The position numbers and the translations under genes were made by a program. The notes beneath the pieces are model-generated. The model searched no databases and was not told the DNA's origin. It saw nothing but the letters and a program-made list of their open reading frames with translations. From positions 37,005,711 through 37,069,710 of the forward strand of contig NC_134507.1 of the NCBI RefSeq assembly GCF_027942865.1: 64,000 nt of DNA, in the 5' to 3' direction. The first letter of the stretch is position 1; each line of letters begins with the position of its first letter. The DNA is from Odontesthes bonariensis (taxonomy: Eukaryota; Chordata; Actinopteri; Atheriniformes; Atherinopsidae). This document shows positions 1 to 64,000 of the stretch, one piece after another.

Positions 1-1739
1 TTTTCATTTTCTTTTCATAGGGACTGAGTTCAAGCCTTTTCCAGGTTCCACTCAATTTTTCTCAGTCTTCAAAGTTTGAAACCAACAAGTCGGAGACTTT
101 ATTGGGATACAGAGCATGAGACAGAACACCAAGCAGCTGAACAAACCAGAGACAGTTGATGAGCAAAGCTGCTTCACAAGAAACATGTTGGAAGACTAAA
201 AGATGGTGTCTGTGGTCATCAGTCTCAGGTAAAAAGTGCCAAGAAAGCAGCACAAAGCAGCAGAGGCATCGCTCAGAGGGGCAATAAACTGCTTTGGGAC
301 TCGGAGATCATATGTTCAAGTCCTGTGAGAGCTGCTTAAAGAGTTTAAATGTCTCCAGGTTTTAGAGGCCTAAGCAAAGAGTGAAAAGCTTTAATGTGGA
401 AAGTTTCATCCTCTGATTTAATGGCTCAAACTGGTACTGAACAGCTTTTAGTTTGTCAGGATGAGGGATGAAAGCTCCTAAAGAAATAAAGTCTGCAGTT
501 CAGCATCCCAACAGAAGAATGGAAGCAGCTCAGAAAGGAGGCTGAAGCTGTGATTGGGTAGTTCAGGCAGATGCAGAGCAGCTTCTGGAAGCAGAGGGAG
601 GGGCTTCAGCTCCTGTGGATGCTGATGGCTGTTAGGAAAGGAAGGGCAGGTTGTTCAGCTCAGAGCAGGCTGGGATTTATCAAGCCAAAATGAAAAGAGA
701 AACTTTAGGATTCAACCCTTTAACAGCTCAGGCTGTCGGCTGAAAGCTCTGAGCCTCAGAGAACGTGGAAACTACGACCAGACGACTTTTAAAGTTCAAC
801 AGCACTGCTCACAAGGAGCAGCTCAGGATGATGGGACGCTGCCTGGGGTTGGACTCATCATGGGTTCAGTTCCCTCAGATGCTCTGAGTCACAGCTGTCT
901 TTCAGCTCGCAGCCCAAGCCGTGTGTCCAGATGCTCAGTCATACATCAGTTAAAGGTAGATGATTTATCTGATCTGATTATTTACAACATGTTCATTCAG
1001 CTTTGGACATATTTCTGGAATTAATGGTGTATTGCTTGTATCTTTAAAAACTTCGTCCCCTGGTGTATGAAGAGAAGAAGAAACCACAGGGACCCACTCA
1101 GGAAGAGGGCGGGCTTTATTTGGGGCTTCAACAACCAGCTCAAACTGGCCAAATGAGTGAGAGACACAACGCTGGAAACAAGTGTTCAGCAGCTGCTCTG
1201 TAAGTAGAGAAGCTTCAGCTGAAATCCTTTAACTGTTCCTGCTCTGTGGAGAACTTCTGATAGTGGAGGGGACATTAAAACAGCTCAGGCTGAGGTCGGA
1301 TGGAAAACACATGATGATGAGCTGCTTCAGGAGGAACTTTACACAACTCAGAGCGGACAGAAACTAAGTGAAAAGAATGCAAAATAAATGCTCAGTTTGA
1401 TCCAAACTCCTGCAGCTGAGCGTGTAAAGAATAAACGGTGTGAGTGGTCTGTGGGGGGGGCAGCAGGGCTTTACCACTGCTCGCCCCACCTTGTTTCAGC
1501 TCAGGTGTTTTCTGCTAAAGTCGACAGCAGGAAATGTTTGAGGAACTCTAAGAGACGGTGGTGTCAGATAGAGATGGGCTTTAGGCCACGCCCACACAGA
1601 ACCTTATCAGAAAGTAGAAATGGACTGTTCCTGTACAGCACTTTTCTGATCTTAATGAGCACTCAGAGCTTCAACACTACATGCCACATTCAGCCACACT
1701 CACACAGCACGTCTTAGTCTGTAAATCATGCTTTCTACT
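1..1739. other. non-coding stretch, nothing recognised
   Basis: I see no conserved protein, RNA gene or clear repeat here. Open frames are short and carry no family motif. It may be intronic or intergenic host DNA. Confidence 0.5.
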
Positions 1740-2040
1740 CGCCCTCATGACGTCACACTCAGCACCTCCCACAGGATCCCTCGGGGGACGTGGTTATACG
1801 CCTTCTCTAAGTCAACAAAAACATGTGGACTGTGTGTTCAAACTCCCACGACCCCTTCAGTAACTGCGTTGATGAATATCTGGTCCGTTGTTCCTCTGAA
1901 CCGCAGGATCAACAGTGGGCTGGAGGCTCCTGGAGTAAACCTTCCTGGGAGGTGAGCTCCTTCTCTAGGCCTGACCTGATTATCCCCCAAAGTGCTGCAA
2001 CACTTCATTTCAGTCATTTCAGAGGGGGAACATGTCAAGG
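1740..2040 (-). pseudogene. LINE reverse transcriptase fragment
   Basis: The minus strand around 1,770-1,830 reads FVDLEKAYNHVPRGI, the RT motif A region of L2/Rex1/CR1-type fish LINEs (usual form FVDLEKAYDRVPRG). Nearby frames match the flanking RT stretch (TDQIF, then VHMCFVDLEK-like). Stops and frame changes occur, the rest of the ORF is missing, and neither a 5' nor a 3' end is visible. It is an old LINE scrap. The superfamily call is firm, but the clade is uncertain. Confidence 0.7.
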
Positions 2041-2263
2041 TTGGCCCGTTCCAGGTGTTGTTTCCAGAGGTGCATCTTTGGGCAGAATCCATTGTCGTGC
2101 TTGTGAGCGGGTTTTCATGTCAGTGTTCAGTTCATTCAGATGCTCTAAAACTCCGTCATCAATATGTCTGAAACTGTGTTCTCTGACGGAGGAACTTTAG
2201 CTGCTTGTTAAGCAGCGTTAGGCCCGAGCATCTCATTACAAAGGCTCTGCAGGCAGGTAGTAT

Positions 2264-2530
2264 TCACGCCTCTGCTCCTGTGTGGCTGCTTTTATTTGCT
2301 TTGAGTTCAGCTTCCACGTAGCAAACATTCAGAGAAACCTCAGAGGTTTTTCTCATGAAAGTTGCCTGTTCCTCAGTGTGTTGATGCAGGCAAACCAAAT
2401 ACTTGGTGTTCTTGTTCTGAAGTGACGGATGTTTAGTTTGGAGATGAAGTTTGAGCTGGTTTGGGACCATGTTAGACGGTTTATTTCCACACAACAAGCA
2501 AATGTTACTGTATTGCCTAAAGTTGTATTC
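2264..2530 (-). pseudogene. hAT/ZBED5-like transposase N-terminal fragment
   Basis: The minus-strand frame contains [20 protein letters not shown], then [11 protein letters not shown], and downstream [20 protein letters not shown]. This is the BED-type zinc finger (CxxC...HxxxxH) followed by the conserved helix of hAT transposases of the ZBED5/SCAND3 type, where the usual text is ASYLVSYRIAKxKKPHTIGE. The open frame continues upstream with unrelated residues. RNase H fold and dimerisation region are absent. I infer a decayed DNA transposon fragment rather than a domesticated gene. Confidence 0.6.
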
Positions 2531-2779
2531 TGACCTTTGCCAGAATAGTCCTGTGGAGTTAGAAAGTGTGCATGTGAAAGCACAGCTGCAGCTTCCTCCT
2601 GCAGATGCCTGTCTGTTCTCTGATGCTGAGACTTCTCTCTGCAGAGAGCTCTGCTGTGGTTGCTGATAGTGTGACAGCAGATCTGTTTTCCACCCTGTGC
2701 TCAAAGCTGTTCTCTTGTAGAAACAGAAGCTGCAGCTTCGTGGTCGTCCACTCTCCGCTTTCAGGCTGATTCTCACCAT

Positions 2780-4080
2780 CTATATTTGGTTATTTACTGC
2801 TCTCAGCAGAGGTGTTAAGAAGAGGAGCAAACTGTGCAAAAGTGTTGCTGTTTGTCCCGTCTTCTTCATCCTGCTGCATGAGGAAAATCTAATGTTTTCC
2901 CCAGCAGCAGTGATGTTAAACTTTTACCTGCAGGGATATAATCTGGATGTATTTCATGTTGCAGAAAGCCATCCAGCTGCAGTCTACTCTGCAGTCAGGA
3001 CAGACCACCTCACTTCTGGACAAACAGTCATCAGATCCAACAGGACCAGAGGTACAGCTGCTCTTTATTCCCAACTCTGCACAGAAGCAGCTCAGCTGTT
3101 CACCCTGCTTCCAGCCTCTATGCTCAGATAACCCAACCGGACTCCAGCTCTGCTGCAGCTCCACTGCTTGACGTGTCCCACTGCTTTATCCACCATCAGT
3201 GCATCATTTTCACACTCACCAGGTTCCCAGGACTTGGGATGGGAATTGTTAGAAATTGACCAATTCCGGTTCCATTATTGATGTCGCTTATCGATTCTCA
3301 TCCAGTTATATAAAGTGCAAATATAGTACAAATGTCTTTGGCTGCAGAAACACTTTCATTTCAAGTATGCAGCAACATTTGATGTATTTGGCCTCAGTCC
3401 TTTGACTTTTCCTGCCTGGATGAAAGGGGGAGCTGCAGGTATGCGGGAGCCTCTGATCCTGAACGTCCCAGAGATAATCAGCTTCAATCCTTTCTCCTGG
3501 AGTTGTGTTTCCTGCAGCTGGAACTGTGTGTGTTTGTTTTCAGAGTCTCCAGCAGAGCCAGATGTCCTCTACTCTTCACGGAGGTAGTCCACCAGTCCAA
3601 CCACTGATGTCCAGCTGCTGGGACCAGTTTGCTGCACCAAACCACCAGTTTAGCTTCATGAATGGATCAGAATCTGACAACAAGCCAAAGCTGTTTAATG
3701 TCCTCAGAGACTTTCCTGTTATTCATGTTGTGTTAATGAGTTCTGGACTCAGCTGCTGTTATCTCAGCAGCACTCGGCTTTCTTTGTTGTTTCTCTTGTG
3801 CAGAAGCAGAAGGCAGAGAGAATATTTGTCTTGTTCCGCTTTAGCTATATCCCAGACCATAATTATCCCTACTCAATAATTCCACTTTGCATTCCATATT
3901 TTGAAAATACTGGCACCTAAAGGCTGAAAATTTGGGCTAAAAAGTTCAAATTGGCATCTAAAGGGTTCATTTTTTTTTAAATAATTGAAAACGTGGTAGT
4001 TATGATTAGAACTGAAGTGGAATAAAAGATTTATGAAAAATAAAGTGGAAAAAAATATTAATATATGATGTTTTTAGGTG
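2780..4080. other. non-coding, possible old repeat at 3,240-3,330
   Basis: No protein or RNA gene was recognised. Around 3,240-3,330 is text of the kind found in dispersed fish repeats (GACCAATTCCGGTTCCATTA, then CGCTTATCGATTC). From 3,885 the sequence becomes AT-rich, and this may be the downstream part of the Helentron that follows. Confidence 0.35.
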
Positions 4081-4085
4081 GTTTT

Positions 4086-4110
4086 AAAAGGGGACAAAAA
4101 TGTCCCTTTT
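4086..4110. other. short hairpin downstream of the Helentron gene
   Basis: AAAAGGGGACA, then AAAA, then TGTCCCTTTT form a 6-bp GGGACA/TGTCCC stem extended by an A/T arm with one bulged G. Helentrons carry a short stem-loop near one end, and this hairpin lies 3' of the minus-strand gene, so it is a candidate. No terminus was located. Confidence 0.25.
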
Positions 4111-4399
4111 CTGAAATTAAGTTGTGTTTTAAATCAGGTATGAGGGTTATATTATAAGTATTATATTAGCTGTCAATAATATTTTATGAGGAGAAACGTC
4201 CAATATTGAGAAAAAATAAAGTATTTGGAAAAAAGTCATTATCCGATTCAGTTAAATATCAATAGCATATTTCAGCTCTTCAGATTTTGTGATAAAACTT
4301 TTCTTATACTTTTCTGAAGAAAACATTATTATCTCTTCACCAAAACTACGAACTTCAGGCAGTAATTGTTTACATTTGTCATGATTTTTAAGACTCAGC

Positions 4400-7300
4400 G
4401 ACCTCTTCATGGTTCCCTGGTGGACAGGACACAGAACACTGGGTTGTGATAGCTGTAATACGTTCTCATGACACCTGAGTGGAGACATCGCTGTGGCTGG
4501 GAAATGAAAATAAGGTCAAGCAGCATGTTCCTGTCTGTGGTGGCAGAGGTGATCAGCTGTACATATCCCTTAGACTGAAACAGATCTAGAACTGGCTTTG
4601 TTGACCTGAGTACCTGATTCTCATTGAAGTCTCCACACACAATAACAGGGTGACAGTGCATCCAAAAGGCTTCCCAGGTTCTCCAGGAACGGTCTCAGAC
4701 TGTAGTCAGGAGGTCTGTACACAGCTGCAATCACTGCACAGACTGGAGCCTCAACCTTCAAAGCCACAAACTCCAGATCAGTCACATTATGCAAATACTG
4801 TCTCTCACGCACCTGAATGTGCTTTCTCACATAGACAGCAACCCCGCCACCTGCTCTGCTGGCCATCTGAGGATACTGAGTGTAGGACGTGTGTCTGTTG
4901 CGCTTGAACATGTCCAGATGCAGCCTGTCTGCAACAAAGGAGCCCTGCAGGTGAGTTTGTCAGACACAGGACATCTGCCAGGCACAGCTCATGATGTCTC
5001 CTGATGTCACCGATGTGAGATGGCAGTCCCTCTGTGTTGTGCTGAACAAGGCTCAGAGTGTCGGGCCTGTTTACTGTTTCTCTCACCTGAAGAAGAGGCA
5101 TCATGTGATCCACATCGGCTTGTCTCATGGTCTGGAGCGCTGCGCTCACTTCAGCATTGGCGTATATTTTCTTTTCATCCAAATCCAGTAAATCCAGCCC
5201 ACTGAGAGACGTCCCCCTGCTGAGAGCTACATAAGCCATACCTGCTTCAGAGACTTTCTGCAGGGACACCACGGCTGCATGTGTTGTGAGGCCCTGGGTT
5301 TTATGGACAGTGCAGGAGAACGCCAGCCTCACAGGAAACTGTCTGCGTAGCACTCCGTTCTGTTTCAGCTTCTCCTCTGCTCTCTCCATGTAAACCAGAT
5401 TGGCAGATTCTGGAGCTCCACTCTGGATTCTTGCTACACCTGTCTGATTATCCATCCTCAGGCCCAGCTTAGTGATGTGTTGAGCATCCTCAGAAGTCAC
5501 TATGCACATCAGTGTGGCAGAAGCCCCGTTAACCAGACCGTTCTGAATGTCAAAGTTTCTGGTGAGCATGACACGAGCACCTTCAGCAGCTTTCAGAGTG
5601 TGGGCTAAATCATTTCGGCCTCCCTTACATGGTGTGTCTTTACGGGCCATTCTGCCTGTTCGGGATCTTTCTGGAAGTCATCTGCATCCATCGTGATAAT
5701 GTTGGAATGGAACAAAGCCAGTGTTGCTGAGTTGTGTTCATCAACCAACTTATTGGTGGGGAAAATGTGCAGAAGCTCAGTGGGACAAAGAGCTGGTTCA
5801 GTGATGGCCTGTGACAACAAATCTCTGTCAGCCTGAGACAGCTCGTCTGCCTTTGGTTTCACCCCGATCCTGTTCAGCACGTCTGCAAAGGCAACATCAT
5901 CCTTCTGTCTCATGATCTCAGTCAGAGTGATCATCTGAAAATGTTCCTGCCACAGGTCAGTATCTGCTGGGTCGTGTACACACAGAGGTTTAGACTGGCG
6001 CACAGGCGGCAGCTGATAGAAATCTCCAACAGCTAAAACTGACATTCCACCAAACGCTCTCTGATTGCCTTTGATCTGTTTCAGTCCTGCGTCCACATAA
6101 GCAAAAAGAGGCTTTGAAACCATGGAGATCTCATCAATAATGATGATTTGAGCATTAAAAAGTTCAGATGTGAGTTCATCCAGTTGGTTAGCGAGTCCTT
6201 GGATTGGTGCTTTCAGACTGCGTGGCAGCTTCAGCAGAGAGTGCAGTGTTGTGCCACAGATGCTGAAAGCTGCAGTTCCAGTGAAAGAAGAGAGTAAAAC
6301 AGTTGGCTTTGATATGGCAAACTCCTCTGCATGTAGCTGCAGTTTGCTCAGTATCTTAGATGCCTCTGAGTAAATGCATTTCATCAGGTGGGACTTTCCT
6401 GTTCCCGCACCACCGTTGACATAAAAGAAAAACTGCTCTGGATTTAGGCCACACACAAGTTTAATGCAGCAGTCTCTGATAGCATGGAACACACAGGCCT
6501 GCTTCTGCTTCAGGTTCTGATACATCTGCCGCAGCACAGCTGGATCCACAGCTGGGGGTTCTCTGATGGCTCTCATTTCTGTCACAGCAGCAGACTGAGG
6601 ACAATAGTCGGGCACATGTTCCTGCTCATCGTCTGGCTCTCTTTGCTGCAGCTCATCATCACAACTTCAGATTCAGGAGCCAGATTACACCATTCATCCA
6701 TCACATGCTCTCTGCTCTCCTCAAACTCTACAAGTGCATTCTCAATCTCCTCAGTGTGTTTCTCATATTAGTCTCTGTGTGTTTGTATAATGTTTTTCAC
6801 GCTCTCCGGACGGTTTGAGCCTGGGAGCTGCACCCAGCCAGAGTTGTACAAAGACTCGTAGGTTGGAAGATGGGCACTTGGTATTTCATACTCGGATCGG
6901 TGAGGAAGGTACAGTCTCAGTAATCTGGCATAAAACTGCTCGGGGTGTTTCTCCTTGGAACATTGATAATATCTGATGACAGAGGGCTTATCATTTTTCC
7001 GCCTTTGGACAAATCCCAGCTCATTCAGAAGTGGTGAAACACCATCACGCTTTGAGTGGTCTGCACTGACAAACCTGCAGCTAGCAGCAAAATCAGCCGA
7101 GCACATCTCCTCATACTCTGGGGTCTCGGGTCTGGCTTTGTATTTGTCACTCAAACTCGTCATCCAGACATTACGAGACTCTGACGGGGTGTCCTCCAAG
7201 AATGACATGGGGCGACTCATTTTCACTGGACTGTCATCAGTAGGAATGAACACAACACTGCGTGAGCACTTCTTCATCTTTATTCCACATGCACGAGTCA

Positions 7301-7510
7301 CACACTCCTGAGCACTGATCTCTCTCTTTCTGGAGTAAGCCTGCATGACAGCTCTCATCTCATCACACTCATTAACTCTGTCCATGTTGGAATTCTCCAT
7401 GACAGTTTGCAGGTACTCTGACAGACCACTTTCCTTCTTTGGGATGTATTTAGTCAGATACTGTACACACGAGTAAGCAGCTGCCCTGCAGTGAACATCA
7501 TGTGCTGATT
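4400..7510 (-). pseudogene. Helentron (Helitron2) helicase-endonuclease gene, 5'-truncated
   Basis: Reading leftward from 7,510: a linker (KYIPKKESGLSEYL, then EISAQECVTRACGIKMKKCS) typical of the stretch after the Rep domain, then a Pif1-type SF1 helicase. Walker A GGAGTGKSH lies near 6,400, Walker B IIIIDEISM near 6,130 with GDFYQLPPV just after, and the C-terminal motifs [10 protein letters not shown] and [12 protein letters not shown] near 5,240-5,330. An AP-endonuclease domain follows ([34 protein letters not shown] near 4,640, then SYHNPVFCVL). Helicase plus AP endonuclease marks the Helentron branch of Helitrons. The HUH Rep nuclease is missing because the frame stops near 7,520. The coding text is split by an in-frame stop at 6,766 and frame changes near 6,650, 5,630 and within the endonuclease, so it is dead. 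Both termini are unidentified. Confidence 0.88.
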
Positions 7511-7519
7511 GGCTGCTTT

Positions 7520-8140
7520 ATCTGTCAATCACTGACACTGCCCACAGGAACAGGACAGTATATTCAGCAATAAGGTAATACTTTCTGCTGACATGGCAGA
7601 CTCGCTTTAACTGGAAACACTTGAGATATTTATATTACATTTACATTATATTACAACAACAGATATTTAGATATAAATATAAATGTATGTTTATCCGTCA
7701 AGTGACGACTGTGCACATTTTTGTGAAATTTTTAAAGTTAAGCAGTTATAGAAGTTTGTTGAAATTTTGTTAATAGTACAAAACAAATTTGTGACTTACT
7801 ATGAAATCAAGTGACAGGTTTAGGATTATTACAACTTCCATCTTTCAAAGTGTTTTTCACCTGAAATCCTGTCAGTTTTAGCCCTGTTATATGTGTAACC
7901 TGGACATCTTGTAGCTTTTATTTAAGAGTCGTAACCTTTAATTTTATCACAATAACATGGTGTGTTAGACTTAAATGTTATAAAATGTAATCTCAGCAAG
8001 AGACATTATTAAAACTTTAATCAGAGTTCCCCAAAATGACTAATACGGTGCATGATTCTATCATAAGTTCAATGGATACAGTCAAATTTGCATGAGCTAT
8101 ATACTGACCGAGGGATCGGACCTGTCCTGCATAATGTTAA
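7520..8140. other. AT-rich non-coding
   Basis: AT-rich sequence between the truncated Helentron and a LINE tail. No gene, RNA or repeat boundary was recognised. Confidence 0.5.
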
Positions 8141-8149
8141 TCTCCCCCT

Positions 8150-8690
8150 TTTGTGTAAATGGCAGAGCAGAGCCTTCCGTTATCAGGCCCCTCTCTGTGG
8201 AACCAGCTGGCAGTTTGGCTTCAGGAAGCAGACACCCTCTCTACTTTTAAGATCAGGCTTAAAACTTTCCTTTCTGATGAAGCTTATAGTTAGGGATGGC
8301 TCAGGTGAGCCTGAAACATCCCATAGTTCTGCTGCTATAGGCCCAGCCTGCTGGGGGAGCTCCCATGATGCACCTCTCCTCTCCATGTACATGTGACATC
8401 ATTGTTGTCATTAACTTGTTCCTCTCTCAGCAGGTGTCCCTGGCCTGGTGTTACACTGCTTGTTGTCCCCTCTTTTCTGTCCTCTCAGCCCCAGCTGCTC
8501 CAGGCAGATGGCCGCCCTTCCTGGTTCTGGTTCTGATGGAGCTTTCTTCCTGTTAAAACTCAGTTTTTTCTTCCCACACTTCTGTGCGTGCTCGGGATTG
8601 AACAGAAGTTACGGTGCATTTTGTAGGATTCCTTAGCTAAGCTACTTCTTTTAATTGTGTCTGTGTTAATAAAACTGAACTGAAATGACA
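8150..8690 (+). mobile_element. L2/CR1-type LINE 3' end
   Basis: One frame reads LWNQLAVWLQEADTLSTFKI, then RLKTFLSDEAYS and a stop. This is the usual C-terminus of L2-like ORF2 proteins in fish (LWNxLPxxLRxADSLxxFKxxLKTxLF). The following 3' UTR has the familiar GGAGCTTTCTTCCTGTTAAA block and ends near 8,690 in an AATAAAACTGAACTGAAATG-type tail. It is a 5'-truncated, non-coding relic. Confidence 0.65.
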
Positions 8691-8699
8691 AATAAATGA

Positions 8700-9415
8700 A
8701 CATGTACATCTGTACTGTTATATGTTACGTTAAAACAGAGTACTGAAATATATCTTTATTGAATAGATGAATAAATCTGAAGTCTGATTCTGTCCAGGGT
8801 TTCTTCCAGGTGTCCTCCCTCTGTCACCATCTCACATCTGAAATTCCTGTCAGTAGTATTTCAGAGCTGAGCCTTGGTTGGGAGAGTTTTTATCTTCACT
8901 TCATCTTCACAGACTATATTACCACAGCAATACAACTGAGCCAAATGCTGGATTTAAATTCATTTTCATTATATTTTCAAAGAAACGTCATCAATAAAAA
9001 TAGAACATAAAACAATATTAACTATGTGTAAACTATATACATATATATGAAATTTATTCTGCCAGAGGGCAGGGTCTTTCCACTGCCTCAATGTTAATGA
9101 TTTTTTTCCCAATATATTTTATATTTAGAAAGACTTTACCCTTTTCCAGGGCTCCCACAAGTCCTGGGAAATATAAAAGACTTCGGTGCTGGACATGAGG
9201 AGCTCCAGCACCCCCCTGTGCTGCTCTCCATCACGCCCATCACCTCCACTCCAGCTGCCTCATCAGTCACAATCAGCACCTGCCAAAACAAACAGCACCT
9301 ATGTCCCATAATACCTTGCAGCTAGATATTAAACCCCTTTCTTACTCCTTGTTTATTTCTTTAATCTCTTTCTCAATTGTGTCAGATCATTTGCCATTTT
9401 ATGTCTGTATAATAT
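8700..9415. other. non-coding stretch
   Basis: No recognisable gene. A short ATATATA run lies near 9,040. Otherwise unremarkable. Confidence 0.45.
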
Positions 9416-9417
9416 AC

Positions 9418-9850
9418 ACTAGATTGCCAAAAGTATTCACTCACTCATCCAGATAATTAAATTCAGGTGTTCCCATCACTTCCATGGCCACAGGTGTAGA
9501 AATGCAAGCCCCTCGGCATGCAGACTGCTTCTACAAGCATCTGTGAAAGAATGGCTCGCTCTCAGGAGCTCAGTGGGTTCCAGCGTGGTGCCATGATAGG
9601 ATGCCACCTGTGCAACAAGTCCAGTGGAGACATTTCCTCGCTCCTAAATGTCCCACAGTCAGCTGTCAGTGGTGTTAGAACAAAGTGGAAGCGACTGGGA
9701 ACGCCAGCAGCTCAGCCACCAAGTGGTCGGCCACGTAAAATGACAGAGCGGGGTTTGGAGGTCTGTAGCAATGGACTCTGCAGAAGGTTGGCGACCTTTC
9801 TGCAGTCAATTGCTGCAGACCTCCAAACTTCATGTGGCCTTTTATATGTT
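9418..9850 (+). mobile_element. Tc1/mariner element remnant
   Basis: Starts with ACACTAGATTGCCAAAAGTA, a fish Tc1-type terminal repeat, and continues with an open frame from 9,518: MQTASTSICERMARSQELSG, then FQRGAMIGCHLCNKSSGDIS, SLLNVPQSAVSGV and RPRKMTERG. That is the N-terminal helix-turn-helix and GRPR-like hook of Tc1 transposases. The catalytic DDE domain is missing: the text jumps from the HTH region to sequence near the other end (CAGACCTCCAAACTTCATGT). An internally deleted, non-autonomous copy; the right terminal repeat is not obvious. Confidence 0.7.
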
Positions 9851-9851
9851 T

Positions 9852-9925
9852 AAACCAGAGAAAACAACTCTTTGTATGTGCCTACCGACTTGGCAAATAA
9901 AGCTCATTCTGATCCTGATTAGAAT
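9852..9925 (+). repeat. RTE/Rex3-like LINE tail scrap
   Basis: GACTTGGCAAATAAAGCTCA followed by TTCTGATCCTGATT resembles the GATTCTGATT-repeat 3' tail of fish RTE/Rex3 elements. Only some 70 bp is left. Confidence 0.4.
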
Positions 9926-9929
9926 GTGT

Positions 9930-10780
9930 TTTTAGATTAGATGAATTAGAATGCTTTTTACTTCTACATTGCTGTAGGGTGTTGTGTGCAGGAAGTCCCC
10001 TCCTGCATCCATGTTGGACTTTAAGTGGGTAATCCTGCACTGGCTGCCGAGGTCCAGCTCCTGGACTGCAGCTTCCCGCCACAGCGTGAGGGAGGCAGAA
10101 GCTTTATCCTGTACAGAACACAGTATGAGATGTCAGAACTATAAAGGCACCAGAGATTACTCTGTAATGTGCAGCCTACAAGTGACCACAGTAAACATAT
10201 AAACAACCAGCGCCGCAGAAAGAGACAGTTAGCACACTCCCATAGACTACTAAGGTACTCACAGAATATGAAACTTATCTTATTTTATCTTCCCTTATCT
10301 AGAAACTACAGAGGCTGTCCCTCCTCTCCAATCCTCCCGTTCTCTGGTCTTACCTGCTGCAGCTTCACCTCACGCAGCGGGACCTCCTCTCTCCCACTGC
10401 GGACCTTTTTCACAGCTGAGAGCTAAATAAGAACAAGTTCAATCACTTAGTGATCTAATTAGACCTAAACATGTCATTGCAACAGCTTTTCCGTAATAAA
10501 ACATTTCAAATACTGATCATTAGACAATAAAGCTGCAGAAAGTCTGTTGTTTACAAGAAAATCACAGATTTTTACTGCATTACTTTGTCTACCTAAAATG
10601 TTTGTATCTCTGAATTACAATTAAGCACGGTAATTTATCTGAGTGTATTAGTGTGTTCTTCTGATGAAGACAAATCAACATACCTGAACAACTTTGCCCT
10701 CCAGTGTGAGGAGGCCCTTTGTCCCCTTCACATTCTTTATAGTTGTGTGTAGGGACGGGGGACAGAGGAGGGCTGTCCTG
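9930..10780. other. non-coding, unclassified
   Basis: No reliable coding region. VILHWLPRSSSW near 10,027 vaguely recalls an L2-type LINE motif (LHWLPV) but is too short to call. Confidence 0.35.
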
Positions 10781-10789
10781 CAAAGGGGT

Positions 10790-10982
10790 CCATCCTGCAA
10801 ACCTTGCAGCACCAACCCCGCTCCATGCTGTCAGAGGTGGAGAAGATCATTAGGCTTTCCCTGGCCCTGCCCATATCTGTCACAGCATCTGAGCGCTCTT
10901 TCTCAGCCTGAAAACCTGGCTGCGCAGCACCATGACGCAGGAGAGACTAACACATTTGGCCATTATGAACACTCACAGTGAC
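10790..10982 (+). pseudogene. hAT transposase C-terminal dimerisation fragment
   Basis: One frame reads MLSEVEKIIRLSLALPISVT, then ASERSFSA and a stop. After a shift of frame, KTWLRSTMTQERLTHLAIMN then THSD follows. This is the hAT C-terminal dimerisation domain (usual text LxxLPVSSATAERSFSxLRR, then LKTWLRSTMTQERLxxLA). The frame break falls between the two motifs and the rest of the transposase is absent. An old DNA transposon scrap. Confidence 0.75.
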
Positions 10983-10984
10983 CT

Positions 10985-11290
10985 TATGGATAAATTGGCT
11001 TAAACAATTTATCAAGAACACATCTTCAATTTGGAACTTCATACCGAATTTAATTTTCTCTAAATTAGGAGGCCTACATTTCTTTTTACTTTGTAATTAT
11101 AATGTTGAAAAAATCCCCTCAAAACTATCCTACTTTCATAAACAGATGCTTCTTTCTTGGTCATTGATCTACAAACATAATTTTCCCCCACATAGATACT
11201 ACATATGGAACAATATTGGTATGAAGTTCAAAATTTAAAATGGGTTCTTGATAAATTGTTGCCAATTGCCAATTTATTTTGAAAATAGTA
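10985..11290 (+). pseudogene. fish L1 ORF2 C-terminal fragment
   Basis: An open frame from 10,978 reads WINWLKQFIKNTSSIWNFIP, then NLIFSKLGGLHFFLLCNYNV, then YFHKQMLLSWSLIYKHNFPP and HRYYIWNN. This matches the post-RT region of L1 ORF2 proteins in fish (NLIFSKLGGLPFLLxCNYNV, FHKQxLLxWKLIYKHNFSPH). RT and endonuclease are missing. It is unrelated to the Tx1-type copies further right. Confidence 0.7.
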
Positions 11291-11299
11291 ATACCACCT

Positions 11300-12775
11300 C
11301 AAACCAACTGGGTTATGTGTCGCACACGGAGCAAGACACCTGAGCTCAGCCACTCTGCTGGGAAATAATATGGGCACGGAGCGCAAAAAGAGCGAGATGA
11401 GGAGGTAACTGGGCTATATAGTCCATCCCACCTGCAGTCAATGGCTATTTACCCTTATTGCGGTGTGCAATTAGGGCCGTCATGACTCATAGGATGCGAA
11501 AGCATCTATGCTACTACACCAGCCTTCACCATTTCCCCAAGGAAAGACAGCGCCAGTGCATTATGAACCTCATTTATCCTCCTCTCTGCATCAAACACAT
11601 TCATGCTGCCTTAACTGAAAACTGTCATTTCCACATTGCAAATTTGAAAGTCAGGCCAAAATGCCATCGCTGTCAATTTGGGGAAAACGGAAAACTCATG
11701 CTACAACATTTCAAATGTGAGACTTTCAAAGTAATTAGGCTTTGGAACTTTTCGAAGGTTTTAAGATAATCACAGGACTATGGTGGGAAACCTCCCAAAC
11801 TCGCCTTAACCATGGCCTGAACAGGCTAACGTTATGCCTGTTTGGTTCGTTAGCTAGCTAACTAATGCTAACGTTAGCTAGTGAACGCTAACTGTCAGAG
11901 CAGTAATTAAAACATATTAACAAACATACTTGCTTGATAACTTACCTTATTTATTCTTCTTCAAAAGAATTAAAAAAAGTGGACTCAGCAGGCTGCCCTC
12001 AGTGCCCCGGCCTGTGTGCTGGACTGCTGCGTTGCTGACATAGACCTAATATACTTTGCTGAGCGGGAGAGACTGAATGTCGCACCATGCACACTTCTTC
12101 TTCTTTGAATGCGCAGTGGGAGTGAGACTGTGTTGCTACTTATTGTTGAATGAGCTTCACTCTAAATAAAGTCATCTTCCCTTAAACACTAAGTTTTTTG
12201 CATTTTTCACCATGCAACTAACTTTTACTTCATAAAAATCAGTCATAAGTGCATATGGTAATTAACCTAGTAAAGTTAACGAATGTATGTATGTCAGGGC
12301 AGCTATTGGACTTTACAGTGAAGATGTATTGTATATAGATAATCCATGAGCCTAGTCAAGCGGTGAAGTTGTAAAGCAATGAGATTGCTGAGATTTTCTC
12401 ATGAGAATGAGAAAAAAGTGATCAGAGCTTCATCCTCTGTGGCTGGTTGACTGTTAGAGCTTCCAGCTGCCTCTAACTCCCACACCTCAAAAAACAAATG
12501 TCCCTCACAGGGTAGACATCTCAGGTGATGTTCTGACTGGGGTGGTTTATATAATCTATGTGTATAACTGTTTGTGTTCTACCACCCAGGTATAGAAAAT
12601 AGTGATCCATCGGCTGCTATTTATAACACTCTCATGCACTCTCCATCACAGTGACGGTGCTGCTGTCAACACAAATAATTATTAACTTCCGTCACAGAAA
12701 TGGATGTTAATGACATGATTTTTATCCACAAGGACAATTCTTTCCAATTCTTCAAAAAAATTACAGTTATATTTA
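11300..12775. other. non-coding, with TAGC/GCTA palindromic patch
   Basis: No convincing gene. A possible decayed THAP-like stretch lies at 11,450-11,760 (see findings). At 11,825-11,900 are overlapping GCTAACGTTAGCTAG-type palindromes, common in fish non-coding DNA. Confidence 0.4.
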
Positions 12776-12825
12776 CTTCTGCGTCCTGCATGTCTTGTGT
12801 TGAAAAATTTGCCGATCACCCTGTG

Positions 12826-12859
<34 letters not shown>

Positions 12860-13020
12860 ACAGACACGAGGAAGTTAACCCGCTTCGGCTGCTGCTGATT
12901 GGTTGGCAGACACCTCTGTTTCTATTGGCCCTCAGTCTCCATGTTTCTGATCCTGGACCTGCTGAGATGTCCCAGGCCATTGTTGGTTTTGATCCTCATA
13001 CATTTAACTTTGTCCTGAGC
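12776..13020 (+). repeat. left edge of the snRNA/5S hub, diverged spacer copy
   Basis: From CTGCATGTCTTGTGTTGAAA onward the text parallels the spacer that follows each 5S gene (compare 13,871-14,000), broken by a CA microsatellite at 12,828-12,852 and extra sequence. It then joins the pre-U2 spacer at GAGCGGGCGGGAGTGC. This marks where the tandem hub begins. Confidence 0.65.
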
Positions 13021-13119
13021 GGGCGGGAGTGCAAAGTTGTACCATCTGAAACGGCTGAAGAGTGCTCACTGCAGCGGGTGGGCGGAGGTGCAAAGTGACG
13101 CTTTGTAGGCAAAAAAAGA

Positions 13120-13139
13120 GCACCGCCACAAGTGCGCAT
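13120..13139 (+). promoter_or_regulatory. U2 proximal sequence element (candidate)
   Basis: GCACCGCCACAAGTGCGCAT sits with its CACCG core exactly 60 bp upstream of the U2 start. U1 copies have the same core at the same distance and U5 copy 1 nearly so, which is the position expected for the vertebrate snRNA PSE bound by SNAPc. Confidence 0.6.
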
Positions 13140-13180
13140 TGTGCCAGGAAGGGCGCTCGGACGTGAAACAGTGGAGGGTT

Positions 13181-13368
13181 ATCGCTTCTCGGCCTTTTGG
13201 CTAAGATCAAGTGTAGTATCTGTTCTTATCAGTTTAATATCTGATACGTCCTCTATATGAGGACTACGTATTAAATGGATTTTTAGGCACAGGGGTTGAA
13301 AAAGGGGCTTGCTCCGTTCACTCCACGCATCGACCCGGTACTGCAGTGCCGCCGGGAACGGTGCACTC
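13181..13368 (+). ncRNA. RNU2: U2 spliceosomal snRNA, intact
   Basis: A 188-nt match to vertebrate U2 from ATCGCTTCTCGGCCTTTTGG through the branch-point recognition sequence GTAGTA (nucleotides 33-38), the Sm-type site GGATTTTTAGG and the 3' stem-loops, ending GGAACGGTGCACTC. It pairs with the intron branch site in the spliceosome. It is the only U2 copy in the window not interrupted by an element, and the promoter candidate lies at -60. The downstream 3' box is not obvious. Confidence 0.93.
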
Positions 13369-13735
13369 TTCCCAACTCTTGTGAAATAACAAAACCAGCG
13401 GTACATGGTGGTAGTTTCAGGGAGCCATTGTATTCTGACTTCTAAAATGGAACTATAATCTTTAGAAAAGACGCAGTTTATGAGCACGTCGTGGGATTGA
13501 GCTTCCCTGGTTTCTCTGTATGACCATGAACACAAAACAACACACAGAGAACAGAGGAGCTTGACAGACACACACTAAGTTATCTGAGAGTCCCATTTTC
13601 AGCTGCAGAGAACAATCACATCAGGGAAGTCGACGTGCAGGCTCAACATCAGCCTCTCAAGCCAACTCTCTGGTAAAATAGGGGCAACGTATGGTTCCAG
13701 CACCTATGTAACACATATTTGTCACGGGGACTGTG

Positions 13736-13853
13736 GCTTACGGCCACACCGCCCTGAACACGCCCGATCTCGTCCGAACTCGGAAGCCAAGCAGGGTCGG
13801 GCCTGGTTAGTACTTGGATGGGAGACCGCTTGGGAATACCAGGTGCTGTAAGC
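13736..13853 (+). rRNA. 5S rRNA, unit 1
   Basis: Full 5S from GCTTACGGCCACACCGCCCT to CCAGGTGCTGTAAGC, with internal control region AGCCAAGCAGGGTCGGGCCT (box A) and TTGGATGGGAGACCGC (box C). ATTTTTC follows at once as a Pol III terminator. It is on the same strand as U2 and lies about 370 bp after it. Confidence 0.95.
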
Positions 13854-13860
13854 ATTTTTC
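13854..13860 (+). terminator. Pol III T-run after 5S unit 1
   Basis: Five T residues directly after the 5S 3' end, the normal RNA polymerase III stop. Confidence 0.7.
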
Positions 13861-14076
13861 TCTCTTCTCTCTGCATGTCTTTTGTTGAAACATCTGTTGA
13901 TCACCCTGTGATCCATCTTGCTGATCCTGGATCTGCTAAGGTGTCCCAGGTCATGGTTGCCTTTGATCCTCATACATTTAACTTTGTCCTGACAAAGGAG
14001 CAGTTCCAAAAAGTCAAACAGGGACTGCCTTTGCATTTGACGCAGTCAAACTGCATGCGCCTGGAGAAGCCAAAAG

Positions 14077-14154
14077 GCTTACAGCACCTGGTATTCCCAG
14101 GCAGTCTCCCCATCCAAGTACTAACCAGGCCCGACTCTGCTTAGCTTCTGAGAT
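14077..14154 (-). pseudogene. partial antisense 5S, unit 1
   Basis: The minus strand reads ATCTCAGAAGCTAAGCAGAG, then the rest of 5S through CCAGGTGCTGTAAGC. It lacks about the first 42 nt and has GGATGGGGAGAC, one G more than the real gene. Box A and box C texts are largely present, but there is no proper 5' end, so it is a pseudogene, kept at the same place in every unit. Confidence 0.85.
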
Positions 14155-14393
14155 AAAACTCTGGCTTTTAGTCTGCGAAAAGAGAGTGAAAGTGAACTCC
14201 ACTTTGAGATGGCTCTGGGATTGGGCCGACTGGGAGAATTGCTTGAAAAAAACCTCTACACCCAATGAGCGGTCAGAACAAAGCCTCAAGACCCCTAGTC
14301 TTTTGCACAGAGTAAAAGACAAAGCAGCCATTGAATAGGGCCCGATTGTTCCTACCTGGTCGGCCGAGGAGCCAGCGTCTCAACCAAGCAAAG

Positions 14394-14412
14394 CTCACCG
14401 TGGGGAAGGTGG
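14394..14412 (+). promoter_or_regulatory. U5 proximal sequence element (candidate)
   Basis: CTCACCGTGGGGAAGGTGG matches the vertebrate PSE style (CTCACCNTNA...AAAGTG) and lies about 60 bp upstream of U5. Confidence 0.6.
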
Positions 14413-14458
14413 CTATGCCAACTAGCCTGATGCACTGCTCCCGCAGTGTCAAATACTC

Positions 14459-14577
14459 GTACTCTGGTTTCTCTTCATAAAGTACAAGTCTTTCGCCTTT
14501 TACTAAAGACTTCCGTGGAGAGCAGCATTAATGAGTTGTTTCTATTTTTGGAAGGCTTTACCTTTGCGGGTGAAGCC
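14459..14577 (+). ncRNA. RNU5: U5 spliceosomal snRNA, unit 1
   Basis: TACTCTGGTTTCTCTTCATA opens stem I. The invariant loop CGCCTTTTACTAAAG and TTCCGTGGAGAG follow, then the Sm site CTATTTTTGG and a 3' stem-loop GGCTTTACC...GGTGAAGCC. The loop contacts exon ends during splicing. The start could also be 14,453 (ATACTC), because a short GTACTC duplication blurs it. A CACTGC/GCAGTG hairpin lies between the promoter element and the start. Confidence 0.9.
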
Positions 14578-14875
14578 CATTCTGTCTGTGCAAAGGAAAT
14601 CTTCTTGCTGTGCCAAGTGACTTCTCGGAGTAGAGTCACCTTATTTCTTGAGACCGTGCCCATGTTCAAAGCTGGAGCGCTAAATTGTTGTTGTTTGAAT
14701 GGTGCTCAGTGGAGCGGGCGGGAGTGCAAAGTTGTACCATCTGAAACGGCTGAAGAGTGCTCACTGCAGCGGGTGGGCGGAGGTGCAAAGTGACGCTTTG
14801 TAGGCAAAAAAAGAGCACCGCCACAAGTGCGCATTGTGCCAGGAAGGGCGCTCGGACGTGAAACAGTGGAGGGTT

Positions 14876-14901
14876 ATCGCTTCTCGGCCTTTTGGCTAAG
14901 A
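14876..14901 (+). pseudogene. U2 snRNA 5' fragment (nt 1-26), left flank of Keno copy 1
   Basis: ATCGCTTCTCGGCCTTTTGG then CTAAGA is U2 nt 1-26. The next base begins the LINE. The upstream U2 spacer with the CACCG element is intact, so a U2 promoter still faces the inserted element. Confidence 0.93.
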
Positions 14902-15256
14902 CTGCGATCGCCTCCTTTGGGTGGACTATTTTATGCCTTTTCAGCATTAAATTTTTCTCGCTTTGGAGGTTCCTTTTTGCGTTCGATCAAAGTATTCCAA
15001 GTCTTTTGTAGTTGGAGTTCTTTGTCTTTAAATTTTCTTGTATTACCTTTTTTTTTTTTTTTCCAGGTTTTTGCTTTTTGAACGAGTTTCAGCTGAAACA
15101 GGGTCGGTGTCGGTGTTCCATTTTTTTAGAGGAAGGTAAGTATCCATTTTTAGTACCTTTTCATCCACTTTTTACTCTTTTATTGGGCTTTTAGTGTGAT
15201 ATATATTTTTGTTCTTTTAAGCATTTTATTTAAAAACTGTTTGTGGTGCCTCCATC

Positions 15257-16570
15257 ATGTCGGCAAACTATGCTGGCATGAGGAGGCGCCACAGCGCTAG
15301 ATTTTTATTTAAAGAAAAAGAAGGAAAGCTTATAGAGATGTCCAGATTGGACTTCTCTCGGAAGCTAATTCAAAACATATTGAACTTCAAGCCAGACGAT
15401 TTGAATTGCATCCTGTCATTGCCTTTTAACAAAGGTTTCGATGTAAGTTTTCGCACTGCAGCTTTGCTGCAGGAATTTTGGATGAGATTTGGTAATGTGC
15501 AAGCCCAGTTTTCTGCGTTTACTGTTGAGAAACTTACTGACAATACTCTGAAGACAGTAATTGTCAGAATGTTCAATGAAATGGTGAACGCAGAAGATAT
15601 CTGTATATGGTTGGGAAGATTCTGCACTGTTAAAGGCCAGGCAATGAAGGTGAGGGATGTTGACGGCATCTGGAACTGCGCCTGGAGGGTCCCCATCCAA
15701 CAATGGCAAGACCCCCAGGGCTTCCAGGGCCTGAAACATCTCCCATCAATGATTGTCTTGGGAGAAAACAGAGGCTACATCCACTACCAGGGACAGCCCA
15801 AACTCTGCCGCAAATGTGGGGAGCACGGGCACCTGGTGGAGGCCTGCACGAAGGTGTTTTGTGGCAAATGTAGAGGAATCGGTCACACCTTCGAAGAGTG
15901 TACGAATGGCAGAAAGTGCAATCTCTGTGGAGAATCAAACCACCTCTTCAGAGATTGCCCAAAATCCTTTGCCAACAAATTGAAATCCAAAAAAACGCGG
16001 GAAGGAAATGGAGGGCAGACCGAGGCAGTTAACGAGCTACTTGAAACAGCTGGGCTGGAAAATTCAAACTTCCCGCCAAAATCCCTGAATGGTGGACAGC
16101 AGTCAGGTGAGGCCGAGGAGGGGGAGGGGCCTGCTACACCCCCACCAATGGAGAGTTCTGGAGAGGAGGAGGAGGAGGTGGTGCAGGCAGAAGGCGGAGC
16201 TAGTTCAGAATGTGAAGAAGTCCAATCACAGGATGATAGCGAGGATGCCTCCCTCCCAGATGCCCAGCAAACAAAGAGGCTTGCATCAGAATTGTCCTCT
16301 GATTCTCCTATAGTCTCAGAGAAGAGGGGAAGAGCTGGGACTACCTCAGACAGTTCATCTGTGGAGGAGCCCAGAGTCTTCCCCTCCAATTCACCAAATG
16401 AGGTCTCTTTTTTAAATGTAGTTCTGCAATCAACCCCTAGAGACTCAAAGTTTAACAAAACCTTGCAACAGAGGCCAACACCCAGAGTCCGACCGGGGAA
16501 TAGAGCTCAACACCCTCGCCTCTCACCTGTAGAAGTGAAGGAAGAGCTCCGTTCAAAAGAAATTACATAA
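15257..16570 (+). CDS. Keno-like ORF1, nucleic-acid-binding Gag-like protein
   Basis: Complete 437-aa frame. Residues 1-180 form an N-terminal domain without a familiar motif. Three CCHC zinc knuckles follow at about 184-197 ([14 protein letters not shown]), 202-215 ([14 protein letters not shown]) and 221-234 ([14 protein letters not shown]). An acidic, low-complexity tail from about 250 on has EEGEG and [10 protein letters not shown] runs. In Tx1-clade LINEs such ORF1 proteins bind the element RNA. The ATG at 15,257 is preceded by GCCTCCATC, and copy 2 conserves it. It is followed after 49 bp by ORF2, so re-initiation on a bicistronic RNA is the likely mode. Confidence 0.88.
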
Positions 16571-16619
16571 CTGCTTTTAAGACATTTTAAATGTTTTAAC
16601 CCTCATTTAGTCTTTTAAG

Positions 16620-19600
16620 ATGTCATACCTGTTGTTTTTAACCATACTCATGACACTCACTCTCTCAACTATTAATGTGAGAAGTGTGAAGTCGAAAGTT
16701 AGAGCCCAGAGTGTTTTATCCTTTCTTAGTTCTTTTAAGTCAGATGTTCTTTTAATACAGGAATGCGGCCTACCGTTTTTAAAGCACTACAGACAGTGGG
16801 AGGAGATGTGGCCACAGACATCATTGTGGAGTGGATCCAACCAAAACAAAAATGATGGAGTGGCCATTTTGATCAAAAACCCTCAGGTTCTGGTGAAGGG
16901 CAGCACTGTGGTGAGAGACGGACGGGCACTTTTAGCACATTTGACTTTTATGGGACAAGATTTTAACCTCTTAAATTTTTATGGCTTTAACGAAAAAAAT
17001 GACCGGTATGACCTTTTAGAAGACCTGCAGTCCCACATGCTAGGTAGGGCACCACTAGTTTTAGGGGGTGATTTTAACTGTATTTTAAGCAGGAGTGACA
17101 GAAAAAGAGCAGGGGAATTTTTTAAAGTTGACAAAACATCGGTTTTATTACAGGGCATATGCAAGGATTTTAAACTTCAGGACTGTTTTAAAACCATGCA
17201 TCCCAGAGAGGAGGGCTTCACCTGGTTCACTGGTGATGGCACCAAAGCCTCTCGTATAGACTACCTTTTTACACGGGACTGCCCACCAACCGATGCTAGA
17301 TTGACCCCCGTTTTCTTTTCTGATCACCTGATGCTTTCCTGCACCCTATCACTCTCTTCGGGTGTGACTTCCGGAAGTGGTCTGTGGAAACTAAACTGCT
17401 CCCTTTTAGAAGAAAATGAAATAGTTAGTCAGTACCGGGAGCAGTACCACGAGTGGCAGACCCTTCAAGACTTTTACGATACACGTGCACACTGGTGGGA
17501 AATGGTGAAGGAAAAGACCCAGACTTTCTTTAGACAGGCAGGTAGGAGAAAAAAGAATAGGGAAAACAGACGCATGATGGGACTGCAGAAGCGACTACAG
17601 CGCTATTTTAAATTAAACTAACAAGGGATGGATTTTAATGATGAAATTAAACAAGTGAAAACAGAGATGTCGATTTTAGCAGATATTAAAAGTAAGGGTG
17701 TCATTTTAAGAAGCAGGGAACGAGAAATAGAGGAAGGAGAGAAGTGCACAAGGTATTTTTTTAAGAAAATTGTGAATAAAGGGGGGGCTATTTTAAAGCT
17801 AAGAAAAGAGAACGGGTGCACAGTTCATTCAATGGAAGAAATTAAACAAGCTGTTGAACAATTTTATCGTGAACTGTACGAACAAAAACCTGTTGAAATG
17901 GACACCATGACAGAAGTTTTAAATTTCACAGAAAAAACAGTAAAAGACAGTGTGCTTTTAACCCAAGATTTTACAATTTCAGAGTTAAATAAATGTTTTA
18001 CAAATTTTAAGAAAGGGAAGTCCCCAGGACAAGATGGACTTCCCTTGGAATTTTATTTGACCTTTTGGGATATTTTAGCACCTGACTTGTTTACTGTTTT
18101 TATGGAATTTGAGCAACTTGAGCGACTTCCTGACAGTTTTAGAGCAGGGATAGTGACTCTTCTTCACAAAAAAAAAGACAAGACTGACTTGAAGAATTGG
18201 AGACCGATTACACTTTTAAACTTTGACTGTAAACTTTTTAGTAAACTTTTAGCCTCACGTATGTCCTTGTTTTTAGAAGACCTGATTCACCCGGATCAAG
18301 CCTGTGCCATCCCGGGGAGGAAGATAACCGACAGCCTCGTACTGATCCGAGACACCATCTGTTATGCGAGAGACAGAAACATTCGGCTAGCAGTCCTAAA
18401 TTTAGACTTTGAGAAAGCCTTTGATCGGGTCTCGCACCAGTACCTTTTCCAGGTACTGCCAAAAATGGGGTTCCCAGAAAGGTTTATAGCTTGGGTGGGT
18501 CTGCTGTACCGGGGCATTACCAGCAAATTCCTTGTTAACGGGCATCTGACAAAAGCAGTAAACATCCACTGCGGTGTCCGTCAGGGTTGTCCGTTATCTG
18601 CCCTCCTCTACATCATCTGTGTGGAACCACTGGCACAGAGCTTGAGAAGGGACCACCGAATCAATGGGGTGAGAGTCCCGGGGAGCGGGGGACTATCGAC
18701 AAAGTGTGTTTTATATATGGACGACGTGAACATTTTATGTACAGACCTAATATCCATCAATAGGACTCTGGACTTGACTGACTGGTATGGACGGGCCTCT
18801 GGGGCAAAACTAAACAGAAACAAGACCCAAGCCCAATTTTACGGGCCATGGACAGCGACTGAGACTGCAGGACTCCCCGTGACTATAACCCAGACAAAAC
18901 AGAAAATACTGGGGATTAATTTTGACAAGGAAGGGGGAGGGACATCAAACTGGCCAGACGTGGTAGGGAAAGTAAAGCAAAGACTAGGATACTGGGGACT
19001 TAGAGGACTGACCATTGAAGGAAAGGTTTTAATCATCAAAGCCGTGATTTTACCTTTGCTTTTACTAATCAGTTCTGTTTTTATCCCACCTAGAAAAGTG
19101 CTTTTAGACCTGGACCGAGCCATTTTTTATTTTCTGTGGGGCTCCAAGTGGGAAAGATTGAGGAGAGATGTAATGAAGAAACAAAAAGAGAAAGGAGGAA
19201 AAGGAGTGCCTGATTTTTACTTGTTTTTAGGAAGCAGATACACTACACTGCACATCCTACAGGCCACAGACCCATCCGGAAACCCCAAAACTAAAGCAAT
19301 GACACGATTCTGGATGGGTTCTTACCTCAGAAGACTGAAGATTTTACCCACCGACCTAAAAGTGCCTGTGTCTTTTAGCCTGCCACCATCCTATGCTTTT
19401 ATCCAGACGTTCTTAAAGCATTTTAACTTGGAGGCAGAGGAGTTGCATGTTTTAACAAATCACCGCTCTTTGATTTCTGTTGTGCAGGAGCGGGAACCAG
19501 TGAGTCCAGTGCGTGGGCTCGCGTTCGGCGAGCCCTCAACAGTTTGGTGCAACGTCAACCATGCCGCTCTCCCAAACAGACTCCGGGACCTGTCGTGGAT

Positions 19601-20150
19601 GGTGGCTCATGAGATCCTCCCAGTCAGGTCCGTTATGCACTCCCGGGGCATGTCAGCGATCTCAACCTGCCCGCGACCTGGTTGTGGCGCGCCCGAGTCG
19701 GTGAGGCACCTGCTCTGGGAGTGCAGCGCTGCTGCAGACCAGTGGGCAACAGCCGGCTCCTTGCAATTCCCGTACTTGCCAGCAAGGGAGGTCCTCACAG
19801 CACAACCCGTGCTCTATGGGGTGAGCCAAACAAAAATGAAAAATAATGACTTTGCCAAGCAGTGGCTCACCCTAGCCGCCATGAAAGACGCCATGTGGAC
19901 CTCCAGGAACTTGCTGGTGAGGAAGCGCATGCAGATCCCCCCCGTGGCTGTGATCCGGATGGCCGCAGCGGCGGCTCAAGCGGCCGGAGCTGCAGGCGGC
20001 GGGCCTAGGACACATCCACAAAGAAGAATCGCCTCTGTGCCCATTCGGATGAAGGAGCCGGAGCTACACACAAAAAGGTCAAAGCAGCGACGGCCTGGCT
20101 CTCCGGGTGAGGCAGGTGGGAAGGAGCAACAGGGTGGGGATCTCCTCTGA
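16620..20150 (+). pseudogene. Keno-like ORF2 (endonuclease-RT), one in-frame stop
   Basis: An open frame of about 1,176 codons apart from a TAA at 17,619-17,621, where copies 2 and 3 read CAA (a C-to-T change). AP-endonuclease: N19 in STINVRS, E48 in LIQECG, GGDFN at about 149-153, SRIDYLF near 211-217, SDH near 234-236. [55 protein letters not shown] and the catalytic YMDD near residue 700. Near the C-terminus, [19 protein letters not shown] is the Cys-His motif of the L1/Tx1 group. The protein nicks its target and primes reverse transcription. This copy cannot make full-length protein without readthrough. Confidence 0.92.
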
Positions 20151-20533
20151 GCACCACGACAGGATCCCGAGAGACCTACTGTTTGGGGGAGCGAAATGAG
20201 TTTCCCTGGGTAGGGACTCACTGCGCTCCTGCACAAAAAATGGACTTGGAAGAGAGCACTTTAACTAATGCACTCCTTTTTAAAGAAACTCAATACAAAC
20301 TGCTACTCGCATGAGAACTACTTCACATGTAGCTTTTACATTAGACGACATTGACTTTATCTGTAATATCCCATGAAAAACTTGTTTTATTGTTGTTGTT
20401 TTAAATGTGGTTATACAGATTACACTTATTTATTGATGTTTTTATTCATAGGTAAAACAAATGTCTTAAATATGAAGTTTTTGTGAAAATGTGATGTATT
20501 AGTGTCAATAAATTTTTTTCAAAAGAAAAAAAA

Positions 20534-20684
20534 ATCTGTTCTTATCAGTTTAATATCTGATACGTCCACTATATGAGGACTACATATTAAATGGATTTTT
20601 AGGCACAGGGGTTAAAAAAGGGGCTTGCTCCGTTCACTCCACGCATCGACCCGGTACTGCAGTGCCGCCGGGAACGGTGCACTC
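20534..20684 (+). pseudogene. U2 snRNA 3' fragment (nt 38-188), right flank of copy 1
   Basis: Resumes at ATCTGTTCTTATCAGTTTAA and runs to the normal 3' end. The branch-point recognition sequence is destroyed because nt 27-37 are gone and the element separates the halves. Confidence 0.92.
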
Positions 20685-21051
20685 TTCCCAACTCTTGTGA
20701 AATAACAAAACCAGCGGTACATGGTGGCAGTTTCAGGGAGCCATTGTATTCTGACTTCTAAAATGGAACTATAATCTTTAGAAAAGACGCAGTTTATGAG
20801 CACGTCGTGGGATTGAGCTTCCCTGGTTTCTCTGTATGACCATGAACACCAAACTACACACAGAGAACAGAGGAGCTTGACAGACACACACTAAGTTATC
20901 TGAGAGTCCCATTTTCAGCTGCAGAGAACAATCACATCAGGGAAGTCGATGTGCAGGCTCAACATCAGCCTCTCAAGCCAACTCTCTGGTAAAATAGGGG
21001 CAACGTATGGTTCCAGCACCTATGTAACACATATTTGTCACGGGGACTGTG

Positions 21052-21169
21052 GCTTACGGCCACACCGCCCTGAACACGCCCGATCTCGTCCGAACTCGGA
21101 AGCCAAGCAGGGTCGGGCCTGGTTAGTTCTTGGATGGGAGACCGCTTGGGAATACCAGGTGCTGTAAGC
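21052..21169 (+). rRNA. 5S rRNA, unit 2
   Basis: Full-length 5S as in unit 1, with one visible change (GTTAGTTCTTGG for GTTAGTACTTGG) next to box C. ATTTTTC follows as terminator. Confidence 0.92.
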
Positions 21170-21385
21170 ATTTTTCTCTCTGCATGTCTTTTGTTGAAAC
21201 ATCTGTTGATCACCCTGTGATCCATCTTGCTGATCCTGGATCTGCTAAGGTGTCCAGGGTCATGGTTGCCTTTGATCCTCATACATTTAACTTTGTCCTG
21301 ACAAAGGAGCAGTTCCAAAAAGTCAAACAGGGACTGCCTCTGCATTTGACGCAGTCAAACTGCATGCGCCTGGAGAAGCCAAAAG

Positions 21386-21463
21386 GCTTACAGCACCTGG
21401 TATTCCCAGGCGGTCTCCCCATCCAAGTACTAACCAGGCCCGACTCTGCTTAGCTTCTGAGAT
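21386..21463 (-). pseudogene. partial antisense 5S, unit 2
   Basis: Same 78-nt truncated 5S with the extra G (GGATGGGGAGAC) and the same boundaries as unit 1. Confidence 0.85.
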
Positions 21464-21702
21464 AAAACTCTGGCTTTTAGTCTGCGAAAAGAGAGTGAAA
21501 GTGAACTCCACTTTGAGATGGCTCTGGGATTGGGCCGACTGGGAGAATTGCTTGAAAAAAACCTCTACACCCAATGAGCGGCCAGAACAAAGCCTCAAGA
21601 CCCCTAGTCTTTTGCACAGAGTAAAAGACAAAGCAGCCATTGAATAGGGCCCGATTGTTCCTACCTGGTCGGCCGAGGAGCGAGCGTCTCAACCAAGCAA
21701 AG

Positions 21703-21717
21703 CTCACCGTGGGGAAG
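21703..21717 (+). promoter_or_regulatory. shortened U5 promoter element, unit 2
   Basis: GCTCACCGTGGGGAAG is followed directly by CCTGATGCACTGC. Compared with unit 1, 17 bp including the AAGGTGG half of the candidate PSE are missing, so the CACCG core is only 46 bp from the RNA. This copy may be poorly expressed. Confidence 0.5.
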
Positions 21718-21750
21718 CCTGATGCACTGCTCCCGCAGTGTCAAATACTC

Positions 21751-21869
21751 GTACTCTGGTTTCTCTTCATAACGTACAAGTCTTTCGCCTTTTACTAAAG
21801 ACTTCCGTGGAGAGCAACATTAATGAGTTGTTTCTATTTTTGGAAGGCTTTACCTTTGCGGGTGAAGCC
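21751..21869 (+). ncRNA. RNU5: U5 spliceosomal snRNA, unit 2
   Basis: Same RNA as unit 1 with the invariant loop CGCCTTTTACTAAAG, the Sm site CTATTTTTGG and the 3' stem-loop. There are small differences in the lower stem (CATAACGTACAAG, GAGAGCAACATT). The RNA body looks functional, but its promoter has lost 17 bp. Confidence 0.85.
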
Positions 21870-22167
21870 CATTCTGTCTGTGCAAAGGAAATCTTCTTGC
21901 TGTGCCAAGTGACTTCTCGGAGTAGAGTCACCTTATTTGTTGAGACCGTGCCCATGTTCAAAGCTGGAGCGCTAAATTGTTGTTGTTTGAATGGTGCTCA
22001 GTGGAGCGGGCGGGAGTGCAAAGTTGTACCATCTGAAACGGCTGAAGAGTGCTCACTGCAGCGGGTGGGCGGAGGTGCAAAGTGACGCTTTGTAGGCAAA
22101 AAAAGAGCACCGCCACAAGTGCGCATTGTGCCAGGAAGGGCTCTCGGACGTGAAACAGTGGAGGGTT

Positions 22168-22193
22168 ATCGCTTCTCGGCCTTTTGGCTAAGA
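22168..22193 (+). pseudogene. U2 snRNA 5' fragment (nt 1-26), left flank of Keno copy 2
   Basis: Identical 26-nt U2 start ending CTAAGA, then the LINE begins with CTGCGATCGCCTCCTTTGGG, exactly as in copy 1. Confidence 0.93.
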
Positions 22194-22540
22194 CTGCGAT
22201 CGCCTCCTTTGGGTGGACTATTTTATGCCTTTTTGGCATCAAATTTTCTCGCTTTGGAGGTTCTTTTTTGCGTTCGATCAAATTATTCCAAGTCTTTTGT
22301 AGTTGGAGTTCTTTGTATTTAAATTTTCTTGTATTACCCCTTTTTCCCAGGTTTTTGCTTTTTGAAAGAGTTTCAGCTGAAACAGGGTCAGTGTCGGTGT
22401 TCCGTTTTTTTAGAGGAAGGTAAGTATCCATTTTTAGTACCTTTTCATCCACTTTTTACTCTTTTTTTGGGCTTTTAGTGTGATATTTATTATTGTTCTT
22501 TTAAGCATTTCATTTAAAAACTGTTTGTGGTGCCTCCATC

Positions 22541-24552
22541 ATGTCGGCAAACTATGCTGGCATGAGGAGGCACCACAGCGCTAGATTTTTATTTAAAGAA
22601 AAAGAAGGAAAGCTTATAGAGATGTCCAGATTGGACTTCTCTCGGAAGCTAATTCAAAACATATTGAATTTCAAGCCAGACGATTTGAATTGCATCCTGT
22701 CATTGCCTTTTAACAAAGGTTTCGATGTAAGTTTTCGCACTGCAGCTTTGCTGCAGGAGTTTTGGATGAGATTTGGAAATGTGCAAGCCCAGTTTTCTGC
22801 GTTTACTGTTGAGAAACTTACTGACAATACTCTGAAGACAGTAATTGTCAGAATGTTCAATGAAATGGTGAACGCAGAAGATATCTGTATATGGTTGGGA
22901 AGATTCTGCACTGTTAAAGGCCAGGCAATGAAGGTGAGGGATGTTGACGGCATCTGGAACTGCGCCTGGAGGGTGCCCATCCAACAATGGCAAGACCCCC
23001 AGGGCTTCCAGGGCCTGAAACATCTCCCATCAATGATTGTCTTGGGAGAAAACAGAGGCTACATCCACTACCAGGGACAGCCCAAACTCTGCCGCAAATG
23101 TGGGGAGCACGGGCACCTGGTGGAGGCCTGCACGAAGGTGTTTTGTGGCAAATGTAGAGGAATCGGTCACACCTTCGAAGAGTGTACGAATGGCAAAAAG
23201 TGCAATCTCTGTGGAGAATCAAACCACCTCTTCAGAGATTGCCCAAAATCTTTTGCCAACAATTGAAATCCAAAAAAACGCGGGAAGGAAATGGAGGGCA
23301 GACCGAGGCAGTTAACGAGCTACTTGAAACAGCTGGGCTGGAAAATTCAAACTTCCCGCCAAAATCCCTGAATAGTGGACAGCAGTCAGGTGAGGCCGAG
23401 GAGGGGGAGGGGCCTGCTACACCCCCACCAATGGAGAGTTCTGGAGAGGAGGAGGAGGAGGAGGTGGTGCAGGCAGAAGGCGGAGCTAGTTCAGAATGTG
23501 AAGAAGTCCAATCACAGGATGATAGCGACAGTGTTGCCAATTTAGCGACTTTGTCGCTAGATTTAGCGACTTTTGGCCATCTCTGGCAACAAAAAAAATA
23601 ATCTAGCGACTTAGCGACTTTCGGGCTCAATCTGGCTGAATCTAGCGACAATTTAACTTGTTTTGTGAGTGACAAATCAGTTGCCACGCGACACCATACA
23701 AGCCGAGACAGAAGCACTGCAGGACTGCGGCAACCCGGCAAACCGTCATCTCCTGTCAAAACGGCAGTTTCAAGCTAGCTACAACGAGGGTAGGTTCACT
23801 TCCTGTTTTCAAAACAAAAGCACCTTTTTATCGTAATGGCTTTCCCCATGATAAAAGGCAACGGGTATTTTATTTTGTCAAAACAACCGGAAGTGCGTTG
23901 CTCACTGCGGCTAGCTTTAGTAGCGCCGAATTTGTGGGAACAAAATTGTAAATAGCCGGTATTTTGGCAGGTTTTTAACACGTTGGGGATCTAAACGACT
24001 ACTTTCTGGCCTGAAAAGTTTCAAATGTTGCTAAAGTTTACAGAGTTTAGAGCTGAAATCAGCTTCAGGCCGGCTGATTTCGGCTCCGGTAGGAGCGAAA
24101 ATATATGATATGGGCGTGGTTACGTCACTTATGACGTCATGACGCAATCTAGCGACTTCTAGCGACTTTTCAGAGAGCCAATAGCGACTTCTTGTGTTTT
24201 TGTTTTGGCAACACTGGATAGCGAGGATGCCTCCCTCCCCGATGCCCAGCAAACAAAGAGGCTTGCATCAGAATTGTCCTCTGATTCTCCTATAGTCTCA
24301 GAGAAGAGGGGAAGAGCTGGGACTACCTCAGACAGTTCATCTGTGGAGGAGCCCAGAGTCTTCCCCTCCAATTCACCAAATGAGGTCTCTTTTTTAAATG
24401 TAGTTCTGCAATCAACCCCTAGAGACTCAAAGTTTAACAAAACCTTGCAACAGAGGCCAACCCCCAGAGTCCGACCGGGGAATAGAGCTCAACACCCTCG
24501 CCTCTCACCTGTAGAAGTGAAGGAAGAGCTCCATTCACAAGAAATTACATAA
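22541..24552 (+). pseudogene. Keno-like ORF1, copy 2, frameshifted and interrupted
   Basis: Opens as copy 1 and keeps all three CCHC knuckles. A one-base deletion near 23,262 (GCCAACAATTG for GCCAACAAATTG) gives a stop right after DCPKSFANN. The acidic tail is further split by the hAT insertion at 23,529-24,216. The C-terminal stretch resumes at 24,225 ([18 protein letters not shown]) to the usual stop. Confidence 0.88.
23529..24216. mobile_element. non-autonomous hAT-type element in Keno copy 2
   Basis: 688 bp with termini CAGTGTTGCCAA and TTGGCAACACTG and an 8-bp target duplication GATAGCGA at 23,521-23,528 and 24,217-24,224, as hAT elements make. Sub-terminal TAGCGACTTT motifs repeat many times near both ends, typical of hAT transposase-binding sites. 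No coding region. It shares an internal core with the TIR element at 42,278-42,814. Confidence 0.88.
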
Positions 24553-24601
24553 CTGCTTTTAAGACATTTTAAATGTTTTAACCCTCATTTAGTCTTTTAA
24601 G

Positions 24602-27600
24602 ATGTCATACCTGTTGTTTTTAACCATACTCATGACACTCACTCTCTCAACTATTAATGTGAGAAGTGTAAAGTCGAAAGTTAGAGCCCAGAGTGTTTTA
24701 TCCTTTCTTAGTTCTTTTAAGTCAGATGTTCTTTTAATACAGGAATGCGGCCTACCGTTTTTAAAGCACTACAGACAGTGGGAGGAGATGTGGCCACAGA
24801 CATCATTGTGGAGTGGATCCAACCAAAACAAAAATGACGGAGTGGCCATTTTGATCAAAAACCCTCAGGTTCTGGTGAAGGGCAGCACTGTGGTGAGAGA
24901 CGGACGGGCACTTTTAGCACATTTGACTTTTATGGGACAAGATTTTAACCTCTTAAATATTTATGGCTTTAATGAAAAAAATGACCGGTATGACCTTTTA
25001 GAAGACCTGCAGTCCCATATGCTAGGTAGGGCACCACTAGTTTTAGGGGGTGATTTTAACTGTATTTTAAGCAGGAGTGACAGAAAAAGAGCAGGGGAAT
25101 TTTTTAAAGTTGACAAAACATCGGTTTTATTACAGGGCATATGCAAGGATTTTAAACTTCAGGACTGTTTTAGGACCATGCATCCCAGAGAGGAGGGCTT
25201 CACCTGGTTCAGTGGTGGTGGCACCAGAGCCTCTCGTATAGACTACCTTTTTACACGGGACTGCCCACCAACCGATGCTAGATTGACCCCCGTTTTCTTT
25301 TCCGATCACCTGATGCTTTCCTGCACCCTATCACTCTCTTCGGGTGTGACTTCCGGAAGTGGTCTGTGGAAACTAAACTGCTCCCTTTTAGAAGAAAATG
25401 AAATAGTTAGTCAGTACCGGGAGCAGTACCACGAGTGGCAGACCCTTCAAGACTTTTACGATACACGTGCACACTGGTGGGAAATGGTGAAGGAAAAGAC
25501 CCAGACTTTCTTTAGACAGGCAGGTAGGAGAAAAAAGAATAGGGAAAACAGACGCATGATGGGACTGCAGAAGCGACTGCAGCGCTATTTTAAATTAAAC
25601 CAACAAGGGATGGATTTTAATGATGAAATTAAACAAGTGAAAACAGAGATGTCGATTTTAGCAGATATTAAAAGTAAGGGTGTCATTTTAAGAAGCAGGG
25701 AATGAGAAATAGAGGAAGGAGAGAAGTGCACAAGGTATTTTTTTAAGAAAATTGTGAATAAAGGGGGGGCCATTTTAAAGCTAACAAAAGAGAACGGGTG
25801 CACAGTTGATTCAATGGAAGAAATTAAACAAGCTGTTGAACAATTTTATTGTGAATTGTACGAACAAAAACCTGTTGAAATGGACACCATGACAGAAGTT
25901 TTAAATGTCATAGAAAAAACAGTAAAAGACAGTGTGCTTTTAACCCAAGATTTTACAATTTCAGAGTTAAATAAATGTTTTACAAATTTTAAGAAAGGGA
26001 AGTCCCCAGGACAAGATGGACTTCCCTTGGAATTTTATTTGACCTTTTGGGATATTTTAGCACCTGACTTGTTTACTGTTTTTATGGAATTTGAGCAACT
26101 TGAGCGACTTCCTGACAGTTTTAGAGCAGGGATAGTGACTCTTCTTCACAAAAAAAAAGACAAGACTGACTTGAAGAATTGGAGACCGATTACACTTTTA
26201 AACTTTGACTGTAAACTTTTTAGTAAACTTTTAGCCTCACGTATGTCCTTGTTTTTAGAAGACCTGATTCACCCGGATCAAGCCTGTGCCATCCCGGGGA
26301 GGAAGATAACCGACAGCCTCGTACTGATCCGAGACACCATCTGTTATGCGAGAGACAGAAACATTCGGCTAGCAGTCCTAAATTTAGACTTTGAGAAAGC
26401 CTTTGATCGGGTCTCGCACCAGTACCTTTTCCAGGTACTGCCAAAAATGGGGTTCCCAGAAAGGTTTATAGCTTGGGTGGGTCTGCTGTACCGGGGCATT
26501 ACCAGCAAATTCCTTGTTAACGGGCATCTGACAAAAGCAGTAAACATCCACTGCGGTGTCCGTCAGGGTTGTCCGTTATCTGCCCTCCTCTACATCATCT
26601 GTGTGGAACCACTGGCACAGAGCTTGAGAAGGGACCACCGAATCAATGGGGTGAGAGTCCCGGGGAGCGGGGGACTATCGACAAAGTGTGTTTTATATAT
26701 GGACGACGAGAACATTTCATGTACAGACCTAATATCCATCAATAGGACTCTGGACTTGACTGACTGGTATGGACGGGCCTCTGGGGCAAAACTAAACAGA
26801 AACAAGACCCAAGCCCAATTTTACGGGCCATGGACAGCGACTGAGACTGCAGGACTCCCCGTGACTATAACCCAGACAAAACAGAAAATACTGGGGATTA
26901 ATTTTGACAAGGAAGGGGGAGGGACATCAAACTGGCCAGACGTGGTAGGGAAAGTAAAGCAAAGACTAGGATACTGGGGACTTAGAGGACTGACCATTGA
27001 AGGAAAGGTTTTAATCATCAAAGCCGTGATTTTACCTTTGCTTTTACTAATCAGTTCTGTTTTTATCCCACCTAGAAAAGTGCTTTTAGACCTGGACCGA
27101 GCCATTTTTTATTTTCTGTGGGGCTCCAAGTGGGAAAGACTGAGGAGAGATGTAATGAAGAAACAAAAAGAGAAAGGAGGAAAAGGAGTGCCTAATTTTT
27201 ACTTGTTTTTAGGAAGCAGATACACTACACTGCACATCCTACAGGCCACAGACCCATCCGGAAACCCCAAAACTAAAGCAATGACACGATTCTGGATGGG
27301 TTCTTACCTCAGAAGACTGAAGATTTTACCCACCGACCTAAAAGTGCCTGTGTCTTTTAGCCTGCCACCATCCTATGCTTTTATCCAGACGTTCTTAAAG
27401 CATTTTAACTTGGAGGCAGAGGAGTTGCATGTTTTAAAAAATCACCGCTCTTTGATTTCTGTTGTGCAGGAGCGGGAACCAGTGAGTCCAGTGCGTGGGC
27501 TCGCGTTCGGCGAGCCCTCAACAGTTTGGTGCAACGTCAACCATTCCGCTCTCCCAAACAGACTCCGGGACCTGTTGTGGATGGTGGCTCATGAGATCCT

Positions 27601-28132
27601 CCCAGTCAGGTCCGTTATGCACTCCCGGGGCATGTCAGCGATCTCAATCTGCCCGCGACCTGGTTGTGGCGCGCCCGAGTCGGTGAGGCACCTGTTCTGG
27701 GAGTGCAGCGCTGCTGCAGACCAGTGGGCAACAGCCGGCTCCTTGCAATTCCCGTACTTGCCAGCAAGGGAGGTCCTCACAGCACAACTCGTGCTCTATG
27801 GGGTGAGCCAAACAAAAATGAAAAATAATGACTTTGCCAAGCAGTGGCTCACCCTAGCCGCCATGAAAGACGCCATGTGGACCTCCAGGAACTTGCTGGT
27901 GAGGAAGCGCATGCAGATCCCCCCCGTGGCTGTGATCCGGATGGCCGCAGCGGCGGCTCAAGCGGCCGGAGCTGCAGGCGGCGGGCCTAGGACACATCCA
28001 CAAAGAAGAATCGCCTCTGTGCCCATTCGGATGAAGGAGCCGGAGCTACACACAAAAAGGTCAAAGCAGCGACGGCCTGGCTCTCCGGGTGAGGCAGGTG
28101 GGAAGGAGCAACAGGGTGGGGATCTCCTCTGA
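24602..28132 (+). pseudogene. Keno-like ORF2 (endonuclease-RT), copy 2, one in-frame stop
   Basis: Same architecture as copy 1: endonuclease GGDFN and SDH, RT with YMDD, C-terminal [19 protein letters not shown]. The position that is a stop in copy 1 reads CAA here. Instead a TGA at 25,703-25,705 replaces CGA (GGAATGAGAA for GGAACGAGAA), a CpG transition. YMDDVNIL has become YMDDENIS. Each copy therefore has one private nonsense change. Confidence 0.9.
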
Positions 28133-28515
28133 GCACCACGACAGGATCCCGAGAGACCTACTGTTTGGGGGAGCGAAATGAGTTTCCCTGGGTAGGGACT
28201 CACTGCGCTCCTGCACAAAAAATGGACTTGGAAGAGAGCATTTTAACTAATGCACTCCTTTTTAAAGACACTCAATACAAACTGCTACTCGCATGAGAAC
28301 TACTTCACATGTAGCTTTTACATTAGACGACATTGACTTTATCTGTAATATCCCATGAAAAACTTGTTTTATTGTTGTTGTTTTAAATGTGGTTATACAG
28401 ATTACACTTATTTATTGATGTTTTTATTCATAGGTAAAACAAATGTCTTAAATATGAAGTTTTTGTGAAAATGTGATGTATTAGTGTCAATAAATTTTTT
28501 TCAAAAGAAAAAAAA

Positions 28516-28666
28516 ATCTGTTCTTATCAGTTTAATATCTGATACGTCCACTATATGAGGACTACATATTAAATGGATTTTTAGGCACAGGGGTTAAAAA
28601 AGGGGCTTGCTCCGTTCACTCCACGCATCGTCCCGGTACTGCAGTGCCGCCGGGAACGGTCCACTC
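28516..28666 (+). pseudogene. U2 snRNA 3' fragment (nt 38-188), right flank of copy 2
   Basis: Resumes at the same U2 base as copy 1. It has a few private changes (CATCGTCCCGG, ACGGTCCACTC), fitting relaxed selection on a broken gene. Confidence 0.9.
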
Positions 28667-29033
28667 TTCCCAACTCTTGTGAAATAACAAAACCAGCTGT
28701 ACATGGTGGTAGTTTCAGGGAGCCATTGTATTCTGACTTCTAAAATGGAACTATAATCTTTAGAAAAGACGCAGTTTATGAGCACCTCGTGGGATTGAGC
28801 TTCCCTGGTTTCTCTGTATGACCATGAACACCAAACTACACACAGAGAACAGAGGAGCTTGACAGACACACACTAAGTTATCTGAGAGTCCCATTTTCAG
28901 CTGCAGAGAACAATCACATCAGGGAAGTCGACGTGCAGGCTCAACATCAGCCTCTCAAGCCAACTCTCTGGTAAAATAGGGGCAACGTATGGTTCCAGCA
29001 CCTATGTAACACATATTTGTCACGGGGACTGTG

Positions 29034-29151
29034 GCTTACGGCCACACCGCCCTGAACACGCCCGATCTCGTCCGAACTCGGAAGCCAAGCAGGGTCGGGC
29101 CTGGTTAGTGCTTGGATGGGAGACCGCTTGGGAATACCAGGTGCTGTAAGC
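29034..29151 (+). rRNA. 5S rRNA, unit 3
   Basis: Full 5S with GTTAGTGCTTGG near box C. A run of seven T follows. Only 44 bp later the tandem unit is cut off at about 29,195, where unrelated sequence begins. Confidence 0.92.
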
Positions 29152-29297
29152 ATTTTTTTCTCTTCTCTCTGCATGTCTTTTGTTGAAACATCTGTTTTGA
29201 CACAGATTTCTGAATAATATGCATCCTATTCTAATACAAAGATTTTATACTAGTCTCATGCCATTACTACATGGAACAATTTACTATTAATATCCTA

Positions 29298-29403
29298 TAG
29301 TTATACAGATTTATAACTACAGTAATGCGATCGTGTCAGCCTCTGTGCTTTTTTCCCCTCTATAACTTGTAAACTAAACAACTGGTTATACTATACAGGC
29401 AGG

Positions 29404-29408
<5 letters not shown>
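29298..29408. repeat. 110-bp sequence shared with 62,670-62,780
   Basis: TAGTTATACAGATTTATAAC through GGCAGGCTGTGTG, followed by a TG microsatellite, is repeated in the same plus-strand orientation at 62,670 with one visible base change (GCGATCG against GCAATCG). Here it precedes the first exon of the gene fragment. At 62,670 it lies inside an intron of a gene read from the other strand. Confidence 0.85.
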
Positions 29409-29453
<45 letters not shown>

Positions 29454-29457
29454 ACAG

Positions 29458-31405
29458 AAGCAAATGGATCCTCTGATGCCTGTGCTGTCCATCCTGGACA
29501 CAAGCTTTCCTAAGGACAGGCAGCAGTGTGTGCTTGGGATGACCAAGGAGGCCAAGGACGTCCTTCAGGCACATGCACGGGACCGTGAGACAGTGGACAG
29601 TAGGCTGAGAGACTCAGACAAGGCTTACAAAGAAGGTGAGAAGAGTGCATGCACAACCCTGTGCTTACAACTGCACTACTGTCTAGACATGATTACTTTA
29701 ATTTTGTTCCCCCTTATTTATCTGTCTACAGCTTTGAAGAAATGTCAGATCGTCACACCCTCTCCAACTGAGGCGCAAGTCCTGGGGCAGCTGGTGATGA
29801 CCTTTGGCCAGTACACCAGCAAGAGCTTCAAGTGGCTGGTCGAGAATGATGTCGGCTACTGTAAATAGTAAGTGATCATCATGTGAATAGTGTTATAAGT
29901 TAATAGTACTGTATCACTATTTTACATTACTATGCCATTTCAGCATCGTCGACCGCCACATGAAGGAGATGAGGCACCCTGAGAAGAGGAAGACCATCAA
30001 CGACGAGTGGCTGAAGGAGCAGCTGGTCAAGTACGCGCACCTCTTCACCACCGTCTCGTGCCACCTGGAGGTGAATGTGGACCGGGCCATCTATGGACAG
30101 GGGAGGTTCAAGTCGTTCACCTACCTGGAGATGTGGCAGTGGTACAGCCTGCACAAGAGGCTCCTGGCGGATCCTCAGGCTGGCAGCGACGCTGAGAGGA
30201 AGAGGGCGCAGGAGGCCTACACGTCGGTGACGCAGTGGCTCATCATGAAGGAGGATGACATCAATTCAAAGGCCCTGAAGAGGTTCAGAAAGTACATTCT
30301 GGACAAGGAGGTATGTGTGCAGGTGAACATGTGTATAAAGGAATAACATAACAAATGTATTCAGCAAAACTGAAATGTAATATTCCTCCTAATACCTCAG
30401 CAGGGTGTAGCCACTCCTTCCACCGCGTCTGCTTCCTCCAGCAAGCCCCCAGCAGCATCTGCAGCAGCAGCAGCAGCAGCACCACCACCCACCACCAGCA
30501 AGGCCCCTCCATCACCTCCTCCTCCTGCACCTCCCTCCATCACCAGCAAGGCTCGTCCATCAGTCACACCTACCTCCACCACAAAGCCCCCTTCAGCACC
30601 AGCAGCAGCAGCAGCATCCCCCACCTCCACCGCGAAGCCGAAGAAGGCCTCCTCCAAGTCGGCTGCCCCAACACCCCGTGCAGCTGTGCCTACCTCTTCA
30701 CCGGTACCCTCATTCTTTGCGCCCCGTCCATCAGCCACCACTGCCAGCTCAGCAGACCCCAGCTGGGAAGACGACGCTCTGCTTGTGGAGGCTCTGTCCA
30801 CCTACGAAACACAAGGTACATATTCATTTAACACAAGTTGTATTAGTTTACTGGCTAATAGCACACAGATCATGCATGTCACATCCAGTGGGCTGCTGTA
30901 ATGAAAAGCCTCATTCCACAGTGTGGATATACTATAATCAATGTGTTTTGGGTTTTTTTGTATTTACAGAGAGCCAGTCACAGGAGGCAGTTGGTGGTGA
31001 AGACGCCATCCTGTTTGAAGGATGGCACAAATCCTGGGAGGCTGAGGACAGCGGGCTGCCCGAGCAAGACATTAAGTGGCTGAAGGAGGATGAGGAGAGG
31101 GGGCTCTTTCTGAAGCCGCGGCCCTTCTCTGACATGTACGGCAGGAATAGGTGGAGGAAGGTCCTGAAGAGTGAAAAGATGTGGTTCCACCCTCCCGAGA
31201 TGCCCGGTGTGGTGGATGGCAGCACTGTCCCCGTGGCAGACAGTTTCTTCCGACACCGCGTCTTCTTCTGGAGGCCAGTTGGTGTGTGGCGCTACAGCGT
31301 CCGCTGCACCGAGCCCGGCTGTCCTGCCAAGGACAACCCGAAGGCTTTCCTGTACCGCTGTGGCTACGGCAACACGGTGAGGCCCATCTGTGACATCAAC
31401 GGCTG
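29458..31405 (+). pseudogene. 5' half of a Dada-type transposase gene (spliced)
   Basis: Five exons with clean GT-AG signals: 29,458-29,635 (MDPLMPVLSILDTSF), 29,732-29,867 (AQVLGQLVMTFGQYTSKSFK), 29,944-30,310 (IVDRHMKEMRHPEKRKTIND), about 30,404-30,815 (a Pro/Ser/Ala-rich linker) and 30,970-31,405. The last ends in a zinc-binding-like stretch (YSVRCTEPGCPAKDNP, then LYRCGYGNTVRPICDINGW) and a donor GTAAATG, with no later exon found before the U1 block. The exon at the right edge of the window begins at just the kind of place where this one stops (KAARGGESGPMGRWLAWDD), so I infer both come from one family and this copy lost its catalytic half. I infer no function beyond that. Alternative: a separate host multigene family with this N-terminal domain. 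Confidence 0.6.
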
Positions 31406-31409
31406 GTAA

Positions 31410-32612
31410 ATGACTGATACTGAGGCCCGGTGACTGATCTTGACTTGTCTGAACTTTTTTTTTCTCTTATCTTTGATGTCCCTATGTTGTTGTTTGTGTA
31501 TATAGTTTCCTGATTGCACTCCTACATGCACATGTATATAGTTCTCATTTGTATTGTTCACTTACACTTGATTTCTTGTTTGTTCCCATATCTGCTGTTG
31601 CACATGGCTCTCTCTCCTGTCTGCCCACTGCTCCTGGTCAGTCTGTCTGTCTCTGTCTCACACACACACACTCTCCCTCCACCTCCACCTCCACCTCACC
31701 CCCCCCCCCCCCCCTCTCTCTCTCTCTCTCTCCCCCTCACACACTTAATTTCAAATGTCTTGTCATGAAAAATGTGCACTATATATGTCTTAACTTTGTT
31801 TACTAAATGAGAATGCACTTGAATAAATGCACTTCAGCCCTTAAAGTGCCTTGAATCGCAGTAGCAGTGTGTTGTGTCATTTCCAAGTCAACACTTTCAA
31901 TGTTCTCCTTCAATCTATTCATTATAATGTAACCTACCAGTAATTATAATCATTCATGATATACCATCATCTGTAATAATAAACACATGAACAGCATACA
32001 ACTGTGAAGAAATAAAAAAAGTTTATTGAATTAATAGACAATGTTGAAGAGGTAACAGTGTGTCATTTCCCCCATAATCAATGTCTCCATCACCATGTAG
32101 GCCTCAAACCAGCGGGTCGACCAATGGGAAGACAAAAATAAGAGCTTTAGAGGTTTTGTTTACATTCACATCCAAATGTTTCTGAAAATAGCCACACCAA
32201 TTAGTCTCATGTCTTTTTTTAACCACCTTTTTCTTTTTTTCATACAATACCAAGTACCAGCTGGTGGGTGAAAATTAATAAATCACTCAAATGAAGTGAT
32301 CAATAGACAGCAATGCAAGCATTAAAACACGATTCAATGTCCAACACTCCCAATTAGACAAAACACTTGTATAAAACGATCATTTAAGTCGTATTTTGTA
32401 CATTTCCCTAGATTCACCCTGCCACAACACTTCACCACATGGCCTGGCAGCTTTTGACAGCTAATTGACCAATAGTACAGCATGCCCATGATTTCCCATC
32501 CCTCCCTCTCCATGGATTTGATTGACAAATCTTTTACCCAATAATATGCCTTATTTGTCCTAAAGTCTAAATCCAATTTTGCACTTTGTACGAGCTGAGG
32601 GCCATGCCAAGG
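31410..32612. other. non-coding, microsatellites, ends at U1 breakpoint
   Basis: Holds CA, CCTCCA, C and CT runs at 31,655-31,735 and an AATAAA at 31,822. On the minus strand at 32,040-32,155 a short open stretch (SSHWSTRWFEAYMVMETLIM) looks protein-like but was not identified. At about 32,612 the sequence switches abruptly to the inverted U1 3' flank. Confidence 0.45.
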
Positions 32613-32636
32613 GATATTCACGTTATACAGTCAAAT

Positions 32637-32800
32637 CAGGGGAGAGCGCGAACGCAGTCCCCCACTACCAGAAATTATGCAGTCGAGATTCCCACATTTG
32701 GGGAATTCGCAAGGGTCAGTACAGCCGGTGTGCAATGGCTGAGCCTCGTCCTGGGTGAACCACCTTCTTGATCATGGTATCTCCCCTGCCAGGTAAGTAT
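32637..32800 (-). ncRNA. RNU1: U1 spliceosomal snRNA, inverted copy, intact
   Basis: Minus strand: ATACTTACCTGGCAGGGGAG (5' splice-site pairing region) through GACTGCGTTCGCGCTCTCCC to CTG, 164 nt, the vertebrate U1 length. The CACCG core at 32,856-32,860 is 60 bp upstream. Its downstream flank matches the main array for only some 25 bp before the breakpoint. Confidence 0.93.
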
Positions 32801-33016
32801 GAGTTGGAACTGTCAGAGGCTGACACCTCTTTTCCAGGTGCCTCACTCGGCCGGACGGTGCAGCAAATTCAACTGTCTGCAGTGCCATGCCAGCAGCTAA
32901 CCTGAATCTGAAAAGCTTGCAGATTAAAACAGTCCGGCTTTTCTTCATCTTTCTGATCTTCTAGATGATAAAATAAAGCATTTCAGGTGGTTTAGTTCAT
33001 AAAATTAAGCATTTAA

Positions 33017-33433
33017 AGCTGCAGTCGGCAAGTTTTCAAAATTCCGAGTCTAAAGTCGGAAAATTCGAACTGATACAACTTTCAGGTCCCTCCCCCAACC
33101 TCTAACAAGCTCCGAATTGCCCCCCAAACCCCTCCCCCTCTGTGGACGAGGTTGTGCACGTGAGTTCACACCAGTTTGAGCGCACACAAGCTGGGGCAGA
33201 CTCACGCTCAGCAGCGTGTGCACAAGCTGTGATTGACAGGTAGGATTCCTCCACCCTAACTTGATTGGTTAAAAAACAGCCGGGAGCGCTCGGTTTTTGT
33301 AAGCATGATTACAGGCTTCAGAGGGAGCTACAGATTTCGTTATTTCTCCTAAACAGACTATTTAATATTCTACTTCCAGAATCCCATGACAGTTCAAGCT
33401 AATATGACTAAAAAAAAGTTGCCGACTGCCGCT
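33017..33433. mobile_element. MITE with TTAA target duplication (piggyBac-like)
   Basis: Bounded by TTAA at 33,013-33,016 and 33,434-33,437. Inverted termini AAGCTGCAGTCGGCAAGTTTT on the left and the complement of AAAAGTTGCCGACTGCCGCT on the right. About 417 bp, no coding region. TTAA duplication suggests the piggyBac superfamily. Confidence 0.75.
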
Positions 33434-33582
33434 TTAAGGTGGTTTAGTTGATAAAACGAAGTACTTGAGATGGTTAAATCCATGAAAATGAAACATTTGA
33501 TGTGGTTTTGTTGATAAAATAAAGCATTTCAGGTGGTTTAGTTGATCAAATTAGGCATTTCAGGTGGTTTAGTTGATAAAAT

Positions 33583-33620
33583 GAAGTACTTGAGGTGGAT
33601 TAAACCACCTCAAGTACTTC
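33583..33620. repeat. perfect 16-bp-arm palindrome next to U5, copy A
   Basis: GAAGTACTTGAGGTGG, six bases, then CCACCTCAAGTACTTC. The right arm abuts the 3' end of the inverted U5. The same 38 bp recurs at 34,464-34,501. Confidence 0.85.
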
Positions 33621-33733
33621 ACCCGCAAAGGTAAAGCCTTCCAAAAATAGAAACAACTCATTAATGTTGCTCTCCACGGAAGTCTTTAGTAAAAGGCAAA
33701 AGACTTGTACGTTATGAAGAGAAACCAGAGTAC
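33617..33733 (-). pseudogene. U5 snRNA copy A, inverted, 3' end altered
   Basis: Carries the U5 loop (complement of CGCCTTTTACTAAAG, here with CGCC changed to TGCC: AAAGGCAAAAGAC), Sm site and most of the 3' stem, but the final GAAGCC reads GAAGTA because the palindrome begins there. Upstream sequence diverges (CCCCATGATGAGC in the promoter element). About 60 bp past that element it jumps to the U1 far-upstream spacer (CCGGCTTTTCTTCATCTTTC). Confidence 0.75.
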
Positions 33734-33833
33734 GAGTAGTTGACACTGCGGGAGCAGTGCATCAAGCTAGTTGGCATAGCCACCTTCCCCATGATGAGCT
33801 TTGCTTGGTTGAGACAATCCGGCTTTTCTTCAT

Positions 33834-34204
33834 CTTTCTGATCTTCTAGAAAATTCCTAAAGAAATTTGATGGGTGCCAATCTACTGCCCGCCCAATAAA
33901 ATTTTTTTTTAGTTTAGTTAAAGTCGAGAGTCTCTTGTCACATAAACTTTGAATGAGGTCTCTGTGATGTCGGATGGCTGAGTTATGGCAACTCCAATAT
34001 AGGGCAGTTTCTGGCATTTAGGCAAAAGTGCCTTCTTTTTCACTCCTATAACCATGGGTATTAATCGTGATAGAAATATCTTGAACAACCCCTATAAAGT
34101 TGAGAGTCTCCTGTCACATATAAACTTTGAATGAGGTCTCTGTGATGTCGTATGACTGAGTTATGAGGCCTCCAAAACAGGGCTTTTTTTTTTTTTTAGC
34201 ATTT
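33834..34204. other. unclassified insert with internal direct repeat
   Basis: Two copies of an approximately 90-bp sequence (AAAGTCGAGAGTCTCTTGTC at 33,920 and AAAGTTGAGAGTCTCCTGTC at 34,096), 176 bp apart, about 90% alike, with poly-T stretches. No coding region, no family recognised. Confidence 0.55.
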
Positions 34205-34463
34205 TTGGCTCGTTAAGTATTTGACGTGGTTTAGATCATGAAAATGAAACATTTGAGGTGGTTTAGATCATGAAAATGAAACATTTCAGGTGGTTTAGTT
34301 GATAAAATGAAGCATTTCAGGCGGTTTAGTTCAGAAAGTTTAGCATTTCAGGTGGTTTAGTTGATAAAATTAAGCATTTCAGGTGGTTTAGTTGATAAAA
34401 TTAAGCATTTCAGGTGGTTTAGTTGATATAATTAGGCATTTCAGGTGGTTTAGTTGATAAAAT

Positions 34464-34501
34464 GAAGTACTTGAGGTGGATTAAACCACCTCAAGTACTT
34501 C
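34464..34501. repeat. perfect 16-bp-arm palindrome next to U5, copy B
   Basis: Same 38-bp palindrome as copy A, again fused to the U5 3' end, so the minisatellite-palindrome-U5 block was duplicated as a unit about 880 bp apart. Confidence 0.85.
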
Positions 34502-34614
34502 ACCCGCAAAGGTAAAGCCTTCCAAAAATAGAAACAACTCATTAATGTTGCTCTCCACGGAAGTCTTTAGTAAAAGGCGAAAGACTTGTACGTTATGAAG
34601 AGAAACCAGAGTAC
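34498..34614 (-). ncRNA. RNU5: U5 spliceosomal snRNA copy B, inverted
   Basis: U5 loop and Sm site intact. The last bases are replaced by the palindrome as in copy A. Its upstream region keeps the full unit-1 type promoter element (complement of CTCACCGTGGGGAAGGTGG), so it may still be transcribed. The altered 3' stem makes function uncertain. Confidence 0.75.
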
Positions 34615-34918
34615 GAGTATTTGACACTGCGGGAGCAGTGCATCAGGCTAGTTGGCATAGCCACCTTCCCCACGGTGAGCTTTGCTTGGTTGAGACGCTG
34701 GCTCCTTGGCCGACGAGGTAGGAACAATCGGGCCCTATTCAATGGCTGCTTTGTCTTTTACTCTGTGCAAAAGACTAGGGGTCTTGAGGCTTTGTTCTGA
34801 CCGCTCATTGGGTGTAGAGGTTTTTTTCAAGCAATTCTCCCAGTCGGCCCAATCCCAGAGCCATCTCAAAGTGGAGTTCACTTTCACTCTCTTTTCGCAG
34901 ACTAAAAGCCAGAGTTTT

Positions 34919-34996
34919 ATCTCAGAAGCTAAGCAGAGTCGGGCCTGGTTAGTACTTGGATGGGGAGACCGCCTGGGAATACCAGGTGCTGTAAGC
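34919..34996 (+). pseudogene. partial 5S, inverted block
   Basis: The 78-nt truncated 5S with GGATGGGGAGAC, here on the plus strand because the whole unit is inverted. Same ends as in units 1 and 2. Confidence 0.85.
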
Positions 34997-35229
34997 CTTT
35001 TGGCTTCTCCAGGCGCATGCAGTTTGACTGCGTCAAATGCAAAGGCAGTCCCTGTTTGACTTTTTGGAACTGCTCCTTTGTCAGGACAAAGTTAAATGTA
35101 TGAGGATCAAAGGCAACCATGACCTGGGACACCTTAGCAGATCCAGGATCAGCAAGATGGATCACAGGGTGATCAACAGATGTTTCAACAAAAGACATGC
35201 AGAGAGAAGAGAAGACAAGAGAGAAAAAT

Positions 35230-35347
35230 GCTTACAGCACCTGGTATTCCCAAGCGGTCTCCCATCCAAGTACTAACCAGGCCCGACCCTGCTTGGCTTC
35301 CGAGTTCGGACGAGATCGGGCGTGTTCAGGGCGGTGTGGCCGTAAGC
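35230..35347 (-). rRNA. 5S rRNA, inverted block
   Basis: Complete 118-nt 5S on the minus strand, with the box A and box C texts of unit 1 and a CATTTTTC terminator on its 3' side (GAGAAAAATG on the plus strand). Confidence 0.94.
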
Positions 35348-35714
35348 CACAGTCCCCGTGACAAATATGTGTTACATAGGTGCTGGAACCATACGTTGCC
35401 CCTATTTTACCAGAGAGTTGGTTTGAGAGGCTGATGTTGAGCCTGCACGTCGACTTCCCTGATGTGATTGTTCTCTGCAGCTGAAAATGGGACTCTCAGA
35501 TAACTTAGTGTGTGTCTGTCAAGCTCCTCTGTTCTCTGTGTGTAGTTTGGTGTTCATGGTCATACAGAGAAACCAGGGAAGCTCAATCCCACGACGTGCT
35601 CATAAACTGCGTCTTTTCTAAACATTATAGTTCTATTTTAGATGTCAGAATACAATGGCTCCCTGAAACTACCACCATGTACCGCTGGTTTTGTTATTTC
35701 ACAAGAGTTGGGAA

Positions 35715-35865
35715 GAGTGCACCGTTCCCGGCGGCACTGCAGTACCGGGTCGATGCGTGGAGTGAACGGAGCAAGCCCCTTTTTCAACCCCTGTGCCTAA
35801 AAATCCATTTAATATGTAGTCCTCATATAGAGGACGTATCAGATATTAAACTGATAAGAACAGAT
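35715..35865 (-). pseudogene. U2 snRNA 3' fragment (nt 38-188), inverted
   Basis: U2 from its 3' end back to nt 38, then the LINE tail begins. This is the same insertion junction as copies 1 and 2, seen from the other strand. Confidence 0.92.
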
Positions 35866-37221
35866 TTTTTTTTTCTTTTGAAAAAAATTATTGACAATAA
35901 TACATCACATTTTCATAAAAACTTCATATTTAAGACATATGTTTTACCTATTAATAAAAACATCAATAAATAAGTGTAATCTGTATAACCACATTTAAAA
36001 CAACAACAATAAAACAAGTTTTCCATGGGATATTACAGATAAGGTCAATGTTGTCTAAGGTAAAAGTTACATGTGAAGTAGTTCTCATGCGAGTAGCAGT
36101 TTGTATTGAGTTTCTTTAAAAAGGAGTGCATTAGTTAAAATGCTCTCTTCCAAGTCCATTTTTTGTGCAGGAGCGTAGTGAGTCCCTACCCAGGGAAACT
36201 CATTTCGCTCCCCCAAACAGTAGGTCTCTCGGGATCCTGTCGTGGTGCTCAGAGGAGATCCCCACCCTGTTGCTCCTTCCCACCTGCCTCACCCGGAGAG
36301 CCAGGCCGTCGCTGCTTTGACCTTTTTGTGTGTAGCTCCGGCTCCTTCATCCGAATGGGCACAGAGGCGATTCTTCTTTGTGGATGTGTCCTAGGCCCGC
36401 CGCCTGCAGCTCCCGCCGCTTGAGCCGCCGCTGCGGCCATCCGGATCACAGCCACGGGGGGGATCTGCATGCGCTTCCTCACCAGCAAGTTCCTGGAGGT
36501 CCACATGGCGTCTTTGATGGCGGCTAGGGTGAGCCACTGCTTGGCAAAGTCATTCTTTTTCATTTTTGTTTGGCTCACCCCATAGAGCACGAGTTGTGCT
36601 GTGAGGACCTCCCTTGCTGGCAAGTACGGGAATTGCAAGGAGCCGGCTGTTGCCCACTGGTCTGCAGCAGCGCTGCACTCCCAGAGCAGGTGCCTCACCG
36701 ACTCGGGCGCGCCACAACCAGGTCGCGGGCAGGTTGAGATCGCTGACATGCCCCGGGAGTGCATAACGGACCTGACTGGCAGGATCTCATGAGCCACCAT
36801 CCACGACAGGTCCCGGAGTCTGTTTGGGAGAGCGGAATGGTTGACGTTGCACCAAACTGTTGAGGGCTCGCCGAACGCGAGCCCACGCACTGGACTCACT
36901 GGTTCCCGCTCCTGCACAACAGAAATCAAAGAGCGGTGGTTTGTTAAAACATGCAACTCCTCTGCCTCCAAGTTAAAATGCTTTAAGAACGTCTGGATAA
37001 AAGCATAGGATGGTGGCAGGCTAAAAGACACAGGCACTTTTAGGTCGGTGGGTAAAATCTTCAGTCTTCTGAGGTAAGAACCCATCCAGAATCGTGTCAT
37101 TGCTTTAGTTTTGGGGTTTCCGGATGGGTCTGTGGCCTGTAGGATGTGCAGTGTAGTGTATCTGCTTCCTAAAAACAAATAAAAATCAGGCACTCCTTTT
37201 CCTCCCTTCTCTTTTTGTTTC
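35866..37221 (-). mobile_element. Keno-like LINE, copy 4, 3' portion, inverted
   Basis: 3' UTR at 35,866-36,248 and the C-terminal third of ORF2 at 36,249-37,219 ([20 protein letters not shown] to QQGGDLL), including the [19 protein letters not shown] motif. It ends abruptly at 37,221 against another LINE tail in the opposite orientation. A longer open frame runs on to 37,451, but its start is read from antisense U2 and is not real protein. Confidence 0.88.
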
Positions 37222-37262
37222 AATGTATTAGTGTCAATAAATTTTTTCAAAAGAAAAAAAAA
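37222..37262 (+). mobile_element. Keno-like LINE, copy 5, 41-bp tail only
   Basis: AATGTATTAGTGTCAATAAA, TTTTTTCAAAAG, then the A run, directly followed by U2 nt 38. It is either an extreme 5' truncation or what remains after an inversion. It is joined to the 5' side of copy 4. Confidence 0.85.
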
Positions 37263-37413
37263 ATCTGTTCTTATCAGTTTAATATCTGATACGTTCTCTA
37301 TATGAGGACTACATATTAAATGGATTTTTAGGCACAGGGGTTGAAAAAGGGGCTTGCTCCGTTCACTCCACGCATCGACCCGGTACTGCAGTGCCGCCGG
37401 GAACGGTGCACTA
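37263..37413 (+). pseudogene. U2 snRNA 3' fragment (nt 38-188) after copy 5
   Basis: U2 3' part, plus strand, ending GTGCACTATTCCC. It is followed by only about 78 bp of U2 downstream spacer before the next U2 start. Confidence 0.9.
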
Positions 37414-37491
37414 TTCCCAACTCTTGTGAAATAACAAAACCAGCGGTACATGGTGGTAGTTTCAGGGAGCCATTGTATCCTGACTTCTAAA

Positions 37492-37517
37492 ATCGCTTCT
37501 CGGCTTTTTGGCTAAGA
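37492..37517 (+). pseudogene. U2 snRNA 5' fragment (nt 1-26), left flank of copy 3
   Basis: ATCGCTTCTCGGCTTTTTGG then CTAAGA. It lacks the normal upstream promoter spacer, since it is fused to U2 3' flank (GACTTCTAAA). The 5' junction to the LINE is as in copies 1 and 2. Confidence 0.88.
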
Positions 37518-40500
37518 CTGCGATCGCCACCTTTGGGTGGATGATTTTATGCATTTCAGCATTAAATTCTCACGCTTTGGAGGTTAATTTTGTGTTTGGT
37601 CAAATTATTCCAACTCTTTGTATTTGGTGTTCTTTATCAAAAAATGTTCCTGTATTACCCCCTTTTTTCAAGTTTTTACTTTTTTGAACTCGTCCAAGGA
37701 GTTTCAGCTGAAACAAGGTCGGTGTCCCGTTTTTTTAAGAGAGGAAGGTAAATATCCCTTTTAGTACTTTTTTATCCACTTTTTACTCTTTTATTGGGTT
37801 TTTAGTGTGATATTTATTATTGTTCTTTTAAGCTTTTTGTTTAAAACTGTTTGTGGTGCCTCCGTCATGTCGGCTAACTATGCTGGCATCAGGAGGCATC
37901 ACAGCGCTAGATTTTTATTTAAAGAAAAGGAAGGAAAGCTTATAGAGATGTCCAGATTGGACTTCTCCCGGAAGCTAATCCAAAAAACATTGAACTTCAA
38001 GCCAGACGATTTGAATTGCATCCTGTAATTGCCTTTTAACAAGGAATTTGGTTTTCGCACTGCAGCTTTGCTGCAGGAGTTTTGGACGAGATTTGTAAAT
38101 GTGCAAGCCAGTTTTCTGCGTTTACTGACAATACTCTGAAGACAGTAATTGTCAGAATGTTCAATGAAATGTTGAACGCAGAAGATATCTGTATATGGTT
38201 GGGAAGATTCTGCACTGTTAAAGGCCATGCAATGAAGGTGAGGGATGTCGATGGCATCTGGAACTGCGCCTGGAGGGTCCCCATCCAACAATGGCAAGAC
38301 CCCCAGGGCTTCCAGGGCCTGAAACATCTCCCATCAATGATTGTCTTGGGAGAAAACAGAGGCTACATCCACAACCAGGGACAGCCCAAACTCTGCTGCA
38401 AATATGGGGAGCACAGGCACCTGGTGTACTAATGGCAGAAAGTGCAATCTCTGTGGAGAATTAAACCACCTCTTCAGAGATTGCCCAAAATCCTTTGCCA
38501 ACAAATTGAAATCCAAAAAAACGCGGGAAGGAAATGGAGGGCAGACAAGGCAGTTAACGAGCTACTTGAAACAGCTGGGCTGGAAAATTCAAACTTCCCG
38601 CCAAAACCTCTGAATGGTGGACAGCAGTCAGGTGAGGCCGAGGAGTGGGAGGGGCCTGCTACACCCCCACCAATGGAGAGTTTTGGAGAGGAGGAGGTGG
38701 TGCAGGCAGAAGGCGGAGCTAGTTCAGAATGTGAAGAAGTCCAATCACAGGATGATAGCGAGGATGCCTCCCTCCCAGATGCCCAGCAAACAAAGAGGCT
38801 TGCATCAGAATTGTCCACTGATTCTCCTATAGCATATAGTGTCAAACTCAAGGCCCGCGGGCCAAATGTGGCCTGCGAGAGCTTAAAAGGTCTGATTGTC
38901 TAAAAATAAAATCAAAATAAAGTCAAATACGTGCAGTGACCAAAAGCTACATTTCCACACAATGCATGCTGATTATGTTACGCGCGAACTGGACTGCAAT
39001 GTTTCTAAATCGATGTGATTTTCCCAACAAGCTGAATTGAGAAATACAAATAATGTTCCCAAAATGTCCAGGAAGAGAAATATTGATGCAGATGCCCTTC
39101 CATCTGCATCAATTTTTCTGTTTCAAGAAAGATTGGAAGGCAAATACATGTTTTTGCTTCAAGGAGAAGAAACGGTATGTCTTTTGTGTTGTGAGGCGGT
39201 GCCTGTTGTCAAAGAGTACGATCTACGTCCGCATTCTGAGACCAAACACGGAGCTCAGAGCCAACATTAGGCATCAAGAAAAACAACAAACTGCCAAAGA
39301 ATTAAAAGGCAAACTGCAATCGCAGCAGAATGTGTTCGCTAAAACTGGAAACAATGCGGCAGTAAAAGCTAGCTTTGTTTGCTATTTCAAGTTTGGAACA
39401 AAGCAAATGTCATAACTTTTCTTTATTCACTTGGATAGTTTGATCATTGATGGATGGAGTTGATGTGGGTTTCATCACCTGACAAATTAAAAGGATTTAT
39501 GATATAATAACAGAACAACAAGCAAACATGTATTTTTTTTACATCTATGCAAATATATATGTAATATTTGTAACTTGAATAAGTAATAAATTCAGAGTTA
39601 TTTAACATTTAGGAGTAGTTACATTTATAAGTTACATCTGGCCCTTTGAGGGCAACAATTATGCTGATGTGGCCCTCGGTGAAAATAAATTCGACACCCC
39701 TGTCCTATAGTCTCAGAGAAGAGGGGAAGAGCTGGGACAACCTCAGACAGTTCATCTGTGGAGGAGCCCAGAGTCTTCCCCTCCAATTCACCAAATGAGG
39801 TCTCTTTTTTAAATGTAGTTCTGCAATCAACCCCTAGAGACTCAAAGTTTAACAAAACCTTGCAACAGAGGCCGACCCCCAGAGTCTGACCGGGGAATAG
39901 AGCTCAACACCCTCGCCTCTCACCTGTAGAAGTGAAGGAAGAGCTCCGTTCACAAGAATTTACATAACTGCTTTTAAGACATTTTAAGATTTCAAGATTT
40001 TAACCTCTTAAATATTTATGGCTTTAACGAAAAAAATGACCGGTATGACCTTTTAGAAGACCTGCAGTCCCACATGCTAGGTAGGGCACCACTAGTTTTA
40101 GGGGGTGATTTTAACTGTATTTTAAGCAGGAGTGACAGAAAAAGAGCAGGGGAATTTTTTAACGTTGACAAAACATCGGTTTTATTACAGGGCATATGCA
40201 AGGATTTTAAACTTCAGGACTGTTTTAAAACCATGCATCCCAGAGAGGAGGGCTTCACCTGGTTCAGTGGTGATGGCACCAGAGCCTCTCGTATAGATTA
40301 CCTTTTTACACGGGACTGCCCACCAACCGATGCTAGATTGACCCCCGTTTTCTTTTCTGATCACCTAATGCTTTCCTGCACCCTATCACTATCTTCGGGT
40401 GTGACTTCCGGAAGTGGTCTGTGGAAACTAAACTGCTCCCTTTTAAAAGAAAATGAAATAGTTAGTCAGTACCGGGAGCAGTACCACGAGTGGCAGACCC

Positions 40501-41882
40501 TTCAAGACTTTTACGATACACGTGCACACTGGTGGGAAATGGTGAAGGAAAAGACCCAGACTTTCTTTAGACAGGCAGGTAGGAGAAAAAAGAATAGGGA
40601 AAACAGACGCATGATGGGACTGCAGAAGCGACTACAGCGCTATTTTAAATTAAACCAACAAGGGATGGATTTTAATGATGAAATTAAACAAGTGAAAACA
40701 GAGATGTCGATTTTAGCAGATATTAAAAGTAAGGGTGTCATTTTAAGAAGCAGGGAACGAGAAATAGAGGAAGGAGAGAAGTGCACAAGGTATTTTTTTA
40801 AGAAAATTGTGAATAAAGGGGGGGCCATTTTAAAGCTAACAAAAGAGAACGGGTGCACAGTTGATTCAATGGAAGAAATTAAACAAGCTGTTGAACAATT
40901 TTATCGTGAATTGTACGAACAAAAACCTGTTGAAATGGACACCATGACAGAAGTTTTAAATTTCACAGAAAAAACAGTAAAAGACAGTGTGCTTTTAACC
41001 CAAGATTTTACAATTTCAGAGTTAAATAAATGTTTTACAAATTTTAAGAAAGGGAAGTCCCCAGGACAAGATGGACTTCCCGTAGAATTTTATTTGACCT
41101 TTTGGGATATTTTAGCACCTGACTTGTTTACTGTTTTTATGGAATTTGAGCAACTTGACCGACTTCCTGACAGTTTTAGAGCAGGGATAGTGACTCTTCT
41201 TCACAAAAAAAAAGACAAGACTGACTTGAAGAATTGGAGACCGATTACACTTTTAAACTTTGACTGTAAACTTTTTAGTAAACTTTTAGCCTCACGTATG
41301 TCCTTGTTTTTAGAAGACCTGATTCACCCGGATCAAGCCTGTGCCATCCCGGGGAGGAAGATAACCGACAGCCTCGTACTGATCCGAGACACCATCTGTT
41401 ATGCGAGAGACAGAAACATTCGACTAGCAGTCCTAAATTTAGACTTTGAGAAAGCCTTTGATCGGGTCTCGCACCAGTACCTTTTCCAGGTACTGCAAAA
41501 AATGGGGTTCCCAGAAAGGTTTATAGCTTGGGTGGGTCTGCTGTACCGGGGCATTACCAGCAAATTCCTTGTTAACGGGCATCTGACAAAAGCAGTAAAC
41601 ATCCACTGCGGTGTCCGTCAGGGTTGTCCGTTATCTGCCCTCCTCTACATCATCTGTGTCGAACCACTGGCACAGAGCTTGAGAAGGGACCACCGAATCA
41701 ATGGGGTGAGAGTCCCGGGGTACTGGGGATTAAATTTGACAGGGAAGGAGGAGGGTCATCAAATTGGCCAGACGTGGTAGGGAAAGTCAAGCAAAGACTA
41801 GGATACTGGGGACTTAGAGGACTGACCATTGAAGGAAAGGTTTTAATCATCAAAGCTGTGATTTTACCTTTGCTTTTACTAA
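37518..41882 (+). mobile_element. Keno-like LINE, copy 3, eroded, with nested hAT element
   Basis: 5' UTR, ORF1 from about 37,867 with an early stop at 38,026 and a deletion of roughly 70 bp that removes two zinc knuckles, hAT insertion at 38,833-39,702, ORF1 end near 39,966. A deletion of about 370 bp then removes the ORF2 start. ORF2 runs from about 39,993 (LNIYGFNEKNDRYDLLEDL) through the RT fingers and [13 protein letters not shown]. Another deletion of about 230 bp near 41,718 removes the YMDD region. It ends at 41,882 where an LTR begins. Its 5' UTR is more diverged than in copies 1 and 2, so it is the oldest of the long copies. Confidence 0.88.
38833..39702 (+). mobile_element. hAT element remnant (GTF2IRD2-like) in Keno copy 3
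   Basis: 8-bp duplication TCCTATAG at 38,825-38,832 and 39,703-39,710. Imperfect ends CATATAGTGTCAAACTC and GAATTCGACACCCCTG-like. A plus-strand frame at 39,064 reads MSRKRNIDADALPSASIFLF, then GKYMFLLQGEETVCLLCCEA and VPVVKEYDLRPHSETKHGA. This is the BED-like N-terminus of hAT transposases related to GTF2IRD2 (VCLLCxxxVxVxKEYNLRRHxETKH), with QSQQNVF nearby in another frame. The catalytic region is gone. A deletion derivative about 870 bp long. Confidence 0.82.
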
Positions 41883-44800
41883 TGACACGACCTGGCTCAA
41901 AAGCCATATCAAAAAGGAGGAAGCACACGGTTTGTAAGTTATAAGGAAATCAAATTTATTTAAAACAATTCGAACTTAAGCTACGAATTCAACAAAAGTA
42001 AAACAATGGGATGTGGCAATCAGTCATCAGTAGTGTAGTGGTGTTATGGAGCATAAATGTGCGGCAAAGGTGTTGTATGGTGCGAAACATAACAAAAGGA
42101 TAAAGCAAACAATCCCAAAACACAATGCTGTTCTCACAAACCCAGCCAGGAACCAAAAGGGAAGAATTAACAAAATAAGGCGGCTTAAATCCACTCCCAC
42201 AGACGGCCAGGTGTACGAGCTGCCGCAATCACTGCTGCACACTCCAATCAGCTTCCTGGTCTGAGGGAGGAGACAAAGGCTGTGTTCGAAACCGCCTACT
42301 TCTCCTACTATTCCTACTAGTCATACTTTTTTAAGTTCCCGGATGTACACTAGATACATACTAGATTCGCCGAAATGTTGAGTATTCATCATGAGGTTAC
42401 TTGTCACACTCAAAATACCCAAGATGCAACGTAATGTGACCCATCGCCATTTGAACAGTCAAAATCCGTTAACGGGACGAGAGCAGTCAAAACGGCGAAA
42501 CCGGAAGTGCGTTGCTCACTGCGGCTAGCTTTTGTAGCGCCGAATTCCTGGGAACAAAATTGTAAATAGCCGGTATTTTGTCAGATTTTTAACACCTTGG
42601 GGGTCTAAATGACTACTTTCTCACCTGAAAATGTTTCAAATGTTGCTAAAGTTATATATTTACAGAGTTTATAGCTTAAGCGAAATCAGCTTTTCAGGCC
42701 GGCTGATTTCGGCTCGGGCAGGAGTGAAGTGCACTGTGTGTAAACGCTCTGCATACTGTCAGATCGATGAGTATGCCATTTTCAAGTATGTAGTAGGCGG
42801 TTTCGAACACAGCCAAAGAAAGAGGGAGGAGAGAGACATGCCCAGCACAAGCCCCAGGGGCTGTGACACCCTCCCCCTAAAAAGAGGTTCAATATAGGGA
42901 ACCGAAATATGTAAAAAACCTAGTAGGTACAACACACAACCAGCACTATTAAATGCTCAATGAAAAGTTATCAAAAAAAACAAATCAGAGAAAAAACACT
43001 TGCCCCATTAGCAGTTTAAAGTCCAACCACTGCCATCTGCCCCCAGCACACCAAACTCTTGCTCCTCAGCAACAGAGATTTGCCTAGGATTTCTGTGAGC
43101 ATTTAAGAGGAGAAAGACAGGAGGCAGGAACAGACACCGCAAGCGGAACTGGAAGGGGACATCAACCGATCAAAGTTGTCCTAACACACCAGGTCCCTCG
43201 CCAACCCATACTTCTAATGGGCCCGAGAGAGGGCATCCGCCACCACATTCTCTGATCCTTTTATGAATCGGATGTCCAACCCATAAGACTGCAACATCAG
43301 AGACCATCGTATCAGTCTCTGGTTTGGACACTGCAAGGAGTTCAAAAAGGTTAGTGGATTGTGATCCGTGTAGACCACCACGGGTGTAGTGCCTGAAACT
43401 ACATACACGTCAAAATGTTTCAAAGCCCATATCAAAGCTAGTGCCTCCTTTTCGATGATTGAATAATTTAGTTGGTAGGAGTTAAACTTTTTGGGGAAAA
43501 AAAACTCACTGGCTTATCAACACCCAGATCATCAGCTTGCAATAGAACAGCACCTGCACCCACGTGACTCGCATCTACCTGCAGTGAAAAAGGGCGGTCA
43601 AACCGTGGTGCCTCAAGAACAGGAGCTGTACATAACAAGGCTTTAATGTTCTCAAAAGCCTGTTGACATTCAGGGGTCCATATATACACTGCCTTTGCCT
43701 TCAAAAGGTTAGTGAGTGGCGATGTAACAGTGGAAAAATTGCGACAAAAACACCTGTAGTAACCCACTAATCCAAGAAACCGCAACAGTTCCTTTTTCGT
43801 GGTTGGTACCGGATAATTTTCAACCGCGCTCACTTTAGCAGCCACAGGACGGACGCACCCCTGACCCACAACTCGGCCAAGATAAGTCACTGTCGCCTTG
43901 GCAAACTCACATTTTGAGAGGTTCACGGTGAGACAGGCCTCAGCCAAGCGACCGAACAGCACCCTGATGCGCTCGACATGCTGACGCCAAGAGTCAGAAA
44001 ACACCACCACGTCATCCAAATAGACAGCGCAACCCTCCAGGTCCCCCAGAACACGAGTCATAAGGCGTTGAAATGTCGCTGGCGCATTTCTCAAGCCAAA
44101 AGGCATAACCTTGTAAGAAAACAAACTGTGCGGTGTCACAAATGCAGAAATTTCATGGGCCCGCTGAGTTAAAGGGACCTGTCAGTACCCTTTCAATATA
44201 TCAAACTTACTTACAAACTTAGCATGACCAACCTCATCTACACAATCTTCCATACGAGGAAGTGGGAACGAGTCAGGTCTGGTGACAGCATTAACTTTCC
44301 TGAAGTCAGTGCAAAACCTTGGTGTGCCGTCTGCTTTGGGTACCGTGATGCAAGGCGATGCCCAGCTTGAGGAGGATGGCTCAGCTATTCCATTCTCCAA
44401 CATATACTTAATTTCGGCATCCAGATACCTGCGTTTTTCAGCATTGACACGAAAAAAACGTTGACGAATAGGCTGAACATCTCCCACCTCAATATCGTGT
44501 TCAATAAGGAGGGTCTGAGTAGGCGTATCACCAAACAAACATGGAAAAGACCTAATCAACTCTGCCAACTCTGCCCTTTCTAACTCTGGCAGATGTTGCA
44601 ACAATGCCTCAAGGTTACAGAGAGCCTCAGAGTTTTTCAGCCGCCCATGTGTTAATGCTTGATCAACAGCTGGTAACCCATCCGCCTCCACCTCACTCAC
44701 CAACAAAGGTGTAGTGACTTCTGATGCTCTAGTTGCTAAACATGCTGGATGAGAATTCGCCGCGATAACCTGTGCACCATACCCAGGTGATTTTGACGCA

Positions 44801-45711
44801 CGCTCATAATATGGTTTTAACAGGTTCACATGACACAATTGGGTGGTTTTCCTGCGCTCTGGAGTCGAAATCAAATAATTTAAATCAGAAAGCTTCCTTA
44901 AAACTGTGTGTGGGCCATTAAATTTGGCTTGAAATGGCGAGCCTATGATGGGCAACAGCGCCAGTACTCGATCACCAGGACTGAAAACCCACCGTTCCGT
45001 ACGTCTATCATAGAGCTTTTTCATTTTTCCCTGCACATGCTCCATTTTCTCCCTGGCCAGTTCGCCAGCTGCATAAAGTCTACGCCGAAAACCATTCACA
45101 TAGTCTAACAGGTTCCGGGGAGGGTCCTCCCCCATCCACTGGTCCCTCAAAATGGCTAACGGACCTCGTACAGTATGGCCGAACACCAAGTCATTTGGGC
45201 TAAACCCTGTACTCTCTTGAACTACTTCCCTAGCCGCAAGCATTAACCAGGGCAAACCCTCCTCCCAGTCACCTTCCATTTGAATGCAATTTGAACGTAG
45301 CAACGACTTCAACGTTTGATGGAAACGTTCTAATGCTCCGTGACTTTGTGCATGATACGCAGATGCTTTGTTATGCTTAATGTTAAGCTGCTTCAACACT
45401 TGAGAGAAAAGGTGTGAGGAGAAATTCGAACCCTGGTCACTTTGAATGATTTTTGGAATGCCAAATATAGAGATGAATTGTGACAACACTCTCACCACCG
45501 ACCTAGCAGTGATGGTACGCAACGGGTATGCTGCTGGATAGCGAGTGGCTTGGCACATTACAGTGAGAAGAGAGATAGTACCGGATTTCAAGCGAGGGAG
45601 GGGGCCCAAACAGTCCACGATCACATGCTCAAAAGGTTGATTGACTGCTGGAATTGGTAATAGAGGAGCAGGTTTTAGAGTCTGATTGGGCTTACTTGTT
45701 AGTTGGCATGT
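41883..45711 (-). mobile_element. Gmr1-like Ty3/Gypsy LTR retrotransposon, fossil fragment
   Basis: One long terminal repeat at 41,883-42,868 (TG...CA ends) is followed by a purine tract on the element strand. Then, in element order, come an integrase region with its C-terminal part, reverse transcriptase and RNase H, all within 43,214-45,624. Integrase placed before RT is the hallmark of the Gmr1-like branch of Ty3/Gypsy; other Gypsy groups have RT first. The gag side and the second LTR are absent, because the element is cut at 45,711 against the U1 spacer. It is broken in several places. The LTR carries a later nested TIR element. It sits directly against Keno copy 3. Confidence 0.85.
42278..42814. 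mobile_element. non-autonomous TIR element nested in the Gypsy LTR
   Basis: Inverted termini GGCTGTGTTCGAAACCGCCT and AGGCGGTTTCGAACACAGCC, at least 22 bp perfect, flanked by AAA on both sides. 537 bp, no coding region. The superfamily is not certain: a 3-bp duplication would fit PIF/Harbinger. The interior from about 42,500 to 42,730 is nearly the same as in the hAT-type element at 23,529-24,216. Confidence 0.8.
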
Positions 45712-46200
45712 GTCCGGCCGAGTGAGGCACCTGGAAAAGAGGTGTCAGCCTCTGACAGTTCCAACTCATACTTACCTGGCAGGGGAGATACAATGATCAA
45801 GAAGGTGGTTCACCCAGGACTCAGCCATTGCATACCGGCTGTACTGACCCTTACGAATTCCCCAAATGTGGGAATCTCGACTGCATAATTTCTGGTAGTG
45901 GGGGACTGCGTTCGCGCTCTCCCCTGATTTGACTGTTTAAAGTGAATATCCCAGGGCAACTCTACCTTGGTTTTTGTCCTGGCGTTGCTGCTTTAATAAC
46001 GCCTTTCTATCTTTAAAACCCATGTTTTGCAAGGTTTGCTGAATGCTGCGGCAGGTCTGCACAGCTGATATGCAGCTGCGCAGTTGTCAGGTGATGTCAT
46101 ACAGTGCAGTCACCCCAGGCAGGTGGGCGTTGCCTTAGTGATGGCAACAACGGCAGCATTTCTACATTGGAGATATTAAGCCGTGAGGGTTTGCTTCAAC
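45712..46200 (+). repeat. first plus-strand U1 repeat unit
   Basis: U1 spacer from GTCCGGCCGAGTGAGGCACC, the U1 gene, and its downstream flank up to TTCAACTAAG, where a Gypsy-type element interrupts. The spacer resumes at 54,603, so this and the array beyond are one tract. Confidence 0.85.
45768..45926 (+). ncRNA. RNU1: U1 spliceosomal snRNA, variant copy
   Basis: 159 nt. Compared with the other copies it lacks five bases (GAGGC) in stem-loop II/III and has several changes (ATACAATGATC, GCATACCGG, CTTACGAAT). It is probably a decaying copy, although its 5' end and Sm region are intact. Its upstream spacer is cut just before the CACCG core, and its 3' flank reads ACTGTTTAAAGTGAATA, closer to the snRNA 3' box than in the array copies. 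Confidence 0.8.
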
Positions 46201-46204
46201 TAAG

Positions 46205-47842
46205 TGTAGCCCTTCCTATTACCGTTCAGATAAATAAGTGGACAAAAGTGGGTTCGTGCTGAGCTATAGTAAGTATGTGTACCTGGTAATGCAGTTACCC
46301 TAAAGTGAGTGGAGTCTGACAAGTTATACAATGAATTTCCAAAAGAAAATATTTATTTAAGCACCATTTATATGTTCAATAGAAAAAATAAAACTATGTA
46401 ATAGTTCAAACAAAAAATGCACAAATGGGTAATCTCCCACTCTCAACTACTATGTTGCCCCCGTATAAGCTCACAAAATGAAAAAACAATAAATCAAAGG
46501 TACTCAATAGTACACTTCAAACTATATGTCACTATATTCACTGCTTTTACCGACCACACCTCTAAACCGTGGCCACACTCTGCATAATTATAAGCCCTTC
46601 AGTACCTAAATTTAAGTACCAGCCCCTTCAACTTCAAAAGAGCATGGAAGAGTAGGCTCCTCCTCCTTTAACCCAGCACAACGTTGTCCCTGTAACTCAA
46701 CATAAACATTGACAAAAAACCTCTCCCCCTTAATCAAAGACAAAACAAAAACAGTTGGCCAATACTTCCCTTAGACTAGGCTACTATTGCAGACAGTGGC
46801 CCCACAGTATAAAACCAAATGTTACCCACACTCCCGAAAGTAGAGCGTGAGGCTTACGTCACCCTTCTAGTCACAACACTCATACAAAAATGCACCGGTG
46901 CACCAAATAAAATAAACAAAAAGCCGGCTATGAAAACAACAAACGTTGCAGGCCTGTTAATTCTCTCAAGTTTGTTCCCGTCAAAGTCTGTCTTTACTCA
47001 CGACCCCAGAGAGCTGCAGTGGGTTGTCTGTGGTGTCACACGTCTCCCATGCAAACGTGGAGACACGAAGCGCGAGCCTCCCTCGGTGCCCAGAGGAACC
47101 ACTGACTTTATCCTGGTCGCCAGTGGTGCTATCCGGGGCGCGTTGATCCCTCGGTGCCCGGAGGAACCACTGACTTTATCCTGGTCGCCAGTGGCGCTCT
47201 CCGGGGCGCGTTGATCCCTCGATGGTTAACCTGGTGGAACCTCAGACGTCCCTGGTAGTCTGAGGCGCTAACCAAGCAACATTCACTACTTTGTCCTGCT
47301 ATCAAAATAACCAGCAACAATCGGCGCGCTGGTGTACACTTCTTTTACTTTAGCTAGCTATCATGCACCACTCGGTCATGTGCGTTGCCTTATCGCGGTG
47401 TCTACACTCGTAGTACTTCACCAATAGTAAAAACAATGTAATGAATCAAATTCAAAAACCCGGATTGAGCTTGCGCCATAAAAAACAAAGTGTCACAATA
47501 AATGATAAGTGACGACTTAACAGAGGAAACTAATCGTGTAACTCTCAAACACTTCTCCTAGCAAACCTGCCTGGAGTTTCTTCCTCCCGTTCTCTCCCTC
47601 TCTTTTTCCCCAATTCCCGTGATACCCACCTGAACTCGCATATATTTCACAGTTATGTTCAAATTCAATATTTCACTTTATATCCCATATAGTGTGTTTT
47701 TGCCATGTTTTTACAAGTACAAATAAACAAAAAAAACGTAAAAATAAACTATTTATCATAAGTGTAACTATTTATTTATTACTGAGAATAAATTGACATA
47801 CTGAACTGAAATCACGTGACTCGGAGATACCTCCGGGTTACA
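46205..47842 (-). repeat. left LTR of the Gypsy-type element
   Basis: 1,638 bp, with terminal TGTAGCCC and GGGTTACA on the plus strand. It contains a duplicated segment of about 65 bp (GAGGAACCACTGACTTTATC region) at 47,090-47,220, present in both LTRs. Confidence 0.85.
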
Positions 47843-50800
47843 CCCTCCCCCTTCAAATGGTCTGTATGTCCCCATCAGACCATGGGAACGATACGAATCA
47901 TCAAACATGCAGTATTGGGGCTGACCCTGTCTTTGCTGACTGATACCCGTATGCCCTTGTGTTGAATAACTACCGGGCAATCTGAAGGTTTCCCCAATTC
48001 ATCATAGGTGAACCGCAGCACTAGCTTTGGCTGTCGCCTCCCTCTAGGGGCATACTGTCCTATACCTTCACAGTCAATAGACACAATGACACTGGCCGTG
48101 TCATTTGCAGAACCTTCTGACGGTTCTACGTGAGCTGGTTGCATATCCACATCACCATTATCTAATGCCAACCCTGCATCTGTCTCTATGATAGGAGGAT
48201 TCTCTTCGCCGCTATTATCAGCCCCACTACTCTCTGCAGTAAGCTGTGCTGACAGTGGGGAAATTGCTTCCAACACATCTTGACCTCTATTCTCCATACT
48301 TGCAGCCACTTCCATGGATGGTGGGATATCAGGATCTAAACTTACAGTGACTCTAGGAGAATAATAGTCCCTATCCTCATCAGAGGAACTGGATTCATGA
48401 TCAGTATGTTGGGTATGGTGACTGTTTCGTGTTCCCCAGTGTTTGCGCCGTGTAGCCACCCCCTTTGTGTGTGGCTCTGGCTCCTCTTTGTCATTATTCT
48501 TGGAATAGGGCAATCTTACCACCTCGCCAATGGGTAATAAATGATCCCTATGTAAGGTTTTCACTACCCCTGCTCCCATTTCAGGTTGTACCCGATAAAC
48601 AGGTAAGTTCGGCAACTTTTCAAGAACTACATAGGGCAGTGAACTCCATTTGTCTTTCAGCTTCTGTTAACCAGTTCCCCCTAATGCCCGCACAAGTACT
48701 CTGTCCCCCTTTTCAAGAGCCTGTTGGCGTACAGTTCGGTCATAAGCCCGTTTTTTCTTTTGATGGTTTTTAGTAGAGGCTTCCATGGCCAACTAGTATG
48801 CGTTCTTGAGGTCACCTCTCAAGTTGTCAACATACTTCTGGTGAGTGACTGCCTCCTCACTGTCAAACACTGCCCGAAAACACACATCTATGGGAAGGCG
48901 GGCCTCCCTCCCAAACATTAAGAAATAGGGGGAGTAACCAGTGGCATCATTTTGTGTGCAATTGTACGCATTAACAAGAGTGGATATTTGCTGACTCCCC
49001 CTTTGTTTCTTTCCAGAATCTAGAGTACCCAACATGGAGAGCAAAGTACGGTTAAACCTCTCAGGCTGAGGGTCTCCCTGAGGATGGTAAGGGGTCGTTC
49101 TAGACTTCCGTATACCCAACACTTTGAGCATCTCTTTGATTAGTCGGCTTTCAAAATCCCTCCCCTGATCGGAATGGAGCCGAGCAGGCAACCCACAGTT
49201 GACAAAAAACTTCTCAACCAGTACTTTTGCAACCGTAGGGGCCTTCTGATCCCGAGTGGGATAGGCTTGGGCGTATCTTGTGAAGTGGTCTGTCACTACT
49301 AAAACATTCGTGACTCCGCGGGAATCTGGCTCTATTGATAAAAAGTCAATGCAAACCAGCTCGAGTGGTCCACTACTGGTAAGCTGGTTTAATGGAGCGG
49401 CACGTCCAGGGAGAGTCTTCCTAACTACACATCTGCCACAGTTCTTTATGTAGTTGGCTATGTCATTTGCCATCTTGGGCCAGAAGAATCTCTCCCTCAT
49501 CAGTTCAATGACACGTTCAATGCCCAAGTGCCCTCCCTCATCATGTAGTGACTGTAGGGCAGGGACTCTCAACTGCTTGGGTAGCACGAACTGGTAAAAC
49601 TGTTTCCCTAATTTCCTGACAGTGTTTCGATATAGCATTTCCCTTCTTGATAATAAGACGTGGCCACTCCCTTTGTAGGGCAATGAGTTCTGGGGAATCT
49701 CGTGGGGAGGCAATTGGTCTACCAGCTAGTAGGGCTTGTTTCATTTTACTAATGGTGTCATCGGCATCCTGTGCCACACGCAGCTCACCTTAACTAAAAG
49801 GCTCCAAATTCCCTTCGCTGACTTGTATGGAGTGAAAGTACGCCTGCGGGACGCACTGGGGTGGGGCACCCAACTGATCAACGCATCTGGTTGCAGGGTC
49901 ACTGAGCACAGGGGTGTGAATGGGCTTACAGATGGCTTTGACCCCAGCAGGGGTAATACACCCGACCTGCTCAACTACATTTCGGGACAAAAGGTCAGCG
50001 TCTACATTTTTGCGCCCTGGTCTGTATTTTATGCAGAAATCATACACAGACAAGGCCGCCAACCACCTATGGCCACAGGAATTCTGCTTAGCACTAGTCA
50101 GGACGTAGGTTAATGGATTATTGTCCGTGCGTACAGTAAAGCGAAGGCCATAAAGGTAGTCCTCCTAAAGGTTATCCACTACGGCCCATTTTAGGGCTAG
50201 AAATTCAAGTTGATGAACTGGGTAGTTGCGTTCTGAAACACTGACCTTTCTGCTTGCAAATGCTACCGGTCGCAGGCCGTCTGGGTATTCTTGGTTGAGC
50301 ACAGCTCCCAGGCCATCGAAACTGGCATCCACATGCAGTATGTAAGGGCGGGTTGGATCAGCGAATGCTAACACTGGGGCCTGAATCAAGCAAGTCTTAA
50401 TTTTTTGGAATGACTCGGTACAGGCGGGAGTCCATCGTTCCCCAAATGGCTCAGCCTTGCTCAAGTAGTGTTTTCCCTGTTCGTTTTGTTTTGGTCATCC
50501 CCGTCTGGGGGGCTCATAACCTCTTGTTAGGTCAGTCAGGGGGCGCACAATTGCAGAGTAGTTGGCGATAAATCGTCTGTAATAACCACAAAACCCTAAA
50601 AATGACTGCAATGACTTCAGGTTTGTGGGTTGTGGCCACTGGGCCACCGCCTTAATCTTGTCTGCATCTGTGGAGACCCCATCTTCAGATACAATGTGCC
50701 CTACATACTTAACACAAGTTCGAAAGAACTGACACTTGTCAATGGATACTTTCAGCCCAAATTCCTCCAGGCGGTCCAAGACTTTAAGCAACCGCTCTTC

Positions 50801-53313
50801 GTGCTCTTCGATTGTGTGGCTGAACACAATTATGTCATCCAGGTACACTAAGCACCGCAACAAGTGCATATCTCTCACTGCTTTCTCCATCAAACGTTGG
50901 AACGTCGCAGGAGCGCCCATGATGCCCTGCGGCATTCGTTCGAATTGATCGAAACCCAGTGGACAGATAAAAGCGGTCTTCTCCATGTCCTCGTCACACA
51001 TAGGAATTTGGTAATAACCGCTTCTTAAATCCAAAACAGAAAACCACTTGCTCCCAGATAGACAGTCAAGGGCATCATCTATCCTAGGTACTGTGTACTG
51101 ATCTGGGATAGTGTGTGTGTTTAGGGTTCTGTAATCGATACACATGCGAATTTTGCCACTCTTTTTCCTTGCTACGACAATGGGCGATGCGTACGGGCTG
51201 CGTGATTCCTTGATTATTCCGGCGGCCAACAACTCCTGTAGATGTCGCCGTACATCATCGATATCTCCAGGAGCAATGCGTCTGGATCGTTCTCTAAAAG
51301 GTCGGGAGTCTGAAAGCCTAATGCGGTGCTCCACATCTTTAGCCAATCCTACATCCCATTCCTCCACAGAGAACACTTTAGTCCTTTCTGCTAACTTCTG
51401 AGCTAGTCTGTCCCCCCACTTCTGAGGTAACAGGGAGTCTCCGAAATCAAACAAAGCTGGATCAATGGCATCCTGGACGGATGGGGCCTGTGCAAGACCA
51501 GTCACCACGTCGGCTCTATGGATCTGCGCTATGACCGTCCCTTTGGGGATGGATTTTGTTTTCAGGGAGACGTTCTGTAGGAGAACTTTACAACGGTCTT
51601 TATTCAGGTCAGCTGGTAACAACACACAGGGAGGCAAGGCCACCCCTTGTGGTAAGGCACTTGAGCTATCCACAACCAGTATCCCAGGATTCCCTGCCCC
51701 GTCAAGGGTAGCTTTGCCGACAGCTACACAGGATTCCCCTGGCGTCAAAGTAAGTGGCCCTGGGCCCACCCACTTAACCTGCCCCACATGATCTGAAGTA
51801 AGACTCTTCAGTGTTTCAGGGTTTGGTGTCGGGAGACCAGCAGTCACTCTCCAGGCCATCGCAGAGTGGTGTCCCGCTGCTCTGCTATTTGTCACCAGTT
51901 CATGGTGAAATGCCCTTGCATTAGTACCTATAATCACTGAAACTTGGTCTGGTCCTTGGGGGTCAGGGCATACCAACGCCAGGACTGTCTGGGTAAGGAA
52001 ACGGCCTTCACCATCTTGGATCTGCATGGAGACTGCCACGTAACCCAGGTAAGGGTAGCTCCTGTCACTTAGGCCCCAGATGCATAACCTTGAAATAGGC
52101 TGGATGGTGAGATGAGACAAATGCTCACGGTACCTCTTCTCGAAAATAATGGTAACAGTAGACCCGCTATCCATCAAGGCAGTACATGCATGTCCCTCGA
52201 TCTTCACAGGGCTCAGAGACGGTTTTCCCACTAACCCGTCAGGAAGGAGGGAGGCTACTGGGGTTTCCACTTGGCTTTTCTTCACCGGGCAATTTGTATC
52301 AGCTGAGTCAGGGTTGTTCTGAGAGGAGTCTTCCCCTTTTTGTTTACGCAAGCTACGAATTAGTCGAGTGATGACTTTACCCAAATCTTCTTCAGCAGTG
52401 CACCGAGTGACTATATGTCCATCCTGCCCACAACGATAGCAGAAATACTCCCCTAATCCACTAGAAGGCTGAGCCATCCTGCTGTTAGCAGACACTGGTT
52501 TGGGATAAGTGTCACCCCCACCCTGAGGCTTCCATGCTGGGGATGCACTGTAAGGCACACTGCGGTGGTTCACAGTCATAATCTGCAGTTGTTGCTGAAG
52601 GTCAGCTACCTGTCTCTGTAGGGCCCTGACCTCACTGTCGTTGTCCATAGGATGACTGTGTGGGGCTACGGTAGTCTCAGTCTCCCTGCTAGGTGCTGTG
52701 TGTCGTGCTTCATTGGCTGTCAATTTAGCAACTACCACTCTGAGCTTGTCCAATTCTGCCCATAGCTTAGCTGCATCAGTGGAACTCAGCGGCTCATCCT
52801 CAGTTGTTTTAACTTGCCGTACGGTAGCTTTAGCATTCAGTGTTGTTGACTTCTGTCTCACTGACTGCTGGTCTTCCTCTTCACGTATCTCAGTTAGAAG
52901 TTGTAAGAATGAAGGGGGGTTGACTTTGCGTTCACGGAGACGTAGTTGTACTAACACAAGGTCTGACTCAATCGCACCCCGTAGAAGTTGTTCAATACGC
53001 ACCTGTCTCTTTGGGTAGCTGTCACCCCACCCCTAAGAACGACCTTAGTTAATGCATGTTCAATGCGACGCAAGAAATCCGACAACCTCTCTCCTTGATT
53101 TTGGCGCAGCGATCTGAATGCATAATACAAGTCTTCTCCTGATACAGAAGACCCAAAGGCACACTCTAAGGCCTCGAGATAATCCTTGGGTGTGGCGTTG
53201 GGGTCACTAGACCTAACTGCTTGTGCGATCTCTAATGCAGGGCCTTTTAAGCTCTCAATGATGCGCTTGCGTTTTTCCCCAGTAGAGCACTCACATTCGT
53301 CCACCATCAAGTG

Positions 53314-54598
53314 GACCTCTAAACCGTGGCCACACTCTGCATAATTATAAGCCTTTCAGTACCTAAATTTAAGTACCAGCCCCTTCAACTTCAAAAGAGC
53401 ATGGAAGAGTAGGCTCCTCCTCCTCTAACCCAGCACAACGTTGTCCCTGTAACTCAACATAAACATTGACAAAAAACCTCTCCCCCTTAATCAAAGACGA
53501 AACAAAAACAGTTGGCCAATACTTCCCTTAGACTAGGCTACTATTGCAGACAGTAGCCCCACAGTATAAAACCAAATGTTACCCACACTCCCGAAAGTAG
53601 AGCGTGAGGCTTACGTCACCCTTTTAGTCACAACACTCATACAAAAATGCACCGGTGCACCAAATAAAAGAAACAAAAAGCCGGCTATGAAAACAACAAA
53701 CGTTGCAGGCCTGTTAATTCTCTCAAGTTTATTCCCGTCAAAGTCTGTCTTTACTCACGACCCCAGCGAGCTGCAGTGGGTTGTCTGTGGTGTCACACGT
53801 CTCCCATGCAAACGTGGAGACACGAAGCTCGAGCCTCCCTCGGTGCCCGGAGGAACCACTGACTTTATCCTGGTCGCCAGTGGTGCTATCCGGGGCGCGT
53901 TGATCCCTCGGTGCCCGGAGGAACCACTGACTTTATCCTGGTCGCCAGTGGCGCTATCCAGGGCGCGTTGATCCCTCGAAGGTTAACCTGGTGGAACCTC
54001 AGACGTCCCTGGTAGTCTGAGGCGCTAACCAAGCAACATTCACGACTTTGTCCTGCTATCAAAATAATCAGCAACAATCGGCGCGCTTGTGTACACTTCT
54101 TTTACTTTAGCTAGCTATCATGCAACACTCGGTCATGTGCGTTGCCTTATCGCGGTGTCTACACTCGTAGTACTTCACCAATAGTAAAAACAATGTTATA
54201 AATCAAATTCAAAAACCCGGATTGAGCTTGCGCCATAAAAAACAAAGTGTCACAATAAATGATAAATGACGACTTAACAGAGGAAACTAATCGTGTAACT
54301 CTCAAACACTTCTCCTAGCAAACCTGCCTGGAGCTTCTTCCTCCCGTTCTCTCCCTCTCTTTTTCCCCAATTCCCGCGATACCCTCCTGAACTCGCATAT
54401 ATTTCACAGTTATGTTCAAATTCAATATTTCACATTATATCCTATATAGTGTGTTTTTACCATGTTTTTACAAGTACAAATAAACAAAAAAAAGTAAAAA
54501 TAAACTATTTATCATAAGTGTAACTATTTATTTATTACTGAGAATGAATTGACATACTGAACTGAAATCACGTGACTCGGGGATACCTCCGGGTTACA
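53314..54598 (-). repeat. right LTR of the Gypsy-type element
   Basis: About 1,285 bp, matching the left LTR from ACCTCTAAACCGTGGCCACA to its end. Its inner part is not present. Confidence 0.85.
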
Positions 54599-54798
54599 TA
54601 AGAATTTTCCCACTGTGTGTGTGTGTGGCTCTAGAGATGGGGAGAGTGGAAAAACTAAATAAATTTGTGCTCCAAGTTCCTTGGTTGTTGAAACAAGAAC
54701 TGATCAGAAAGATGAAGAAAAGCCGGACTGTTTTAATCTGCAAGCTTTTCAGATTCAGGTTAGCTGCTGGCATGGCACTGCAGACAGTTGAATTTGCT

Positions 54799-54819
54799 GC
54801 ACCGTCCGGCCGAGTGAGG
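54799..54819 (+). promoter_or_regulatory. U1 proximal sequence element (candidate)
   Basis: GCACCGTCCGGCCGAGTGAG, with CACCG at 54,800-54,804, exactly 60 bp upstream of U1. It repeats in every array unit and matches the U2 spacing. Confidence 0.6.
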
Positions 54820-54859
54820 CACCTGGAAAAGAGGTGTCAGCCTCTGACAGTTCCAACTC

Positions 54860-55023
54860 ATACTTACCTGGCAGGGGAGATACCATGATCAAGAAGGTGG
54901 TTCACCCAGGACGAGGCTCAGCCATTGCACACCGGCTGTACTGACCCTTGCGAATTCCCCAAATTTGGGAATCTCGACTGCATAATTTCTGGTAGTGGGG
55001 GACTGCGTTCGCGCTCTCCCCTG
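54860..55023 (+). ncRNA. RNU1: U1 spliceosomal snRNA, array copy 1
   Basis: 164 nt: ATACTTACCTGGCAGGGGAG pairs with 5' splice sites, stem-loops I-III follow, then CATAATTTCTGGTAGTGGGG (Sm-site region) and the final stem GACTGCGTTCGCGCTCTCCC. One private change (CCAAATTTGGG). Confidence 0.94.
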
Positions 55024-55571
55024 ATTTGACTGTATAACGTGAATATCCCTGGGCAACTCTACCTTGGGTTTTGTCCTGGCGTTGCTGCTTTAACGACACC
55101 TCTCCATCTTTAAAACCCATGTTTTGCAAGGTTTGCTGAATGCTGCGGCAGGTCTGCACAGCTGATATGCAGCTGCGCAGTTGTCAGGTGAGGTCATACA
55201 GTGCAGTCACCCCAGGCTGGTTGGCGTTGCCTTAGTGATGGCAACAACGAGATGAGAATACGGCAGCATTTCTGCACTGGAGATATTAAGCCGTGAGGTT
55301 TTGCCTCAACTAAGAATTTTCCCAGTGTGGGTGGGTGTGGCTCTAGAGACGGGGAGAGTGGAAAAACTAAATCAATTTGTGCTCCAAGTTCCTTGGTTGT
55401 TGAAACAAGAACTGATCAGAAAGATGAAGAAAAGCCAGACTGTTTTAATCTGCAAGCTTTTCAGATTCAGGTTAGCTGCTGGCATGGCACTGCAGACAGT
55501 TGAATTTGCTGCACCGTCCGGCCGAGTGAGGCACCTGGAAAAGAGGTGTCAGCCTCTGACAGTTCCAACTC

Positions 55572-55735
55572 ATACTTACCTGGCAGGGGAGATACCATGA
55601 TCAAGAAGGTGGTTCACCCAGGACGAGGCTCAGCCATTGCACACCGGCTGTACTGACCCTTGCGAATTCCCCAAATGTGGGATTCTCGACTGCATAGTTT
55701 CTGGTAGTGGGGGACTGCGTTCGCGCTCTCCCCTG
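55572..55735 (+). ncRNA. RNU1: U1 spliceosomal snRNA, array copy 2
   Basis: 164 nt. Two private changes (GGGATTCTCGA and GCATAGTTTC, the latter at the edge of the Sm region). Promoter core at -60. Confidence 0.93.
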
Positions 55736-56283
55736 ATTTGACTGTATAACGTGAATATCCCTGGGCAACTCTACCTTGGTTTTTGTCCTGGCGTTGCTGC
55801 TTTAACGACACCTTTCCATCTTTAAAACCCATGTTTTGCAAGGTTTGCTGAATGCTGTGGCAGGTCTGCACAGCTGATATGCAGCTGCGCAGTTGTCAGG
55901 TGAGGTCATACAGTGCAGTCACCCCAGGCAGGTGGGCGTTGCCTTAGTGATGGCAACAACGAGATGAGAATACGGCAGCATTTCTGCACTGGAGATATTA
56001 AGCCGTGAGGTTTTGCCTCAACTAAGAATTTTCCCAGTGTGGGTGGGTGTGGCTCTAGAGAAGGGGAGAGTGGAAAAACTAAATCAATTTGTGCTCCAAG
56101 TTCCTTGGTTGTTGAAACAAGAACTGATCAGAAAGATGAAGAAAAGCCAGACTGTTTTAATCTGCAAGCTTTTCAGATTCAGGTTAGCTGCTGGCATGGC
56201 ACTGCAGACAGTTGAATTTGCTGCACCGTCCGGCCGAGTGAGGCACCTGGAAAAGAGGTGTCAGCTTCTGACAGTTCCAACTC

Positions 56284-56447
56284 ATACTTACCTGGCAGGG
56301 GAGATACCATGATCAAGAAGGTGGTTCACCCAGGACGAGGCTCAGCTATTGCACACCGGCTGTACTGACCCTTGCGAATTCCCCAAATGTGGGAATCTCG
56401 ACTGCATAATTTCTGGTAGTGGGGGACTGCGTTCGCGCTCTCCCCTG
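56284..56447 (+). ncRNA. RNU1: U1 spliceosomal snRNA, array copy 3
   Basis: 164 nt with one visible change (CAGCTATTGCAC). Otherwise consensus for this array. Confidence 0.94.
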
Positions 56448-56995
56448 ATTTGACTGTATAACGTGAATATCCCTGAGTAACTCTACCTTGGTTTTTGTCC
56501 TGGCGTTGCTGCTTTAACGACACCTTTCCATCTTTAAAAACCATGTTTTGCAAGGTTTGCTGAATGCTGCGGCAGGTCTGCACAGCTGATATGCAGCTGC
56601 GCAGTTGTCAGGTGAGGTCATACAGTGCAGTCACCCCAGGCAGGTGGGCGTTGCCTTAGTGATGGCAACAACGAGATGAGAATACGGCAGCATTTCTGCA
56701 CTGGAGATATTAAGCCGTGAGGTTTTGCCTCAACTAAGAATTTTCCCAGTGTGGGTGGGTGTGGCTCTAGAGATGGGGAGAGTGGAAAAACTAAATCAAT
56801 TTGTGCTCCAAGTTCCTTGGTTGTTGAAACAAGAACTGATCAGAAAGATGAAGAAAAGCCGGAGTGTTTTAATCTGCAAGCTTTTCAGATTCAGGTTAGC
56901 TGCTGGCATGGCACTGCAGACAGTAGAATTTGCTGCACCGTCCGGCCGAGTGAGGCACCTGGAAAAGAGGAGTCAGCCTCTGACAGTTCCAACTC

Positions 56996-57159
56996 ATACT
57001 TACCTGGCAGGGGAGATACCATGATCAAGAAGGTGGTTCACCCAGGACGAGGCTCAGCCATTGCACACCGGCTGTACTGACCCTTGCGAATTCCCCAAAT
57101 GTGGGAATCTCGACTGCATAATTTCTGGTAGTGGGGGACTGCGTTCGCGCTCTCCCCTG
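56996..57159 (+). ncRNA. RNU1: U1 spliceosomal snRNA, array copy 4
   Basis: 164 nt and fully consensus for this array. Its downstream spacer lacks about 17 bp present in the other units. Confidence 0.94.
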
Positions 57160-57690
57160 ATTTGACTGTATAACGTGAATATCCCTGGGCAACTCTACCT
57201 TGGTTTTTGTCCTGGCACCTCTCCATCTTTAAAACCCATGTTTTGCAAGGTTTGCTGAATGCTGCGGCAGGTCTGCACAGCTGATATGCAGCTGCGCAGT
57301 TGTCAGGTGAGGTCATACAGTGCAGTCACCCCAGGAAGGTGGGCGTTGCCTTAGTGATGGCAACAACGAGATGGGAATACGGCAGCATTTCTGCACTGGA
57401 GATATTAAGCCGTGAGGGTTTGCCTCAACTAAGAATTTTCCCAGTGTGGGTGGGTGTGGCTCTAGAGATGGGGAGAGTGGAAAAACTATATAAATTTGTG
57501 CTCCAAGTTCCTTGGTTGTTGAAACAAGAACTGATCAGAAAGATGAAGAAAAGCTGGAGTGTTTTAATCTGCAATCTTTTCAGATTCAGGTTAGCTGCTG
57601 GCATGGCACTGCAGACAGTTGAATTTGCTGCACCGTCCGGCCGAGTGAGGCACCTGGAAAAGAGGTGTCAGCCTCTGACAGTTCCAACTC

Positions 57691-57786
57691 ATACTTACCT
57701 GGCAGGGGAGATACCATGATCAAGAAGGTGGTTTACCCAGGACGAGGCTCAGCCATTGCACACCGGCTGTACTCACCCTTGCGAAT
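57691..57786 (+). pseudogene. U1 snRNA 5' fragment (nt 1-96), target of the DNA transposon
   Basis: Runs as normal U1 to CACCCTTGCGAAT, then changes abruptly to GGCGATCTGCTGAATAGGAG where the others read TCCCCAAATGTGGG. Part of TTGCGAAT should be the target-site duplication. The other half of this U1 must lie beyond the window. Confidence 0.9.
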
Positions 57787-58539
57787 GGCGATCTGCTGAA
57801 TAGGAGTGCAATTGACCCTGTGAGCCATTGGCTTAGAGTTCATGTAGGTGCAATTAAGAATTGTGATGTCACTGACCTCAAGAGTAATTTGCATATGCCT
57901 TCCCCCAGGTCTTGTGGACCAGGAAGGACCAGGAAGGACCAGGATATTACAGCACAAATGGCACACAATTTTATAGTTGCACCAAGCATAAGCCCCCTGC
58001 ATCCATTTGCGCACAAAAGTCCCCTCCTGGCATGCTTTTGCATGGTTTTGTCATGTCAATCAACAGAATAAAGTGTTAAATGCATTTATTGTCATACTTT
58101 TGCTATATCTCAAGTGTGTGTATGAACAAAAAGCTATTCAAAAATCATGCCATGTATTTTTTTTTGCTCCCTTTCTTTCAATAAAGTATTGTTGATTATC
58201 ACTTACTCCTATGCCTCTTATGCTACTTCCCTAGAAGCCATTTATTTATATGGCCCTTATTTCTGATAACTAGGCTCTGTTATTGTTGAATCAATTGACA
58301 GACACTCCACGACTCATTGTGACTGTAGCACTGACCATTTTTATTCAGTACCACAGCAAACAGCATCCAAGGGCAATGTTGACACCAGAGGGTGCAGTGC
58401 CGAGGAACAACAAAAGGTGCTGCGTTAAAGGGCACTCAGAGAGGGCACAGAGGACCATGAATTGCATGGCATTGTGGAGCAATACAAAATGTAATGGCAC
58501 AGTTTACAGAGCATAACAGAAGTGCAACTTTAAAGGGCA

Positions 58540-58730
58540 CAGTGCAGAGAACAACCCCACATGAGGTAAATGAAACAGGGCAACAGTGCAGAGAACAACC
58601 CCACATGAAGTAAATGAAACAGGGCAACAGTGCAGAGAACAACCCCACATAAAGTAAATGAAACAGGGCAACAGTGCAGAGAACAACCCCACATAAAGTG
58701 AATGAAATAGGGCAACAGTGCAGAGAACAA
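58540..58730. repeat. 44-bp tandem repeats, left block
   Basis: Unit CAGTGCAGAGAACAACCCCA followed by CATGAAGTAAATGAAACAGG and GCAA. Starts at 58,540, 58,584, 58,628, 58,672 and 58,716; the last is split by the hAT insertion and continues at 60,066. Confidence 0.9.
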
Positions 58731-60065
58731 CAGTGGCGGCTCCTCCATAGGGGCGATTTGTGCGACGCACTACCAAACACAGAGTTTTTTTTTTTTTTTT
58801 AATCTGGTTGCTAAGGTGGGACTGATCTGCTGCAGGCAAACTGGTTGTATATGTCATTGTCCAATCAGATTAAGGTCGCGCCTGGTGTTGCTACGCCCAT
58901 TTTGTGCGATTTCTGTCAGGGTCGAATTTGCACCAGGAAGCTCCCATTGACATGAATGGGACCTCGGTTTTTTTCAAAAATCCTGCTCCCAATGCATTTT
59001 CTATGAGGGTTTATGTGCTCGCACAAACGACGCACAACGTGCTTTCGTCATATGTCTGTTGCGCGGGACCATGAACTTTCTACTTGTTGTTGTAACATTG
59101 TGGTTTTCAATAAAGAAAAAAAAAAAAAAAAATTCTATGAAGAAGATGGCGAGTGTCGAGTGCAACAGTACAGTAGTGTTTCTGACAGAAGTACCCTTTA
59201 GTCGTCGTACTAATGCGGAGAAGGAAGTTTGGAAGAATTTTGCAGGATTTTCGGGCTCGCCTTGCGAGGCAAAGATGAAACCCAGGGCTCCACCAACCCT
59301 GCTATTTTTCCAGGTAGTATTTGATGTAGCTAAATAACTTACCCTTTTGTGCTCAGTCATTGACTTGTAATGATTTAAATCTTTTATATAATATTGACAA
59401 TGATAGCAGAATGTATAATGACACATTCATTGTTAATGGTGCAGTATTACATTTAAAAAAGAGAGAAATCTCACATAAGTAAGCTGCACTTATCCATGTT
59501 TGACAACTGGTTATGCTTTTCTAAGTCATATTTTCCAAAACTTCAATAAACACTTGACTTGGATTTATATGTTGTCATTTTAATTACATTCTTTAGAATG
59601 AAAATTGAATGAATCTTATCATTAAGAGCTTATTTACTTATTTACTTATTTCATAGAATCCTGGAACAATATGAGGAAAATAAATAAATAATGGTTAAGG
59701 TGTAATATTAACTGATTGGCAAATTATGCAAAAAATAACAAAACATTATTTAAAATTATTACAATAAATTATGCTACCTAGACAAATATACCTCAGTCCT
59801 ATGGACTTTTATGGTACTTATGGACATAACGGGGGAAATTGCAGTCACTTTGGTTATTTGGCAGACCAAATAACCCCTCGACTCTGCGTTGTGTTTATTT
59901 AAGGAAGACAAGGAGTTTCTGGACGATTGGACATTTTATTTCCTGTGTGGGAACATAACAGGTTTGCATCAGTGCAATCGGTTCAGCTTCGCACAGCTCA
60001 CTCTGATGCAGCTTTCACAGACTGGAAATTGCACTACCTAAAAAAAATGTCAGGAGCCGCCACTG
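58731..60065 (+). mobile_element. hAT-type element, 1.3 kb, in the Dada 3' region
   Basis: Termini CAGTGGCGGCTCCT and AGGAGCCGCCACTG with an 8-bp duplication GAGAACAA at 58,723-58,730 and 60,066-60,073. A short open frame at about 59,140-59,335 (ASVECNSTVVFLTEVPFSRR, then TNAEKEVWKNFAGFSG) resembles the region just before the TTF-type zinc finger in ZMYM-like hAT proteins, but only weakly. No DDE or dimerisation domain. It is an internally deleted copy; the middle is AT-rich. Confidence 0.85.
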
Positions 60066-60215
60066 GAGAACAACCCCACATTAAGTGAATGAAATAGGGC
60101 AACAGTGCAGAGAACAACCCCACATAAAGTAAATGAAATAGGGCAACAGTGCAGAGAACAACCCCACATGAAGTAAATGAAACAGGGCAACAGTGCAGAG
60201 AACAACACACAGAAC
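60066..60215. repeat. 44-bp tandem repeats, right block
   Basis: Continuation of the left block: about three and a half further units ending at GCAGAGAACAACACACAGAA. It lies just downstream of the transposase stop codon. Confidence 0.88.
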
Positions 60216-60258
60216 GTAGAACAGCAACTATATACACTATTTACAAGGGGCCGACCGT

Positions 60259-62776
60259 TCACTCCTCCAGTCCGTCCACAACGGACATGAAGTGTTCAAA
60301 GTTTTTGAAAACTATGTCTTCCAGTCCTTTGGAGGGTGAACGGTGGATCTCAGGGCAATATGTCTTTTTTTTTATATTTTTTGTGTCCCTGGATTTTGTG
60401 CCCGCAAACTTTGCAGGCCGGGAGACGCTGCACCTTCACGCCCAGCTCAGTGGGGGGGTCTGCCAGCTTTCTCTTGTACAGAGTCGATCGGGACCACGAC
60501 AACCCTGCCACAGCACTTTGTCCAGAGGGCGGCTTTACACCTGGCCTGATGGGCACAGACGCCGTGACCTGCGGGATGGAGGCCTGACCAGCAGGCTGTG
60601 TGGAGGAGGAGACGAGGGGCAGCAGAGGCGTGGTGATGGTGGACGGGGCAGAGCAGGAGACGAGGGGCAGCAGAGGCCTGGTGATGGTGGACGGGGCAGA
60701 GCAGGAGACGAGGGGCAGCAGAGGCGTGGTGATGGTGGACGGGGCAGAGCAGGAGACGAGGGGCAGCAGAGGCCTGGTGATGGTGGACGGGGCAGAGCAG
60801 GAGACGAGGGGCAGCAGAGGCCTGGTGATGGTGGACGGGGCAGAGCAGGAGACGAGGGGCAGCAGAGGCGTGGTGATGGTGGACGGGGCAGAGCAGGAGA
60901 CGAGGGGCAGCAGAGGCCTGGTGATGGTGGACGGGGCAGAGCAGGAGACGAGGGGCAGCACTGCAGTGGGCCTGGTGATGGTGGAGGTGGCGGGGATTCT
61001 CCTCACCGGCAGACGGAGCAGCTGTGGAGGAGGCTGCGGCGTCTCCAGCAGCAGGTTGGTCCGACCCTTCAACACCTTGGTGCCGGCTGTGCTGGGCGTG
61101 GGGACGTACTCCATCACGGGGTAGTCGGGTGGAGGGAGGACGTCCGGCTGGCGCGGTGCAGGAGGCAGCTGCTCACAAGACACAGACACGGCCTTTGAGG
61201 TCACAGCTGACTGCCTGGTGGCGTGGAGGTTGACCAGCCTCTCCTGCTGGCGGATGAAGTCTCTCACCGTCTTGGTGTTAATTTTGGGGAGAGGGATGCC
61301 CGCCTTGCACAGGACGGGGTCCTCTACCAAGACCCGGTGCTGGATCCTCTCATAGGCCTTGAGAATGTTGGCCTTCTCAGGGCTGGAGCGAGAGGCCTGT
61401 GGGCTGCGCAGCCACAGCAGCTTGACCAGCACGTACATCAGCCTGTTGTGCTGCGGGCTGATGTCCTGCTGAGCTGGCGCGTACCTCCTAGCCATCTTTA
61501 CCCGCTGGACCACGGCGGCGTCAGCCAGGTCGTCCCTCTTGGTCCGACAATACAGCGTGTTGCCCCAGTGGGTGCGGTAGAGCTGGTGGTACCGCTGTGG
61601 CTGTTTGTCATGCTCCTCCACCGCATTCCAGGCCTGAAGGACCCTGTTCCGCTCTGCTGTGCTGAGGAGCAGCTTCTGCTCTGTCAAGCCGACCTCCAGC
61701 AGCGCAGCACAGAAAGCCTCCAGCTTCTGGAACCCGGGCAGAGGACTGACACTGCAGACATCGTCCTGTAAAACGCACACGCACGGACACACACAGAGAA
61801 AAGTAGGTAAGTTTTAATGTATACGATGTCTTGTTTTTTTAGCGGGTCACATGTATCGCTGTATTCTCTTCTATCAGTATGTATTGGACTCACAAAGGCA
61901 GGAGGGTTGACCGAAGCAGTCTCGCTGCTGGTCAGTCTGATGTGGGGCTCCACATCAGTACGGTCCTCCTCGCTCTGGTACGCCTCGTCAGCGTCTGGGT
62001 CGACCTCCCCAGGCTGAACGACCTCCTCCTCCGGCTCAGGACCGTCGCTGACGATGCCCTCCAGTGAGAACGCCTCCCCCGTGCTTTGGCTGAAGAGGTA
62101 CTCCAGCCCGAGCAGCTCATCGGACCGGACATCAGCCGGGGCCCGGAAGTTGCGCTCCACTGGCTCGCCCAACAGCTGCTGGCAGCGGGAGTTCAGGCGG
62201 TCAATGAGCGGCGCAGAGTACACCCGGTGGTGCCGCCCTCCGCCCCCAAACACCGCGTCTGAGCTGCGGTCAGCGTTCCACCTGGCGATGCCACTTATCA
62301 GGTAAACCTGATAAGGCCGCGCCGCACAGTGGGGACCTGAACATCACAACAAACAGGTATTATCAGTACCTCAGTTATCATGTGATAAACGTGGTTTTTT
62401 TTTTGGTATTTTTCTCCCTTAGATTACCTGGAATCATGTGGGGCAAAGATTTATGGAACCCCTCCAGGCTGTTGCTCCCACGCAGGCCCTTATAATACGG
62501 GACGTCCACACCGTTGATGGTGGTGGTGCGGGCGACACGATACATGACCATGCCTGGGGGGTCCTGGATGCACTCCAGGTGTCGCTGCTGGGCTGCCCAC
62601 ATCTCATCAATGGCCGCTGTAAACACACACACACATGTTGAGCTGTAGTCATTTTGCATTTGCATTTTGTAGTTATACAGATTTATAACTACAGTAATGC
62701 AATCGTGTCAGCCTCTGTGCTTTTTTCCCCTCTATAACTTGTAAACTAAACAACTGGTTATACTATACAGGCAGGC

Positions 62777-62807
<31 letters not shown>

Positions 62808-64000
62808 TTTTTTTTCTTACCAGGGGACTTGAAGAGGCTAACGCCGCTCTCATCCAGCCCTGCTGGACCCTTCAGGTCCTCGATGAGGAGGTGGACCAGG
62901 CGAAACGTCTCCTGGGCCCCGAGGGTGACGCGCCGGACATGGTGCTTCAGCTGGTCCCGGGAGACGTACCGCCGGACCACGTCCTCGTCACTCACCACCT
63001 CCATGGTGGCCGGGTCTCTGGCCCTGATGGCAGCGATGAGGAGCTGGAGGTCCTCGCGGTTGTAGGCCAGCACCGCCCCGACCAGCGCGGATTTAAAGGG
63101 GCCGTATTTGGAGTGAGCCTCCGTTCTTAGAGCGGCGTCAAAGCGGTGGAGCCAGTGGAAAATGTCCAGCCTCACCACCATCCCCTCGTCCACCCAGGAC
63201 TGGAACAGGATCTCCACCGCGGTCGGACCCTGTGCTTTGCAGCAACCGCGGTCGATGTAGAGGATCTGGGGGACGGGCTGGTTTGCGAGGCGGAACCTCT
63301 CCATCACCCCACGACACATGGGCCCCAGCTTCTCCACCGACTCCTCGCAGGTGAGCACAAAGCTGACGATCTGGGAGAGCTCGTTGCCGATGCTGGTGAA
63401 CCACTCAGCCGAGCCCTTGCCCTCCCCAGACAGCTTCTTCACCACCTACAACAAAACAAACAAACAAATAGTTTAGCTTTGCATAATGTGGTGTTTCCCT
63501 GTGAGTACTTGTATGCAACACACTTTTGGCTAACTTGCCTTCTTCGTGGAGTCCATTTTCAGCACTTTGCCGAACGTGGACAGGATCTGGCTCCGGTAAT
63601 CCTGCACGTTGTCCGCCTCGGCCAGGAGGAAGGCGTGGCGCAGGAGCCGGGCGCAGGGAACCGCTCTCGGAGGGGGCGGTGCCTGGAACTCCCTGTGGCC
63701 CAGCGCAGAGACGATGCCTCTGGGTTCCACCAGGACCATGAGGAGTGTGGTGTAGAGGTCCTTCCTCTCGTGGTAGTCCTCCAGGTGGTTCTCCTGCACC
63801 TGCCGCCACACCTTGACCATCGTGTTACCCTCCGTTCTGTCACGCAGGAGGCGAATGATGGTCTTGTCCACCCCTCGCCTGGCAGTCAGTATGGCGGGAA
63901 ACCTGGCCCGATGTGCCTCGCTCAGCTGCCGGAGGATGGCGTCGTCCCACGCCAGCCACCGACCCATGGGTCCGCTCTCTCCACCTCTGGCAGCCTTGAG
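60259..64000 (-). CDS. Dada-type DDE transposase, catalytic and C-terminal exons (5' partial)
   Basis: Exons from right to left: 64,000-63,539 (MGRWLAWDDAILRQLSEAHR; open at the window edge), 63,445-62,821, 62,616-62,428, 62,336-61,894 and 61,765-60,259. Introns are 75-205 bp, all GT-AG except the first, which uses GC (AAG|GCAAGT). Frame and phase hold across every junction. Catalytic candidates: D in ILYIDRGCC near 63,252, D in RLDIFHWLHRF near 63,166 with DxxH, and E in SNSLEGFHKSLPH near 62,460. D...DxxH...E is shared by MuDR, hAT, P, Kolobok and Dada transposases. The last exon carries a Pro/Ser/Thr-rich 16-aa repeat (SAPSTITRPLLPLVSC, about eight copies) and a Cys motif CKVCGHKIQGHKKYKKK, ending DGLEE. 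I see no stop or frame break, so the copy may be intact. The DDE assignment is mine from motifs, not alignment. Confidence 0.8.
60606..60990. repeat. 48-bp coding minisatellite in the transposase last exon
   Basis: Unit GGGGCAGAGCAGGAGACGAG plus GGGCAGCAGAGGCSTGGTGA and TGGTGGAC, about eight copies, encoding 16 residues on the minus strand. Units alternate between Arg and Thr at one codon (GCCTGG or GCGTGG on the plus strand). Confidence 0.9.
62670..62780. repeat. 110-bp sequence shared with 29,298-29,408
   Basis: Lies in the 62,617-62,820 intron and is followed by a TG microsatellite (62,777-62,801) next to the splice donor. See the partner at 29,298. Confidence 0.85.

Follow-up and report, generated by a model that had tools for sequence, protein, structure and literature searches.

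The 64,000-nucleotide stretch of DNA analysed here (the window) carries, in a fish U1 snRNA gene array, an element that we interpret, with a probability of about 90%, as the fusion of two Dada-U1 DNA transposons. Its anatomy can be read directly: 13,277 bp are inserted in a U1 gene, of which bases 1-9755 belong to a transposase-carrying family, F1, and the remainder to a second Dada-U1 family, F2, in which just the N-terminal half of a Dada gene is present and which has left and right ends of its own. F1 elements measure 8.3-9.5 kb and are of the autonomous type; those of F2 measure about 4.3-4.9 kb and are of the non-autonomous type. The initial annotation had described a Dada transposon within U1; the Dada type and the U1 site stand, but not the single element, since F1 and F2 are fused. 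The coordinates of all features are given in Table 1.

Table 1. Features of the composite element and of its surroundings (positions are those of the window; extended, L003 and C2 positions lie beyond it)
Feature	Position	Strand	Remarks
Truncated F2 element, second Dada piece in the window	29198..32603	-	N-terminal gene reads on the + strand
U1 snRNA 5' part (nt 1-96), cut by the insertion	57691..57786	+	94/96 nt as in the intact U1 at 56996-57159
GCGAAT target-site sequence, left end	57781..57786	+	Published Dada-U1 target-site duplication; second copy at L003:7775-7780, beyond the window
F1 portion of the composite element	57787..64000, on to extended 67541 (L003:4252)	-	Family mapping
GTGCAAT box, sub-terminal, 19 bp in from the left end	57806..57812	+	Published for Dada-U1
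Nested hAT-like element, 1335 bp	58731..60065	.	Terminal inverted repeat CAGTGGCGGCTCCT; 8-bp duplication GAGAACAA
Coding exon 10, C-terminal	60350..61765	-	Ends earlier than in copies that retain the final Cys of the C-terminal finger
48-bp tandem repeats (16-residue units), 7.5 copies, in exon 10	60603..60960	-	
Coding exon 9	61894..62336	-	
Coding exon 8	62428..62616	-	Catalytic E1006
Extra stretch of ~117 bp, exon 7-8 intron	62660..62776 (approximate limits)	+	Reverse-complement match to the F2 5' region
Coding exon 7	62821..63445	-	D811 and DxxH (840-843)
Coding exon 6	63539..64000, continuing to extended 64069	-	D742; GC-AG intron next
F1-F2 junction	C2:37073230-37073257		
F2 part of the chimeric element	to extended 71063 (L003:7774)		Beyond the window; F1/F2 mapping

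Insertion site and termini

Four full-length U1 copies (at 54860, 55572, 56284, and 56996) lie directly upstream of the interrupted one, which matches U1 nt 1-96 with 97.9% identity up to 57786 and gives way to non-U1 DNA from 57787 onward, in agreement with the early observation that a U1 copy ends after nucleotide 96. The right end predicted at the same time was found when the contig was extended: about 7 kb past the window edge, the element terminates at L003:7774; next come GCGAATTCCCC and the 3' half of U1, which resumes with GCGAAT (nt 90-164, 100% identity). The window contains six occurrences of TTGCGAAT, where 1.5 would be expected, and all six lie inside U1 copies.

Insertion at this site is directly observed in multiple copies. 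Left ends were found in 12 copies, nine of them preceded by U1 through TTGCGAAT (nt 96) in the same orientation and three located outside U1; eight U1-left-end junctions had 0-1 mismatch, compared with 0 for a reversed-pattern control. The F1 right end gave eight full-length matches (among 33, the others being partial), seven followed by U1 from nt 90-91 and one by TGCGAAT and an inverted U1 5' half, and the F2 right end gave five, including that of the window element, all followed by U1 from GCGAAT, GCGAGC, or GCGAAC. The target-site duplication is GCGAAT on both sides in copies c3, c6, and c11, GCGAAT on the left and GCGAGC on the right in c7 and c8, and GCGAAT plus G on the left and GCGAAC on the right in c4. 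The listed U1 genes (42 scored of 11403 candidates) lie at 32-40 Mb on C2 and 8.1-9.1 Mb on C14, the same regions as F1; the list is incomplete, because an F2 copy at C2:45.35 Mb, bordered on the right by U1, falls outside these places.

There are no terminal inverted repeats, the two ends being dissimilar over their first 18 bp, and GTGCAA/TTGCAC boxes are located 18-19 bp inside the ends (spacing of 19, 18, 19, and 19 bp versus 19 in U1). These features agree with the Dada superfamily, whose members have duplications of 6-7 bp and short inverted repeats in sub-terminal position. We infer that the F1 transposase, a DDE enzyme with a DxxH motif, a CCCC finger, and a candidate C-terminal Cys/His finger, recognises this box and, likewise, the ATTGCAC located in U1 19 bp before GCGAAT. 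Insertion takes place behind U1 nt 96, duplicates the 6 bp GCGAAT, and is mostly in one orientation. The same box at the same distance in the transposon ends and in U1 provides a testable model of how a DDE transposase may find a fixed site, and the loci together comprise both occupied and empty U1 sites of natural origin, at which two Dada families use one nucleotide. The landing of Dada at a fixed U1 spot was already known, and the window locus is a well-documented further example. As described by Kojima & Jurka (2013; PMC3706591), the zebrafish Dada-U1A_DR and Dada-U1B_DR are alike in their U1 site, GCGAAT/GCGAAC duplication, single orientation, GTGCAAT/ATTGCAC at U1-like distance, lack of terminal inverted repeats, spliced DDE-DxxH transposase, two Dada-U1 families per genome, and tandem insertions.

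Origin of the F1-F2 junction

The junction was found once in a search of the genome, with about 2 bp of sequence common to both sides of the join. Its likeliest origin is a deletion between neighbouring U1 genes, one loaded with F1 and the other with F2: both families would have inserted into U1 copies of one array, and the later deletion would have produced the 13.3-kb composite. The F1-U1-F2 order is present, unfused, in copies c6 and c9. With such an origin, the copies of the target-site duplication flanking the composite would therefore stem from two insertions, and array recombination could fuse two site-specific elements in a way that mimics a single insertion flanked by its duplication. 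Two families apparently fused by internal deletion, one of them with an N-terminal half only, distinguish this locus from the zebrafish Dada-U1A_DR and Dada-U1B_DR (PMC3706591).

An assembly artefact, in which F1 and F2 would really occupy adjacent U1 genes in the manner of c6 and c9, is unlikely but deserves some weight, given the single occurrence of the junction, the similarity of the array units (~96-99%), and the existence of the F1-U1-F2 order elsewhere. Against it, the composite sequence is continuous, without any N, and copies c1 and c2 have in common the nested hAT-like element (98.9%; found in these two only among the 12 copies examined) and U1 variants across the left 6.5 kb of the element, so that the left part of the composite is probably real. 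Copy c2 stops short of the junction, because different DNA starts at element position 6495.

The F2 family and its N-terminal gene

The second Dada piece of the window, a truncated F2 element, has its left end 33 bp from an intact U1 (32637-32800), and its right part is fused to 5S-unit sequence. It has one common breakpoint with c6 and c9, at element position 12463, from which all three pass into 5S/U2 array sequence; c3 is cut earlier, at position 11920. We also considered the last 814 bp of the composite as a possible third family and rejected this, as the same right end was met next to U1 at four further locations. Like the zebrafish Dada-U6N1_DR (PMC3706591), F2 is an internally deleted derivative at the target site of its own family; unlike it, F2 has a multi-exon N-terminal frame (in some copies) and targets U1.

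We think it improbable, slightly more so than the artefact, that the N-terminal protein of F2 has been maintained to regulate Dada in trans and is not a decaying remnant. Exon 3 is 97-100% identical among 23 copies, with a stop in none of them in that exon, and exons 1-3 yield an omega-like value of 0.52 (p = 0.022; 22 copies, counted without c3, in which exon 1 is missing). However, stops interrupt exons 1-3 in 6 of the 22 copies and divergence is nearly equal in coding (0.0136) and non-coding (0.0142) sequence; we do not regard selection on this gene as a clear case. Moreover, the fusion of the window copy, c6, and c9 into 5S-unit sequence at a common point, together with the presence of 20 left ends versus only five right ends, means that array amplification can account for the F2 copy number. 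Equally doubtful is a two-part Dada-U1 system, in which an autonomous F1 would coexist with an F2 with U1-specific ends whose N-terminal half could act in trans. If it existed, the F2 protein might serve, for example, as a competitor for end or target binding, and F1/F2 fusions could yield composites with both genes between functional ends. A homologue on C14 (78%) was considered as an autonomous partner for F2, but the 12 kb that were read there did not contain N-terminal exons.

The F1 transposase and its Dada affiliation

The F1 gene lies on the minus strand and comprises 10 coding exons, of which exons 10-7 and most of exon 6 are in the window (from 60350) and the others beyond it, up to extended coordinate 66704. 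A single intact and live Dada-U1 element of 13.3 kb is very unlikely and we rejected it. U1 halves and GCGAAT are indeed present at both outer ends, the spacing of the boxes is correct, and most exons within the window are open. Nevertheless, the eight other F1 copies whose right end is present all finish in a terminus of their own, located ~290 bp beyond position 9755 or the equivalent point, the remaining 3.5 kb are F2 with its own left and right ends, and the junction was found once. The element joins an F1 left end to an F2 right end around a broken gene, whereas an autonomous live copy would have both ends from one family and an unbroken spliced gene. The window copy is probably dead, because the exon-4 acceptor is gone, the last exon is not in the frame seen in 4 of 10 copies (the shift preceding the final Cys of the C-terminal finger), and the hAT-like element is inserted inside. 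For this chimera, the evidence does not support the suggestion that the copy is, or recently was, live and without visible break. As a family, F1 shows purifying selection, with 57 synonymous and 59 other changes versus 83 of 116 expected to be non-synonymous (p = 2.5e-6; 8 copies). These counts were made without c10, c11, and c12, whose exons are degraded or absent, and without c2, which lacks exons 1-5, and dN/dS without exons 4 and 10, which were dropped because they are repetitive.

The catalytic triad consists of D742, D811, and E1006, with D840xxH843 after the second D. In the published Dada triad (D567, D635, and E811, also with DxxH after the second D; PMC3706591), the D-D spacing is 68 and the D-E spacing 176, compared with 69 and 195 in F1. 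A CCCC finger precedes the DDE domain (C-x2-C at 589-592, with upstream cysteines at 542, 546, and 552 whose pairing is uncertain, and no C-x4-C of the Dada-U6 type) close to a DUF6729 match (E = 9.8e-43). The copies with a longer end have a C-terminal finger C-x2-C-x6-H-x8-C, which differs by its x6 from the C-x2-C-x9-H-x8-C published for zebrafish Dada-U6 (PMC3706591). Exons 7-8 had no match in the PDB at E values up to 1, the single protein compared with NCBIfam hit no family, and a literature search on DUF6729 retrieved nothing.

The element is of Dada type and U1-targeting, an assignment set by its target, target-site duplication, boxes, motifs, and a homologue at a Dada-tA site. This homologue of exon 7, elsewhere in the genome (38% identity, E = 6.4e-35), lies beside a tRNA-Ala 5' half with GCGCAA replacing TAGCAT, the signature described for Dada-tA (PMC3706591), which differs from F1 in target and lineage. 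Downstream flanks were read for two distant homologues, and that of one (L044) contained no RNA-gene half. The Dada-U1 lineage is defined by its U1 target, the feature that F1 has in common with the Dada-U1 of other fish, recorded in five orders (Kojima 2022, PMC8869645). A host gene or another DDE superfamily (hAT, MuDR, Kolobok) placed in U1 by chance is hardly conceivable, since, even though DDE domains with DxxH or CxxH are common to those superfamilies, insertion is repeated at one U1 nucleotide, the duplication and sub-terminal boxes are those of Dada-U1, terminal inverted repeats are absent, and a homologue occupies a Dada-tA site.

Most of what had been proposed for the gene was upheld, namely its Dada type (U1 site, duplication, boxes, D-D spacing, DxxH, and E fitting published Dada-U1), a spliced transposase with D, DxxH, and E motifs, 16-residue C-terminal repeats, and a GC-AG intron. 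The 48-bp coding repeats and this intron are unmentioned in the results and discussion of PMC3706591. The ~117-bp stretch of the exon 7-8 intron is absent in F1 copies c3-c9. The repeat stretch of exon 10 varies in length between copies, and the GC donor after exon 6 is kept in eight of the nine other copies in which that exon was found, the exception being the degraded c12.

The interrupted U1 gene and target choice

The window corresponds to C2:37005711-37069710 of the 945-Mb genome searched, probably that of a fish judging from its elements and gene arrays, and its right edge is occupied by a tandem array of U1 genes (Table). The initial annotation had described a U1 copy stopping after nt 96 and predicted the missing 3' half to the right of the element. 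Both hold: the interrupted copy matches U1 at 97.9% over 96 nt and, beyond the window, U1 picks up again at L003:7770 (L003 being the fetched right flank, extended coordinate = 63289 + L003 coordinate) with ..GCGAATTCCCC, nt 90-164 matching at 100%.

A genome search with the element's leading 113 nt gave at least 12 matches: C2 holds 10 (33.3-39.5 Mb) and C14 the other 2. U1 ..TTGCGAAT precedes nine of these 12 left ends in the same orientation, including one with only U1 nt 44-96 and one with an extra G; the remaining three are not preceded by it, and one of them has CTGCGAAC. A pattern spanning the U1/element junction gave eight matches at 0-1 mismatch, and a control pattern read backwards gave none. 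Among the matches listed (42 scored of 11403 candidates), U1 genes lie at C2 32-40 Mb and C14 8.1-9.1 Mb, a list that is incomplete because a copy of a second family (F2, see below) whose right end adjoins U1 maps outside these regions, at C2:45.35 Mb.

Inside each transposon end lies a GTGCAA/TTGCAC box, at distances of 19 and 18 bp in the family that carries the transposase gene (F1) and of 19 and 19 bp in F2; in U1 the motif ATTGCAC finishes 19 bp ahead of GCGAAT. Judging from these motifs, the transposase would bind the box both in the transposon ends and in U1, which may be hit since it resembles a transposon end, a reading that follows the interpretation of Dada in the available text of PMC3706591.

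Features of the window and of its right flank (positions beyond 64000 are extended coordinates)
Feature	Position	Strand	Remark
ORFs, one matching PIF1 helicase	4805-7517	minus	possible Helitron remnant
U2 non-LTR retrotransposon, copy 1	14876-20687
U2 non-LTR retrotransposon, copy 2	22168-28669		first ORF broken
F2 fragment, truncated	29198-32603		joined to 5S-unit sequence; same breakpoint in c6 and c9
U2 non-LTR retrotransposon, broken copy	near 37492-41780
Retroelement ORFs	43468-45744	minus
Integrase core	44182-45744	minus	retroelement ORF
Retroelement ORFs	47875-53032	minus
RVT_1	50495-53032	minus	retroelement ORF
Full-length U1 copies	54860, 55572, 56284, 56996
Interrupted U1 copy	57691-57786		ends after nt 96
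Composite Dada-type element (c1)	57787-71063		13,277 bp
hAT-like element	58731-60065		1335 bp; shared with c2 only, of 12 copies
Inverted copy of F2 5' region	62660-62776		~117 bp, in F1 intron

Two Dada-U1 families and their fusion

Eight other F1 copies (c3-c9 and c11) diverge from the window copy (c1) after position 9755 and reach, in most of them ~290 bp further on, their own right end, ..GACTTTTGCACTTCAGTTCGGAAATCTTC. Beyond that end, U1 resumes at nt 90-91 in direct orientation in seven of the eight. Seven of these copies are 8.3-9.5 kb long; c11, where internal sequence is missing, measures 4.0 kb. At c5 (C2:36702096, stretches L023/L024), TGCGAAT and then an inverted U1 5' half follow the F1 right end, so that the element lies between two head-to-head U1 5' halves, an arrangement that may reflect an inversion or one-ended event.

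F2 accounts for the final 3.5 kb of the window element. Its own left end, GGCCCTCAGCGCGTACAAAGTGCAAAATC, follows U1 nt 94-96 in c6, c7, and c9 and lies in the U1 spacer in c3. We found 20 F2 left ends and five matches to the right end, window element included, all five continuing into U1 from GCGAAT, GCGAGC or GCGAAC, with a U1 remnant of only ~40 nt at locus L042. The coordinates of left and right ends, taken alone, suggest complete F2 elements of ~4.9, 4.3, and 4.5 kb at C2:32.62, 32.79, and 45.35 Mb. The F2 gene codes for no more than the N-terminal half of a Dada protein; its reading stops after ..DINGW in c3, c7, and c9 and sooner in the window element. The N-terminal parts of F1 and F2 share 61% identity, and F2 therefore descends from a distinct Dada-U1 lineage. 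An exon-7 search gave 153 matches, and among those listed none was an F2-type DDE exon.

A genome search located the F1/F2 junction, AAATGCGGGACATGGTATATCATGAATG, once. In c6, a single U1 separates F1 and F2, which stand ~1.4 kb apart; c9 repeats this order at a spacing of ~2.4 kb, and further U1 copies separate the two in c3 and c7. Deletion of ~2.3 kb in a c6-like pair would produce the window structure and, if so, the GCGAAT copies flanking the composite would therefore stem from two separate insertions. The flanking repeat that the initial annotation proposed to look for is present, probably for a cause that it had not foreseen. The inverted copy of the F2 5' region in the F1 intron, missing from c3-c9, looks like a templated insertion.

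The available texts record Dada-U1 in zebrafish (PMC3706591) and in five fish orders (PMC8869645). The literature searched also listed PMC4640811, with one mention of Dada-U1, a bacterial paper (PMC6134093) and, for Dada transposases from 2014 onwards, PMC4046053. No fused Dada-U1 pair turned up in the available text of PMC3706591 and PMC8869645; neither main text contains 'chimer', and that of PMC8869645 (2022) lacks 'intron'.

Transposase gene, selection and homologues

From open frames and splice signals we placed ten coding exons of the F1 gene on the minus strand; the window contains exons 10-7 and the greater part of exon 6, and the others lie past its edge. The predicted spliced product of the window copy has 1636 residues, provided that a weak exon-4 acceptor is used, with catalytic residues D742, D811, D840xxH843, and E1006. 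The D-D and D-E spacings are 69 and 195, versus 68 and 176 in Dada-U6_DR, for which the available text of PMC3706591 gives D567, D635, and E811. A Pfam search matched DUF6729 (E=9.8e-43) over a stretch covering the CCCC finger and, weakly and under the cut-off, ExoX-like_C in the N-terminal part; no paper naming DUF6729 was found in the literature searched. The 16-residue repeats and the GC-AG intron reported initially are both in the gene, the latter after exon 6.

The suggestion of a live, unbroken copy was not borne out. The window copy lacks the exon-4 start and the exon-4 acceptor seen in six other copies (c4-c9), and its last finger Cys is out of frame. The run ahead of this Cys was located in 10 of 12 copies; judged by run length, the frame is kept in four (c4, c5, c7, and c9) and lost in the window copy and c2, c3, c6, c8, and c12, the reading having been checked for c1 and c7 and a homopolymer assembly error being possible. 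Separate breaks are present in other F1 copies. The window copy is probably inactive. Pairwise omega in F1 is 0.12-0.74 (28 pairs, 8 copies), and per-site counts of 57 synonymous and 59 other changes (expected non-synonymous 83/116; p=2.5e-6) show that the family is under purifying selection.

F2 exon 3 has 23 stop-free matches at 97-100%. Across exons 1-3 (22 copies, c3 excluded), stops occur in six copies and omega is ~0.52 (p=0.022), with coding and non-coding divergence about equal. Many F2 copies probably multiplied together with the array; a regulatory role for the N-terminal protein is possible but poorly supported.

The exon-7 protein search also gave many matches on other chromosomes, with more than 100 listed rows at 29-53% identity on C13, C16, C20, C22, and others, one copy possibly yielding two rows. 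As an independent check on the Dada membership of the window gene, we read 5 kb of downstream flank for two of these homologues. At one (L044) this stretch held no RNA-gene half. At the other (L045), adjoining a 38% match, we found GGGGAATTAGCTCAAATGGTAGAGCGCTCGCT, which we take to be the 5' half of tRNA-Ala, followed by GCGCAA where TAGCAT is expected. This resembles Dada-tA, whose published mark, in the text available, is GCGCAA replacing TAGCAT; the C-terminal C-x2-C-x9-H-x8-C of the L045 reading frame has the published Dada finger spacing. The genome probably contains several further Dada lineages, including one that occupies the Dada-tA site.

Other elements in the window

The non-LTR retrotransposon inserted in U2 is laid out as U2 nt 1-26, element, and U2 nt 38-191. 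Its ORFs encode ZCCHC3-like RNA-binding/CCHC, endonuclease, and RVT_1 domains, and it resembles Keno, a U2-targeting element named in the available text of PMC3706591. Copies 1 and 2 are 99% alike over 5 kb.
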